Below, in pieces: positions 1 through 42,437 of a stretch of DNA of 42,437 nucleotides. The stretch is from assembly GCA_022652945.1 (NCBI GenBank), contig JALCRV010000016.1, positions 1-42,437 of the forward strand. Direction: 5' to 3'. How positions within the stretch are numbered: the first letter of the stretch is position 1; each line of letters starts with the position of its first letter. Source of the DNA: Bacilli bacterium. Lineage in GTDB: Bacteria; Bacillota_I; Bacilli_A; RFN20; CAG-288. The notes below the pieces were generated by a model. That model worked only from the letters and a program-made list of their open reading frames with translations. It did not search any database and was not told the DNA's origin. The position numbers and the translations under genes were made by a program.

Positions 1-194
1 TCTTGGCGGCCGAAGCCGAAAAGAGGAGGAATGACGTACTTATGTACTTACCTCGTCCGCGGATCTATGATCCGCGACGATCGTTTGTGATGATTTTCTC
101 TCATCTGCCCAGTTTTCAAAGACCAGCTCTGGAGCAAGCCCCGAAGGACTTGACCCGTCAGCCAGGAAATCTCTTTTCCGGCCGGCAAATATAG
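1..194 (-). promoter_or_regulatory. rRNA operon 5' leader (16S gene lies off the left edge)
   Basis: Read on the minus strand, this region follows a strong promoter and contains a boxA-like antitermination sequence (TGGTCTTTGAAAACT, 111-125). Upstream of it is a hairpin with a UUCG tetraloop (stem CAAGTCC/GGGCTTG, 135-152) and downstream an 8-bp hairpin (CGCGGATC/GATCCGCG, 58-76). BoxA plus stable hairpins directly downstream of a strong promoter is the layout of Firmicute rrn leaders. The start of mature 16S (GAGTTTGATC...) is not in the window, so the identity as a 16S leader is inferred. No protein is supported here. Confidence 0.7.
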
Positions 195-223
195 AATATA
201 CCACCCTGCTTAAAGGGTGTCAA
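195..223 (-). promoter_or_regulatory. rrn promoter (TTGACA-17-TATATT)
   Basis: On the minus strand a perfect -35 TTGACA (218-223) and a -10 TATATT (195-200) are separated by exactly 17 nt. The spacer carries a small inverted repeat (CACCC...GGGTG, arms within 202-219). The strength of the match fits an rRNA promoter. Confidence 0.8.
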
Positions 224-244
224 CAAAAAATGCGACCTCTTTGC

Positions 245-266
245 TGAAAGCGCTTACCCGCTTTCA
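245..266 (-). promoter_or_regulatory. palindrome upstream of the rrn promoter, cre-like
   Basis: A perfect inverted repeat TGAAAGCG-N6-CGCTTTCA lies 21 bp upstream of the rrn -35 box. The left arm plus spacer, TGAAAGCGCTTACC, differs from the CcpA cre consensus TGWAANCGNTNWCA mainly in the last base. It could be a catabolite-repressor site or another operator. It has no T-run, so it is not a terminator. The rest of 267-455 is AT-rich DNA in which I recognise nothing else. Confidence 0.45.
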
Positions 267-459
267 AAGTAAAAAACAGGCTATTATCGGGCTTTATTTT
301 AAAGAGTGAAAAAGATAAGCGGAAAAAGAAAGTTAAGTTACAGGCTTCCTTATTCTTTTTATTCAGTCATATGAAAGATTATTTTTTCGAGGATTAAAAA
401 GGAAAATATCTATATATGATATTTATTATATATATAAGTTCTTGATTCTTCTTTTTAAA

Positions 460-485
460 AGGCCCTTCTATAAATGGAGGGGCCT
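460..485 (-). terminator. rho-independent terminator for the gene at 501-1469
   Basis: The stem AGGCCC/GGGCCT is extended by three more pairs including one G-U. On the minus strand it is followed by TTTTAAAAAG. It lies just after the stop codon at 501. Confidence 0.7.
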
Positions 486-500
486 AATGAGAACTTCAGG

Positions 501-1469
501 TTATAAGTAACGAGGACGGAAGACGACATTTAAGAACTTGGAGGCTTCCTTATATCCCTTCTGATCTTTGTAGGAATCCGGGAAAGGCAGATAGAATACT
601 GATTGAGGAGCGAAGGTCTTGACGTTTTCGTTATAGGCTTCAACGAGGCAACAGCAGAAGGATTTAACATCCGCTTCGGTGTTTAGGACATATTTTTCAT
701 TGTAATGAAGGATGCGGTACATGGCGGAGAAGGAAGACATCAGATTATCTAGGTTAGTGGTGAGATTAAGCGATTTAGAATAATAATTGACCGCTCGTAA
801 GAAAGGATCGGTCTGGTCATCGAAGGAATTATCCAGGATCACATCATAATTGATGTCGTTAATCAGGATATGGAAAGGCTGAGTAGCTGGGAATTTCTTA
901 GCTAAAGCCGCCAGCTGCTGGAGCAAGGATAATTTATAGATCGGGTCTTTAGAAGGCGCAGCCATAAAAGGATTGAGCAGATCGACGAAATGGTCCATCT
1001 TTTCTCCTGTCTGCAATCTGACTTGTAAAGAGAAGACAATCCTCGACATTTTCTGCGGGGAGATATCATCGATGGCTTCTTTGATTTTGTCATCGGAAGC
1101 AAAGGAGGTAGATGGGGTAGCTGTTTCTTTGTCTTTCAGAATGGAGATATAGGAATTTATGACTCCATAGGCCTTAGCCGGCAGATCCGGTTTCATCAAA
1201 AGAGCCGACAGTTTATCGATAATCATATACTGCTGATTAGAAGCGGCAAATAAGGCGATAAAAACCTGGATAGTCAAATGCGGGGCGTAGTTAAAAAGGA
1301 TCGAGATGTTTTTATTGATGTAGGATTCGATCTCGGTTGGGAGATTTTTGTTGTTCATCATCTCCATCAGGCCTTGCACTTGTTCGATATTGGAAAAAGA
1401 GATCCGCTCTTGATTAGCTAAGGCGGTTTCGTTTTCCATGAATTGCAGGTACCGTTCTTGATCGTCCAT
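501..1469 (-). CDS. hypothetical soluble alpha-helical protein
   Basis: A protein of 322 residues that I do not recognise. It has no signal peptide or membrane segment. Hydrophobic and charged residues alternate in a way that suggests an all-helical, possibly TPR/HEAT-like fold, with a three-cysteine run (CCC) about 50 residues from the C-terminus. I use the ATG at 1469, giving MDDQERYLQ, because AAAAGGAAAA sits 8-10 nt upstream; the GTG twelve codons earlier has no ribosome site. The gene has its own terminator and a non-coding gap of about 150 bp before the SHOCT operon, so it is probably monocistronic. It is the first gene beyond the rrn promoter and is transcribed towards it. Confidence 0.75.
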   Translation of the reverse strand: MDDQERYLQFMENETALANQERISFSNIEQVQGLMEMMNNKNLPTEIESYINKNISILFNYAPHLTIQVFIALFAASNQQYMIIDKLSALLMKPDLPAKAYGVINSYISILKDKETATPSTSFASDDKIKEAIDDISPQKMSRIVFSLQVRLQTGEKMDHFVDLLNPFMAAPSKDPIYKLSLLQQLAALAKKFPATQPFHILINDINYDVILDNSFDDQTDPFLRAVNYYSKSLNLTTNLDNLMSSFSAMYRILHYNEKYVLNTEADVKSFCCCLVEAYNENVKTFAPQSVFYLPFPDSYKDQKGYKEASKFLNVVFRPRYL

Positions 1470-1563
1470 GTTTCTGTTTTCCTTTTGATTTTGTCGGTGT
1501 TTCACCGCTTATTGAATATATTATACCTAAATTAGTAAAAGTTAAAAAAGTAATGCTTAAATT

Positions 1564-1591
1564 AAAAAAAGAAGCGGCTTTTTTCCGCTTC
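1564..1591 (-). terminator. terminator of the lipoprotein/SHOCT operon
   Basis: A perfect stem GAAGCGG/CCGCTTC with a 7-nt loop is followed on the minus strand by seven Ts. It lies about 35 nt after the stop codon at 1627. Confidence 0.9.
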
Positions 1592-1626
1592 TCTTGATTT
1601 AAATCTGTCTAAGAAATGAGAAAGGC

Positions 1627-2229
1627 TCAGAAGTCCTTCAGGAGCGCCTTTCTCTGCTCCTCATATTCTTCTTTAGTAAACATCCCTTTTTCATATTGGT
1701 CTTTTAGGTCTTGTAACTGCTCTGATAAGGAAGAAGTCGTGGCCTTTAATTTCTCCGTCCTTCTTTCTTCTAGCATTTCCTTTTTCTCAGTTTCATGAGC
1801 CGGAAGAATAACGTTATTTATACATTCGACAATCTCCTGAGCGTTTCCTACGCCTTTAATGGTGAAAAGATTACCGTTAGTAAGGGCAAAGACGACATTG
1901 TCGTCAGTGACGGCGACTTCTCTGATCTGGCTAAAAGCAAATTTATGGCTAAGGTCCAAAGTGGCTGAGATTTTTACACCCGAGTCATCAATAGTGATCC
2001 GGCGTAAAGCCATGATGATTCCACCGAGAATAAAACAAATCCCGAAAAAAATGAATAACCCGCCAAGGACCGATGTAGTGATTTCTTTCCCAGCATCATA
2101 AGTGCTGGATTTGGCAGAAGCATTGACTTCAGTGAATATTACGACAAGAGAAATAATAATCGTCAAAAGCCCAATGATAACTAAGACGGCTATTTTTCCT
2201 TTTCTCTTATCCGAAAGTGTTGATTTCAT
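1627..2229 (-). CDS. membrane protein with PH-like segment and C-terminal SHOCT domain
   Basis: The 200-residue protein has two N-terminal membrane helices (about residues 13-32 and 53-74). A beta-rich segment follows (about 75-135), resembling bacterial PH-like domains (NVVFALTNGNLFTIKG). It ends in a charged helix and a SHOCT motif (LKDQYEKGMFTKEEYEEQRK), the short C-terminal module seen on many oligomerising membrane proteins. The ATG at 2229 is preceded by AAAGGA at 7 nt. It begins 3 nt after the stop of the upstream paralogue (2233-3087), so the two are translationally linked. The function is unknown; envelope stress sensing or membrane organisation is conceivable. Confidence 0.85.
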   Translation of the reverse strand: MKSTLSDKRKGKIAVLVIIGLLTIIISLVVIFTEVNASAKSSTYDAGKEITTSVLGGLFIFFGICFILGGIIMALRRITIDDSGVKISATLDLSHKFAFSQIREVAVTDDNVVFALTNGNLFTIKGVGNAQEIVECINNVILPAHETEKKEMLEERRTEKLKATTSSLSEQLQDLKDQYEKGMFTKEEYEEQRKALLKDF

Positions 2230-2232
2230 ATA

Positions 2233-3087
2233 TTAATCCTTTGTTTCATCCAAAGCCTTGATCTTATCATCGCACTCTTTGATCTTTTGATCTTTTTCTT
2301 CTTTGGTGATAGCTCCATCAGCGTAAAGATCCGTCAGTTCCTTTTCTTTGTCGAGAAGGTTCTTTCTTTCATTTACTTTATCGACCTTAGCCTTTTCTTC
2401 TTCCTCTTTGGCTTTTTGTGCTTCTTTTTCAGCTTCGGCTTCTTTATGGATATCTTCAATCTGCTTATCGACCGTTTCAATCTTGGCATCTCTTTCTTCG
2501 CTGGTTATCAACCCTTGTGCGTAGCAATCCTGGATGTCTTTTTCCTGTTTTATAAGTTCCTTTTTTCTTTCTTCTCTATCAGCGGCAGCGGCCTGTTGTT
2601 CAGGAGTCGGAGCGGTAGGTAAAGTAATTTCCCCATTAGCAGCGGCGATTATCGCCTTAGTCGCTAAAACTAATTCCTGAGCATTCTCAAGATTGTCTAT
2701 TTCATAAACATCTCCGTTTTTCAGGTATAGAACATATTGGGTGACATTCTCTAGAAGGCATTCTTGGATGTCAACAACATTAAAAACAAGAGTCTGATAG
2801 TTATTGGCTTTGCTGGGTCTTTTCTTCGCACTTCTAAGAGCGACATAATTCTGATTTATTGCAATTTTACAACGCAGAATATTTATACCCATGCCAATAA
2901 AAGTAAAGCTTAACATTACGGCAACCGTGGTTTCGATAATCACCCAAGTTGTATTATAGTCGCTATCAGCCAGCATATCTTTCATGCCGAGCGAAAAGGC
3001 TACTATACCCCAGATCAGACAACCGATTCCGACAAGAATACCAGCTGCGGCTTTTTGTTTTCCGTCTTGAGAGATAACTGATTCCAT
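2233..3087 (-). CDS. membrane protein with PH-like segment and two SHOCT-like repeats
   Basis: The 284-residue protein is a paralogue of the downstream gene. It has two membrane helices (about 15-35 and 48-72) and a beta-rich PH-like segment with the matching motif YVLYLKNGDVYEIDNLENAQE. A long, charged Ala/Glu/Lys coiled region contains two SHOCT-like units (DCYAQGLITSEERDAKI and DLYADGAITKEEKDQKI). I prefer the ATG at 3087, preceded by AAGGGGAAA, over an upstream TTG at 3108 that lacks a ribosome site. It is the middle gene of a three-gene operon, starting 21 nt after the lipoprotein stop. Confidence 0.85.
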   Translation of the reverse strand: MESVISQDGKQKAAAGILVGIGCLIWGIVAFSLGMKDMLADSDYNTTWVIIETTVAVMLSFTFIGMGINILRCKIAINQNYVALRSAKKRPSKANNYQTLVFNVVDIQECLLENVTQYVLYLKNGDVYEIDNLENAQELVLATKAIIAAANGEITLPTAPTPEQQAAAADREERKKELIKQEKDIQDCYAQGLITSEERDAKIETVDKQIEDIHKEAEAEKEAQKAKEEEEKAKVDKVNERKNLLDKEKELTDLYADGAITKEEKDQKIKECDDKIKALDETKD

Positions 3088-3108
3088 AAATTTCCCCTTT
3101 CCTTTCAA

Positions 3109-3621
3109 TTAACAGATGTCAGCATCGACGAATTCGGCATCGCATTCTTTTAGCAAAGTATAGATACGTTGACAGGCATCTTTTTCCAAGGCTGCAGAAT
3201 AATTGTGTCCAGTTTCGTTGATGGCGTGGTCCTTAGCGTATTTAGCGGTCGGATTATCAACATAATAATCCGCGTATTTTTCAGGAGAAAGAGCTGTATT
3301 GCCCGTCCTGTAAGTCCCGTAAGACTTCCCGCTTTTAACATCCCAACGGACTTGGTAACTATAAGAATTATAATTGGAGGAAGAATCAGAGACCCAATCA
3401 GACCCCAAGAAGAATACTGAGTCGGTATCGTAGGCATAAACTTCCATGTAGATATTATGTTCTAGGCTTTTATTTATGTAGTATTCAGTGTCGACACCTT
3501 TGATATCTACAACTAAATCGCGCCATTTTTTCGCCGCAGCCGAGGCGGATTTCCCACAGCTTGTCAGATTCATCAATAAAGGAACGGCAAGTAATAAAGA
3601 CCTTACGATGGTTTTGCTCAT
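3109..3621 (-). CDS. small surface lipoprotein
   Basis: The 170-residue protein has a lipoprotein signal peptide: a basic start (MSKTIVR), a hydrophobic core and the lipobox L-T-S-C with Cys22. It would be lipidated and held on the outer face of the membrane. The mature part is rich in Tyr, Ser and Asp and carries no family signature that I recognise. GGGAGGC lies at the right distance from the ATG. It is the first gene of an operon with two PH/SHOCT membrane proteins, which suggests that the three act together at the membrane. Confidence 0.85.
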   Translation of the reverse strand: MSKTIVRSLLLAVPLLMNLTSCGKSASAAAKKWRDLVVDIKGVDTEYYINKSLEHNIYMEVYAYDTDSVFFLGSDWVSDSSSNYNSYSYQVRWDVKSGKSYGTYRTGNTALSPEKYADYYVDNPTAKYAKDHAINETGHNYSAALEKDACQRIYTLLKECDAEFVDADIC

Positions 3622-3711
3622 TTTGCCTCCCGCATTTAATCTTAAAAAAAGTATAGTAGCTGGCTATATCAGAAACTGACACGCCAAAAGAAAAATGAAT
3701 CGTTAAGACGC

Positions 3712-3742
3712 CAAAAATAAAGGGCAGCCATCAAGGCTGCCC
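3712..3742 (-). terminator. terminator of the Bax-inhibitor-1 family gene
   Basis: A perfect 8-bp stem GGGCAGCC/GGCTGCCC with a 5-nt loop is followed on the minus strand by TTTATTTTT, about 27 nt after the stop codon at 3770. Confidence 0.9.
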
Positions 3743-3769
3743 CAGTGAAAAGAAATGATTGATAAAGGA

Positions 3770-4522
3770 TTAGTTCTTGTTAGAGCCGATTCCTAAGATA
3801 ATCATCAATCTGACAATGTAATAGAAGATAATGACGAAATCGCTGTAAAGACTATAAGCGGCATAGATAACTAACGTATTGTTGTCATCAAAACCGTGGC
3901 CGTTAGCTGTCTTAATAACACGGTTAGTATCAACCGCCGCCAAGATCAGATAGATAGCGAAGATTAAAATAGAAGTAATCCAGTAAATACCAGAATTTGC
4001 ATATCCTCCGAATAGCAGAATATTGAATAAGGAAATAACGATTAAGCCGAACACGATGCCAATCAAATAAATCAGGGCTTTACCGATTCTTCCGTTAGTC
4101 CAGACCCCGATCAGACCCATCAGAAGGAAGGTCCCAGCGGTAACTAAGAAAGCATAAAGCAAGGCACTCATATCGAGGAATAATGTGATTGTAGAGAAAG
4201 CACCGCCGACACAGATGGCGTAGAGGATATAAAAGGTGGTGATCCAAGCGGAATGCTGAGCTAAAGAGGAAATATTGCAAGCGAAGCCTAAAGGCAGCAT
4301 CAAAGCGGTAAAGACAATAAGTGAGGTGATATAAGCGCCTAAGGCCTCCTCATTAGCCGAACCATAGATTGCCGTAATCAGGTAGGGATAGCCTAAAGCC
4401 ATCACGCCGGAAAGGAAAATGCCTAAAGCGAACCAAAGGTAAACCTTGGCGACCGCCATATTACCGGTCAATGCCGGGCGTGCAGCTTGTTTTCTAGCTT
4501 CTTCTTCGGTATAAACTTCCAT
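3770..4522 (-). CDS. Bax inhibitor-1 / YccA family membrane protein
   Basis: The 250-residue protein has about seven closely spaced membrane helices. Two features are typical of the BI-1/TMBIM family: the N-terminal KVYLWFALGIFLSGV segment, and a C-terminal helix pair (SLYSDFVIIFYYIVRL) where family members have the conserved acidic position implicated in pH-dependent ion leak. Bacterial members such as YetJ conduct calcium in a pH-sensitive way; the role here is inferred from the family. The ATG at 4522 follows a perfect AAGGAGG site. It is monocistronic with its own terminator, and divergent from the sulfatase maturase gene. Confidence 0.9.
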   Translation of the reverse strand: MEVYTEEEARKQAARPALTGNMAVAKVYLWFALGIFLSGVMALGYPYLITAIYGSANEEALGAYITSLIVFTALMLPLGFACNISSLAQHSAWITTFYILYAICVGGAFSTITLFLDMSALLYAFLVTAGTFLLMGLIGVWTNGRIGKALIYLIGIVFGLIVISLFNILLFGGYANSGIYWITSILIFAIYLILAAVDTNRVIKTANGHGFDDNNTLVIYAAYSLYSDFVIIFYYIVRLMIILGIGSNKN

Positions 4523-4697
4523 AAAGATAACCTCCTTGATAAGCCTTGAGGATTAATTTAATCCTCTTATATATATTAACGTAAATGTAAAAAACCGCAA
4601 CAAAAAAACTCCATGATTTTACAACGAATCCGAGTTGCTTAAAATTAAGGAAAGAAAAAATCTGCTATGCTTATTAAGGAAAAGAGAAAAAAGAAAA

Positions 4698-5825
4698 ATG
4701 CCAGCCATTTCCGTGATGATAAAACCCGCCAGCGACTTATGCAATATGGCATGCCGCTATTGCTTTTATCGAGATGAAGCCCAGAATCGAGACATCAAAT
4801 CTTTCGGAATTATGGAAGAAAAGACAATTTATGAAGTCCTAAGAAAAATCCTTTCTTTCGCCCAGTATCGTTGCGTTATCGCTTTTCAAGGTGGGGAGCC
4901 GACTTTAACTGGTCTGTCCTTTTTTAAAAAAGTTGTCCAGTTTGAAAAAGAATTAAACGTTAATTCCTGCAAAATAGAAAACGCCATCCAGACTAACGGC
5001 TATATTTTAGATGAGGAATGGTGCCGTTTTTTTAAAGATAATAATTTTCTGGTCGGTATTTCCTTAGATGGCAATCAAGCCATCCACGATGCTAATCGCC
5101 TCGATAAGCAAGACCAGGGAACTTTTTCAAGGGTGATGGAATCCATCGGGCTTTTGAAAAAATATGAAGTGGATTTCAATGTCTTATGTGTAGTAACGGC
5201 TTTAAGTGCGTTAAACATCAAAAAAATCTATCGGTTCTATACTGCCCAGGGTTTAGATTATCAGCAGTATATTCCCTGTCTTGATCCTCTCGGAGAGAAA
5301 AGAGGTGGGCATAGTTGGTCTTTAACTCCGGAAGTTTTTGAAAAGTATCTGAAGGATCTTTTTGATTGCTGGTACGAGGATGCGATGAAAGGAAATTTAA
5401 TATATATCCGCTATTTCGACAACCTTTTAGCGATCATGCTTAATCAGCAACCGGAAGCTTGTGGAATGTTAGGCCAATGTTCCAAGCAACTAATCGTCGA
5501 AGCGGATGGCAGCGTTTATCCCTGCGACTTTTACGCTTTAGATGAATGGAAACTCGGTAATCTGGTTTACGACTCTTTAGAAGACATCGAAAAAAACCGT
5601 GAAGAGAAAAAGTTTATTTCTATCTCAGCCATACCCCACCCGGATTGTTTAAAATGCAAATGGGCTTTTATCTGTCGGGGCGGATGTCGAAGAGACCGTT
5701 CTTACCAAGTCAATGCTCCTTTAGAAAAGAATTACTTTTGTGCAGCCTACTATCGCTTCTTCTCTTACGCCTATCCGAAGATGGAAAAACTAATTCAAAA
5801 ACTAGTTGCCGAGGGAAAGATATAA
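4698..5825 (+). CDS. anaerobic sulfatase-maturating enzyme (radical SAM, SPASM)
   Basis: This enzyme oxidises the active-site Cys (or Ser) of sulfatases to formylglycine without oxygen, using S-adenosylmethionine. The 375-residue protein has the radical-SAM cluster motif C15-x3-C19-x2-C22 (LCNMACRYCF), the SAM-binding GGEPTL motif and a C-terminal SPASM region. The SPASM cysteines that bind the two auxiliary clusters are visible (CGMLGQC, YPCDFY, CLKCKWAFICRGGC, YFCAAYY). I start at the ATG of MPAISVMIKP, where family proteins begin; an upstream TTG at 4635 lacks support. The ribosome site is weak, A-rich only. It converges on a Cys-type sulfatase 10 nt away, its likely substrate. Confidence 0.93.
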   Translation: MPAISVMIKPASDLCNMACRYCFYRDEAQNRDIKSFGIMEEKTIYEVLRKILSFAQYRCVIAFQGGEPTLTGLSFFKKVVQFEKELNVNSCKIENAIQTNGYILDEEWCRFFKDNNFLVGISLDGNQAIHDANRLDKQDQGTFSRVMESIGLLKKYEVDFNVLCVVTALSALNIKKIYRFYTAQGLDYQQYIPCLDPLGEKRGGHSWSLTPEVFEKYLKDLFDCWYEDAMKGNLIYIRYFDNLLAIMLNQQPEACGMLGQCSKQLIVEADGSVYPCDFYALDEWKLGNLVYDSLEDIEKNREEKKFISISAIPHPDCLKCKWAFICRGGCRRDRSYQVNAPLEKNYFCAAYYRFFSYAYPKMEKLIQKLVAEGKI

Positions 5826-5835
5826 AGAAGATTCT

Positions 5836-7638
5836 TTATTCAGCGCGAGAGATCGTATAGAAGAAATAAAGGATCTGATCCGCGTTTTCCTTTGGCAGCA
5901 CAGCCTTAAGCGCCTGAAGGACTTCGTCAAAAACGATTTCTTGATCTTCTTTGCCTTTCTTCAGATTAAGAAGGACTTTTTCAATTCCGCCGATTGCTTC
6001 TTTGGGCAGTAACTTCCCGATACCTCTTAAGGCGTTAGATGCTTCTTTAGACCATTTATAATTCGGTAAAATAACCGGCGTTTCTTCATCTTTTTCTTCT
6101 TGTCTTGTCTTCATAATCATCTCTTTAGTTACCTCTCCTTTAAGAGGCAGGTCAAGACGGTGATATTGTTCTTCCGGAGCATCTGCTTTATTCATTTCAG
6201 CAACGAGAATAGTAGCCATCCTTGCTTCGATTTCCGGATTATCTAAAGGTGTCTTTTGATGTGGATCCTTACTTACGTCATATAACTTAGTGCCAAAGTT
6301 AGTTGAAGAGACATAACTTGCATTAAAAGGGGTCTTTAAGACTTTGCACCCTTTAGTATTAGGAAGCGGACCGACAAAATCAGCCTTTTGAAGATCTGAA
6401 ACCGAGAAACGTTCACGCATCCTTGTTGGCATTAAAGTATATTCGTAACATTCCTTCTCACGAGAGATCAAAGGAGCACGGAAATAAACGTAATGTCCGT
6501 CGGTGACTCCGACTTGGCCACCAAAAAACCCGAAGATGGCATTCTTTCTTTCCCACTGATTCTTCCTTAATAAGTTAAGCAAGGAATGCCCTTGCATGTC
6601 TTTAGGAACTGGTACATTGAAGAAATCAAGAATCGTCACCGGTAAATCCAAGGGACTGGTGACTTCTTCGCTTCTTTCATTTTGTCTTTTAGAAATGGGA
6701 TCATAGATAAATAAGGGGGTATGACTGATTTCCTCATAAGCCGGCATCAAAGATTTACCCCACCATTCATGTTCTCCTAAAAGGAAGCCGTGGTCGGTAT
6801 TCACGATCAGCAAAGTATCTTTCCACATATCGTATTTATCCATCAAATCGAGGACTTTTCCTAAATAATCGTCGCACATAGAAACCAATGCGGCGTAAAG
6901 TTCCCTTACATAATCAATATCGCTCTTAGTCTCATTTGGCAGCACAGCCTGATAAGGGGGCCAATCAGTTTTGCTCCCTTTATATTGCGCGATCTCCGGA
7001 TAGAGTTTTTTCCATTTTTCCTGGGTGAAATATGGCTCGTGCGGATCGAAAGTCTCAATTTGCAAAAACCAGTTTCCGGCATCGTGATTTTGATCTATAA
7101 AATCCAAGCCTTCTTTAAAAGTCTTGGCTTGAGGCATCTCTTCTTCTTTTAATATATGCTGGCGATTGCATTCATCCTGTTTCTTCATCATCCCGGCTAA
7201 AGCCAGCATGTCATTTTTTCCGGCCCCGAATTTATTCGTCAAATCAACCATCGCTTTATCACCGTTGCAGCGATCGCCTTCCTGACCGCGGTTAGCTAAC
7301 CAAGCGCTATAGCGATTATGGTAAGTGCACCCGCCATCTTCCCAGTAATGGTAATGATCGGAAACCAGCATTGAATAAACCCCATGAGTCTTCAACTCTT
7401 CAGGCATAGAATCATCGTAAGGTTCCAAAGGCCCCCAGTCACGCTGGAGAAAATTAGCGCGGCTATTATGTAAATCTCTTCTCGCCGGCATGCAAGGCAA
7501 GGAACAAACATAGTTGTTATCAAAGGCCACGGATTTCTCTTTGAGCCTTGTGAAATTCGGTGTCTTTACCCAAGTGTTGCCATAGGGTTGGAGAAAATGG
7601 CGGCAGAGAGTATCGTACATGACCATGATAGCGTGCAT
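5836..7638 (-). CDS. sulfatase of the Cys (formylglycine) type
   Basis: The 600-residue S1-type sulfatase hydrolyses sulfate esters, probably on glycans. The maturation sequence C49-M-P-A-R53 (C-x-P-x-R) is present. Metal-site motifs are also visible: MYDTL near the N-terminus, and NTDHGFLLGEHEWWGK, in which D and H bind calcium and the Lys contacts sulfate. There is no signal peptide, so it should act in the cytoplasm on imported sulfated sugars. The C-terminal ~100 residues are a helical extension of unknown role. I start at the ATG at 7638, with GAAGGAG 9 nt upstream; that site itself overlaps a GTG (7656) which is unlikely to be used. It is tail-to-tail with the maturase. The sugar substrate cannot be read from sequence. 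Confidence 0.93.
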   Translation of the reverse strand: MHAIMVMYDTLCRHFLQPYGNTWVKTPNFTRLKEKSVAFDNNYVCSLPCMPARRDLHNSRANFLQRDWGPLEPYDDSMPEELKTHGVYSMLVSDHYHYWEDGGCTYHNRYSAWLANRGQEGDRCNGDKAMVDLTNKFGAGKNDMLALAGMMKKQDECNRQHILKEEEMPQAKTFKEGLDFIDQNHDAGNWFLQIETFDPHEPYFTQEKWKKLYPEIAQYKGSKTDWPPYQAVLPNETKSDIDYVRELYAALVSMCDDYLGKVLDLMDKYDMWKDTLLIVNTDHGFLLGEHEWWGKSLMPAYEEISHTPLFIYDPISKRQNERSEEVTSPLDLPVTILDFFNVPVPKDMQGHSLLNLLRKNQWERKNAIFGFFGGQVGVTDGHYVYFRAPLISREKECYEYTLMPTRMRERFSVSDLQKADFVGPLPNTKGCKVLKTPFNASYVSSTNFGTKLYDVSKDPHQKTPLDNPEIEARMATILVAEMNKADAPEEQYHRLDLPLKGEVTKEMIMKTRQEEKDEETPVILPNYKWSKEASNALRGIGKLLPKEAIGGIEKVLLNLKKGKEDQEIVFDEVLQALKAVLPKENADQILYFFYTISRAE

Positions 7639-7815
7639 ATGCTTTTTCTCCTTCACTAATTCGTTAGTATCATTTTAAGTCAATAACTAAACCGGAGATA
7701 GGTATCAAAATAACAAAGACAAGTTTTTTCCAACCAATATAGGAATTTCAGAATGTAAAAGCGACTTTAATAGACTTTTCCTATCAAGAAAGGCTGAAAA
7801 CAACAAGGAAATATC

Positions 7816-7842
7816 ATGAAAATCACCGCTGAACATCATTAA
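7816..7842 (+). other. possible 8-codon leader ORF upstream of corA
   Basis: ATG AAA ATC ACC GCT GAA CAT CAT TAA, with AAGGAAA 5-6 nt upstream, lies about 80 nt before the corA start. It could be a regulatory leader peptide or simply chance. The remainder of 7639-7922 is AT-rich intergenic DNA carrying both promoters; I see no M-box magnesium riboswitch. Confidence 0.2.
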
Positions 7843-7922
7843 ATGCTTGTTTGTTCCTTTTTAGTTTGCTTTTTTCTATAGAGCCCATTTAAACTCATCT
7901 TAGGTGAAAAGAGGAACTCAGT

Positions 7923-8897
7923 ATGATTGAAATCTACCATAACCGAGATAAAGAACTGAAAAAGACCGAATATGAAGACTTATCCAAGGCCGTTTTAGAA
8001 AAGGGCGATTGGATCAATGTCGTTTCCCCAACCCCCGAAATCGTAAGCGCTCTTTCTGAAAAGACTGAGATCGATAAATCATTGCTGATGGCTTCCCTCG
8101 ATGAAGAAGAAAGCGCCCGTGTCGACTCGGATAGCCCGGATACTTTAATCGTCCTCGATGCTCCTTATCTCGAAGACGAAGAAAAGTCCATCTATCTGAC
8201 CGCTCCTTTAATCATCGCCTATAACAAGGAGTACATCGTAACGATTTCCCGCCATCCGAACGATTTAGTCAATGAAGTAATAAAGAAGACCAAAAAGCTG
8301 GAACCGGAAAAGCACGTCAGAATGTCATTGTATCTGGTCTATCGGCTAGCCACGCTCTTTATTTCTTACCTGAAAAAGATCGATGGGATCACTAAGGAAG
8401 TCGAGAAGAAATTACATACCTCGATGAAGAACAGAGAACTTTTCGATTTGATGGATATCAATAAAATCTTGGTTTACTTCTCCACCGCTTTAAATGCTGA
8501 TAAAGGAGTTTTAACTAAACTTCTACGTTCAGCCGCCTTTAAAAAGTACGAAGAAGACGCTGATCTATTAGATGACACAGCCGTTGAATTAGACCAAGCT
8601 ATTGAAATGTGCACCATCTACCGTGACATCTTAGCTGGTATGATGGATGCCTTCGCCTCGATTATTTCTAATAACCTGAACATCGTGATGAAGACTTTTG
8701 CTATCATCACCATCGTCATCTCGATTCCTACTTTAGTGGCTTCCTTTTTCGGAATGAACTTCAAAGAATCACCGTTATATGAGAATCCTTACGGTTTCTG
8801 GATTGTCACTGGTGTCTCAGTTGTTCTAGCGGTTTTAGGCACGATTGCCCTCGTCTTAGCGGGACGCAGTAACACCAGCCAAAAGAAGAACAAATAA
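7923..8897 (+). CDS. corA: CorA-family magnesium transporter
   Basis: The 324-residue inner-membrane divalent-cation channel would work as a homopentamer that carries Mg2+ (or Co2+/Ni2+). The long acidic, helical cytoplasmic domain occupies residues 1-250. Two C-terminal membrane helices follow (about 258-276 and 292-313), joined by the signature loop G277-M278-N279 with the acidic loop typical of CorA (FKESPLYENPYGFW). Length and layout are normal for the family. The start ATG follows AAGAGGAAC at about 5-7 nt. It heads a run of plus-strand genes, but the next gene has its own promoter. Confidence 0.95.
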   Translation: MIEIYHNRDKELKKTEYEDLSKAVLEKGDWINVVSPTPEIVSALSEKTEIDKSLLMASLDEEESARVDSDSPDTLIVLDAPYLEDEEKSIYLTAPLIIAYNKEYIVTISRHPNDLVNEVIKKTKKLEPEKHVRMSLYLVYRLATLFISYLKKIDGITKEVEKKLHTSMKNRELFDLMDINKILVYFSTALNADKGVLTKLLRSAAFKKYEEDADLLDDTAVELDQAIEMCTIYRDILAGMMDAFASIISNNLNIVMKTFAIITIVISIPTLVASFFGMNFKESPLYENPYGFWIVTGVSVVLAVLGTIALVLAGRSNTSQKKNK

Positions 8898-8950
8898 GCA
8901 TCCGTCAGTTCTTTTTAAGCATCGTCCCATAAGTGAAATTCTTTTTCCTG

Positions 8951-8979
8951 TTCTTAGATAATAAAAGATATGCTAAAAT
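8951..8979 (+). promoter_or_regulatory. extended -10 promoter placing the start site at the ATG of the acyltransferase
   Basis: TGCTAAAAT is an extended -10 (hexamer TAAAAT at 8974-8979) with a weak -35 (TTCTTA, 8951-8956) at 17 nt. Transcription should start about 7 nt downstream, at 8986-8987, which is the A of the ATG. No Shine-Dalgarno sequence is present, so the mRNA may be leaderless. Confidence 0.5.
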
Positions 8980-8986
8980 ATGAAGT

Positions 8987-10297
8987 ATGAAAAAGCATGA
9001 ACTAACGATCGAAGAGAAGCTTTTTAAACGCAAGTATCGCCGTCCGAGTCGTTTTTTGAATTTCCTTTATCATTTTATTTCCTGGCATGCCATCTTAAAA
9101 AAGTACCATCCGCATATTGTCATTAAGGACGATATCAACGACTGCAAGGGTCCTTGCTTTTTAATCTGGAATCATCTCTCTCGTATCGATCATGCCTACC
9201 TCATCCAAGCAGCCTATCCGAAAAGAATGAACATCGTCGCTGGCTACAATGAGTTCTACCGCAGCCACCTACAATTCGTTTTCCATTTAATGCATATTCT
9301 CCCGAAGAGAAATTATGCCAAGGATGTTTTAGGAATCAAAGCGATCATGAGCATCGTCAAAGAGGGAGGATGCGTCGCTTTCTCCCCGGAAGGAATGAGT
9401 TCCATCTATGGAACTAACCAGCCGATCGTTGTCGGTACCGGACACCTATTAAAGCATTTCGATATACCCGTTTATTTTTTGAAGATGCGGGGAGAATACT
9501 TAGCTAATACGAAAGTCTGCCTCGATGAAAGAATCGGTAAATGCGAAGCGGAAATGTCGCTTCTTTTCACGCCTGAAGAACTTAATAAACTGACCAATGA
9601 GGAAGTGGAAGATAAAATCAATTTAGCTTTTAAGAACGATGATTATGAATACGGTCATCAGCAACATGTTAAATGGAAGACTAACGGAAGAATCTGTGAG
9701 CACCTTAACGACATCTGCTACCGCTGTCCGAAATGCGGAGAAGAATTGAAGATGGTCGCCTCTGGGAATGAGATTAAATGCACCGCCTGTGGCAACGGAG
9801 CTAAAATGAACGATTATTATGAGTTTGAGCCTTTCGACGAAAAATGCGTAATCCCTTCTTCTCCTTCTAAGTGGTTAGCGGAAGAAAGAATCCAGGCGAT
9901 CAAAGAAATCAGAAAAGACCCGAATTACTCTTATTCCGTGAAGGCTAAAGTCGGCTTCTTACCTAAGGATCATTACATCAAGAATCAGGAAACCAGCGAA
10001 ATCAGAGGAGACGGAATCTTTACCATTGATCATCAAGGTGTCCATTTTAAAGGGACGAAAGATGGTCAGCCTTATTCTTTTGACCAGGATTATCGCGATG
10101 TCTTTTCCTTAGTCATCGTCACAGACTTAACTAGATTCGCGCTTTATATCAATCAAGAATACGTCGAGCTCCGGCCGGAGATTCCCGCCGTGGGCAAGCT
10201 TCTAGTGCTCACCGAAGAAATGCATCGTCTCCATGCGAATATTTGGAAAGCCTTCCCTTGGGATCGATATATGTACGAAGAAGCAGAAGCTAAATAA
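8987..10297 (+). CDS. PlsC-type acyltransferase with zinc-ribbon insertion
   Basis: The 436-residue protein has an N-terminal lysophospholipid/glycerol-phosphate acyltransferase domain (about 55-215). The catalytic H-x4-D motif is H63-LSRI-D68. A degenerate block III, FSPEGMSS, stands where the family usually has FPEGTRS. At about residues 240-275 there is a four-cysteine zinc ribbon (CYRCPKCGEE...CTACGN), followed by a C-terminal beta-rich domain of unknown function. The acyltransferase would esterify the sn-2 position of lysophosphatidate or a related lipid at the membrane; the zinc ribbon is an unusual addition. The ATG at 8987 appears to coincide with the transcription start. Confidence 0.8.
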   Translation: MKKHELTIEEKLFKRKYRRPSRFLNFLYHFISWHAILKKYHPHIVIKDDINDCKGPCFLIWNHLSRIDHAYLIQAAYPKRMNIVAGYNEFYRSHLQFVFHLMHILPKRNYAKDVLGIKAIMSIVKEGGCVAFSPEGMSSIYGTNQPIVVGTGHLLKHFDIPVYFLKMRGEYLANTKVCLDERIGKCEAEMSLLFTPEELNKLTNEEVEDKINLAFKNDDYEYGHQQHVKWKTNGRICEHLNDICYRCPKCGEELKMVASGNEIKCTACGNGAKMNDYYEFEPFDEKCVIPSSPSKWLAEERIQAIKEIRKDPNYSYSVKAKVGFLPKDHYIKNQETSEIRGDGIFTIDHQGVHFKGTKDGQPYSFDQDYRDVFSLVIVTDLTRFALYINQEYVELRPEIPAVGKLLVLTEEMHRLHANIWKAFPWDRYMYEEAEAK

Positions 10298-10326
10298 GAT
10301 TTCTCTTGTCAATCGAGGTAGTAAAA

Positions 10327-10596
10327 ATGGCTTATCAAATGTTTAAAGGCGACAATGAAGCATCGATCTTTTTAATCAGATGTGGTTCTGATGAAGGCGT
10401 TAAGAAAGCCGTGGATCATTATAAATCGCTCGGCTATGATTGCGATATTGTCCTTTCTAACCCCTCTATTACCCACGTGGTGATTGTCCGTCCATTCGAT
10501 AGAGTCCTCCTACCTTCAGGGCCCTCTATGTGCTACACCTTAAAAAATCAAAAAGTTCCTTTTTACACTTTGGAAGAAGTAGAGAAAAACTGGTAA
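10327..10596 (+). CDS. small hypothetical protein
   Basis: The 89-residue soluble protein is not recognised. It begins MAYQMFKGDNEAS and has an alternating alpha/beta pattern (IFLIRCG, VKKAVDHYKSLGYDCDIVLSN, THVVIVRPFD) consistent with a small ferredoxin-like or Rossmann-like fold. I start at the ATG at 10327, which has CGAGGTAG upstream, rather than the TTG at 10306. It follows the acyltransferase by 29 nt and is probably co-transcribed with it. Confidence 0.65.
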   Translation: MAYQMFKGDNEASIFLIRCGSDEGVKKAVDHYKSLGYDCDIVLSNPSITHVVIVRPFDRVLLPSGPSMCYTLKNQKVPFYTLEEVEKNW

Positions 10597-10630
10597 TCAT
10601 TCCAAAGAAAATGCCTGCTTAAAGTCAGTA

Positions 10631-10654
10631 ATAACAAAGCCAGCGCTTTGTTAT
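10631..10654 (+). promoter_or_regulatory. perfect hairpin just upstream of the next gene's ribosome site
   Basis: ATAACAAAGC-CAGC-GCTTTGTTAT is a 10-bp perfect inverted repeat with a 4-nt loop. It ends 7 nt before AAGGAGG of the gene at 10674. There is no T-run after it, so it is not a normal terminator on the plus strand. An operator or an mRNA structure acting on translation is possible. Confidence 0.45.
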
Positions 10655-10673
10655 CATAAAAAGGAGGTATTTT

Positions 10674-11300
10674 ATGTTTGGAAACTGGGATGACAGGTCG
10701 ATAGTCGATGGGATTAAAGTGCGCAGCACCGCTAACTTCAACTGGTCTACCATCTTCTTTTTAGCTGTCGTAGTCTTCATTTACTGGGAACTGATCTATA
10801 AAAAAGAATGGAAAATGATTTCCGCCGGCATCTCACTTTATGCCGTCCATTGGCTTTGTGAAATCTGCAACGCCATTATCGCCAAAATCTGGGGCTATCC
10901 TCTTTGGGCCGTCACTAACGATTCCACATCTTATATTCTCTTAATCGGTGTCTCTGTTGAGTTGTCATTTATGTTTTCTATCGCTGGCATGGTCGCTTAC
11001 AGGATGCTCCAGGCGGGGCCGAAACAACTTTGGGGCATTCCTTATAAATGGGTGGTCGTCGTCTCGATGAGTATTCTCTTCTCAGTCATCGAAATCTTCC
11101 TCCACTCAACTGGAAAGTTCATCTGGGTCTATCCGTGGTGGGGTGCTTTATTAGTCTGCATCACCGTTTATGTTCCCTTCTTCATCGCCGCTGTCTTCAT
11201 TCCTGATTGCTCACCAAAATTCCAAAAGATTTTCTTGGGCTCTTTGGTCGGGCTTAACATTGTCCTGCTTGCCATCTTAGTTCCGCTAGGAATTATCTAA
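10674..11300 (+). CDS. hypothetical polytopic membrane protein
   Basis: The 208-residue protein has about six membrane helices (roughly 25-42, 46-67, 80-104, 122-142, 150-175 and 185-207) rich in Trp and aromatic residues. I cannot assign a family. A perfect AAAAGGAGG site lies 6 nt before the ATG, so it should be well translated. It is the last gene of the plus-strand run and ends at a bidirectional terminator. Confidence 0.8.
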   Translation: MFGNWDDRSIVDGIKVRSTANFNWSTIFFLAVVVFIYWELIYKKEWKMISAGISLYAVHWLCEICNAIIAKIWGYPLWAVTNDSTSYILLIGVSVELSFMFSIAGMVAYRMLQAGPKQLWGIPYKWVVVVSMSILFSVIEIFLHSTGKFIWVYPWWGALLVCITVYVPFFIAAVFIPDCSPKFQKIFLGSLVGLNIVLLAILVPLGII

Positions 11301-11317
11301 AGCTAATTAATCTATAA

Positions 11318-11356
11318 AAAAGCTCCAACAACCTCATATTGTTGTTGGAGTTTTTT
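11318..11356. terminator. bidirectional terminator between convergent genes
   Basis: A 10-bp perfect stem CTCCAACAAC/GTTGTTGGAG (11323-11332, 11341-11350) has TTTTTTG after it on the plus strand and TTTTTTATAG after it on the minus strand. It serves the membrane-protein gene and the sugar operon. Confidence 0.9.
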
Positions 11357-11384
11357 GTTTGACAATATCACTAAATAAATCAGC

Positions 11385-12923
11385 TTATTCCTTAATAGCC
11401 AAGACAGCTATCCCCTCTTTAGAAAGGAGCGGAACGACAACATCTCCGCTGACATGTGTCAGGACTGTCTTCCTATTCATCTGCCAGACATCGATGACAT
11501 CAACGGTATATTTCTTGTCCTTCGGTAAAGACATCTTCGTCTGGAAGGGGCAATGAATGGAGAAGTAAGTAAGATAGGCTTCATCTTTATAGCTGGAACT
11601 GAAGACAGCATCTTTAATCATCATCAGTTGCAGATCGACAGGATTCACTTTCCTAAGTCTTAAAGCGAATGTACGATATTCGGCCGGAACGGTCTCAACC
11701 ATCTTATTGAACTCTTCATCGCTCATCGTGGCTATTTTACCAATATATCCAGCAGACTGAAGATTAGGAGAAAGAGGACCCGGGATGCTCTCGATGACTT
11801 TTCTTAAAAACTTAATCCGTTTCCAAGACTGCCCTTTTAAAGTCCCGCCTGCCGCCCACCAAAGAATCTCATCAGGTGAATTAAAAGTCTCACCGTGAGT
11901 AGCGTAACCACCGCTAGCAAATGCCTGCCAGAAGCGATTAGTTTCTTCAAAGGCAGAAATATTTCCCCAGTTGCTTTCGATGTTTCCTTCATAACACATC
12001 TCATCATAAATAACCGGCTTATGGTACTTGGCAAGCAGTTCAGGTATCTGAGCTGTTGTCGCTGACTGAATCGAACAGTGAGTAATATGAGGTTTCGAAT
12101 GATCATAAGCCATAAAGCACTGATGAATGCCCATCAAATGTTCAAAGGGTTCATGTTCAAAGATATAATCTTGGATCTTTTCCCAGTCATCATATTGCAT
12201 CGATGGTATTAAGTCGTATTCATTAGCTAGGCTCCACCAGATATGAGGCCAGCTGCCTAATCTTCTTAACAGATAATCCAAATAAGCAAAATTATCAGGC
12301 ATGGAGAATTTGGAAAAGCCCCAATTGTCATAAGGATGGAAAAGAATCAAATCGATCTCAATCCCGAGTTTGATAATACGTTTTAAGATATCTTCAAAAC
12401 GATGCCAGAAATCAGTATCCGGAGAAGAAAGGTCCCAGGTACCATTCACCTTTTTCTGGAACGGATAGAAAGGTGGTTCCCGATGATTATATTCGTAATA
12501 TTTAGGAAATACGCACATTCTGACTTTATTAAAGGAAGCGCGTTTTAAGGAGGATAGAGTTTGATTAACTACTTCATCGGACTGATGAGCCAAGGCGTAG
12601 ACTGTAGTTCCAACAGGAATAAATTGGGTCTTATCAGAAAAGACAAAATGAGTCTCTTCAGCTTTTACCGGCCCATGATCTTTCCCTTCCTTAACTTGGA
12701 ATTGGCCTTTTTTAGAGAAAAGACCGGAGATCTTATAAGAGCAGAGCCCTTTCTCTAAAGGAAGATAACGGATTTTATAAACTCCTTTACCATCGTAGAA
12801 GCCTTCAACTAAGGTAGTCTTCCCGTTAAGCAAGAACTCTCCTTTTAAATCGATCTTCGCGTAGTTCTCTTTCATCTCCGTCCCCGAGAAGACGAACTCC
12901 ATCATTTCATATTGCTTTGCCAT
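11385..12923 (-). CDS. cytoplasmic glycoside hydrolase, DUF5060 / apiosidase-like barrel / DUF5605
   Basis: The 512-residue protein has an N-terminal beta domain of DUF5060 type (about 1-85) and a central TIM barrel of the DUF4038 or apiosidase-like class (about 95-410). A C-terminal beta domain of DUF5605 type follows (about 430-512). Clan-A style catalytic positions are visible: WWSLANEYD (acid/base Glu after Asn) and VIYDEMCYEG (nucleophile Glu). There is no signal peptide, so it acts inside the cell. AAAGGAG precedes the ATG. It starts 18 nt after the kinase stop (12942) and is the last gene of the isomerase-transketolase-kinase operon. This points to release of the sugar that the operon then metabolises. 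Related barrels include GH140 apiosidase, but the substrate is inferred. Confidence 0.8.
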   Translation of the reverse strand: MAKQYEMMEFVFSGTEMKENYAKIDLKGEFLLNGKTTLVEGFYDGKGVYKIRYLPLEKGLCSYKISGLFSKKGQFQVKEGKDHGPVKAEETHFVFSDKTQFIPVGTTVYALAHQSDEVVNQTLSSLKRASFNKVRMCVFPKYYEYNHREPPFYPFQKKVNGTWDLSSPDTDFWHRFEDILKRIIKLGIEIDLILFHPYDNWGFSKFSMPDNFAYLDYLLRRLGSWPHIWWSLANEYDLIPSMQYDDWEKIQDYIFEHEPFEHLMGIHQCFMAYDHSKPHITHCSIQSATTAQIPELLAKYHKPVIYDEMCYEGNIESNWGNISAFEETNRFWQAFASGGYATHGETFNSPDEILWWAAGGTLKGQSWKRIKFLRKVIESIPGPLSPNLQSAGYIGKIATMSDEEFNKMVETVPAEYRTFALRLRKVNPVDLQLMMIKDAVFSSSYKDEAYLTYFSIHCPFQTKMSLPKDKKYTVDVIDVWQMNRKTVLTHVSGDVVVPLLSKEGIAVLAIKE

Positions 12924-12941
12924 AATCCAGTGGCTCCTTTC

Positions 12942-14410
12942 TTAGTTTGCTTGTGCGGCTCTTACCGCTTTAGACCAACCTGATAATTTGTCTTCTCTGC
13001 TCTTATTATCCATCTTAGGCACGTATTCTTCAAAAGAAGTATTCTCCTTATCGATGTTCAAAAGCCCGAGTTTTTTAAAGCCATTAAGCCTACACCTTTA
13101 CCAGTCATTTCTTTCTCTTGAGGCACGATGATGCGAAGAGAAGAAAGATCTGACTGCAGTTGCATTAAGTATCGATTAGAACTGGGTCCGCCATCGACAC
13201 CCAAGGCAGTTATTTTCTTCCCGAGGTCTTTTTCTATCGAACTAATCACATCCTGAATCTGATAGGCGATGGAATCTAAGGCCGCCTTACAGATTTCTTC
13301 TACCCCCGTATTTTCTTTTAAGCCGATTAACAAAGCGGAAGCGGAAGAATTATTATAGGGAGCATTTAAGCCATTAAAGGCGGGGACTAGATAGACTTTG
13401 CTGTCCTGCTGGGCTTTTAAGGCTAGGCTTTCTGCTTCCTTAGGTTCCTTAATAAGATGGAGTCTATCTTTCAGCCACGTGATAACTCCACCGGTGCAAT
13501 TGATATTTCCTTCTAAGACATAGCAGACTTTGCCATTTTCTGCAAAGCCTATCGAGGAATTTAAACCGAAAGAGGAGAGAAGAGGACTATTTCCAATATT
13601 GACCATTACCGATGAACCAGTACCGTAAGTCGCCTTCCCCTCACCGACTTGATAGCAACCGTGTCCATAAAAAGCAGCGTGGGAGTCTCCCATTACTGAA
13701 AGTATCGGCACTTCATGGTTTAAAGCACCATCTAAATCAGTCATCCCGAAATCTCCATCGGAGAAATCAATCTCCGGAAGATATGATGACTTAAGCCCAA
13801 AATAAGAACAAAGTTGTTCATCGTACTTTAAGGTCTTTAAATCCATCAAAGAAGTCCGGGAAGCGTTGGTAACATCAGTTTTAAAAACTTTGCCTTTAGT
13901 TAAACGGCAGATTAAATAAGAATCAATCGTGCCTAAATGGGCTTTATTTTCTTCAAGAAGTCTTTCGTTTTCTTTGTTAGCCTGCTTAAGCCAAGCATAT
14001 TTGGAAGCTGGGTAAAAAGGAGAGAGCCAAAGTCCGGTTTTAAGATGGATTTCCTCCTGATAAGCGGTCAGTTGATCAACGAGCGGCTTGCTGATTGTAT
14101 TCTTCCAGACGACAGCTTCTGTAATAGGTAATCCTTCAGAAGAAAAAAGGCAACTAGTCTCCCGCTGATTTGCAATGGCAATCCCTTTAACTAACTTACT
14201 ATCGATTTTTCCTTTGAAGATTACCTCTTTTGCGACTTTTAGGAGATTAGCATAAATCTCATTTAAATCATGAAAAAGATTGCCGTTTGAATCATATATT
14301 TGCTTATGGCTTAAAAAAGCCGAGGCGATAATCTTTCCTTCTTCATTCAAAAGGAAGCCTTTTGTTCCCTGAGTGGATTGATCAAAGCTAAGAATATATG
14401 ATGCTGACAT
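12942..14410 (-). CDS. FGGY-family carbohydrate kinase, frameshifted near the C-terminus
   Basis: A glycerol-kinase-like FGGY kinase that would phosphorylate the ketose made by the operon's isomerase. It starts MSASYILSFDQSTQGTK, with the ATP-binding D-x-S-T motif. It contains IANQRETSCLF as in glycerol kinase, and the C-terminal signature LGVDGGPSSNRYLMQLQSDL. The first frame stops at 13058 (TGA). The -1 frame continues to TAA at 12942 with the expected family tail (EEYVPKMDNKSREDKLSGWSKAV). The switch lies at AAAAAAC (13070-13076), read as A AAA AAC. One A lost from an A7 run, a sequencing indel, or programmed -1 slippage would each explain it. It starts 1 nt after the transketolase stop. 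Confidence 0.85.
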
Positions 14411-14411
14411 T

Positions 14412-15350
14412 TTAAAGCCCTTGGAAGAAAGCTTCAGCCTTCTTGGTGATGCCCTCAACATCTAAACCATAATACTTAAAGGCTTCTTGAGAAGTTCCGG
14501 CGACCACCGGAGCATCAGGTAAAGAAAGACGGAGGACCTTTTTAGGAGAAGAAGCGGAAAGGACTTGAGAAGCTAAAGCATTCAGGCCGCCGAAAGGAGC
14601 GTGCTCCTCTACGCTGATGACGCCTTTAACGCCATAAGCGTACTTAAGAAGACTCTTTTCATCGAAAGGCTTTAAGCAATACATATCCAGTAAACTAGCT
14701 GAAATCCCCTCTTTTCGAAGTAACTCAACAGCCTTTAAGCATGGATAAGTCATCTCTCCGCAGCTGACGATTAAAAGATCTCTTCCTTCTGACAGGACTT
14801 GAGCTTGATTAAATACGAAATCTGCATCATTTCCTGAATAAATATCCTCAACCGGGTTTCGGCCAACACGGATATAAGCAGGCTTTTTATCCTTTAAAAG
14901 AGACTGGATGATCCTTCCAGTTTGAATTCGGTCGGAAGGAAGATAAACTCTCATGTTCGGCAAGGCTGTCATACAAGCAATATCCTGTGAAGAATGGTGA
15001 GACATACCTAAGGAACCATAACTAACACCACCGGAAATACCGATAAGTTTCACATCGGTATCGGAATAACAAACATCAATTTTGCATTGCTCATAACTGC
15101 GGGTGGTGAGAAAACAAGCGGGGGAAGCTGCAAAAACCTTTTTACCCGCTTTTGCTAACCCAGCCGAAATGCTGACTAAGTCCTGCTCAGCAATCCCGAC
15201 TTCCACAAACTGAGAAGGAAAGGAATCAGCAAAAGGCGTTAAAGAAGCCGAACCACGCGAATCGGAGCAACAAACGATGAGGTACTTATCGCTCTTCGCA
15301 GCCTTTAAGAGTTCTTCACAGATGGCCTGCCTATTGGGTATATTGTTCAT
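14412..15350 (-). CDS. transketolase, C-terminal subunit
   Basis: The 312-residue protein is the pyrimidine-binding plus C-terminal half of a transketolase, made as a separate subunit. Family features include EVGIAEQDLVSISAGLAKAGKKVF (the conserved Glu that activates thiamine diphosphate), GISGGVSYGSLGMSHHSSQDIA and the lower-conserved C-terminal domain. It overlaps the N-terminal subunit gene by 4 nt (ATGA), which implies coupled translation and a two-subunit enzyme. In this operon it should act on a phosphorylated ketose, moving a two-carbon ketol unit onto an aldose phosphate in the cytoplasm. Two-subunit transketolases are also used for apulose 4-phosphate in known apiose pathways (AptA/AptB). 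Confidence 0.93.
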   Translation of the reverse strand: MNNIPNRQAICEELLKAAKSDKYLIVCCSDSRGSASLTPFADSFPSQFVEVGIAEQDLVSISAGLAKAGKKVFAASPACFLTTRSYEQCKIDVCYSDTDVKLIGISGGVSYGSLGMSHHSSQDIACMTALPNMRVYLPSDRIQTGRIIQSLLKDKKPAYIRVGRNPVEDIYSGNDADFVFNQAQVLSEGRDLLIVSCGEMTYPCLKAVELLRKEGISASLLDMYCLKPFDEKSLLKYAYGVKGVISVEEHAPFGGLNALASQVLSASSPKKVLRLSLPDAPVVAGTSQEAFKYYGLDVEGITKKAEAFFQGL

Positions 15351-16171
15351 AACTCACGCTCCTTAATCGCAAAATCTCCAGCGATTCTTGAATATTCTTC
15401 TTCGCTAGGTAAGTGATGATGCCAAGATGCCTTATTTTCCATCACATTAGAGCCTTTCCCTTTAATAGTCTCGCAAACGAGGCAAGTCGGGCCGGCTTTA
15501 TAATCTTCAGCTAACTTAAAAGCAGAGATCAATTGATTCACATCATTTCCGTCTTCGACTTTAATAACGTTCCAACCGAAGCCACGAATGCGGGAAGCTA
15601 AATCAGCCTTACCCATCACCTGAGAGGTCGGGCCGGAGATTTGAAGTTTATTTTCATCGATCACCGCGCATAAGTTATTAAGACTATATTGATTCCCAGC
15701 CATCAAAGCTTCCCAGATCGAACCTTCCGCCATTTCCCCATCACCCATCACGACATAAACACGATAAGATTTCTTATCCATTTTTCCGGCTAAAGCCAAG
15801 CCTACACCAACCGGCAAGCCATGCCCTAAAGAGCCGGAGTTCATTTCAATTCCTAGTAGTTTGTTATTCGGATGGCCGATATAAGGTGATAAAGGTTTTC
15901 CGTATTTCTCCTTGATATCATTTAAATCTAAGAAACCTTTCTTCGCTAAAACCGCATAATAAGCCTCCATCGCATGACCCTTAGAAAGAATGAAGCGATC
16001 ATGATCAGAATCTTTAATATTGGTTAAGTTAACATTCATCACTTGAAAATAAAGGACGGTCAAAATCTCCATGACTGACATATCTCCTCCGATATGCCCA
16101 CCTTTACCAGCCATGATGATATCTAAGGCATCTTTACGTAGCTCATAAGCTAATTTAGAAAGATTTTCCAT
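15347..16171 (-). CDS. transketolase, N-terminal subunit
   Basis: The 274-residue thiamine-diphosphate-binding half of transketolase. It contains KGGHIGGDMS, SKGHAMEAYYA, GSLGHGLPVGVGLALAGK and the pyrophosphate/Mg motif G143-D-G-E ending about 30 residues later in DENKLQ. The last positions of a full-length transketolase are in the adjacent gene. It sits 13 nt after the isomerase stop and overlaps the C-terminal subunit by 4 nt. No key residue appears to be missing. Confidence 0.94.
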   Translation of the reverse strand: MENLSKLAYELRKDALDIIMAGKGGHIGGDMSVMEILTVLYFQVMNVNLTNIKDSDHDRFILSKGHAMEAYYAVLAKKGFLDLNDIKEKYGKPLSPYIGHPNNKLLGIEMNSGSLGHGLPVGVGLALAGKMDKKSYRVYVVMGDGEMAEGSIWEALMAGNQYSLNNLCAVIDENKLQISGPTSQVMGKADLASRIRGFGWNVIKVEDGNDVNQLISAFKLAEDYKAGPTCLVCETIKGKGSNVMENKASWHHHLPSEEEYSRIAGDFAIKEREL

Positions 16172-16184
16172 GATGTTTCAGTGC

Positions 16185-17606
16185 CTATTTCACTTCTAAA
16201 TCCACATCTTCCCCACGAAGATAAGCCTTGACGTCTTCTTCAATCGGGTCATAAAGATCAGGCTTAATGCCTAAATATTTACAGGCCTCATATAACGCTG
16301 GAACCAACTCAAGATGGATTCCGACACAATGATGAATATAAGGTCCTTCGACAATCTTGGCTTCCAGTCTTTTAATATTCCTGACCTTAACCCAAAGATA
16401 AGTTCCCATGCCTTTAGGTCCGTCGATACCTAAAGCATTCCCTAAAAGTAAGGAGTATTCCCCGTGATCCCCATCAAAACGTGCTAATGTCACTTCTCCG
16501 TGTTTTGCTTCCGCCGTTAAGGAACCTTCATGAGTAAAGGCTAAAGGACAAGTAAGTGTCGGCTTCTCTTTAGCCACCGATAAAGGCCAGGGACCGCAGT
16601 GCTGTAAAAGTTCCCCATTCGGTTCATCGGGATGGCGGATGGTCCAATCCGCAAAAAAGCTTCTTTTCTCTCCTAAACCAGCTGCCTCGACTAATAAAGC
16701 GGTAATCGCCCCATGGATATCTGTTTCACAGACCATAGGAATCCCTTCTTCATTAAGTAAAGCATTAGCAGCGCACGGCATGATTCCGATTTCCGACTGC
16801 AGTTGATCCCAACACTGGATTGCTCCAGCCTGGCAGGCATACTTCTTAATCAGTTTTTCATAAGCTACTTTTAAGGCAGCGACATTAACAAGGTTTTCCG
16901 AACTGACATTGATGTTGAAATACTTCTTTAAATAATTAATGACAGGAGCGATTTCTTCTTTCGCCTCCTTAGCCTTTTTTACTTCATCGACTAGCTCACC
17001 CATCGGAATAGGGGAAATCTGAATATTGAATTTCTCCAGCAATTCCCCTTCGTTACACATAGTCGACATAAAATCATAAGGGCGCGTAGATATCTGCAGG
17101 ATGCGCATATTACGGAAAGCCTTAACGATTGAGCAGACTCTTAAAAAGTCCTTCAAGCCTCTTTCAAACATCGGATCAGAAAGACGGCAATTAGTCAAAT
17201 AAGTGAAAGGCACATTGAATCTTCTTAAGACTTTTCCAGTTGCGAATAACCCACATTGGGTATCTCTTAATCTTCGGCCGTCCTTTTCAGGTCTTTCATC
17301 TAAAGGACCCCAAAGCAGAACCGGCAGATCAAGTTCTTTCGCTAAAAGACCGCACTGATATTCAGTTCCGAAATTACAATGAGGCAAAAACAGACCATCG
17401 ATTTTTTCTCTTTTGAACTTTTCGGCGATCTTTTTACGGTCTTCATCGTTATAAAGCAGACCTTCTTGATTGATGTCAGTGATATCAACAAAATCAATTC
17501 CTAATTCCGTAAGTCTTTCCGCTGTCAGATTCCGGTATTTAAAAGCATCCGGAGCGGAAAAGATACTTCTTCTGGTCGGGGCGAAACCGATTTTTATCTT
17601 GGTCAT
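16185..17606 (-). CDS. FucI/AraA-like sugar isomerase
   Basis: The 473-residue protein belongs to the L-fucose/L-arabinose isomerase superfamily: two Rossmann-like N-terminal domains (KIKIGFAPT..., FLPHCNFGTEYQCG) and the C-terminal catalytic domain. The metal-binding signature is PMVCETDIHGAITALL, where Glu and Asp would hold Mn2+. It should interconvert an aldose and a ketose. It is the first gene of the operon and faces a divergent LacI regulator. FucI enzymes also accept D-arabinose, so D-ribulose is a possible product; a branched pentose such as apiose is an alternative. The ATG is preceded by a weak GACAGG site. Confidence 0.88.
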   Translation of the reverse strand: MTKIKIGFAPTRRSIFSAPDAFKYRNLTAERLTELGIDFVDITDINQEGLLYNDEDRKKIAEKFKREKIDGLFLPHCNFGTEYQCGLLAKELDLPVLLWGPLDERPEKDGRRLRDTQCGLFATGKVLRRFNVPFTYLTNCRLSDPMFERGLKDFLRVCSIVKAFRNMRILQISTRPYDFMSTMCNEGELLEKFNIQISPIPMGELVDEVKKAKEAKEEIAPVINYLKKYFNINVSSENLVNVAALKVAYEKLIKKYACQAGAIQCWDQLQSEIGIMPCAANALLNEEGIPMVCETDIHGAITALLVEAAGLGEKRSFFADWTIRHPDEPNGELLQHCGPWPLSVAKEKPTLTCPLAFTHEGSLTAEAKHGEVTLARFDGDHGEYSLLLGNALGIDGPKGMGTYLWVKVRNIKRLEAKIVEGPYIHHCVGIHLELVPALYEACKYLGIKPDLYDPIEEDVKAYLRGEDVDLEVK

Positions 17607-17677
17607 TTTTGTTGCCTGTCTTTCGTTAAATCTTTCTTTATCTTCATCATAAAGAAGGCGGCTCTAAATTAATTAAT

Positions 17678-17713
17678 AAATTAAGTTATCTTTACTTAAT
17701 TTTTAACTTAATT
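17678..17713. promoter_or_regulatory. operator-like inverted repeats in the isomerase/LacI divergent region
   Basis: A palindrome AAATTAAGT-N7-ACTTAATTT spans 17678-17702. A further copy of the half-site, TTAACTTAATT, follows at 17703-17713. The 12-bp sequence ATAACTTAATTT recurs at 17776-17787 in the opposite orientation to 17678-17689. These are candidate binding sites for the adjacent LacI-type regulator, although they lack the central CG of classic LacI operators. Confidence 0.45.
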
Positions 17714-17726
17714 AATGTAAAAATTC

Positions 17727-17755
17727 TTGAAAATGCCTTTTTTAAGGAACATAAT
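17727..17755 (+). promoter_or_regulatory. promoter of the LacI-family regulator (TTGAAA-17-CATAAT)
   Basis: A -35 TTGAAA (17727-17732) and a -10 CATAAT (17750-17755) are separated by 17 nt. The predicted start near 17762 leaves a leader of about 35 nt. That leader contains the repeat copy ATAACTTAATTT, which suits autoregulation. Confidence 0.6.
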
Positions 17756-17796
17756 TGAATTAAGGAAAGGTAAATATAACTTAATTTTTGAGCCTT

Positions 17797-18804
17797 ATGA
17801 ATATAAAAGCAAAGGAATTAGCTAAAAAGCTTCATCTCTCCGAGGCTGCCGTCTCAATGGCTTTAAATAATAAGCCTGGTGTTAGCCGAGAAACTAGGAA
17901 TCTCGTAATCAATCAAGCTAAAAAAGACGGGTATGATTTTTCCCGCATTCAAGATAAAAGCGAAAAAGCCGGAAGCATTTACTTTTTGATATATAAGAAA
18001 AGCGGAGCGGTCGTCGGAGATACCCCTTTCTTTTCAGAAGTCTCCGCCGGTTTAGCTATCGGATGTAAGAATGCCGGATATAAGATGAAGATTGTTTATA
18101 TTTACGAAGAGAACGGTGAAGTCGAAAAACAGATTGAGGACTTAGCGATTTCCGACTGCATTGGGGGCATCCTTTTAGCCACGGAGATGACTAAAGAAGA
18201 TCTTTATCATTTCCGAAATGTCACTTTTCCTCTCGTGCTTCTTGATGCCTATTTCAACACGGCGGAATATGATTCAGTCTTAATAAATAATTCCCAGGGG
18301 GCCTATCTAGCCACCTCTTATTTGATTCAGGCAACTGGAAAACAGCCGGGTTATTTAAAATCGGCTTATAAAATAGCGAATTTTGAAGAAAGATCCCATT
18401 CTTTCTTCACCGCTATCAGAGAACATTCCTTCCCGGCTTCTCAAAGCCAAGTCTGGTCTTTAACACCATCGATCGAAGGTGCTTACGACGATATGAAAAA
18501 ACTCCTGCAGTCAGGAGAAAAACCAGTCAGCTGTTATTTTGCGGATAACGATATGATTGCTTTAGGGGCGATGAAAGCCTTAAAAGAAGACGGCTATCGA
18601 ATCCCCGAGGATGTTCGAATCGTCGGCTTTGATAATATCTCCGCTTCTTCTTTAGTTGAGCCGCCTTTAACGACCATCGATGTACCTAAGCAATATATGG
18701 GAGAGCAAGCAGCTAAGAGACTGATCTCTATATTAAAAGAAGCAAATCCCCAGCATTTAAAGATTGAAGTGGCAGTTAGTCTGATAAAAAGAAAATCAGC
18801 GTAA
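17797..18804 (+). CDS. LacI-family transcriptional regulator
   Basis: The 335-residue regulator has an N-terminal helix-turn-helix (KAKELAKKLHLSEAAVSMALNNKPGVS) and a periplasmic-binding-protein-like sensor domain. It ends with the family pattern DVRIVGFDNISASSLVEPPLTTIDVP. I use the ATG at 17797; the TTG three codons earlier has no better ribosome site. It is divergent from the isomerase-transketolase-kinase-glycosidase operon and is its likely sugar-responsive repressor. No terminator is obvious between it and the convergent Fic remnant. Confidence 0.93.
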   Translation: MNIKAKELAKKLHLSEAAVSMALNNKPGVSRETRNLVINQAKKDGYDFSRIQDKSEKAGSIYFLIYKKSGAVVGDTPFFSEVSAGLAIGCKNAGYKMKIVYIYEENGEVEKQIEDLAISDCIGGILLATEMTKEDLYHFRNVTFPLVLLDAYFNTAEYDSVLINNSQGAYLATSYLIQATGKQPGYLKSAYKIANFEERSHSFFTAIREHSFPASQSQVWSLTPSIEGAYDDMKKLLQSGEKPVSCYFADNDMIALGAMKALKEDGYRIPEDVRIVGFDNISASSLVEPPLTTIDVPKQYMGEQAAKRLISILKEANPQHLKIEVAVSLIKRKSA

Positions 18805-18848
18805 TCAAATAGCAGGTCAAAAGTAAAACGCGTTTAGCCTAATTTCTT

Positions 18849-19600
18849 TTAATTCGCTTTTTTCTTGTCTGTCTCTTTTTCTTTGTGCTCTATAACATGA
18901 TGATATCCGTAACGATACTTGCCGATTTCATACCCCCCGATACTGCCATATTTTCTTTTTGTGCTTTTCAATGATATATCAGATGCCTTTTCTAAAGTAT
19001 GAGTTGAAATAGCATCTCTTAAGATCATCTCTAAATATTGCTTTTTAGGGGCTTCATCCACAGAATAAAGAACTAGAGCATTGCGGAAATATTTGGCATT
19101 TTTAGCTAGGAATATTTCGTTTAATTCAATGCTTTCCTGCTTTAAAAGCAGGACCATAAATATGGTGCAAGCTCTTGTATTTCCCTCCCTAAAAGGATGG
19201 ATTTTCCACAGTGAAGACAAAAAAGAAGCCACTGTTTTGGAAAGTTCTTCACTTTTTTAATTTTTCCAATTTAAAAGGGTAAATTTTCTGCTCAAATTTT
19301 CAAGTCTTTCAATAATTTCTCGATGAGAAGAATAAACAACAGAAACCCCCCCAATATTGGTTCTTCCTTGAAAATGTCTATAGATCTGACTTGTCCTGCA
19401 AAAGGATATATTTCTCCAAAAATTCTTTTGTGTATCAGAAGAAGATCCATGCACGACTTTATTTCAATTGGATTCTGTAGTAAATCAGCTAATGCTAAAG
19501 AAGCTAAATTGTTTTCGTATTTATCGAGGTCATTTTGTTTCTTCAGCCCAGCGAGATTAATCAATATATTCGTATCGGGATAAACATAAGGATCATTCAT
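18849..19600 (-). pseudogene. Fic-family toxin, disrupted by a frameshift and a nonsense codon
   Basis: The N-terminal part, from MNDPYVYPDTN to KEEPILGG, is in one frame. After a run of seven Gs (plus-strand C7 at 19346-19352) the homology continues in another frame (GVSVVYSSHREIIERLENL). It meets an in-frame TAA at 19257-19259 and resumes in the same frame with the Fic motif HPFREGNTRA and a C-terminal tail. Fic proteins transfer AMP or other phospho-groups to target proteins. With a one-base deletion and a stop before the active site, no full toxin should be made unless both lesions are errors. The ATG overlaps the antitoxin stop by 8 nt, with AAAAGGAG inside the antitoxin gene. Confidence 0.88.
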
Positions 19601-19922
19601 TGCTCAAACTCCTTTTAATCGCAAACACAGCTGTTTCATAATCAATATCTCCGTTAATATAAAGATGAATGATTTTCTTTGTCCTCTTCGATGGCTCTTT
19701 TCCACCGGTCATATTTATAGCACATGCCATTTTTTCAATTTTTTCTTTGTCTTCTTTTGAAGGAAGAGACACATCAAAAGGAAACCCCTGCTTATAAACC
19801 AATTGCTGCAGAAAAATATTTACGGCATAAGAAGTATTGACTCCAAGCATCGAGAGAACTTCTTCGCTTTCTTTTTTAAGCCGCGGATCGATACGCACAT
19901 GAATTATTTCGGTCTTTTCCAT
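19593..19922 (-). CDS. RelB/DinJ-type antitoxin
   Basis: The 109-residue protein has a ribbon-helix-helix N-terminus (EIIHVRIDPRLKKESEEVLSMLG, then TSYAVNIFLQQLV) as in RelB/DinJ antitoxins, and a charged C-terminal region that would bind the toxin. AGGGAAAA precedes the ATG. It lies directly upstream of, and overlaps, the Fic remnant, so the pair was a toxin-antitoxin module. The antitoxin itself looks intact. A perfect palindrome just upstream suggests autoregulation. Confidence 0.88.
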   Translation of the reverse strand: MEKTEIIHVRIDPRLKKESEEVLSMLGVNTSYAVNIFLQQLVYKQGFPFDVSLPSKEDKEKIEKMACAINMTGGKEPSKRTKKIIHLYINGDIDYETAVFAIKRSLSNE

Positions 19923-19937
19923 AAATTTTCCCTAGAT

Positions 19938-19958
19938 AATTGTATCACTTTTGATACA
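19938..19958 (-). promoter_or_regulatory. antitoxin operator and probable -10 box
   Basis: TGTATCA-CTTT-TGATACA (19941-19958) is a perfect 7-bp inverted repeat with a 4-bp spacer, 19 bp upstream of the antitoxin ATG. On the minus strand its end overlaps TACAAT (19938-19943), a plausible -10. This is the expected layout for a self-repressing ribbon-helix-helix antitoxin. Confidence 0.65.
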
Positions 19959-20024
19959 CATTTTTATCGGCATCTATGAAATATTTCCACGCTTATTTAA
20001 TGCCTAATCCAAACAGGCAACAAG

Positions 20025-20058
20025 AAAAAAGACTGTCGCTTTTCTTCAACAGTCTTTT
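20025..20058 (-). terminator. terminator of the large GH3 gene
   Basis: AAAAGACTGT/ACAGTCTTTT stem with a 12-nt loop, followed on the minus strand by further Ts, just after the stop codon at 20078. The stretch 19959-20024 holds nothing else that I recognise. Confidence 0.85.
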
Positions 20059-20077
20059 GTAGCAACTTTATCGTCCT

Positions 20078-22357
20078 TTATTTTCTGTTATTCAGCATCT
20101 TAATGAACTCATCCCATTCCTCGGGTTTAATCGCGCCTTGGGTAAGCATCACTAAGGTCGAAAGGATTTGGACTTCGATGCCGGTATTCTTCTTCGGCAT
20201 GATATCCATCATCGCTTCCCTAGTCTTCTTATCTCCGCCTAAGCCCATCTTCTCCACTACTTGTCCCATAATGGCGATGGCCTTATCGATAAACGGATGA
20301 GCTTCAGGAATCTTCTCGATATCGCAGATAACAGTTCCATAAGTAACTTTCTCTCGAGCTCCCGGAATGTCTTCGTTTATGACATGCAAAGGGGCGGAAA
20401 GAACAATCTCATGAGCATCCTTACCAATCTGGATCTGATAATCTCCTCCGGCCACTTTCCAATCCTTGGCTTTCACATCGTAGCAAGCGAAGGAACGTTT
20501 ATTTAAAGTGAACTCAACTTCTTTTTCTTCGCCGGGTTTCAAGTTAACTTTCTCAAAGCCTTTTAACTCTCTGACCGGACGGAGGAAATCAGTATCGTTA
20601 AAGCCGACTCCGACATAAAGCTGAACGAGGGCCTTTCCTTCTCTCTTACCGACATTCTTCACTTTCACGCTGGCCTTGATCTCATCTCCGGCCTTAAATG
20701 ACTTAGAAGAAAGCTTCAAATCGGAATAGAGGAAATCCGTATAGGAAAGTCCGTATCCGAAGGGGAAAAGAACCTTAGCTTTCTTAGTCTCATAGTAACG
20801 ATAGCCGACAAAGACGCCTTCCTGATAATGGACGATATCACCTTCTCCGACAAAGGACAGATAAGAAGGATTATCTTCTAATCTTAACGGGAAAGACTCC
20901 GGTAAATGGCCGGAAGGATTAACCTTGCCAAATAAGACATCGGCAATTGCTTCTCCCGCTCCTTCACCGCCGAAATACATATCCAGAACCGCCTCAGGTA
21001 AATCAATCCACGGCATTTCAAGAGGCGAGCCGTTTTCAATGACGATAACCAAATGAGGCTGAACCGCTTTAATCGCTTGAATCAGATCGATCTGCACAGC
21101 CGGCAACTTCATATCCCATCTGTCGTAACCTTCCGACTCCATAACGGTGTACTGGCCGACAAACAGAACCGCCACATCCGCTTCTTTCGCATTCTTTAAG
21201 GCTTCTTCTTTCAACTCCGGATTCACTTTAACCGCCAAGGTCTCATAGCCGTGGCAGCAGGTGACATTCTTCTTATCCTTTAAGGCATCAACGACAGAAA
21301 CAACGTGAGTTGACTGCACCGCTGCGGAGCCGCCTCCGCCGATCTTCATTTCGTATGCCAGATCACCGATAATAGCGATCTTTTTATTATCTTTTAAAGG
21401 CAGAACTCCATCGTTCTTCAATAAGACGATAGATTCCTCTTCGATCTTCTTAGCAATCTGATGGCCTTTATCATAATCGAAAGTCGCACCTTCTTTATGG
21501 GCATCCAAAGTCTTAGTAGCTAAGGCTAAAACATTCTCACAACATTTATCGAGAAGCTTAACATCCAAAGTACCATTCTTCACCGCCTCAACGATTTCAT
21601 TATTAGTCCGATCCTGACATTCCATAGTCAAATCGGTCCCCGCTTTGATAGCTCCGACACGATCATGAGTCGCACCCCAGTCAGAAACCACCGCGCCTTT
21701 ATAACCCCATTCATTCCTAAGGACGTCAGTCATAAAGTACTTGTTAGCGGTCGCATAGGTCCCGTTGATTTTGTTATAAGAAGCCATCAAAGTATCAGGT
21801 TGAGCTTCTTTAACAACCATTTCGAAAGCCGGTAGATAGATTTCTCTTAAAGTTCTTTCATCAACCTCGGAAGAAGAAGTCATTCTTCTGGTTTCCTGGG
21901 AATTGCAGAGATAATGCTTCAAAGAAACACCAACCCCGGCTTTATGGACACCTTTAACATATCCGGTCCCCATCTTGCCAGCCAGGAAAGGATCCTCAGA
22001 GTAATATTCAAAATTACGGCCGCAGAGAGGAGAACGTTTAATACAAACACCCGGGCCTAAAATCATCTGGACGTTTTCCGCTTGGCAGATTTCTCCGATC
22101 GCTTGCCCTTCTTCAAAGGCTAACTCCGGATTAAAGGAAGCCGCGACCGCACATGCGGTCGGGAAAGCGGTAGATTTAACAGTATTCGCCAGATCGATTT
22201 GCTTTCTTAAGCCGTTAGGCCCATCGGACATCCACATGGGTTTAACGCCGATTTCCGGATAGTCTTTAGTCTGCCAGCCGTTTTTACCGGTGGTATAAGC
22301 TGCTTTCTGCTCAAGTGTCATCTTCGAGACAATCGCCTTGATCTCTTTCTCTTTCAT
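20078..22357 (-). CDS. glycoside hydrolase family 3, beta-glucosidase-like
   Basis: The 759-residue retaining exo-acting GH3 enzyme has the (beta/alpha)8 domain with MSDGPNGLRK, the GRNFEYYSEDP and KHYLCNSQE motifs, and the nucleophile Asp in VVSDWGATHDR (near residue 226). The alpha/beta sandwich domain follows (about 300-540) with GYDRWDMKLP, then a fibronectin-III-like domain (about 575-645). About 100 additional residues end the protein. There is no signal peptide, so it is cytoplasmic. GGGAGGAAAA precedes the ATG. It is separated from the upstream GH3 gene by a terminator and has its own promoter with the TTGCAATA element shared by the two binding-protein genes. Sugar specificity is not readable. 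Confidence 0.93.
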   Translation of the reverse strand: MKEKEIKAIVSKMTLEQKAAYTTGKNGWQTKDYPEIGVKPMWMSDGPNGLRKQIDLANTVKSTAFPTACAVAASFNPELAFEEGQAIGEICQAENVQMILGPGVCIKRSPLCGRNFEYYSEDPFLAGKMGTGYVKGVHKAGVGVSLKHYLCNSQETRRMTSSSEVDERTLREIYLPAFEMVVKEAQPDTLMASYNKINGTYATANKYFMTDVLRNEWGYKGAVVSDWGATHDRVGAIKAGTDLTMECQDRTNNEIVEAVKNGTLDVKLLDKCCENVLALATKTLDAHKEGATFDYDKGHQIAKKIEEESIVLLKNDGVLPLKDNKKIAIIGDLAYEMKIGGGGSAAVQSTHVVSVVDALKDKKNVTCCHGYETLAVKVNPELKEEALKNAKEADVAVLFVGQYTVMESEGYDRWDMKLPAVQIDLIQAIKAVQPHLVIVIENGSPLEMPWIDLPEAVLDMYFGGEGAGEAIADVLFGKVNPSGHLPESFPLRLEDNPSYLSFVGEGDIVHYQEGVFVGYRYYETKKAKVLFPFGYGLSYTDFLYSDLKLSSKSFKAGDEIKASVKVKNVGKREGKALVQLYVGVGFNDTDFLRPVRELKGFEKVNLKPGEEKEVEFTLNKRSFACYDVKAKDWKVAGGDYQIQIGKDAHEIVLSAPLHVINEDIPGAREKVTYGTVICDIEKIPEAHPFIDKAIAIMGQVVEKMGLGGDKKTREAMMDIMPKKNTGIEVQILSTLVMLTQGAIKPEEWDEFIKMLNNRK

Positions 22358-22410
22358 CTTGATTTTCCTCCCTAAGCTTTTTTACTCGAAAAGCCTATAT
22401 CTTTAAAAAT

Positions 22411-22443
22411 AGTTTAGCAAAGAAAGGTGGTACGATATTGCAA
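22411..22443 (-). promoter_or_regulatory. GH3 promoter with shared TTGCAATA element
   Basis: On the minus strand TTGCAATATC (TTGCAA at 22438-22443) is followed 21 nt later by the extended -10 TGCTAAACT (hexamer 22411-22416), 53 nt before the ATG. The same TTGCAATA-to--10 spacing occurs at two binding-protein promoters in this window. Confidence 0.55.
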
Positions 22444-22464
22444 ATTCCATACCACCGTTGCAAT
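22426..22464. promoter_or_regulatory. interleaved inverted repeats at the GH3 promoter
   Basis: GGTGGTA (22426-22432) pairs with TACCACC (22450-22456), and ATTGCAA (22437-22443) pairs with TTGCAAT (22458-22464). The arms alternate. The two TTGCAA cores are 20 bp apart, about two helical turns. They could be two overlapping operators for different regulators. Confidence 0.45.
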
Positions 22465-22486
22465 AAATAACTTAAAGCACAAGTTT

Positions 22487-22585
22487 AAGAATAAAAAGAG
22501 CGGCCTTTTTGATGTGTACCCCTCCTCTCGGGCACTTAACGGTGTCCAGGATTCGGGGTACACATCATTTTTCAAAAGCCGCTTT
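22487..22585 (-). terminator. terminator of the NagZ-like GH3 gene, loop enlarged by an inserted palindromic element
   Basis: On the minus strand the outer stem GCGGC/GCCGC (22578-22582 with 22500-22504, extended by A-T and G-U pairs) is followed by TCTTTTT. This is a normal terminator for the gene ending at 22620. Its loop contains a separate long palindrome (see the mobile-element entry), so the structure is about 85 nt instead of 25. Confidence 0.7.
22510..22567. mobile_element. 58-bp palindromic insertion, MITE-like
   Basis: Perfect 13-bp terminal inverted repeats, TGATGTGTACCCC and GGGGTACACATCA, enclose a second imperfect repeat, GGGCAC/GTGTCC, around a 6-nt apex. The element is flanked on both sides by TTTTT or TTTT, possibly a target duplication, and it sits in the loop of a terminator that is complete without it. 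The ends (TGTACCCC...GGACAC) look like insertion-sequence terminal repeats. No transposase is present. Confidence 0.5.
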
Positions 22586-22619
22586 GATAATATGATCAGA
22601 AAATTTAAGTCAGGAGTCT

Positions 22620-24422
22620 TTAGAAATGAGTATCGAGAAGACCGCAGAAAGCATCGACCGGGGAGACTCCTTTGAACTCGCTCTTCCCTTCAAGCTTATC
22701 GATCAAAGCTGCAATTGTGGTCTCATGGGAATCGTAGCAGTTAATAAAGGTCTTGACCTGAGAGACATCCGCCAGATGGAAAGGACAGTTAAAGGAAACG
22801 AAAATCGTCGGCAATTCATTGACATACCAAGGATTATCCCAGCCGCCTTTGGAGATTGCCCACTCCAAACGCTGAGTAGTCCTCATCGTCCCGGAGACAT
22901 TGGCGAAGCAGATAACCAAATCATAATTATCGGTTAAGGCATGGACGGATTGTTTCATCCCGTACATTCCTTTCGAACCGCCAGCCATCTGGCCGGATTT
23001 CATCATATTAGCGAAAGCATCCGGGCCCATCTGCTGCATCATCTGTTTCATCTTCGCAATCGGATCGACATAAATCTCAACCTTGTGACCGAGCGCTTCT
23101 AAACGAGCTTTCAGATTCTCGGTTAATTTTGAGCCGTCGACCGCCATCCCCGCACCAACCAGGAACGGATCCGGATGCGGACCGACCGGGACCAGAAGAA
23201 TTTTCTTATATTTAGCAGCGGTAATCGGAAGGATATTTTCCGTATGTTTCACTAAGGTAATTCCCTTATCGGAAACTTCTTGTGCTACTCCAGCATTCTC
23301 TTTCGCTCCAACAACAGCTAAGCCCTCTTTAGGAGGGAACTTGTCCAAGGTGAAATCAGCAAGACCGACATGAGCCTTCAAACCAAGAATTCTGGTTAAA
23401 GCCTCGTTTAGTCTTTCCTGGGTAAGTCTTCCATCTAAGACGGCATCCTTCATGTATTGGGTATCTTCTTCGATATTATTGAAGAAGAGGAACATATCGC
23501 AGCCGGCGATGATCGCTCCCGGAACTAAATCGCTTCGTTTCGCTCTTCCCGCAACTCCGACCATGTGGGAAGCATCGGAAACGATTACCCCGTTAAAACC
23601 AAGCTTATTTCTTAAAAGATCAGTTAATAGCTCTTTAGAAATGGTGGCGGGTTTTAAGTCTTCATCTTTAAGCCCTTTATTAAAATATCTTTCGTAAGCC
23701 GGCATAATGATATGTCCGGGCATCACGGCTTCAATCCCCGCTTCAATCAGGCCTTTATAAACCTTGCCGAAGCTCTTGTCCCATTCTTCGCAGGATAAGG
23801 AGTTTACGGAAGTGGCGATATGCGGATCTCTTTCATCAGTCGCATCTCCCGGGAAATGTTTCATCGTGCAGGCGATATGCGATTCATGGGCTCCGCGGAT
23901 ATATTCTTTTGAAAACTTTAAGACCAACTCAGGATCAGCGCCCCAACCGCGGGTCGCGATGCCAGGATGATGCCAATTCAAGACTAAATCAGTGACCGGA
24001 GCAAAGGTCCAGTTAGAGCCGACCGCTCTGGTTTCCAGACCAGCGATTCTTCCTAATTCATAAGCGTAATGCGGATCTTTAGTAGCGGCGATTTTCATTT
24101 CGGAACCGACGAAAGTGCCGTCTTTAGCTGCTCCGTTACCACCCATTTCAGCATTGACCGCCGAAAGGACAGGGATTTTAGAGAACTTATCAAAATTATA
24201 GTTCATCTCCCAGACTCTTTCTTTCGGTCCGGGATTGAAACGGATGCCGCCCATCTTGCAGGCTTGAACATCTTCTTTCACATCCTTTTCCTCAACCGAT
24301 CCGGTCAGATGGATAAATAACTGTCCGATTTTTTCATCGAGAGTCATCCCTTTGATCGTGTCTTCCACCCACTTGATTTGCTCTTTAGTCAGATTGAACG
24401 GCTTCTTAGATAAATCTACCAT
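22620..24422 (-). CDS. glycoside hydrolase family 3, NagZ-like N-domain
   Basis: The 600-residue GH3 enzyme begins with DTIKGMTLDEKIGQLF and contains CTMKHFPGDATDERDPH (near residue 186). This resembles the K-H-F-P-G...D-x-H general-acid loop of beta-N-acetylhexosaminidases (NagZ). The nucleophile Asp is in VIVSDASHMVG (near residue 282). A C-terminal alpha/beta domain follows (about 370-600), so it has two domains, like longer NagZ relatives. There is no signal peptide. It lies 27 nt after a HAD phosphatase gene and is the likely end of the epimerase-HAD-GH3 operon. Hexosaminidase or glucosidase activity is possible. AAAAGGAGG precedes the ATG. Confidence 0.9.
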   Translation of the reverse strand: MVDLSKKPFNLTKEQIKWVEDTIKGMTLDEKIGQLFIHLTGSVEEKDVKEDVQACKMGGIRFNPGPKERVWEMNYNFDKFSKIPVLSAVNAEMGGNGAAKDGTFVGSEMKIAATKDPHYAYELGRIAGLETRAVGSNWTFAPVTDLVLNWHHPGIATRGWGADPELVLKFSKEYIRGAHESHIACTMKHFPGDATDERDPHIATSVNSLSCEEWDKSFGKVYKGLIEAGIEAVMPGHIIMPAYERYFNKGLKDEDLKPATISKELLTDLLRNKLGFNGVIVSDASHMVGVAGRAKRSDLVPGAIIAGCDMFLFFNNIEEDTQYMKDAVLDGRLTQERLNEALTRILGLKAHVGLADFTLDKFPPKEGLAVVGAKENAGVAQEVSDKGITLVKHTENILPITAAKYKKILLVPVGPHPDPFLVGAGMAVDGSKLTENLKARLEALGHKVEIYVDPIAKMKQMMQQMGPDAFANMMKSGQMAGGSKGMYGMKQSVHALTDNYDLVICFANVSGTMRTTQRLEWAISKGGWDNPWYVNELPTIFVSFNCPFHLADVSQVKTFINCYDSHETTIAALIDKLEGKSEFKGVSPVDAFCGLLDTHF

Positions 24423-24448
24423 GGCATATGCCTCCTTTTAATAATTTC

Positions 24449-25294
24449 TTAGTTATCGAAACTAGCGTAGAATTCTTTCATCAGCTGATCTTGATACTTC
24501 CCGTATTCGCCTTTGAAGAAAATCGGCAGATATATGTTCTTTAAATCAGCCCAGCTTTTCTCTTCGCCTTTAACCATAATCGGATAAAAATAAACTCCTT
24601 GTGATTCGGCTGCGGTGATATCCGGGAAAGCATCTCCTATCATCAGGACATGATCTTTGTTATAGCCTTTAGGCAACAATTTACCGATGATAGCTCCCTT
24701 GGTCCCATCTTCTTGGGAAGCCAAGACATCAGCTAGCTCCGCTAAGCCATAATGATTCCATTCTTCTTCCAAGGCTTTCGCGCCCGCTCCGGAAACCGCG
24801 GCTACATCGCCTTTTCCTCTCATCGCTTGGAAAGCTTCCTTGACACCTTTAAAAGGCTTCTTATCATCAAAAGTAAGTTTTTTTATAGCTTCGTTGGTCT
24901 TCTCTGACCATTCGAGGGTCTTTTTTAAAACCTCACTATGAGTTTTTTCAATCGCTTCTTTTAGGCTTTTAGTCGATAATTCACCCGATTTATTAACCCA
25001 ATCATCAAGGAAAGAAAGATCTTTGATATCCAGATACTTTCCTTGATATTCTTTTAAAATTTTCAGCAATGTCACGTATCTTAACTGCCCGCGGCTTTTT
25101 TCATAAAGATTGATCTGATTCCATCTTTTTAAGGCTTCTTCTTTATGAGCCTCAAGACCAAATTCCTCAACAAAACAAGGACCGAAGCATTTAAAATGCT
25201 TAATGTTCATAGTGTCCATCGCCGTCCCATCGGAATCGATGCAGATCAAGTATGGATAGTTCTGATGAAAAGCGGCGATAGTCTTATCTGACAT
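24449..25294 (-). CDS. HAD-superfamily hydrolase
   Basis: The 281-residue phosphatase-like protein has motif I as CIDSDGTAMDTM (nucleophile Asp in D-x-D-G-T), a central KPFKGVKEAFQAMRGKGDVAAVSGAG segment (motif II Ser) and motif IV GDAFPDITAA. A helical cap of about 100 residues lies between motifs I and II. It probably removes phosphate from a sugar phosphate in the cytoplasm. AAGAGGTAAC precedes the ATG. It is 100 nt downstream of the epimerase gene. An AT-rich stretch with TATAAT (minus strand, 25330-25335) may give it its own promoter. Confidence 0.88.
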   Translation of the reverse strand: MSDKTIAAFHQNYPYLICIDSDGTAMDTMNIKHFKCFGPCFVEEFGLEAHKEEALKRWNQINLYEKSRGQLRYVTLLKILKEYQGKYLDIKDLSFLDDWVNKSGELSTKSLKEAIEKTHSEVLKKTLEWSEKTNEAIKKLTFDDKKPFKGVKEAFQAMRGKGDVAAVSGAGAKALEEEWNHYGLAELADVLASQEDGTKGAIIGKLLPKGYNKDHVLMIGDAFPDITAAESQGVYFYPIMVKGEEKSWADLKNIYLPIFFKGEYGKYQDQLMKEFYASFDN

Positions 25295-25394
25295 TTCCGT
25301 TACCTCTTATTATAATTTTATTTAAGCATATTATATCGTCATATCTCTTGTAATCTTTTAAATTTTTATGCATTTAATTAGTTAATCTTTATAT

Positions 25395-26246
25395 CTAATT
25401 TTTCTTAACATTCTCATTAAGGAAAACTGAGGACTGCTTCATCGAAGTTAGAGCGGACTTTTCAACCCAGTTTTGATGACTCTCCAGGATAATCGCTTCA
25501 ACTTGGTTTTCCTCCGCTTGCTTAATAAAGCCGATTAAGTCTAAGTTCCCGTATCCCAGTTCCACACTATCGGACTTAACGATAGAATTTACTTTCCCTT
25601 TAATTCTCGTCCCTCGGTCATTGATGTGATAAAGGCGCATCCGTTTACCGAGGATTTTCATGTACTCTAAAGGGTTCTTCCCGGCCTCCGCCATCCAATA
25701 AGAATCAAATTCAAAATTAACAAAAGAAGGATCTGTCTTATCAATTATTAAGTCGTAAGCCTTCTTTTCCCCGCAAACGATTAATTCGCAGTTGTGGTTA
25801 TGATAAAGCAATTCGAGATTTCGTTCTTTCATCAGTCTTCCCGCATTATTTAAGTCGGAGATTAATTTTTCAACTTCAATCTTGGAAGAATAATCAAGGT
25901 TTCTGACCCCGGTGATAACGATGAACTTCGTGGCGAACGAATCAGCCAACTTTTTAATCTCATCGGGTTTATTTAAGACGGAATTCAGATCTTCATGTAA
26001 GGCTATGACTTTAAGACCGGACTCTTTAATTAAGGACACCCAGTTTATTTTTTTCGAAGAGCCGATTGTCATTCCCGCCGCCTTTGCCATCAAGCGGATA
26101 GAAAGGGGGAGCCTATTTATCAAAAAGGCATCAAGTTCAATGCCATCAAAGCCAGCTTCCTTTACTTCTTTTAAGGTGGCTAAGGCCATCTGAGGATTCT
26201 TGAATTCATTCCGAAGTTGGAACTGCTGAACACCCTTTAATGCCAT
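25395..26246 (-). CDS. sugar phosphate isomerase/epimerase family protein
   Basis: The 283-residue TIM barrel is of the xylose-isomerase-like/AP-endonuclease-2 class. Metal-site positions are visible in order: LLYHNHN, FEFDSYW, LYHINDRGT and IILESHQNW. Members isomerise or epimerise sugars, sugar acids or inositol derivatives. AGGAGGGAAG precedes the ATG. It is divergent from an AraC regulator (26440) and upstream of the HAD and GH3 genes, which suggests one regulated sugar operon. The substrate is unknown. Confidence 0.9.
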   Translation of the reverse strand: MALKGVQQFQLRNEFKNPQMALATLKEVKEAGFDGIELDAFLINRLPLSIRLMAKAAGMTIGSSKKINWVSLIKESGLKVIALHEDLNSVLNKPDEIKKLADSFATKFIVITGVRNLDYSSKIEVEKLISDLNNAGRLMKERNLELLYHNHNCELIVCGEKKAYDLIIDKTDPSFVNFEFDSYWMAEAGKNPLEYMKILGKRMRLYHINDRGTRIKGKVNSIVKSDSVELGYGNLDLIGFIKQAEENQVEAIILESHQNWVEKSALTSMKQSSVFLNENVKKN

Positions 26247-26407
26247 CTTCCCTCCTTAATAACCTACTTCAATTTTAAATTCATCTTATCAATCCTTATT
26301 GTAGAAATTACGAGCGATTATCAATAAAACATAATTGATAAAAGAAAAGGAAAAATGCCTTACAATTTGAAATATCTTATAAAAATACAAAAAAATGAAT
26401 TTTAGTC

Positions 26408-26427
26408 TATAATTACCTCAGAGGTAA
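26408..26427 (+). promoter_or_regulatory. promoter and operator of AraC regulator 1
   Basis: The -10 TATAAT (26408-26413) runs into a perfect palindrome TTACCTC-A-GAGGTAA (26413-26427) that covers the predicted start near 26420. A protein bound there would block transcription. The rest of the 26247-26439 gap is AT-rich and must also hold the promoter of the divergent epimerase gene, which I could not place with confidence. Confidence 0.55.
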
Positions 26428-26439
26428 ATATTACAACAA

Positions 26440-27654
26440 ATGGATATCAAGACCCTGATATGGCTATGTGAAAACGACACGGGGCTTTTAGATTATCCGG
26501 TTTCCGTTTACCTGGATGGAAAAAGGCAAGCAGGTTTCCGTGTTCTTGAAGATATTCCGCTTAATCCTTTTGCAAAATTTGAGCAAACGATTTTTAAAAG
26601 CGATAAAAAGGTCGATTTCCTTATCAATAATGACCTCTTAGCTTTTGGAGTCATCATAGATAACGAATCAAGGGCCAAAGTTCTAATCGGCCCGGTCGCC
26701 ATCGGGACTCTACCTCCGCAGATAATCCGCAATATCATCATCGATTCCAAGATTGATTTAAGGAATTCCGATAAGCTTACTAACTATCTTAAAGGCCTTA
26801 AAAAGATTACTTTCGCTGAATTTCGAATGCTGACTTTCGCCTTTTATACCGCGGTCAATCATGAGTTAATCCAGGATTCCAACCCAGATTACTCCTTAAG
26901 CCATACCCAAGCTATTATCGAAGATACTTATAATGAATCGATTCAAGTGGAAGAAAGTACCGGTGAGTTAGATGGTGCAGCCTTTTCTAAATACTTTGAA
27001 GACCGCTCTATTATGTACATCAAAAACGGCGAGCCGGATAAATGGTCGGATTTCGCTCCTAGCAACTACCGCCACCGGACTTCCCTTCTGACTTCTTTAG
27101 ATGAAAAAAGAGAATTCAAAGATCGTTGCATCTCTTCCATCGCTATCTTAACCAGGGAAGCCATCGAGGCCGGGTTAGATGTCGAAACCGCCTATATCAT
27201 CACTGACCTTTATATCCTGAAAATTGAAAACGCCACCTCGATTGAGCAGATGGCCGCCATTCAGCTTTCTCTGATGAGAGATCTCTGCACCCGGGTCGGT
27301 AATCTTAAGATCAGAGAAACCGCTAATCCGACCATCAACCGTTCCATCACTTACGTTAACGAACATCTGAAAGAAAAGCTGAACACTAAGTTGGTCGCCG
27401 AGGCTCTTCATATCTCCCCGAACTATCTTTCGACTTATTTCAAACAAGAAACGGGGATTAATTTTATGAATTATATCTCCGATATGAAGATCGAAGAAGC
27501 TAAACGTTTATTAAAATTAACCGATAAATCCCTAGCGGATATTTCTAACTATCTTTCCTTCTCGTCCCAATCGTACTTTCAGAACGTCTTTAAATGGCTG
27601 ACAGGCAAGACGCCGACTGAATATCGGGAAGACACCAAAAAAGCCAAAAATTAA
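26440..27654 (+). CDS. AraC-family regulator 1
   Basis: The 404-residue regulator has an N-terminal sensor domain of about 290 residues, PAS/GAF-like in appearance (LAFGVIIDNESRAKVLIGPVAIG). The C-terminal AraC-type double helix-turn-helix begins AEALHISPNYLSTYFKQETG and ends DISNYLSFSSQSYFQNVFK. It is strongly similar to the regulator at 33106-34299 along the whole length. There is no good ribosome site next to the ATG; AGAGGT lies about 14 nt away, within the operator palindrome. It is divergent from the epimerase-HAD-GH3 genes and convergent with a sugar-binding lipoprotein gene. Confidence 0.92.
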   Translation: MDIKTLIWLCENDTGLLDYPVSVYLDGKRQAGFRVLEDIPLNPFAKFEQTIFKSDKKVDFLINNDLLAFGVIIDNESRAKVLIGPVAIGTLPPQIIRNIIIDSKIDLRNSDKLTNYLKGLKKITFAEFRMLTFAFYTAVNHELIQDSNPDYSLSHTQAIIEDTYNESIQVEESTGELDGAAFSKYFEDRSIMYIKNGEPDKWSDFAPSNYRHRTSLLTSLDEKREFKDRCISSIAILTREAIEAGLDVETAYIITDLYILKIENATSIEQMAAIQLSLMRDLCTRVGNLKIRETANPTINRSITYVNEHLKEKLNTKLVAEALHISPNYLSTYFKQETGINFMNYISDMKIEEAKRLLKLTDKSLADISNYLSFSSQSYFQNVFKWLTGKTPTEYREDTKKAKN

Positions 27655-27675
27655 TGCTGAACAAATGGACCTACT

Positions 27676-27701
27676 AAAAAAGCTGCCGAAGCAGCTTTTT
27701 T
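27676..27701. terminator. bidirectional terminator between AraC 1 and binding protein 1
   Basis: The stem AAAAAAGCTGC/GCAGCTTTTTT with a CGAA loop (UUCG on the minus strand) serves both convergent genes. Confidence 0.92.
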
Positions 27702-27720
27702 AGTCTCTTAACGTCAGCGA

Positions 27721-29553
27721 CTACATGTTGTCGTAGGCTGTCTGCAGAGCGGTGGTTGCATCCGTAATCTTGTACTTATTGATTGCGGCAAGATAACCAT
27801 TCCAAGTCGAATCATTATTGATATCAGCTTCACCGGTGATCATCTTCGGGCACCATTTATTAAGGAAATCGGTAGCTTGAGTGTTGACCTTGGTGTAATT
27901 CACTGCAGCATCCCCGCTCAGTTTACCGGTAGCTCCGTAGAACAAATAGAAATTGGAGGTAAAGTAATCCCACTGAGCCAAAGAGCGAGTAAAGACCGCC
28001 GGACGATTAGTATAAGAACCGTTGTACGGTCCAAGACGACGACCGATCGTACGGTTATTCTTAACGACTCCTTGCAGACTGTCATTTTCAGCAATCTTGG
28101 CATCCAGAGTCCAAAGCTTCTTCCCGGTCGAAGTCCCTTCGACCCAATCAGCGCCTGTGGAATCGACATAATGATAAGCGCCATTAGTAAGCCCGTTCTT
28201 GATATAAAGCGGATCCTGAGTTTCTTCCTCTTCCTCTTTAGATAAGCCGGCCGAGCAAAGCATCACTCCTTCATCGGAATACATATAATCAAACATTCTT
28301 AACAAAGCCGGAAGATCCTTATCCTGAGCCTTGTTAGTAACTACCACGGAGGAATTTGTCAGACCAATCTGGTAGAAAGACACAGGGTTGACATTCTGAA
28401 TATCAGAAGTCCCCAGGGTCGTATTGATCGGCTGCTTGGCTCCGAAGACACAGATGCCATTAGTGTAACCATCAGTCGCACTGTTGGGTTTGCCTTCAGA
28501 AATATCCAAGCCATCATTGAAGGCGGCCAAAGTTCCATACCACATCCCGACCTTGCCCTGATGGACCTTGGTGGAATCAACCTGATAGAACATATCAGAA
28601 GTATGCTCAGCGAATTTAGTGTCGATATAGCCGGCCTTGTACCACTTGTTCATCAACTTCAGGTACTCGCGGAAAGCCGAGGTATTGCCACCAAACCCGA
28701 TGGTCTTATTGTCATCCTTCAGATAAAACATCGGCGCGACGCCAAATGAGGCGGCTAAATCCCCCGTCCCATAATAACCACCGTAAGGGATGCTCATGCA
28801 ATAGCCGTCGCTGATTCCTTCACCAGCTAAAGCCTTCTTAAAGATCGGAAGCATCCATTCCCAGTCCGCAAAAGTCTTCGGATCGGTCTCGCCCGACGGG
28901 AAGACGACATCATCGGTCCAGACCTTATTAGCATCATATCCGCCCGTAAAAGCAGCGTTGGTGGTCGGATTAGTTCCGTATTTCACCAGCCAATCGCGAC
29001 GGTAACAGAATCCGCCCCAGGAGTTATTGGTGTCGTTAACGTCCCAAAGCTCGATGTTCTTGGTTTCTCCGTCGATCTTCGAAGTGCAGAGCTTCTTATA
29101 AAGCGGCCTGTCATCAAGCCATTTCTTATAATTAGGCATGTACTTATCGACATAATCGGTAAGATCCAAGGCTATGCCCTGATCATAAAGATCTTGAATC
29201 GTTCCGATACTCTTATAGTAATTGACATCCATGATGTCGGTATAATCGCCTGAGCCAATCATCGTGGAAATGACCTTGCTCGCATCACCGGTAGCCGGCG
29301 AAGAGAAGGCAACGCTGACTTTAGCGTTATTGTCGCCCCAAGTCTTATGATTCAGTAAGAAGTTCATAGTGGGGTTCTTTTCAAAGGAAGAATAATAGCT
29401 CGTATCATCTCCAGTGGACAGGAAATAAGTGAAATCCGCGCTCTTATTCGAGCCGGAATTTACGCCTTCTGAAGTAGTCCCGCCACAACTAGTTAAGAAT
29501 GTCGCCGCCACTAAAGCGACAAGAAGAAGCTTTCCGGATCTTTTTAGACTCAT
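27721..29553 (-). CDS. extracellular sugar-binding lipoprotein 1 (ABC importer)
   Basis: The 610-residue substrate-binding protein is of the large LplA/YtcQ-like type. The lipoprotein signal is MSLKRSGKLLLVALVAAT, ending in the lipobox L-T-S-C. The mature protein is typical of oligosaccharide binders (NPTMNFLLNHKTWGDN, SGDYTDIMDVNYYK, GGFCYRRDWLVKYGTNP). I start at the ATG at 29553, which has GGAGGTAAGGA upstream, rather than five codons earlier. It is a close paralogue of the protein at 31097-32938. No permease genes are adjacent, so it must work with a transporter encoded elsewhere. Confidence 0.93.
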   Translation of the reverse strand: MSLKRSGKLLLVALVAATFLTSCGGTTSEGVNSGSNKSADFTYFLSTGDDTSYYSSFEKNPTMNFLLNHKTWGDNNAKVSVAFSSPATGDASKVISTMIGSGDYTDIMDVNYYKSIGTIQDLYDQGIALDLTDYVDKYMPNYKKWLDDRPLYKKLCTSKIDGETKNIELWDVNDTNNSWGGFCYRRDWLVKYGTNPTTNAAFTGGYDANKVWTDDVVFPSGETDPKTFADWEWMLPIFKKALAGEGISDGYCMSIPYGGYYGTGDLAASFGVAPMFYLKDDNKTIGFGGNTSAFREYLKLMNKWYKAGYIDTKFAEHTSDMFYQVDSTKVHQGKVGMWYGTLAAFNDGLDISEGKPNSATDGYTNGICVFGAKQPINTTLGTSDIQNVNPVSFYQIGLTNSSVVVTNKAQDKDLPALLRMFDYMYSDEGVMLCSAGLSKEEEEETQDPLYIKNGLTNGAYHYVDSTGADWVEGTSTGKKLWTLDAKIAENDSLQGVVKNNRTIGRRLGPYNGSYTNRPAVFTRSLAQWDYFTSNFYLFYGATGKLSGDAAVNYTKVNTQATDFLNKWCPKMITGEADINNDSTWNGYLAAINKYKITDATTALQTAYDNM

Positions 29554-29575
29554 TGTCCTTACCTCCAAAGTTATG

Positions 29576-29591
29576 ACAGAGAATCCTCTGT
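29576..29591. promoter_or_regulatory. small palindrome in the binding protein 1 leader
   Basis: ACAGAG-AATC-CTCTGT is a perfect 6-bp inverted repeat between the -10 box and the ribosome site. It may be an operator or a leader hairpin. Confidence 0.3.
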
Positions 29592-29601
29592 TTATAATTT
29601 A

Positions 29602-29634
29602 ATGTTAACCTCATCTAACAAACAGATATTGCAA
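29602..29634 (-). promoter_or_regulatory. binding protein 1 promoter with shared TTGCAATA element
   Basis: On the minus strand TTTGCAATATC (TTGCAA at 29629-29634) is followed 21 nt later by TAACAT (29602-29607), 48 nt before the ATG. The 11-bp TTTGCAATATC is identical to that at the GH3 promoter. Confidence 0.55.
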
Positions 29635-29728
29635 AAAAAACGTAGTTTTTGTATTTATCTAATGAATGTAAGCCCTTAGAAATGAAGCAATATAATGACC
29701 AATCAATTTCTCTTTAGGCAAGAATAGT

Positions 29729-30613
29729 CTATAAATCCTTCTTAAGAAGCTGTCTATACTCTTTCGGGCTGCACCCTTTTTCTTTCTTAAAAGTCTCGCT
29801 GAAGTAAGAAGGGGACTCAAAGCCAACCGCGGAAGAAATTTCGCTGATATCCTTAGTAAAATCACTTAAAAGCTCACCGCTCTTTTGGATGCGAAATGAT
29901 AAAAGATAAGAAATCGGTGAAGCGTGGAGCATCTTAGTAAAAAGGTGAGAGGCATAACCAGGACTAATAGAGGCCGCCTTAGCAATCGAATCTACATCGA
30001 TCTTTTCTTGATAATGATTGTAGATAAAAGACAGCATTCTTTTAACTAAGAGAGCTTTATCGGAAGAATCCAGCTTCGTTTCTTTTTCCTGCCCTTGCAA
30101 AGAAAGAAAAGCGGCCCAAAAGTCATATAGGCCTGAAAGGAGCTTTAATTGATAGCCGTCTTTCTTCTCTTGGATTTGTTTTAACATAACGTCCAGGTCT
30201 TCTTTCAATCTGGCGCATTTATCCGCCGGAAAAATCAAAAAGGGCAGCTTAGTATTCTCCCTTAAAGGAGAAATGTAATTATCAGCGATTTCCTTGCTGG
30301 CGCTTAAAAGACTAGGAGAAAAGACTAAACATAAATAGGTGGAGTCTTCCCCGTTCTCGCTATAGCCGTAATGCGGGCATTTCGCATTGATAAAAATCCC
30401 TTCGCCTTCTTTTAAAACCACGTTTGTTCCATTTACAAAGTAGGAAGGATTGCCCTTCTCTACCAAAAAGAACTCAAACTCCTGATGCCAATGACAAAGA
30501 ACTCTCTTAGAAGGATAAAGACTTAAAGAACTCCTCCGAAGATACAAAGGAAAAGATGGATCATCATAATGTAAGATCTCCGATTGATCGGGAAGAACGG
30601 TTAAAATATCCAT
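29729..30613 (-). CDS. AraC-family regulator 3 with N-terminal cupin
   Basis: The 294-residue regulator has an N-terminal cupin-type sugar-sensing domain (HWHQEFEFFLVEKGNPSYFVNG). The C-terminal AraC helix-turn-helix pair (DSIAKAASISPGYASHLFTKML, then EISSAVGFESPSYFSETFKKE) is followed by the usual GCSPKEYR. It is of a different subtype from regulators 1 and 2. I take the ATG at 30613; the TTG at 30631 lies upstream of a TATAAT box and would be outside the mRNA. It is upstream of binding protein 1 and in the same direction, with a 175-nt gap that contains that gene's own promoter. Confidence 0.92.
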   Translation of the reverse strand: MDILTVLPDQSEILHYDDPSFPLYLRRSSLSLYPSKRVLCHWHQEFEFFLVEKGNPSYFVNGTNVVLKEGEGIFINAKCPHYGYSENGEDSTYLCLVFSPSLLSASKEIADNYISPLRENTKLPFLIFPADKCARLKEDLDVMLKQIQEKKDGYQLKLLSGLYDFWAAFLSLQGQEKETKLDSSDKALLVKRMLSFIYNHYQEKIDVDSIAKAASISPGYASHLFTKMLHASPISYLLSFRIQKSGELLSDFTKDISEISSAVGFESPSYFSETFKKEKGCSPKEYRQLLKKDL

Positions 30614-30619
30614 AAATTC

Positions 30620-30648
30620 ATTATATATCAAGATAGCAGTTTTGTTAT
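30620..30648 (-). promoter_or_regulatory. promoter of AraC regulator 3, start site at the ATG
   Basis: On the minus strand TATAAT (30620-30625) has a fair -35, ATAACA (30643-30648), at 17 nt. The A of the ATG is the seventh base after the -10, so the mRNA is likely leaderless. No Shine-Dalgarno is present. Confidence 0.5.
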
Positions 30649-30703
30649 ATTTTAAAGCTGTTTATTAAATGTTTATGTGTAATATAAGCATTATTATGAT
30701 GTT

Positions 30704-30958
30704 ATGGAAAGCATCATGACATCCACGAACCGAGCGAAAGCGCTCAACATCATCAGAAGCAAAGAATTCTTAAAGACTCCTTCTTGGGCCACCTTCTTCT
30801 ACTACGTCCAAGAGAGAGAAACTTTAATGGATTTTTATGACTTCCTGCTCGATGAAGGGTTCATATCGCTCGAACAGCCGCATGAAGTAACCTCTACAAA
30901 CTTCAACGCCAAGCTCATGGATCATAAAGGCCGTCTTATCGTCCTCCGTTCGGAATAA
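30704..30958 (+). CDS. small hypothetical protein
   Basis: The 84-residue charged, soluble protein is unrecognised. It starts MESIMTSTNRAK and has two amphipathic helices (ALNIIRSKEFLK, YYVQERETLMDFYDFLLDEGF) followed by a short beta-like tail. An alternative start is the internal ATG four codons in. There is no clear ribosome site before either. A good terminator 40 nt downstream on the same strand and its divergence from AraC regulator 3 support a real gene. Confidence 0.6.
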   Translation: MESIMTSTNRAKALNIIRSKEFLKTPSWATFFYYVQERETLMDFYDFLLDEGFISLEQPHEVTSTNFNAKLMDHKGRLIVLRSE

Positions 30959-31000
30959 AAGTTAAATAAGAAAGGAAAAGACTTTTATAAGAAAGGAAAT

Positions 31001-31025
31001 ACCCGCCCTGAAACGGCGGGTTTTT
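31001..31025 (+). terminator. terminator of the small gene
   Basis: The stem ACCCGCC/GGCGGGT with a 7-nt loop is followed by TTTT on the plus strand. Confidence 0.88.
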
Positions 31026-31040
31026 AAATACAAAATATCA

Positions 31041-31069
31041 AAAAAGCGGAAGGGTGTTAAACCTTTCCG
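31041..31069 (-). terminator. terminator of binding protein 2
   Basis: On the minus strand CGGAAAGG pairs with CCTTCCG (one bulge) and TTTTTTG follows. It lies about 30 nt after the stop codon. Confidence 0.75.
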
Positions 31070-31096
31070 TTAATAGAAACCAGGCGTTAGATCAGA

Positions 31097-32938
31097 TTAG
31101 AGATTATCGTATACGTTCTGGAGAAGCGCAACAATATCAGCCGGCTTATATTTATTTAAGCCTGAGCAGAAACCGTTCCAAGTAGAATCGCTGTTGATAT
31201 CCGCGCTGCCGCTAATCATCTTCGGAGTATTCTTAAATAAGAAATCGTTGATTTTAGCAACAGTCTGGCCATATAAAGTGGCATTATCTCCGGTTAAAGA
31301 GCCAACCGTCGCGGTCATCAGATCGGTCACAGTTTCAAACTTATTCCATTCACCCCAGCGATACTTTATGTAATCAGCCTTATAAGGCAGCCAAGCGTTA
31401 TTAGCAGCACCGAACCTTCTTCCCACCACACGATTATTGAAAACGCAGGTCTGCAGTTCATCATTGCCATTAAGCAAAGGATTGAATCTTCTTAACTTCT
31501 TGCCAGTCGAGGTCCCTTCAACCCACTTCTCGCCTTTTTCATCGCAATACCACCAGGCACCGTCAGTTAACCCGTTAGCGGTATAGAGAGGATCTTTAGT
31601 TAATTCATATTGCTCTTTAGTTAAGCCATTCTGGTCTAAGAGAGTCCCTTCATCGGTATAAAGATAATCCAGCATCGATAACAGAGCCGGAAGATTCTTA
31701 TCCCTAGCTTTATTAGTAATAACGATAGAAATAGGGACCAGACCGCCGCGGTAGAAAAGGAACGGTTCGATCTTCTGCATCGAAGGAGTCCCGTACTTAT
31801 CATTGATTGGCAGACGAGCACCAGCGACATAGATTCCGTTGGTATATCCGTTGGTCGCATTGTTTTCTTTGCCTTCGGAGATATCCATCAGATTGCATAA
31901 GGAAGAGGTCATGCCATACCATAAGCCGACCTTACCCTGATGGACGGAAGCCGTATCAATCATATAGAAAGAATCGTTAGTTCTCTCAGCGAATTTCTTA
32001 TCGATATACCCCTTCTTATACCAATCGTTCATCAGCTGCAGATAAGCGCGGAAATTATCGCTATTTCCGCCAAACTGATACTTATGATCCGGATCGAGGA
32101 AGAAATTATAAGAAGTCCCAAAGGAAGAAAGGACATCACTGGTCGGCTCGAAGCCCTCGTAAGGAATCTGGAGAGCATAACCATCGCTGATGCCTTCACC
32201 AGCCATTGCTTTCTTAAAGATTCCCAGCATCCATTCCCAATCGGAAAGGTAAATCGGATCAGTTTCCCCCGAAGGGAAAATTACATCATCAGTCCAGTTC
32301 TTGTCAGCATCGTAGCCTCCTTTAAAGGCTGCATTAGTCTTCGGATTGGTTCCGTACTTTACCAACCAATCGCGACGGTAACAGAATCCACCCCAAGGAT
32401 CGGCAGTGTCGTTTACCATATAAATCTCAAGGTACTTATCTTCCCCGTCGATTTTAGAGGTAGAGAGTTTTTTATAGTTAGGATGATCATCAAACCACTT
32501 CAGATAATTAGGCATATACTGCTTAACATAGGAAGTAAGATCCAAAGAGATCCCTTGGTTATAAAGATCAGGGACAGTTCCGACCTGGCCTTTATAATAC
32601 GAAGTATCAATAATATCGGTATAATCACCCGAGGCCATCATCGTCGAAAGAGCCGAAGTGGCTTCCCCGGTCGCCGGAGTCTGGAATTCGATGGAGATCT
32701 TATCGTTATTAGGTCCCCAGGTCTTGTAGTTTAATAGATAGTTCATCACGGGATTCTTCTGATAAGAAGGATAATATGAAGTCGGATCACCAGTCCCGAG
32801 GAAATAAGTAAAGTCACCGTTAAGGTTATTCGCTTGACTACCGGAACTCTCGGAAGTGCTACCACCGCATCCAGTAAGGACTGCAGTCGTACAAATCAAA
32901 GCTAAGGCTAGACTCATAAATCTTACTTTTCTTCCCAT
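31097..32938 (-). CDS. extracellular sugar-binding lipoprotein 2 (ABC importer)
   Basis: The 613-residue substrate-binding lipoprotein has a signal MGRKVRFMSLALALICTTAV and the lipobox L-T-G-C. It is paralogous to binding protein 1 throughout: SGDYTDIIDTSYYKG, WGGFCYRRDWLVKYGTNPK, EGISDGYALQIPYEG, VHQGKVGLWYG and the C-terminal ISGSADINSDSTWNGF all have counterparts. AGGAGGTAAT precedes the ATG. It is divergent from AraC regulator 2, its probable regulator. It probably binds a related but distinct oligosaccharide. The permeases are not in the window. Confidence 0.93.
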   Translation of the reverse strand: MGRKVRFMSLALALICTTAVLTGCGGSTSESSGSQANNLNGDFTYFLGTGDPTSYYPSYQKNPVMNYLLNYKTWGPNNDKISIEFQTPATGEATSALSTMMASGDYTDIIDTSYYKGQVGTVPDLYNQGISLDLTSYVKQYMPNYLKWFDDHPNYKKLSTSKIDGEDKYLEIYMVNDTADPWGGFCYRRDWLVKYGTNPKTNAAFKGGYDADKNWTDDVIFPSGETDPIYLSDWEWMLGIFKKAMAGEGISDGYALQIPYEGFEPTSDVLSSFGTSYNFFLDPDHKYQFGGNSDNFRAYLQLMNDWYKKGYIDKKFAERTNDSFYMIDTASVHQGKVGLWYGMTSSLCNLMDISEGKENNATNGYTNGIYVAGARLPINDKYGTPSMQKIEPFLFYRGGLVPISIVITNKARDKNLPALLSMLDYLYTDEGTLLDQNGLTKEQYELTKDPLYTANGLTDGAWWYCDEKGEKWVEGTSTGKKLRRFNPLLNGNDELQTCVFNNRVVGRRFGAANNAWLPYKADYIKYRWGEWNKFETVTDLMTATVGSLTGDNATLYGQTVAKINDFLFKNTPKMISGSADINSDSTWNGFCSGLNKYKPADIVALLQNVYDNL

Positions 32939-32982
32939 AAATTACCTCCTGAAAAGCGTATTAGCTTGCTTAAGATACATAA

Positions 32983-33015
32983 ATCATAAGGAAAACCGGA
33001 AAATATTTATTGCAA
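32983..33015 (-). promoter_or_regulatory. binding protein 2 promoter with shared TTGCAATA element
   Basis: On the minus strand CTTGCAATAAA (TTGCAA at 33010-33015) is followed 21 nt later by TATGAT (32983-32988), 44 nt before the ATG. The layout is the same as at the GH3 and binding protein 1 promoters. Confidence 0.55.
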
Positions 33016-33057
33016 GATACACCGAAAAATTTCACTTGGTAACCTTGAAGTAAGCCC

Positions 33058-33086
33058 TTACTTATCCTTCTGAATATACATATAAT
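33058..33086 (+). promoter_or_regulatory. promoter of AraC regulator 2 (TTACTT-17-TATAAT)
   Basis: A -35 TTACTT (33058-33063) and a -10 TATAAT (33081-33086) have 17-nt spacing, 20 nt before the ATG, which has its own AAAAGGAAA ribosome site. Confidence 0.65.
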
Positions 33087-33105
33087 AAGTAAAAGGAAAT
33101 TAGTC

Positions 33106-34299
33106 ATGGATAAAAGCATCTTCAAGTGTATCGTTGAGAATGATGAATCCGTTTCGGACTACGAAGCGGCCATTTATATAGGAAGCACTAGGCTTTCCTC
33201 TATCCATATCTCCAGGGGGGCTTTCGCTTTTATTCCTCATTACGAAAAAGAACTGCTGAAGTCGAAGGAGAACATCAGCTTTCTAGTTACTTCTTCCCTC
33301 CTCGCTTTTGTACGCATTAAAGATAAGGAGTCGAATCTATCGGTCATCATCGGACCGGCGATGATAGGAAAACACTCTCCGGATATGGTTAATAAAGTCG
33401 CCGAGGCAACCGGCTTAGATCCTAAAAAAGACGATAAGTTCATTAAAGCTTTAGGCTTACTAAAAAGAACCGTTCCTCACACCTTCTATTCCAACGTTTA
33501 TAACCTTTATGTCTTTATCAACCATGAAATGCCCGAAGAAACAATGCTGAACAAAGAAATGGAAGCCACCAACACCCTGTTGATGGATTCCTATCAAAAA
33601 AGCATCGAGGCCATGGATAACGAAGCGATGGAAGGAGCCAATTACTGCAAATATTATGAAGATATGCTGGTCTATTATATTCAAAACGGCCAACCTGATC
33701 ATTTCTTCGATGTCGTCCCGGAAGTCTATCACGAAAGAAAGATCCTGCTATCTCTAGATGAACTAAGGGCTTATAAAGACCGCGCCATCTCTCTAGTCTC
33801 CGTCATCAGCCGCGAAGCGATTGAAGGAGGGCTAGATCCGGATTCCTCTTATATCCTTAACGATATGTACATCCAGAAAATCGAACATGAGGATAAAAAA
33901 GACGGTGTCGATGTCCTCGTCCATACTATGCTGGTCGATTACTGCACCAGAATCGGCCAATCAAATGTCAAAAAGACCGCTAATCCGACGATCAATCGAG
34001 CTATCGATTACGTCAATGAGCATCTGAGGGAAAAGCTCAATACCGGCAACGTCTCCAAGGCGCTTCATATTTCCTCCAATTATCTTTCTTCCCGCTTTAA
34101 AGCGGAAACTAATATGAACTTCACCTATTACATCTCCATGATGAAAATCGAAGAAGCGAAAAGGCTGTTAGCCAGGACTGATAAGCCTCTTTCAGATATT
34201 TCAAATTATCTGGCCTTTTCCTCCCAGTCCTACTTCCAGAATGTCTTTAAAGAGATCGCTGGGCTCACCCCTTTAGAATACCGTAATCAAAATAAGTAA
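33106..34299 (+). CDS. AraC-family regulator 2
   Basis: The 397-residue paralogue of regulator 1 has the same N-terminal sensor region (ISFLVTSSLLAFVRIKDKES...VIIGPAMIG). The C-terminal helix-turn-helix domain is nearly identical (NPTINRAIDYVNEHLREKLNT, ISNYLAFSSQSYFQNVFKE, TPLEYRNQNK). AAAAGGAAA lies 7-8 nt before the ATG. It is divergent from binding protein 2, and is therefore likely to activate that gene in response to a sugar or its transport state. Confidence 0.93.
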   Translation: MDKSIFKCIVENDESVSDYEAAIYIGSTRLSSIHISRGAFAFIPHYEKELLKSKENISFLVTSSLLAFVRIKDKESNLSVIIGPAMIGKHSPDMVNKVAEATGLDPKKDDKFIKALGLLKRTVPHTFYSNVYNLYVFINHEMPEETMLNKEMEATNTLLMDSYQKSIEAMDNEAMEGANYCKYYEDMLVYYIQNGQPDHFFDVVPEVYHERKILLSLDELRAYKDRAISLVSVISREAIEGGLDPDSSYILNDMYIQKIEHEDKKDGVDVLVHTMLVDYCTRIGQSNVKKTANPTINRAIDYVNEHLREKLNTGNVSKALHISSNYLSSRFKAETNMNFTYYISMMKIEEAKRLLARTDKPLSDISNYLAFSSQSYFQNVFKEIAGLTPLEYRNQNK

Positions 34300-34417
34300 C
34301 TTAAAAGCCTTTTAGATAATGTCTCTCTTTTAAAATACAATTTTTAGTCACCTTTTAAGAAATAAAAGCGGCTCCTTTAACATCTCTCTTTTCACTTAGG
34401 AACAACACAACCAAAGA

Positions 34418-34452
34418 TAAAAAAAGGAGCTATGAGATCTAAAAGCCTCATA
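34418..34452 (-). terminator. terminator of the MscS-family gene
   Basis: On the minus strand the stem TATGAG/CTCATA with a 10-nt loop is followed by GCTCC and seven Ts. A longer-range inverted repeat, GCTCCTTT (34371-34378) with AAAGGAGC (34423-34430), lies in the same gap and may assist termination of AraC regulator 2 on the plus strand. Confidence 0.6.
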
Positions 34453-34473
34453 ACCCCTTTAACTGACTTAATC

Positions 34474-35652
34474 CTAGTTCTTCGTCTGCTCTTCAATGCC
34501 GCCAGCTTGTTCTTTCTGTCCTTTATTGAAAGCCTCAGCTTTCTTGATATCTTTGGCGGTCGCCTCTTCATAGTCGGTCTCTTCGCCCTTATACATATAG
34601 TAATGGGTATAAGGCATATCGATTCCATTAGTATCAAACATGATATAAAGATCACGGTTAAGGTCACGTTGGACTTGGTAACGGTCCTCTTCTTTGCACT
34701 TAGCGACAAACTTCACTTCCATGCCGGCATCCGAATCCAAAGACGAGACTCCTTTATAGAAAGGCCCCTCGACAATAGCAGGAATCTTAGCTTTGACTTC
34801 CTTGATATGATCAGCGATAACCGCTTCGATTTTCTCAATAGGAACATCGTAAGTGACTTCCACATTGCAGATAGCGACCGACAGATCCTGAGAAAGATTG
34901 ACGACACTGCCAATCGCGGAATTGTTAACGATCTTAATGTTACCGGCGGCATCGACTAACTTAGTCGAACGGATGCCGATTTCATCGACGGTCCCGCGGA
35001 AATCATCGATTACGACGATATCCCCGACCTCGAAAGTCTTTTCAGTGATCAGGAAAAGCCCGCTAACGATATCGTTAATCAGCGACTGGCATCCTAAGCC
35101 GATGACTAAAGCTAGAATACCTAAGGAAGCAACAAGAGTTGAAGTATCGACACCCCAGGTCTGTAAGACGATAAAGATGGCAGCGATGATTACGACGTAC
35201 TTGACGATGGAGACAATTAAAGACACGATTGTCTTAACCGCCTTGCCACGGACCGCCACCAGTTTCATGATCGACTTGAAGATCATATAAATCATCAAGG
35301 CGACAATGACGGTAACCACGGACTTAATGAAAGCAGCCCAATGGTTCTTAAACCATTCCCCAATCGTGACAAATCCATTCTGATCAAACATCTGTCCGAG
35401 GATGGAATCCGCCCCGAAGATTTGTCTGGAGAGAAGGAAAACCACCAAGAAGGCGATCCCTAACGTCCACCAGAGACACTTAGTCCAGAAGGAAATCTTA
35501 TCCTCGCGGTTCTTCTTGCTCCACCAATCGTGAAGTTTGTTAGATTGCTTCTCTTCCTTTTTGGCTTCGGGTTTTACTTCTGTTGATTTATCTTTCATCA
35601 TGGTTTCCTCTTTCTTATCAGCGGACTCTATTCCATCTTTCTTTTCATCCAT
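34474..35652 (-). CDS. MscS-family mechanosensitive channel
   Basis: The 392-residue protein has a highly charged N-terminal cytoplasmic stretch (1-50) and membrane helices at about 55-75, 95-118, 130-150 and 158-180. The pore-lining and beta-domain segment typical of MscS follows (ASLGILALVIGLGCQSLINDIVSGLFLITEKTFEVGDIVVI). The C-terminal alpha/beta region carries the motif DRYQVQRDLNRDLYIMFDTNGI. It would open under membrane tension to release osmolytes. AAGGAGAAAC precedes the ATG. It starts 14 nt after the stop of the single-TM gene and is the last gene of the giant-surface-protein operon. Confidence 0.92.
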   Translation of the reverse strand: MDEKKDGIESADKKEETMMKDKSTEVKPEAKKEEKQSNKLHDWWSKKNREDKISFWTKCLWWTLGIAFLVVFLLSRQIFGADSILGQMFDQNGFVTIGEWFKNHWAAFIKSVVTVIVALMIYMIFKSIMKLVAVRGKAVKTIVSLIVSIVKYVVIIAAIFIVLQTWGVDTSTLVASLGILALVIGLGCQSLINDIVSGLFLITEKTFEVGDIVVIDDFRGTVDEIGIRSTKLVDAAGNIKIVNNSAIGSVVNLSQDLSVAICNVEVTYDVPIEKIEAVIADHIKEVKAKIPAIVEGPFYKGVSSLDSDAGMEVKFVAKCKEEDRYQVQRDLNRDLYIMFDTNGIDMPYTHYYMYKGEETDYEEATAKDIKKAEAFNKGQKEQAGGIEEQTKN

Positions 35653-35666
35653 AATGTTTCTCCTTT

Positions 35667-36611
35667 TTATATCTTCACCGTGAAGGTTGCCCCTTCAGCG
35701 GGATAGACCAGCTTATCAATCGAACTCGTACCGTTTTTTTGGTCAGCGGGATCAGTAGAGGTCACATGTACCTGTAAATTATATTCCCCGCCGCCCCAGT
35801 CTTTCACATCGACTTTACTTGTCTTTCCGGGAGTCGGATCAGCGACAGCCCAGTCATGGCTTTCATTAGCGTTAGAAAGATAAATATGGAACTTAGACCA
35901 GTAACCGTAATCATCTTCATAAGCCAAGGAATAATAAGCATAACCATCTACCGTACACTGACAATCCCAACTTATGCCTTGGAAACTTAAGATTGGAACA
36001 TAATCATCAGTGGTGAACTCTTTAACAAAGTAAGTCTTATCTCCAAACCCCGAATCGCCGACGACCTTGAACGAATAACCCGTATTGCCTTTTAAGTCAT
36101 TGATCTGGCTGGAATAGCTGCCACTCGTTGTCACATCGATCTCTTTGGTGTAACTCTTAGTAAGTCCCGTAATCTTCACCTTCAAAGGCACCTTATCAAC
36201 GTTAGTCACATCGACTTTATAGTATAAGTGCGCAGAGGAGATAGAGACATCAGCAGTGACCTTAGGATCTTTTTTAAAATAGTTCCCGCCGATAACAACC
36301 CCGACCCCCACTAAGGCGACAGCAATCGTCGTTATAGAAGCGGTGAAGATATGAGCTACACGGCTATGATTGGTGCTGCTTTCTTTCTTCCCACCGCTCT
36401 TCTTAGTAGGATTTTTAGTATTTTCTTTCTTCTTTTCTTCTACATCATTAGCTCCGTTTACTTTGTTATCTTCTTTGAATGAAGGGTTATCTTTAGGCAC
36501 GAAGAATTCCGAAGTATCCGTTTCCGGATATTCTTGGACTTGTTCTTCGTTATCTTCTTTTCCGGTGAAGTTCTCTTCTTTGCTTTCTTTCTTCGAATCG
36601 GAATTTGCCAT
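35667..36611 (-). CDS. single-pass membrane protein with extracellular beta domain
   Basis: The 314-residue protein has an N-terminal ~85-residue, very acidic and lysine-rich, probably disordered cytoplasmic region. One membrane helix follows (HIFTASITTIAVALVGVGVVIG, about 88-108). The outward-facing part is rich in Tyr, Thr and Val, with a fibronectin-III-like pattern (ITGLTKSYTKEIDV...LKGNTGYSFKVVG). I do not recognise a named family. GGAAAGGAGGG precedes the ATG. It lies 78 nt downstream of the giant surface protein gene and 14 nt upstream of the MscS gene, so it may be an accessory of either. A TATAAT-like run (36649-36660) could provide an internal promoter. Confidence 0.8.
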   Translation of the reverse strand: MANSDSKKESKEENFTGKEDNEEQVQEYPETDTSEFFVPKDNPSFKEDNKVNGANDVEEKKKENTKNPTKKSGGKKESSTNHSRVAHIFTASITTIAVALVGVGVVIGGNYFKKDPKVTADVSISSAHLYYKVDVTNVDKVPLKVKITGLTKSYTKEIDVTTSGSYSSQINDLKGNTGYSFKVVGDSGFGDKTYFVKEFTTDDYVPILSFQGISWDCQCTVDGYAYYSLAYEDDYGYWSKFHIYLSNANESHDWAVADPTPGKTSKVDVKDWGGGEYNLQVHVTSTDPADQKNGTSSIDKLVYPAEGATFTVKI

Positions 36612-36689
36612 ATCTCATCCCTCCTTTCCACTCGCTTATCAAACCAAAGTACATTATATATATATTTCAAAAGAGAATAATTAAATTCT

Positions 36690-39600
36690 CTATCTTAATT
36701 TAGGCTTCTCCGCCTTCTCAGCTTTCACTTGGCCCTGTTTTTCATCTAGTTCTTTCTCAGTGCTCTTCTCGCGCTTAGTAAGAACAAAATCAACAACCGC
36801 CAAGGCCAAAATCACTATGCATTCCACAATGATAAAGACCTTCGTCCCCAGAGTCACAACCGTCGTATTGGTTAAGACCATTACGCCTAAGAAAGGCAAG
36901 ATGCTCATCCTAGCCTTCTCCTCGTTTTTATTTCTCCCGTCCAGTTCATCTAAGCTATTAAGATGCTTCTTAATCTTATTAAGCTCAATAGCTGCATAGA
37001 TAATCTCTCCAAGGATAATAAATATCAGCGGAATCAGGACGTAAAGCAGATGGTTCTCTTGATAATCCGTCACCACCTGATACTCTCCTAAAGAAGAAGC
37101 CTCGAAAGAAAGGTTACCATCCGCATCAAGTTTAGCCTCGATGATATTGCCGTTCTTATCGATCACCTTATAAGTCGCATTACGATCAGCTCCGTTAGGA
37201 AGCAAGACCTTAACCTTATAAAGGCCGCTACTAACTTCCTCATTAGAAGTTAAAGTCACAGTCCCGACATAATCTTTATTGATCTTGCCTTCATTAAGCT
37301 TACTCTGCCCATTTTCTTCGCTGACATAACTAGCGCTTAAGGTGCCGTTAGCATCAAACCCATCACCTTCGACAGTCCCATAAAGACCGCCAGTCTGGTA
37401 ATCATAGCCATCCGGGTAACTGGTCCCTTGATTATTCGTCTTCACTTCTCCGGTCTGGACGCTCTTGATCTTATCGATTGCTTCCGTATAAAGACTTTCC
37501 TGCTCCGCCACACTCGTAGCAGAAGCAATCTTGGTCTGGTATTCTGCAATGATTTCATCAATCAAAGCCTTATTCTCATCCGTATACGGATAAGAATCAG
37601 TTAAATCTGTCGCCAAAGTTGTCAACCTATTCGGTAAGATTGACTGATTAAGAGTCAGATCGACCTTCTCCTTAGTATCGGTAAAGATCTTCTCCAGCTC
37701 AGAAATCGAAGAGTTCTCATAAGTCTTCTCTCCGACCTCAGTCAACGCCTTATCGATATAGCCTTGGACCTTGTCTTTACCCTGGCAATCACGCGCTAAA
37801 GACTGAAGCTCAGCAATAACCTTTTCCTTTTCCTTCTGGAACTCAATTCTCTTGATAGCTTCCTTCTTCAACTCATCGATAGCTGTCTTCGCCTCAGCTT
37901 TAGTAAGCGCCTGAGACTTAATAGCTTCAATCTCCGAGACGTACTTATCGACAATCGCCTTCACTTCATCACTAGCCTTAGAAGTGTTAGAACCAGCCGA
38001 AGTTACTTCATTTTCCGCCTGAGCAGCATAAGCCGCAATTTGGTCAGCGATGGAAGCAATCGGCAACTGTTGAGCCGGCGAATCGATATTATTACCATCG
38101 CCCTTAGCGATGATTTCAATTGTCTTCCCATACCAAGAAGGATCGATAGCAATCGTCCCATCCTCTTGAGCGGTAACTGTCTTTCCATCGATAACATAAC
38201 TTGCTCCGGCAACTAAGCCGGTCAATTTATCATTCTCGGTATCCACTTTCGCATCCGGAGTCGAACAAACACCCGGTACTTTAACAGAGACTTCCTTAGA
38301 AGCTAAGGTTGTAGAAGTGGCCTTAATTCTGATATGCAGATCTCCGCCAGAAGGAGCCACAATCGAAGTCCCAGTCACACTCTTCCATTCACCAGTCCCA
38401 ATCTGATACTCCATCGAAGAATCCACCCCGGTGACTTCTACGGTAGAATCAGTTAAAGCCGTATAAGAAAGAGAAGTAGCAGCCGGTTCAGTTGCTCTGG
38501 ACGGAATTATGACATCAACTCCCTTCGAGGAAATATATTTCGTCTCATCTAAAGACTTATGAGTCACACTCACACTCGTTCCGATAAACTTCTCAGGAAT
38601 AACAACAGAGCCCGTTTCATCTGCAATTAACTCCGCTGAATCAGAGCCGTTGCTAACGACATAAGTCTCCCACGGAGTTAAGCCTGTAATGGTTTCTTTT
38701 CCGATATCGACTTCAGGGGTAGGATCAGCATAAGTGAACTTAATAGGCTTACTAGCCGTAATTTGTTCCTCAGCTGAATCGCGGTAATTATCGTCCTTTT
38801 TAAGTACGCTTACTCCCGCGATTGTCTTACCTAAGCAAGCCTCAATCGTATTAAGAGTCAACTCAGTCTCGCCGCTCTTAGTTGAAACCGTCACAGATGT
38901 CCCATCGGTGAAGGTCAGTTTATAGTTAGTTTCTTCACTAAGATCAGAAAGCACGCTGGTATCACTATCATAAGAAGCGGTCGGAGTAGCCAAAGTCAAT
39001 TTCATCTCATAAGAAAGCCCGTTCTGTTCAGGGGAAGCTAAGACACTGCCGCTAGCCTGGACCTGGATAGAAGTGATAGTTGAACCAAATAAGGCGGAAT
39101 TTTTATTAGCATTAACAGTAATAGTCCCGGTAGCTGAAGAAACGATAATAGCAATCTTACTATTCCCTTCAGCATCCACATAAGTCACCACATAAGAAGT
39201 GTAATTAGAAAGACCTGAAATAACACCTTCATTCGCATAAGTCGAATTAGGTTGAGAGGCCTGAGTAAGCGGAGCTAAAACCTCTGAATCAGAAGCCAAG
39301 ACATTTCCATTAGCCGCCGTTCTGACTTTGATGACAGTCCCAACAGCAGCCTCGATTGAAGCGCTTGTCGCCGTCCCAGTAACCTTAGTCCATGTTGTAC
39401 CGCCATCAAGAGAATACTCCATCGTATTGTCTAGGCCAGTAATCGTGCCTTGATTACTAGAGGTTGCTATAAAGGAAGCGGTCGAAGGTGTAGTCCCCTT
39501 CGTAACGGAAGCAACCTTATAAGAATCAGAAGCCAAGGTCAAACCATCTGAAGCTACTCTGACCTCGATATCTTTCCCGGCAACCACACTGCTAACATCC

Positions 39601-42437
39601 ATCGAAGTAGCGGTGACTTTATTCCACGTCGCCCCAGAATCAAGCGAGTATTCCATACTCGTATCGACATTCGTTAAAGTCCCGGTCGAATCAGAAGTAG
39701 CTGTGAAAGTACCTTTAGCAGGCGTCGTAGCCTTATTAACCGTTCCTAAAAGTTGAGAATCAGAAGCCAACATCGTCCCCTCAGCCGCCACTCTGACTTT
39801 AATAATATCGCCTTCGGAAACAGAAACATTAACAGAAGTGCCCGAAGTTATCTTGGTCCAGTTAGCCCCATCATCAACTGAATACTCCATCGTATCATCA
39901 ACACCAGAAAGCGTACCCGTCGAATCGGAAGTGGCCGTAAACTCCGCCGTTGAAGGCTGATTAGCTTTGTTAACCGTAGCGACCACATACCCATTAGAAG
40001 CTAACGCAGTTCCATTCGCTGCCGTTCTTACTTCAATTTTAGTTCCAGTAGTAACACCGCTAACATCCATTGAAGTAGAAGTGACTTTATGCCAGGTAGC
40101 TCCAGAATCAAGCGAATATTCCATACTCGTATCAACATTAGTAAGTGTACCCTTAGAATCCGAGGTAGCCGTAAAGGTCCCGGTAGTCGGAGCTATTGCC
40201 TTAGTAAGAGTCGCAACATCTTTAGCAGCGGAAGCCAAAGAATTTCCATTAGCAGCTACTCTCACCTCAATATGAGAAGTAGCATCTAAGCCAGTAAGAT
40301 CGACCGAGGTAGCACCAGTAGTGACTTTGACCCAGGTTGTCCCTCCGTCAGTCGTGTACTCCATAGTATCGTCAATACCAGACAGAGTCCCTTCAGTATC
40401 CGAGGTAGCAGTAAAGGTGCCAGTAGCAGGCTTAGTAGCCTGGGTAGGTTTCCCTAAGTCTTGAGCAGTCGAAGCAAGCTTAGTTCCATCGGCAGCCACT
40501 CTGACTTCGATATGAGAGTTAGTATCTAATCCTGTCAGATCAACTGATGTTTCCCCAGTGGTGATTTTGACCCATGTCGCACCACCGTCAGTCGTATATT
40601 CCATCGCATCGTTGACTCCAGTAAGAGTACCGGTTGTATCCGATGTAGCAGCGAATGTCCCGGTAGTCGGAGCCGCAGCCTTGGTAAGAGTCGCAATGTC
40701 TTTAGCGATGGAAGCCAAGACCGTGCCTTTAGCAGCCACCCTGACCTCAATGTGATCTCCAGCAGCTAAGCCAGTAAGGTCAACCGAGGTAGCACCAGTA
40801 GTGACTTTGACCCAAGTCGTCCCACCGTCAGTCGTATATTCCATCATATCAGTAACACCGGATAGAGTTCCCTCAGTATCCGAAGTCGCAACAAAAGTTC
40901 CAGTGGTCGGAGCCGTCGCCTTGGTAAGAGTCGCAACATCTTTAGCAGTGGAGGCCAGGACACTTCCCGTAGCAGCAATCCTTACCTTAATATGAGAGGA
41001 GGCAGTTAAACCTGTCAGATCAACCGAGGTAGCACCAGTAGTGACTTTGACCCATGTCGTCCCGCCGTCAGTCGTATATTCCATCGTATCGTCAACACCA
41101 GACAGAGTTCCCTCAGTATCCGAGGTAGCAGCAAATGTCCCAGTGGTCGGAGTCGTAGCCTTAGTAAGAGTCGCAATGTCTTTAGCGGCGGAAGCTAGAA
41201 CACTTCCCGTGGCGACCACTCTCACTTCAATATGATCGCCGGCAGTTAAACCTGTCAGATCGACAGAAGTAGCTCCAGTCGTAACCTTAGTCCAAGTGGT
41301 GCCGCCATCAGTCGTATATTCCATCGTATCGTCAACACCAGACAGAGTTCCATCAGTATCCGAGGTAGCAGCAAATGTCCCAGTAGTCGGGGCCACCGCC
41401 TGCGTAGGTTTTCCTAAATCCTGAGCAGTCGAAGCAAGCTTTGTCCCATCGGCAGCCACTCTCACTTCGATATGAGATGTAGTATCTAATCCGGTCAGAT
41501 TTACCGAAGTGGCACCTGTAGTTACTTTGATCCAATTGGTCCCACCATCAGTCGTGTACTCCATGGTGTCAGTGACACCGGTAAGGGTACCGGTAGTATC
41601 AGAAGTAGCAGCAAAAGTGCCAGTGGTCGGAGCGGTAGCCTTAGTAAGCGTAGCAATGTCTTTAGCAGCGGAAGCTAAGACACTTCCGTTTGCAGCAACT
41701 CTGACCTCAATGTGATCTCCAGCAGTCAATCCTGTTAAATCTACGGAGGTAGCACCAGCAGTGACTTTAGTCCAAGAGGTTCCCCCGTCAGTCGTATATT
41801 CCATTGTATCGTCGACACTAGACAGAGTTCCCTCAGTATCCGAGGTAGCAGCAAAAGTCCCGGTAGTCGGGGTCGCAGCCTTGGTAGGTTTCCCTAAGTC
41901 TTGAACAGTCGAAGCCAAAGCTGTTCCTGCAGCAGCCACTCTCACTTCAATATGAGAGTTAGTGTCTAAGACAGTAAGATCGACCGAGGTAGCACCTGTA
42001 GTTACTTTGACCCAAGTAGTACCGCCATCGGTCGTGTACTCCATCGTGTCAGTGACACCGGTAAGGGTACCGGTAGTGTCCGAAGTAGCCGTAAAGGTCC
42101 CGGTAGTCGGAGCCGTAGCCTTGGTAAGAGTAGCAACATCTTTAGCAGTGGAGGCCAAAACGCTTCCCGTAGCCGCTACTCTGACTTCAATATGATCTCC
42201 AGCAGCTAAACCAGTCAGATTTTCCGAAGTAGCACCAGCAGTAACCTTAGTCCAAGTGGTCCCACCATCGATTGTGTACTCCATCGTATCGTCGACACCA
42301 GACAGAGTTCCCTCAGTATCCGAGGTAGCAGCAAAATTCCCGGTAGTCGGAGCAGTGGCCTGTGTAGGTTTCCCTAAGTCTTGAGCAGTCGAAGCTAAGG
42401 CAGTCCCTGTAGCAGCCACTCTCACTTCAATATGAGA
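36690..42437 (-). CDS. giant repetitive membrane-anchored surface protein (5' end beyond the window)
   Basis: At least 1,915 residues; the frame is open to the right edge, so the start and any signal peptide are missing. In order there are 13 tandem beta-rich ~80-residue repeats with the core MEYTTDGGTTWVKVT and ending IEVRVAA.G..LAS. A stretch of more diverged beta domains follows, one with MEYQIGTGEWKSV. Next comes a helical, FIVAR-like region of about 200 residues (IADQIAAYAAQAENEV to KIKSVQTGE), then a beta domain. The anchor is three C-terminal membrane helices (HLLYVLIPLIFIILGEIIYAA, SILPFLGVMVLTNTTVV, VFIIVECIVILALAVVDFVL) and a charged cytoplasmic tail. There is no LPxTG motif, so it is not sortase-linked. 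It is probably an adhesin or glycan-contacting stalk. Confidence 0.88.
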   Translation of the reverse strand, partial: SHIEVRVAATGTALASTAQDLGKPTQATAPTTGNFAATSDTEGTLSGVDDTMEYTIDGGTTWTKVTAGATSENLTGLAAGDHIEVRVAATGSVLASTAKDVATLTKATAPTTGTFTATSDTTGTLTGVTDTMEYTTDGGTTWVKVTTGATSVDLTVLDTNSHIEVRVAAAGTALASTVQDLGKPTKAATPTTGTFAATSDTEGTLSSVDDTMEYTTDGGTSWTKVTAGATSVDLTGLTAGDHIEVRVAANGSVLASAAKDIATLTKATAPTTGTFAATSDTTGTLTGVTDTMEYTTDGGTNWIKVTTGATSVNLTGLDTTSHIEVRVAADGTKLASTAQDLGKPTQAVAPTTGTFAATSDTDGTLSGVDDTMEYTTDGGTTWTKVTTGATSVDLTGLTAGDHIEVRVVATGSVLASAAKDIATLTKATTPTTGTFAATSDTEGTLSGVDDTMEYTTDGGTTWVKVTTGATSVDLTGLTASSHIKVRIAATGSVLASTAKDVATLTKATAPTTGTFVATSDTEGTLSGVTDMMEYTTDGGTTWVKVTTGATSVDLTGLAAGDHIEVRVAAKGTVLASIAKDIATLTKAAAPTTGTFAATSDTTGTLTGVNDAMEYTTDGGATWVKITTGETSVDLTGLDTNSHIEVRVAADGTKLASTAQDLGKPTQATKPATGTFTATSDTEGTLSGIDDTMEYTTDGGTTWVKVTTGATSVDLTGLDATSHIEVRVAANGNSLASAAKDVATLTKAIAPTTGTFTATSDSKGTLTNVDTSMEYSLDSGATWHKVTSTSMDVSGVTTGTKIEVRTAANGTALASNGYVVATVNKANQPSTAEFTATSDSTGTLSGVDDTMEYSVDDGANWTKITSGTSVNVSVSEGDIIKVRVAAEGTMLASDSQLLGTVNKATTPAKGTFTATSDSTGTLTNVDTSMEYSLDSGATWNKVTATSMDVSSVVAGKDIEVRVASDGLTLASDSYKVASVTKGTTPSTASFIATSSNQGTITGLDNTMEYSLDGGTTWTKVTGTATSASIEAAVGTVIKVRTAANGNVLASDSEVLAPLTQASQPNSTYANEGVISGLSNYTSYVVTYVDAEGNSKIAIIVSSATGTITVNANKNSALFGSTITSIQVQASGSVLASPEQNGLSYEMKLTLATPTASYDSDTSVLSDLSEETNYKLTFTDGTSVTVSTKSGETELTLNTIEACLGKTIAGVSVLKKDDNYRDSAEEQITASKPIKFTYADPTPEVDIGKETITGLTPWETYVVSNGSDSAELIADETGSVVIPEKFIGTSVSVTHKSLDETKYISSKGVDVIIPSRATEPAATSLSYTALTDSTVEVTGVDSSMEYQIGTGEWKSVTGTSIVAPSGGDLHIRIKATSTTLASKEVSVKVPGVCSTPDAKVDTENDKLTGLVAGASYVIDGKTVTAQEDGTIAIDPSWYGKTIEIIAKGDGNNIDSPAQQLPIASIADQIAAYAAQAENEVTSAGSNTSKASDEVKAIVDKYVSEIEAIKSQALTKAEAKTAIDELKKEAIKRIEFQKEKEKVIAELQSLARDCQGKDKVQGYIDKALTEVGEKTYENSSISELEKIFTDTKEKVDLTLNQSILPNRLTTLATDLTDSYPYTDENKALIDEIIAEYQTKIASATSVAEQESLYTEAIDKIKSVQTGEVKTNNQGTSYPDGYDYQTGGLYGTVEGDGFDANGTLSASYVSEENGQSKLNEGKINKDYVGTVTLTSNEEVSSGLYKVKVLLPNGADRNATYKVIDKNGNIIEAKLDADGNLSFEASSLGEYQVVTDYQENHLLYVLIPLIFIILGEIIYAAIELNKIKKHLNSLDELDGRNKNEEKARMSILPFLGVMVLTNTTVVTLGTKVFIIVECIVILALAVVDFVLTKREKSTEKELDEKQGQVKAEKAEKPKLR
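39270..42437 (-). repeat. coding tandem repeat, 240-bp period
   Basis: Thirteen in-frame units run to the right edge and presumably beyond. The nine units right of about 40190 are nearly identical, exactly 240 bp each. For example, the GTGACTTTGACCCA segment recurs at 40801 and 41041, with variants at 41281, 41521, 41761 and 42001. The four units left of it are 234-240 bp and diverged. Two subtypes are recognisable by their ends, AKDVATLT and AQDLGKPT, and they partly alternate. Confidence 0.92.

Follow-up and report, generated by a model that had tools for sequence, protein, structure and literature searches.

Known routes and the window operon

Apiose, a rare branched plant sugar, occurs in the pectin rhamnogalacturonan II and in apiin and many other plant glycosides of the diet. 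Its closest described catabolic route is D-apiose degradation I (MetaCyc PWY-8089), comprising ApsI, AplK, AptA and AptB (Carter et al., as cited in PMC13001218). Bacteria that carry clusters of the kind containing the E. coli AptA/AptB/AplK set can grow with D-apiose as their only source of carbon (PMC13001218), and Clostridia are mentioned in the earlier apiose work to which that article refers (PMC13001218, citing Carter et al.). An isomerase followed by a split transketolase is also found in the sulfo-TK pathway (SqvD, SqwGH, SqwI).

The window, the whole 42,437-nucleotide stretch analysed here, contains an operon which, like D-apiose degradation I, combines an isomerase, a GlpK-type FGGY kinase and a two-subunit transketolase, and which has kinase pocket and transketolase active-site residues in common with it. 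Many relatives of the operon also share the DUF2291 ribose-type transporter of that route. In contrast to the known route, the window operon has a linked PF13204 glycosidase, no adjoining transporter and a LacI regulator, where D-apiose degradation I has an annotated 'sugar-binding transcriptional regulator'. The initial annotation suggested that the operon might serve D-apiose, a suggestion strengthened by the transketolase tree and active site, by the AplK-type kinase pocket and by the glycosidase, transporter and binding-protein links described below. We therefore consider it highly likely that the operon represents the known D-apiose isomerase-kinase-transketolase route in a Gram-positive variant.

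Operon organization and conservation

The window carries five operon genes on the minus strand and a divergent LacI gene, all at the positions given in the initial annotation, whose reading of the five as an isomerase, two transketolase halves, a kinase and a glycosidase agrees with both the coordinates and the Pfam and NCBIfam matches. A gap of 13 nt separates the isomerase from the N-terminal transketolase half, the two halves overlap (-4 nt), and the kinase ATG (position 14410) follows after +1 nt. The annotated range of -4 to 18 nt holds for these three junctions, but the 18 nt before the glycosidase presuppose that the kinase reading continues past a frameshift.

Among 80 loci retrieved by isomerase similarity alone, 72 contain all four core genes, with the order unbroken and identical in 55, so the grouping goes beyond chance. 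Wherever the transketolase was away from the isomerase (5/5 cases), an operon-type transketolase was encoded elsewhere in the genome, 50-70% identical to that of the Blautia locus L074. The core operon is conserved across Lachnospiraceae, Monoglobus and Listeria (lmo1030-1036), and the host of the window is itself a gut-type bacterium. The Listeria cluster varies between lineages (PMC2996996); no assigned function for the close versions in Lachnospiraceae and Listeria was found in the literature searched. The G+C content of the operon (0.418) equals that of its surroundings (0.424), so composition is uninformative on horizontal transfer.

Isomerase

The first gene (16185 to 17606, minus strand) encodes an aldose-ketose isomerase of the AraA/FucI superfamily, a proposed D-apiose isomerase. 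Its match to Pfam Fucose_iso_C is weak (19.4 bits, under the curated cut-off of 29.3), as is its best named NCBIfam match, SftI (105 bits against a cut-off of 700), and a PDB sequence search returned nothing useful. Structure comparison of a predicted model (mean pLDDT 72, low in the C-terminal part) placed the fold nearest to L-arabinose isomerases, and the catalytic Glu/Asp/His columns are retained in the alignment; superfamily membership follows from this fold and from the metal/catalytic residues. These features are common to L-arabinose and L-fucose isomerases, which are only 16-18% identical to the operon protein and have other operon partners. The initial label 'FucI-like' is thus loose, with Fucose_iso_C below its cut-off and L-arabinose isomerases the nearest folds.

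Orthologues are 74-82% identical in Lachnospiraceae, 75% in Monoglobus and 68% in Listeria. The enterobacterial isomerase, which we take as ApsI, is about 25% identical and falls in a separate clade that is not sister to that of the operon, so the two are not orthologous; this distance counts against the apiose reading. It was also suggested that an isomerase that is truly FucI-like would be a different family serving the route: the family is indeed separate, but it belongs to the same superfamily and does not represent a different fold. A FucI-type fold was accordingly discarded as a novelty for the apiose route, as enterobacterial apiose-type clusters likewise contain an isomerase of the FucI/AraA superfamily.

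A split transketolase related to AptA and AptB

The two transketolase halves comprise an AptA-like, ThDP-binding subunit A (15347 to 16171, minus strand; Transketolase_N, PF00456), which has a WHH motif in common with AptA, and an AptB-like subunit B (14412 to 15350, minus strand; Transket_pyr and Transketolase_C, PF02779/PF02780). In the tree, the operon enzymes form a clade (support 100) whose sister is the AptA/AptB clade (support 100); SqwGH, full-length Tkt and the remaining split transketolases lie outside this pair. At the position of E. coli TktA Asp469, all 17 operon enzymes and all five Apt-type enzymes examined have Leu, whereas Tkt has Asp and SqwGH has Asn. Sister clades, Leu469 and WHH together identify a two-subunit transketolase of the AptA/AptB type. 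Grouping with ordinary pentose phosphate enzymes would have spoken against a dedicated transketolase, as the initial annotation had it; the separation from housekeeping Tkt and the active-site residues common with AptA/AptB instead uphold that claim, and an ordinary pentose-phosphate transketolase was rejected. The same genome encodes a separate full-length transketolase. Automatic aptA/aptB names in Apilactobacillus kunkeei were set aside, since these proteins fall outside the Apt clade and in an unrelated cluster; names alone were not used.

The SftI match raised the alternative of a pathway for sulfoquinovose or another sulfo-sugar, in which an isomerase is likewise paired with a split transketolase. 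The operon transketolase, however, forms its own clade outside SqwGH and has Leu instead of Asn at position 469, the operon has a kinase and is devoid of sulfonate enzymes, and a separate sulfoquinovose-type cluster lies elsewhere in the genome. On this tree and gene content we rejected a sulfo-sugar route, which is extremely unlikely.

Kinase and order of steps

The main frame of the kinase (13058 to 14410, minus strand) encodes a GlpK-family FGGY protein with FGGY_N and FGGY_C domains, a proposed AplK-like apulose kinase. It scores 434 bits against TIGR01311, below the cut-off of 590.35. Every aligned operon kinase has Ser246 and Ser270 (GlpK numbering), as does E. coli AplK, whereas five of five glycerol kinases, among them the host's own GlpK, have Gln246 and Phe270. 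The low score and the Ser/Ser pair led us to reject a plain glycerol kinase, and these pocket residues distinguish an AplK-type kinase. In the kinase tree, however, true glycerol kinases nest among the Ser/Ser kinases, so that sharing the pair does not establish that these kinases form a single clade.

An in-frame stop at 13058 leaves 134 nt before the glycosidase, and the homologous C-terminal region of about 40 residues continues in the -1 frame after TTTAAAAAAC (12942 to 13079, minus strand), where frame 2 reads GLLNIDKENTSFEEYVPKMD...GWSKAV, like the C-termini of homologues. Because the frame shifts near its 3' end, the kinase may be damaged in this genome, a further point against the apiose reading.

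Glycerol kinases accept dihydroxyacetone, and the GlpK family of this enzyme therefore invites another order of steps on the same sugar, in which the transketolase would cleave unphosphorylated apulose to xylulose 5-phosphate and dihydroxyacetone and the kinase would then phosphorylate the latter. SqwGH offers a precedent as a split transketolase working on an unphosphorylated sugar. The operon transketolase is sister to AptA/AptB and not to SqwGH, though, and the changes Gln246Ser and Phe270Ser, also present in AplK, would be expected to enlarge the glycerol pocket. We regard this order as quite unlikely.

Glycosidase and genomic links to apiose

The last gene (11385 to 12923, minus strand) encodes a glycosidase with DUF5060, PF13204 'Apiosidase' and DUF5605 domains and no evident signal peptide, a proposed intracellular apiosidase. 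GH140 apiosidases (BT1012, 5msy; 8t9w) have the PF13204 domain and overall fold in common with it (Z 27-28; 28.0 for 8t9w), but the window enzyme has an extra DUF5060, and neither 5msy nor 8t9w was found in the PDB sequence search. The only match was 4n0r, BVU_0362 of Bacteroides vulgatus (full length, 36% identity, Z 46.8), whose entry title gives no function. The initial annotation called this an apiosidase-like barrel enzyme and placed GH140 apiosidases in the DUF4038 class; the domain is indeed PF13204, but by sequence the enzyme does not belong to GH140, which also weighs against the apiose reading. Glu235 and Glu308 align with the Asp/Glu of GH140-like operon proteins. The Listeria operon glycosidase is GH140-like by sequence (8t9w, E = 2.5e-25; 5msy, sequence E = 6.7e-15).

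PF13204-type genes are enriched about 45-fold above chance in the 80 loci (18 against 0.39 expected). Rhizobial D-apionate lactonase clusters, too, include proteins homologous to the window glycosidase (35% over 99%). Relatives' loci carry a DUF2291 ribose-type transporter; 13 of 20 genomes have exactly one DUF2291 gene, inside the operon locus in 12 of the 13. The binding protein of this transporter is closest to 5ibq/4ry0, a near-identical protein of rhizobial D-apionate lactonase clusters whose ligand in 5ibq we take to be apiose. On genomic grounds, glycosidase, transporter and binding protein each provide an independent tie to apiose. No DUF2291/5ibq-type binding protein was found in the host genome (best match 33 bits), which again counts against the apiose reading.

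The operon could instead serve another aldose (D-arabinose, D-ribose, L-fucose or a branched relative), its transketolase merely adding flux. An isomerase of the AraA/FucI superfamily would suit this, and RbsD near 23 and a PfkB-type kinase near 21 relatives' operons would also fit a ribose-like sugar. D-ribulose 5-phosphate or xylulose 5-phosphate, however, requires no special transketolase, and the genome has an ordinary one. Apiose is instead indicated by the enriched PF13204 genes, the linked DUF2291 genes and the match of the binding protein, which make another aldose very unlikely and disfavour D-arabinose, initially named as the main alternative. Together with the glycosidase homologues in D-apionate lactonase clusters, they strongly favour apiose over D-arabinose or L-fucose as the substrate, on the basis of genomics.

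Proposed pathway and regulation

Very probably, the operon lets its host release apiose from plant material and catabolise it via a dedicated two-part transketolase. From the sequence we infer each substrate, the order of steps, the location of the glycosidase and the regulation, as follows. A small apioside would be taken into the cell, where the glycosidase could release D-apiose. The isomerase would convert this to D-apulose and the kinase would yield apulose 4-phosphate; the transketolase would then pass two carbons of the latter, as a ketol unit, to glyceraldehyde 3-phosphate, so that xylulose 5-phosphate and dihydroxyacetone phosphate are formed. We give roughly even chances to a broader proposal: that the isomerase represents a second, separately derived D-apiose isomerase family in the AraA/FucI superfamily, that DUF5060-PF13204-DUF5605 proteins form a family of intracellular apiosidases, distinct from GH140 and with two Glu residues as the catalytic pair, and that the pathway variant extends across gut Lachnospiraceae and Listeria. 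The operon indicates a way in which many gut Lachnospiraceae may use apiose, provides lmo1030-1036 with a testable function and opens one isomerase family and one glycosidase family to direct assay.

The LacI-family regulator (17788 to 18804, plus strand; Peripla_BP/LacI domains) may respond to the sugar. Between it and the isomerase lies an A+T-rich divergent control region (17607 to 17787) with imperfect inverted repeats (17667-17686/17694-17713) as putative operators; sigma-70 promoter matches were not above chance expectation. A sequence scan revealed an intrinsic-terminator-like hairpin and T-run just 3' of the glycosidase (11323 to 11350, minus strand). LacI-family genes were present in 75 of the surveyed loci.

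Results and discussion

The minus strand of the window carries an isomerase (16185-17606), the N and C halves of a split transketolase (15347-16171 and 14412-15350), an FGGY kinase whose main frame ends at 13058, and a DUF5060-PF13204-DUF5605 glycosidase (11385-12923), with a divergent LacI gene on the plus strand (17788-18804). Degradation of apiose, which would be converted to apulose and then to apulose 4-phosphate, very probably accounts for every part of the operon. The analysis shows which genes are present, where they fall among their families, which residues they share and what they are linked to; the substrates and the order of steps are inferred. New here are a separate isomerase family, a non-GH140 glycosidase and the putative assignment of a Listeria operon.

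The compact operon described in the initial annotation, with gaps of -4 to 18 nt, stands as to genes, strand and the spacing of the first four genes (13, -4 and +1 nt), and a terminator-like hairpin lies 3' of the glycosidase. Its 18-nt gap, however, is counted from a kinase end in another frame: the main frame stops early, and a C terminus of ~40 residues, recognized by likeness to those of relatives, resumes in the -1 frame past TTTAAAAAAC (13065-13079) and runs to 12942. An indel or an assembly error could account for this break, programmed slippage being less likely. Next to the operon, a short open reading frame (18849-19232) matches only the end of a Fic domain and is possibly a gene remnant.

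The proposed dedicated transketolase is upheld by a tree of concatenated subunits, in which the operon enzymes form a clade (support 100) whose sister is the AptA/AptB clade from E. coli, Klebsiella, Rahnella, Roseateles and Rhizobium (support 100; joint clade 100). Bacteria carrying the cluster that supplied the E. coli references grow on D-apiose (PMC13001218). The joint clade excludes SqwGH of the sulfo-TK pathway, full-length Tkt and the other split transketolases, and at alignment position TktA 469 all operon (17/17) and Apt-type (5/5) enzymes carry Leu, against Asn in SqwGH and Asp in Tkt; that the operon serves a sulfo-sugar is thus extremely improbable. Residue 469 touches the hydroxyl beside the carbonyl of an aldose acceptor, and its loss would be consistent with formation of a ketone, for instance dihydroxyacetone phosphate. 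In five cases where no transketolase adjoins the isomerase locus, the genome encodes one of the operon type at another site. Near one operon lies a second, different split transketolase (L046, 17528-19500), and genes named aptA/aptB in an unrelated Apilactobacillus kunkeei cluster (L142, 9001-10729) fall outside the Apt clade and are probably misnamed.

The glycerol kinase model is the best match for both the window kinase (434 bits) and E. coli AplK (495), each below the cut-off of 590. Every aligned operon kinase and every AplK-type kinase has Ser/Ser at GlpK positions Gln246/Phe270, whereas five glycerol kinases, the window genome's own among them, keep Gln/Phe. Plain glycerol kinase identity was rejected on both counts. 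The expected separation from glycerol kinases thus holds for these residues but not for the tree, where glycerol kinases branch from within the Ser/Ser group, so that the residues back function rather than a single clade. Beside these AplK-like residues, a variant in which the transketolase cleaves unphosphorylated apulose and the kinase then phosphorylates dihydroxyacetone is very unlikely.

The isomerase was suggested to be FucI-like and, if truly so, of a different family from that known on the apiose route. It is indeed separate from the isomerase of the Klebsiella and Rahnella clusters (25% identical, not sister), which we take to be ApsI by position; yet that enzyme is itself of the FucI family, alongside AptA/AptB, an AplK-type kinase and a DUF2291 transporter. 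In the alignment it retains the Glu and Asp that serve catalysis in FucI/AraA, as well as their His columns, and the structural model (mean pLDDT 72, C-terminal part weak) best matches L-arabinose isomerases (E 4e-21), with D-arabinose and L-fucose isomerases next. Degradation of another aldose, to which these matches might point, is very unlikely: such a route would call for no dedicated transketolase, and the linked glycosidase, DUF2291 and binding-protein genes described below favor apiose. A Rhizobium locus (L140, 5154-10261) pairs a TIM-barrel isomerase-like gene, possibly a third isomerase type on the route, with an Apt-type transketolase, a GlpK-type kinase and triose-phosphate isomerase; the isomerase step therefore seems the replaceable one.

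Scanning genome contigs with the isomerase alone gave 80 loci, nearly all from Lachnospiraceae or other Clostridia; 72 hold all four core genes (isomerase, both transketolase halves and kinase), 55 in unbroken order. The core also occurs in Monoglobus pectinilyticus, in two genomes from the same class as the window and in Listeria monocytogenes, where gene order and product names suggest lmo1030-1036 of EGD-e. The operon is rare in the window's group, for in 97 other related genomes searched no isomerase exceeds 41% identity across the greater part of its length. Window sequences group with Lachnospiraceae operons in transketolase and isomerase trees, and acquisition by transfer is a reasonable reading; the operon's base composition lends it no support. 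One 41% identical isomerase (L156, G074:C16, 7295-13261) sits with a PfkB-like kinase, a class II aldolase-like protein and an FGGY kinase but no transketolase, probably a different pathway using the same isomerase family.

The commonest non-core neighbors are a ribose-type ABC ATPase (37 loci), permease (35), binding protein (30) and DUF2291 (30). Among 20 genomes, 13 have one DUF2291 copy and 7 none, and in 12 of the 13 it lies inside the operon locus, as judged by position against locus ranges because contig numbering differs between tools. In one such relative (L080) the binding protein hits 5ibq/4ry0 with 4e-104, while known ribose-binding proteins score far lower; 5ibq/4ry0 is also the best match of the E. 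coli apiose-cluster binding protein and nearly identical to that of the rhizobial D-apionate lactonase (ApnL) cluster. No binding protein of this type was found in the window genome.

The glycosidase had been called an apiosidase-like barrel enzyme; its PF13204 domain and apiose-linked context support this, but by sequence it is not GH140. A PDB sequence search found 4n0r alone, and the modeled fold scores Z 46.8 to 4n0r, 28.0 to GH140 apiosidase 8t9w and 26.9 to BT1012 (5msy). Because the GH5 mannanase ManDH5 (28.6) ties with GH140, the substrate cannot be read from the fold alone, and genomic context is the better guide. Rhizobial operons hold homologues (35% over 99%) together with ApnL (NF049900, 1055.7 against a cut-off of 750), a Gfo/Idh oxidoreductase and a DUF2291 transporter. 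PF13204-type genes number 18 in the 80 loci against 0.39 expected, a conservative test in that the 21 background genomes were partly picked for having such genes; this glycosidase is the window genome's only one. The Listeria operon instead carries a GH140-like enzyme.

The window genome also carries a sulfoquinovose-type cluster (L157, G000:C4:94000-108000) with a GH31 above the PRK10426 cut-off, a transaldolase, a sulfolactaldehyde-reductase-like enzyme, an SftI-like isomerase and an MFS_2 transporter, which looks like a sulfo-transaldolase route. Two further loci (L149 and L151) combine an SftI-like isomerase, a split transketolase, an RpiB-like isomerase and likely CoA ligase subunits, a make-up resembling a described sulfo-TK variant.

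Follow-up and report, generated by a model that had tools for sequence, protein, structure and literature searches.

A TTnCAA direct repeat marks a probable AraC-type carbohydrate regulon of at least 20 promoters in a Bacilli bacterium

Genes for sugar binding and sugar cleavage in this Bacilli genome share a promoter element built from two copies of TTnCAA. We consider it highly probable that this repeat is an AraC-type activator site, that its proximal half stands in place of the -35 box, and that it is served by a subfamily of about ten paralogs across at least 20 promoters. A search of the open literature found no description of this regulon.

The window analyzed here is a stretch of 42,437 nt. 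A first-pass annotation had reported a literal pattern, TTGCAATA-N19-TANNNT, at three minus-strand promoters, and we recovered it exactly where it was claimed (22411-22443, 29602-29634, and 32983-33015). The hexamers that follow are likewise as described: TAAACT before a GH3 glycoside hydrolase gene, TAACAT before binding protein 1 (BP1), and TATGAT before binding protein 2 (BP2). These boxes lie 53, 48, and 44 nt from the respective ATG, matching the proposed range of 44-53 nt, and the extended 11-mer TTTGCAATATC is indeed common to the GH3 and BP1 promoters. The literal pattern is real yet too literal, as TTGCAA is one version of TTnCAA. Beyond this general form, we find a second half-site 20 nt further upstream and a fourth site in the window (26272-26324, minus strand), which was detected by a scoring matrix upstream of an isomerase-HAD-GH3 gene group. 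Co-orientation and spacing suggest that this group (22620..26246) is probably an operon. The window features are as follows.

20078..22357, minus: GH3 glycoside hydrolase, target gene (PF00933, PF01915, PF14310)
22411..22416, minus: -10-like box TAAACT, GH3 promoter (pattern match)
22438..22443, minus: proximal half-site TTGCAA, GH3 promoter (pattern match)
22458..22463, minus: distal half-site TTGCAA, GH3 promoter, 20 nt upstream of the proximal one (exact composite)
22620..26246, minus: TIM-barrel isomerase (25395-26246), HAD hydrolase (24449-25294), and second GH3 (22620-24422)
26272..26277, minus: -10-like box TAAAAT, fourth site, 26 nt before the ATG (scoring matrix)
26299..26304, minus: proximal half-site CTACAA, fourth site (matrix score 22.6, outside the training set)
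26319..26324, minus: distal half-site TTGATA, fourth site (scoring matrix)
26440..27654, plus: AraC-family regulator, expanded subfamily, divergent from the isomerase-HAD-GH3 genes
27721..29553, minus: binding protein 1, lipoprotein, 58% identical to binding protein 2
29602..29607, minus: -10-like box TAACAT, binding protein 1 (pattern match)
29629..29634, minus: proximal half-site TTGCAA, binding protein 1 (pattern match)
29649..29654, minus: distal half-site ATACAA, binding protein 1
31097..32938, minus: binding protein 2, lipoprotein, relative of family 1 solute-binding proteins
32983..32988, minus: -10-like box TATGAT, binding protein 2 (pattern match)
33010..33015, minus: proximal half-site TTGCAA, binding protein 2 (pattern match)
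33030..33035, minus: distal half-site GTGAAA, binding protein 2, weak (3/5)
33106..34299, plus: AraC-family regulator, expanded subfamily, divergent from binding protein 2

The GH3 enzyme at 20078..22357 has an exo-alpha-L-arabinopyranosidase as its top NCBIfam match, under that family's cut-off. In its promoter alone, the proximal TTGCAA lies within a perfect inverted repeat of 7 bp, GGTGGTA-N17-TACCACC (22426-22456, minus strand), which is possibly a second operator or a hairpin. Pfam and NCBIfam profile searches with the two binding proteins returned no match. Binding protein 2 resembles the solved family 1 members 5gub, 5gx8, and 5xs8 (E ~1e-6 over 107 residues), and it is on these matches that the two proteins (27721-29553 and 31097-32938) show similarity to extracellular solute-binding protein family 1.

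Within the window, 0.02 matches to the literal pattern are expected against 3 seen, and none of 100 shuffles reaches 3, figures that carry the caveat that the pattern was picked post hoc. Across the 2.09-Mb genome it occurs 7 times, compared with 5 for a reversed control, and TTGCAATA alone shows no genome-wide enrichment (44 versus 57). Counts alone are thus unconvincing, and genome counts of the literal 8-mer or 33-mer were set aside as an uninformative test. The genome scan proposed in the first-pass annotation was nevertheless borne out in the identity of the genes, if not in the raw count: five of the seven matches immediately precede a GH3, GH2, or binding-protein gene, while one of the other two is within a transporter gene and one is upstream of an efflux-pump-like gene.

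The decisive evidence that the element is real comes from a spacing test on promoters selected by protein homology alone, namely, the upstream regions of the 11 paralogous binding proteins of ~600 aa found in the genome (loci L008-L018). In 6 of these 11 promoters, TTnCAA precedes TAnnnT by exactly 21 nt, and in 4 by exactly 41 nt. All other spacings of TTNCAA-Nk-TANNNT, with k from 5 to 44, occur in 0-2 promoters each. None of 2000 dinucleotide-preserving shuffles matched this result, also when the two window genes were removed. Since 41 is 21 plus 20, a second site lies 20 nt further upstream (measured from its end), head to tail with the first. The element is thus the direct repeat TTnCAA-N14-TTnCAA-N21-TAnnnT.

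Half-sites of this kind are directly repeated about 20-21 bp apart, as in class II activation, with the distal half degenerate at some members. Among 12 sites, an exact distal TTNCAA is found at a distance of 20 nt in four and of 21 nt in one, with at most one exact copy at any other distance. The 21-nt interval is constant across 20 sites aligned without gaps, placing the proximal half-site over the -35 region at a fixed distance from the -10 box. Four exact copies of the full composite occur in the genome. One precedes a binding-protein gene and one a lipoprotein-LplB-YtcP permease operon; the other two lie before the window GH3 gene and before the gene of an 891-aa protein whose downstream neighbor is a GH43 enzyme. 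Some binding-protein promoters fit poorly (L010 and L014), and in others the proximal half is degenerate (L013 and L015).

Genome-wide, the element appears to define a set of at least 20 promoters, driving sugar-binding proteins, sugar-cleaving enzymes, esterases, and one permease operon. A sequence-only model of 11 sites (R1), whose training sites were partly chosen by eye beforehand, recovered these sites together with nine weaker matches outside the training set. Seven of the nine lie just upstream of carbohydrate genes: a GH2, three GH3 enzymes, a GH78, a SASA carbohydrate esterase, and an alpha/beta hydrolase. These seven keep the 21-nt spacing, although singly they are too weak for significance. 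R1 matches at C3:130769 and C9:28208 fall in coding DNA or have no fitting gene downstream and were treated as noise. Sites at C5:97567 and C2:160376 were discarded for want of a suitable gene close downstream or for a poor score.

A second-round model of 20 sites (R2) adds one GH78 and one GH35-like promoter, among noise-level matches. At E ≤ 0.02, R2 finds 18 matches in its own genome and 0-2, all weak, in each of the other genomes among the 273 of the order. As R2 was trained on this genome, its own-genome count serves as a specificity control and not as independent proof; the low counts elsewhere indicate that, at the sensitivity of R2, the regulon is confined to this genome. The three-promoter regulon originally proposed was thus right in kind and too narrow in scope. 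An AraC-type element over the -35 region of a sugar regulon is upheld by the fixed spacing and the sugar-gene targets. Coordination of import with cleavage also stands, the targets being binding proteins, the permease operon, and glycoside hydrolases. The idea that all of them serve the same oligosaccharide is not supported, the targets including GH2, GH3, GH43, GH78, and GH35-like enzymes, esterases, and most of the 11 different binding proteins.

Close relatives of the binding proteins were found nowhere else in the genus or family, and the order yielded a handful of matches, mostly partial and weak. A scan of named genomes with binding protein 2 returned two remote homologs, neither with a site upstream of the binding-protein gene; one of the two loci has a single motif match elsewhere. 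The stretches examined contain a single LplB/YtcP permease pair (C12:35912-37873), which may thus serve many of the binding proteins.

The genome encodes 27 AraC-type proteins, 10 of which have the distinctive N-terminal region seen in the window regulator at 33106-34299. S[ST]QSYFQN is present in the second recognition helix of all ten members of this subfamily and is absent from the 17 other AraC proteins. Most of the ten genes are divergent from, or beside, a binding-protein or glycoside hydrolase gene. Of the three AraC regulators previously noted among the window's sugar genes, two belong to the subfamily (26440-27654 and 33106-34299), and the third, a cupin-type AraC at 29729-30613, has a different helix and falls outside it. 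Both subfamily members end in a C-terminal double helix-turn-helix, with PF12833 and PF00165 above cut-off. The top NCBIfam match of 33106-34299, along almost the whole regulator, is TIGR04094, with 134.6 bits against a cut-off of 200. The subfamily is thus related to TIGR04094 (adjacent_YSIRK) without being a member of it. Separately, at L213:12691-14898 and 14985-15836 (C1), a GH78 rhamnosidase with a strong site (33.3) comes immediately after another kind of AraC-type gene, one without the S[ST]QSYFQN helix.

These observations bear on how many activators are at work. The first-pass annotation invoked one, and it is conceivable, though rather unlikely, that one AraC paralog or some other master regulator binds every site, the other paralogs having other roles or acting at a local site only. 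The identical TTnCAA core and spacing at all sites would suit such an arrangement. Several targets also lie far from any subfamily AraC gene, which fits a single regulator and makes the pairing of regulators with targets tentative. Against it, ten paralogs have kept the same second recognition helix, and most of them have their own target next door or in divergent orientation, with the site in the shared intergenic region. A single activator is thus not supported.

Our preferred reading is that a dimer of an AraC-family activator binds the two head-to-tail TTnCAA half-sites, 20 nt apart (21 in one case). The proximal half-site, ending 21 nt before the -10 box, would occupy the -35 position. 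Bound in this way, the activator would reach over the -35 region and contact sigma region 4 to bring in RNA polymerase, as in class II activation. Activation by dimers of the ten-member subfamily is suggested by the half-site that replaces the -35 box at a fixed 21 nt from the -10 box, which is the class II arrangement. The activators are most likely the approximately ten AraC paralogs, two of them in the window and most divergently placed beside a target, which together would control at least 20 promoters of binding proteins, one permease operon, glycoside hydrolases, and esterases. We infer the binding, the class II mechanism, the inducers, and which paralog acts where from sequence, whereas the element, its constant spacing, the genes it precedes, its presence near homologous regulators elsewhere, and the shared helix are directly observed.

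The same footprint is seen beside homologous regulators in other genomes. Elsewhere in the order, 27 genomes encode distant homologs of the subfamily N-terminal region, typically with a GH3, GH2, or sugar-transporter gene in divergent orientation beside them. We scored 31 regions beside such homologs with a matrix trained on this genome alone. A site on the divergent strand at p < 0.05 was present in 14 of the 31 regions, including those of all five most similar regulators (Fisher ~1e-9, near-duplicates dropped). The opposite strand of the same regions gave 7 of 31 (Fisher 2e-3), somewhat above the shuffle null. Among 38 control promoters from the same stretches, three had p ≤ 0.01, all of GH78 or GH3 genes. 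A plain spacing count across the 31 regions gave no peak at 21 and was nonsignificant; the full matrix alone was informative. The clearest case, in genome G236, is an AraC gene followed by TTTTGCAA-N14-ATGCAA-N21-TAATAT 31 nt before a GH3 gene, after which come two permease genes (LplB-YtcP), a lipoprotein, and a homolog of the binding proteins.

Several promoters carry a second recurrent feature. At BP1, BP2, C12:34281, C12:52871, and C12:55420, the proximal half-site is preceded at 45-48 nt by a cre-like palindrome, GNAAGNGCTTNC. The copies are as follows.

29668..29679, minus: cre-like palindrome CTAAGGGCTTAC, BP1, 45 nt upstream of the proximal half-site
33050..33061, minus: cre-like palindrome GTAAGGGCTTAC, BP2, 46 nt upstream of the proximal half-site
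C12:34236, C12:52823, and C12:55374: other copies of GNAAGNGCTTNC

Intergenic matches of at least 8/9 (counted on the plus strand) number five in 110 kb, and four of them are at this 45-48 nt position. In several relatives, the palindrome is instead just downstream of the proximal half-site. CRP pairs with AraC, RhaS, or MelR at promoters, and the palindrome together with the AraC-type site resembles such pairings by analogy. It is possible, and we advance this tentatively, that different sugars sensed by the approximately ten paralogs with one operator core converge on, or compete for, shared targets, and that the LacI/CcpA-type palindrome at several promoters forms a composite like that of CRP plus AraC.

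The palindrome could also be read differently, with the TTnCAA sites being repressor operators or being bound by another family, such as a LacI-type protein. Its fixed position at -45 to -48 relative to several sites is compatible with this, and AraC-family proteins can repress. However, a direct repeat of constant orientation is what AraC pairs, unlike LacI dimers, typically bind, and boxes that replace the -35 box suit activation, making this explanation very improbable. Slightly less credible again is recognition of the element by an alternative sigma factor as its -35 box. TTGCAA is similar to TTGACA and sits near -35, but a 21-nt spacer exceeds what sigma-70-type factors can span, and the spacing in ordinary promoters from the same stretches peaks only slightly, if at all, at 17. 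Moreover, neither a second copy 20 nt upstream nor sites beside homologous AraC genes in other genomes would be expected of a -35 box. An alternative sigma factor is thus unlikely on three counts: the spacing, the head-to-tail repeat, and the association with AraC genes. We give almost no credence to chance selection of an 8-mer in AT-rich promoters, which would account for the unremarkable genome-wide counts of the literal sequences but not for the spacing test, the out-of-sample matches upstream of sugar-enzyme genes, or the footprint in other genomes.

AraC-type activation is familiar from the Escherichia coli promoters araBAD, rhaBAD, and melAB, where a pair of AraC-family proteins occupies direct half-sites ~21 bp apart beside the -35 box, with a global regulator upstream. 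The promoters described here are alike in their direct half-site pair beside -35 and a second box upstream. They differ in having a cre-like palindrome in place of the CRP site, many targets, and approximately ten activator paralogs. Another parallel is AggR of enteroaggregative E. coli, an AraC-family activator that binds 21-22 bp upstream of the -10 box, overlapping and replacing the -35 box, with a proposed contact to sigma region 4 (PMC6392122). AggR, in contrast, uses a single site, an A/T tract plus TATC, at fimbrial and other genes (PMC6392122), whereas here a direct repeat precedes sugar genes. At the Pm promoter, an AraC-family dimer, XylS, binds two direct repeats with TGCA boxes that overlap the RNA polymerase site (PMC5481539). 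Its repeats are 15 bp long, with a box A (TGCA) and a box B (GGTA), whereas our half-sites have one conserved box each and lie at carbohydrate genes. A paper on EbrB of Enterococcus faecium (PMC3669262) names the YSIRK-adjacent AraC regulators of TIGR04094. The regulators described here adjoin sugar genes in place of surface antigens. We regard the regulon as new but of a familiar kind, unusual in how far its likely activators have multiplied.

The element provides a sequence-level definition of a carbohydrate regulon in a small-genome lineage. It predicts targets for approximately ten otherwise unassigned regulators and would give the orphan binding proteins a link with enzymes and a permease operon. 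It may also provide a naturally occurring example of duplicated regulators that keep a common operator, where cross-talk among the paralogs is directly testable.

The window holds several other features. An operon at 13058-18804, divergent from a LacI-family-like regulator, encodes a sulfoquinovose-isomerase-like protein (105 bits, cut-off 700), an apparent split transketolase in two frames, and a carbohydrate kinase. At 18849-19922, a Fic-like frame is apparently broken into two open reading frames, preceded by one that, by eye, resembles a RelB/DinJ-like antitoxin. Finally, a very long, repetitive, surface-protein-like open reading frame with a C-terminal membrane segment spans 36690-42425 and is open at the contig end.
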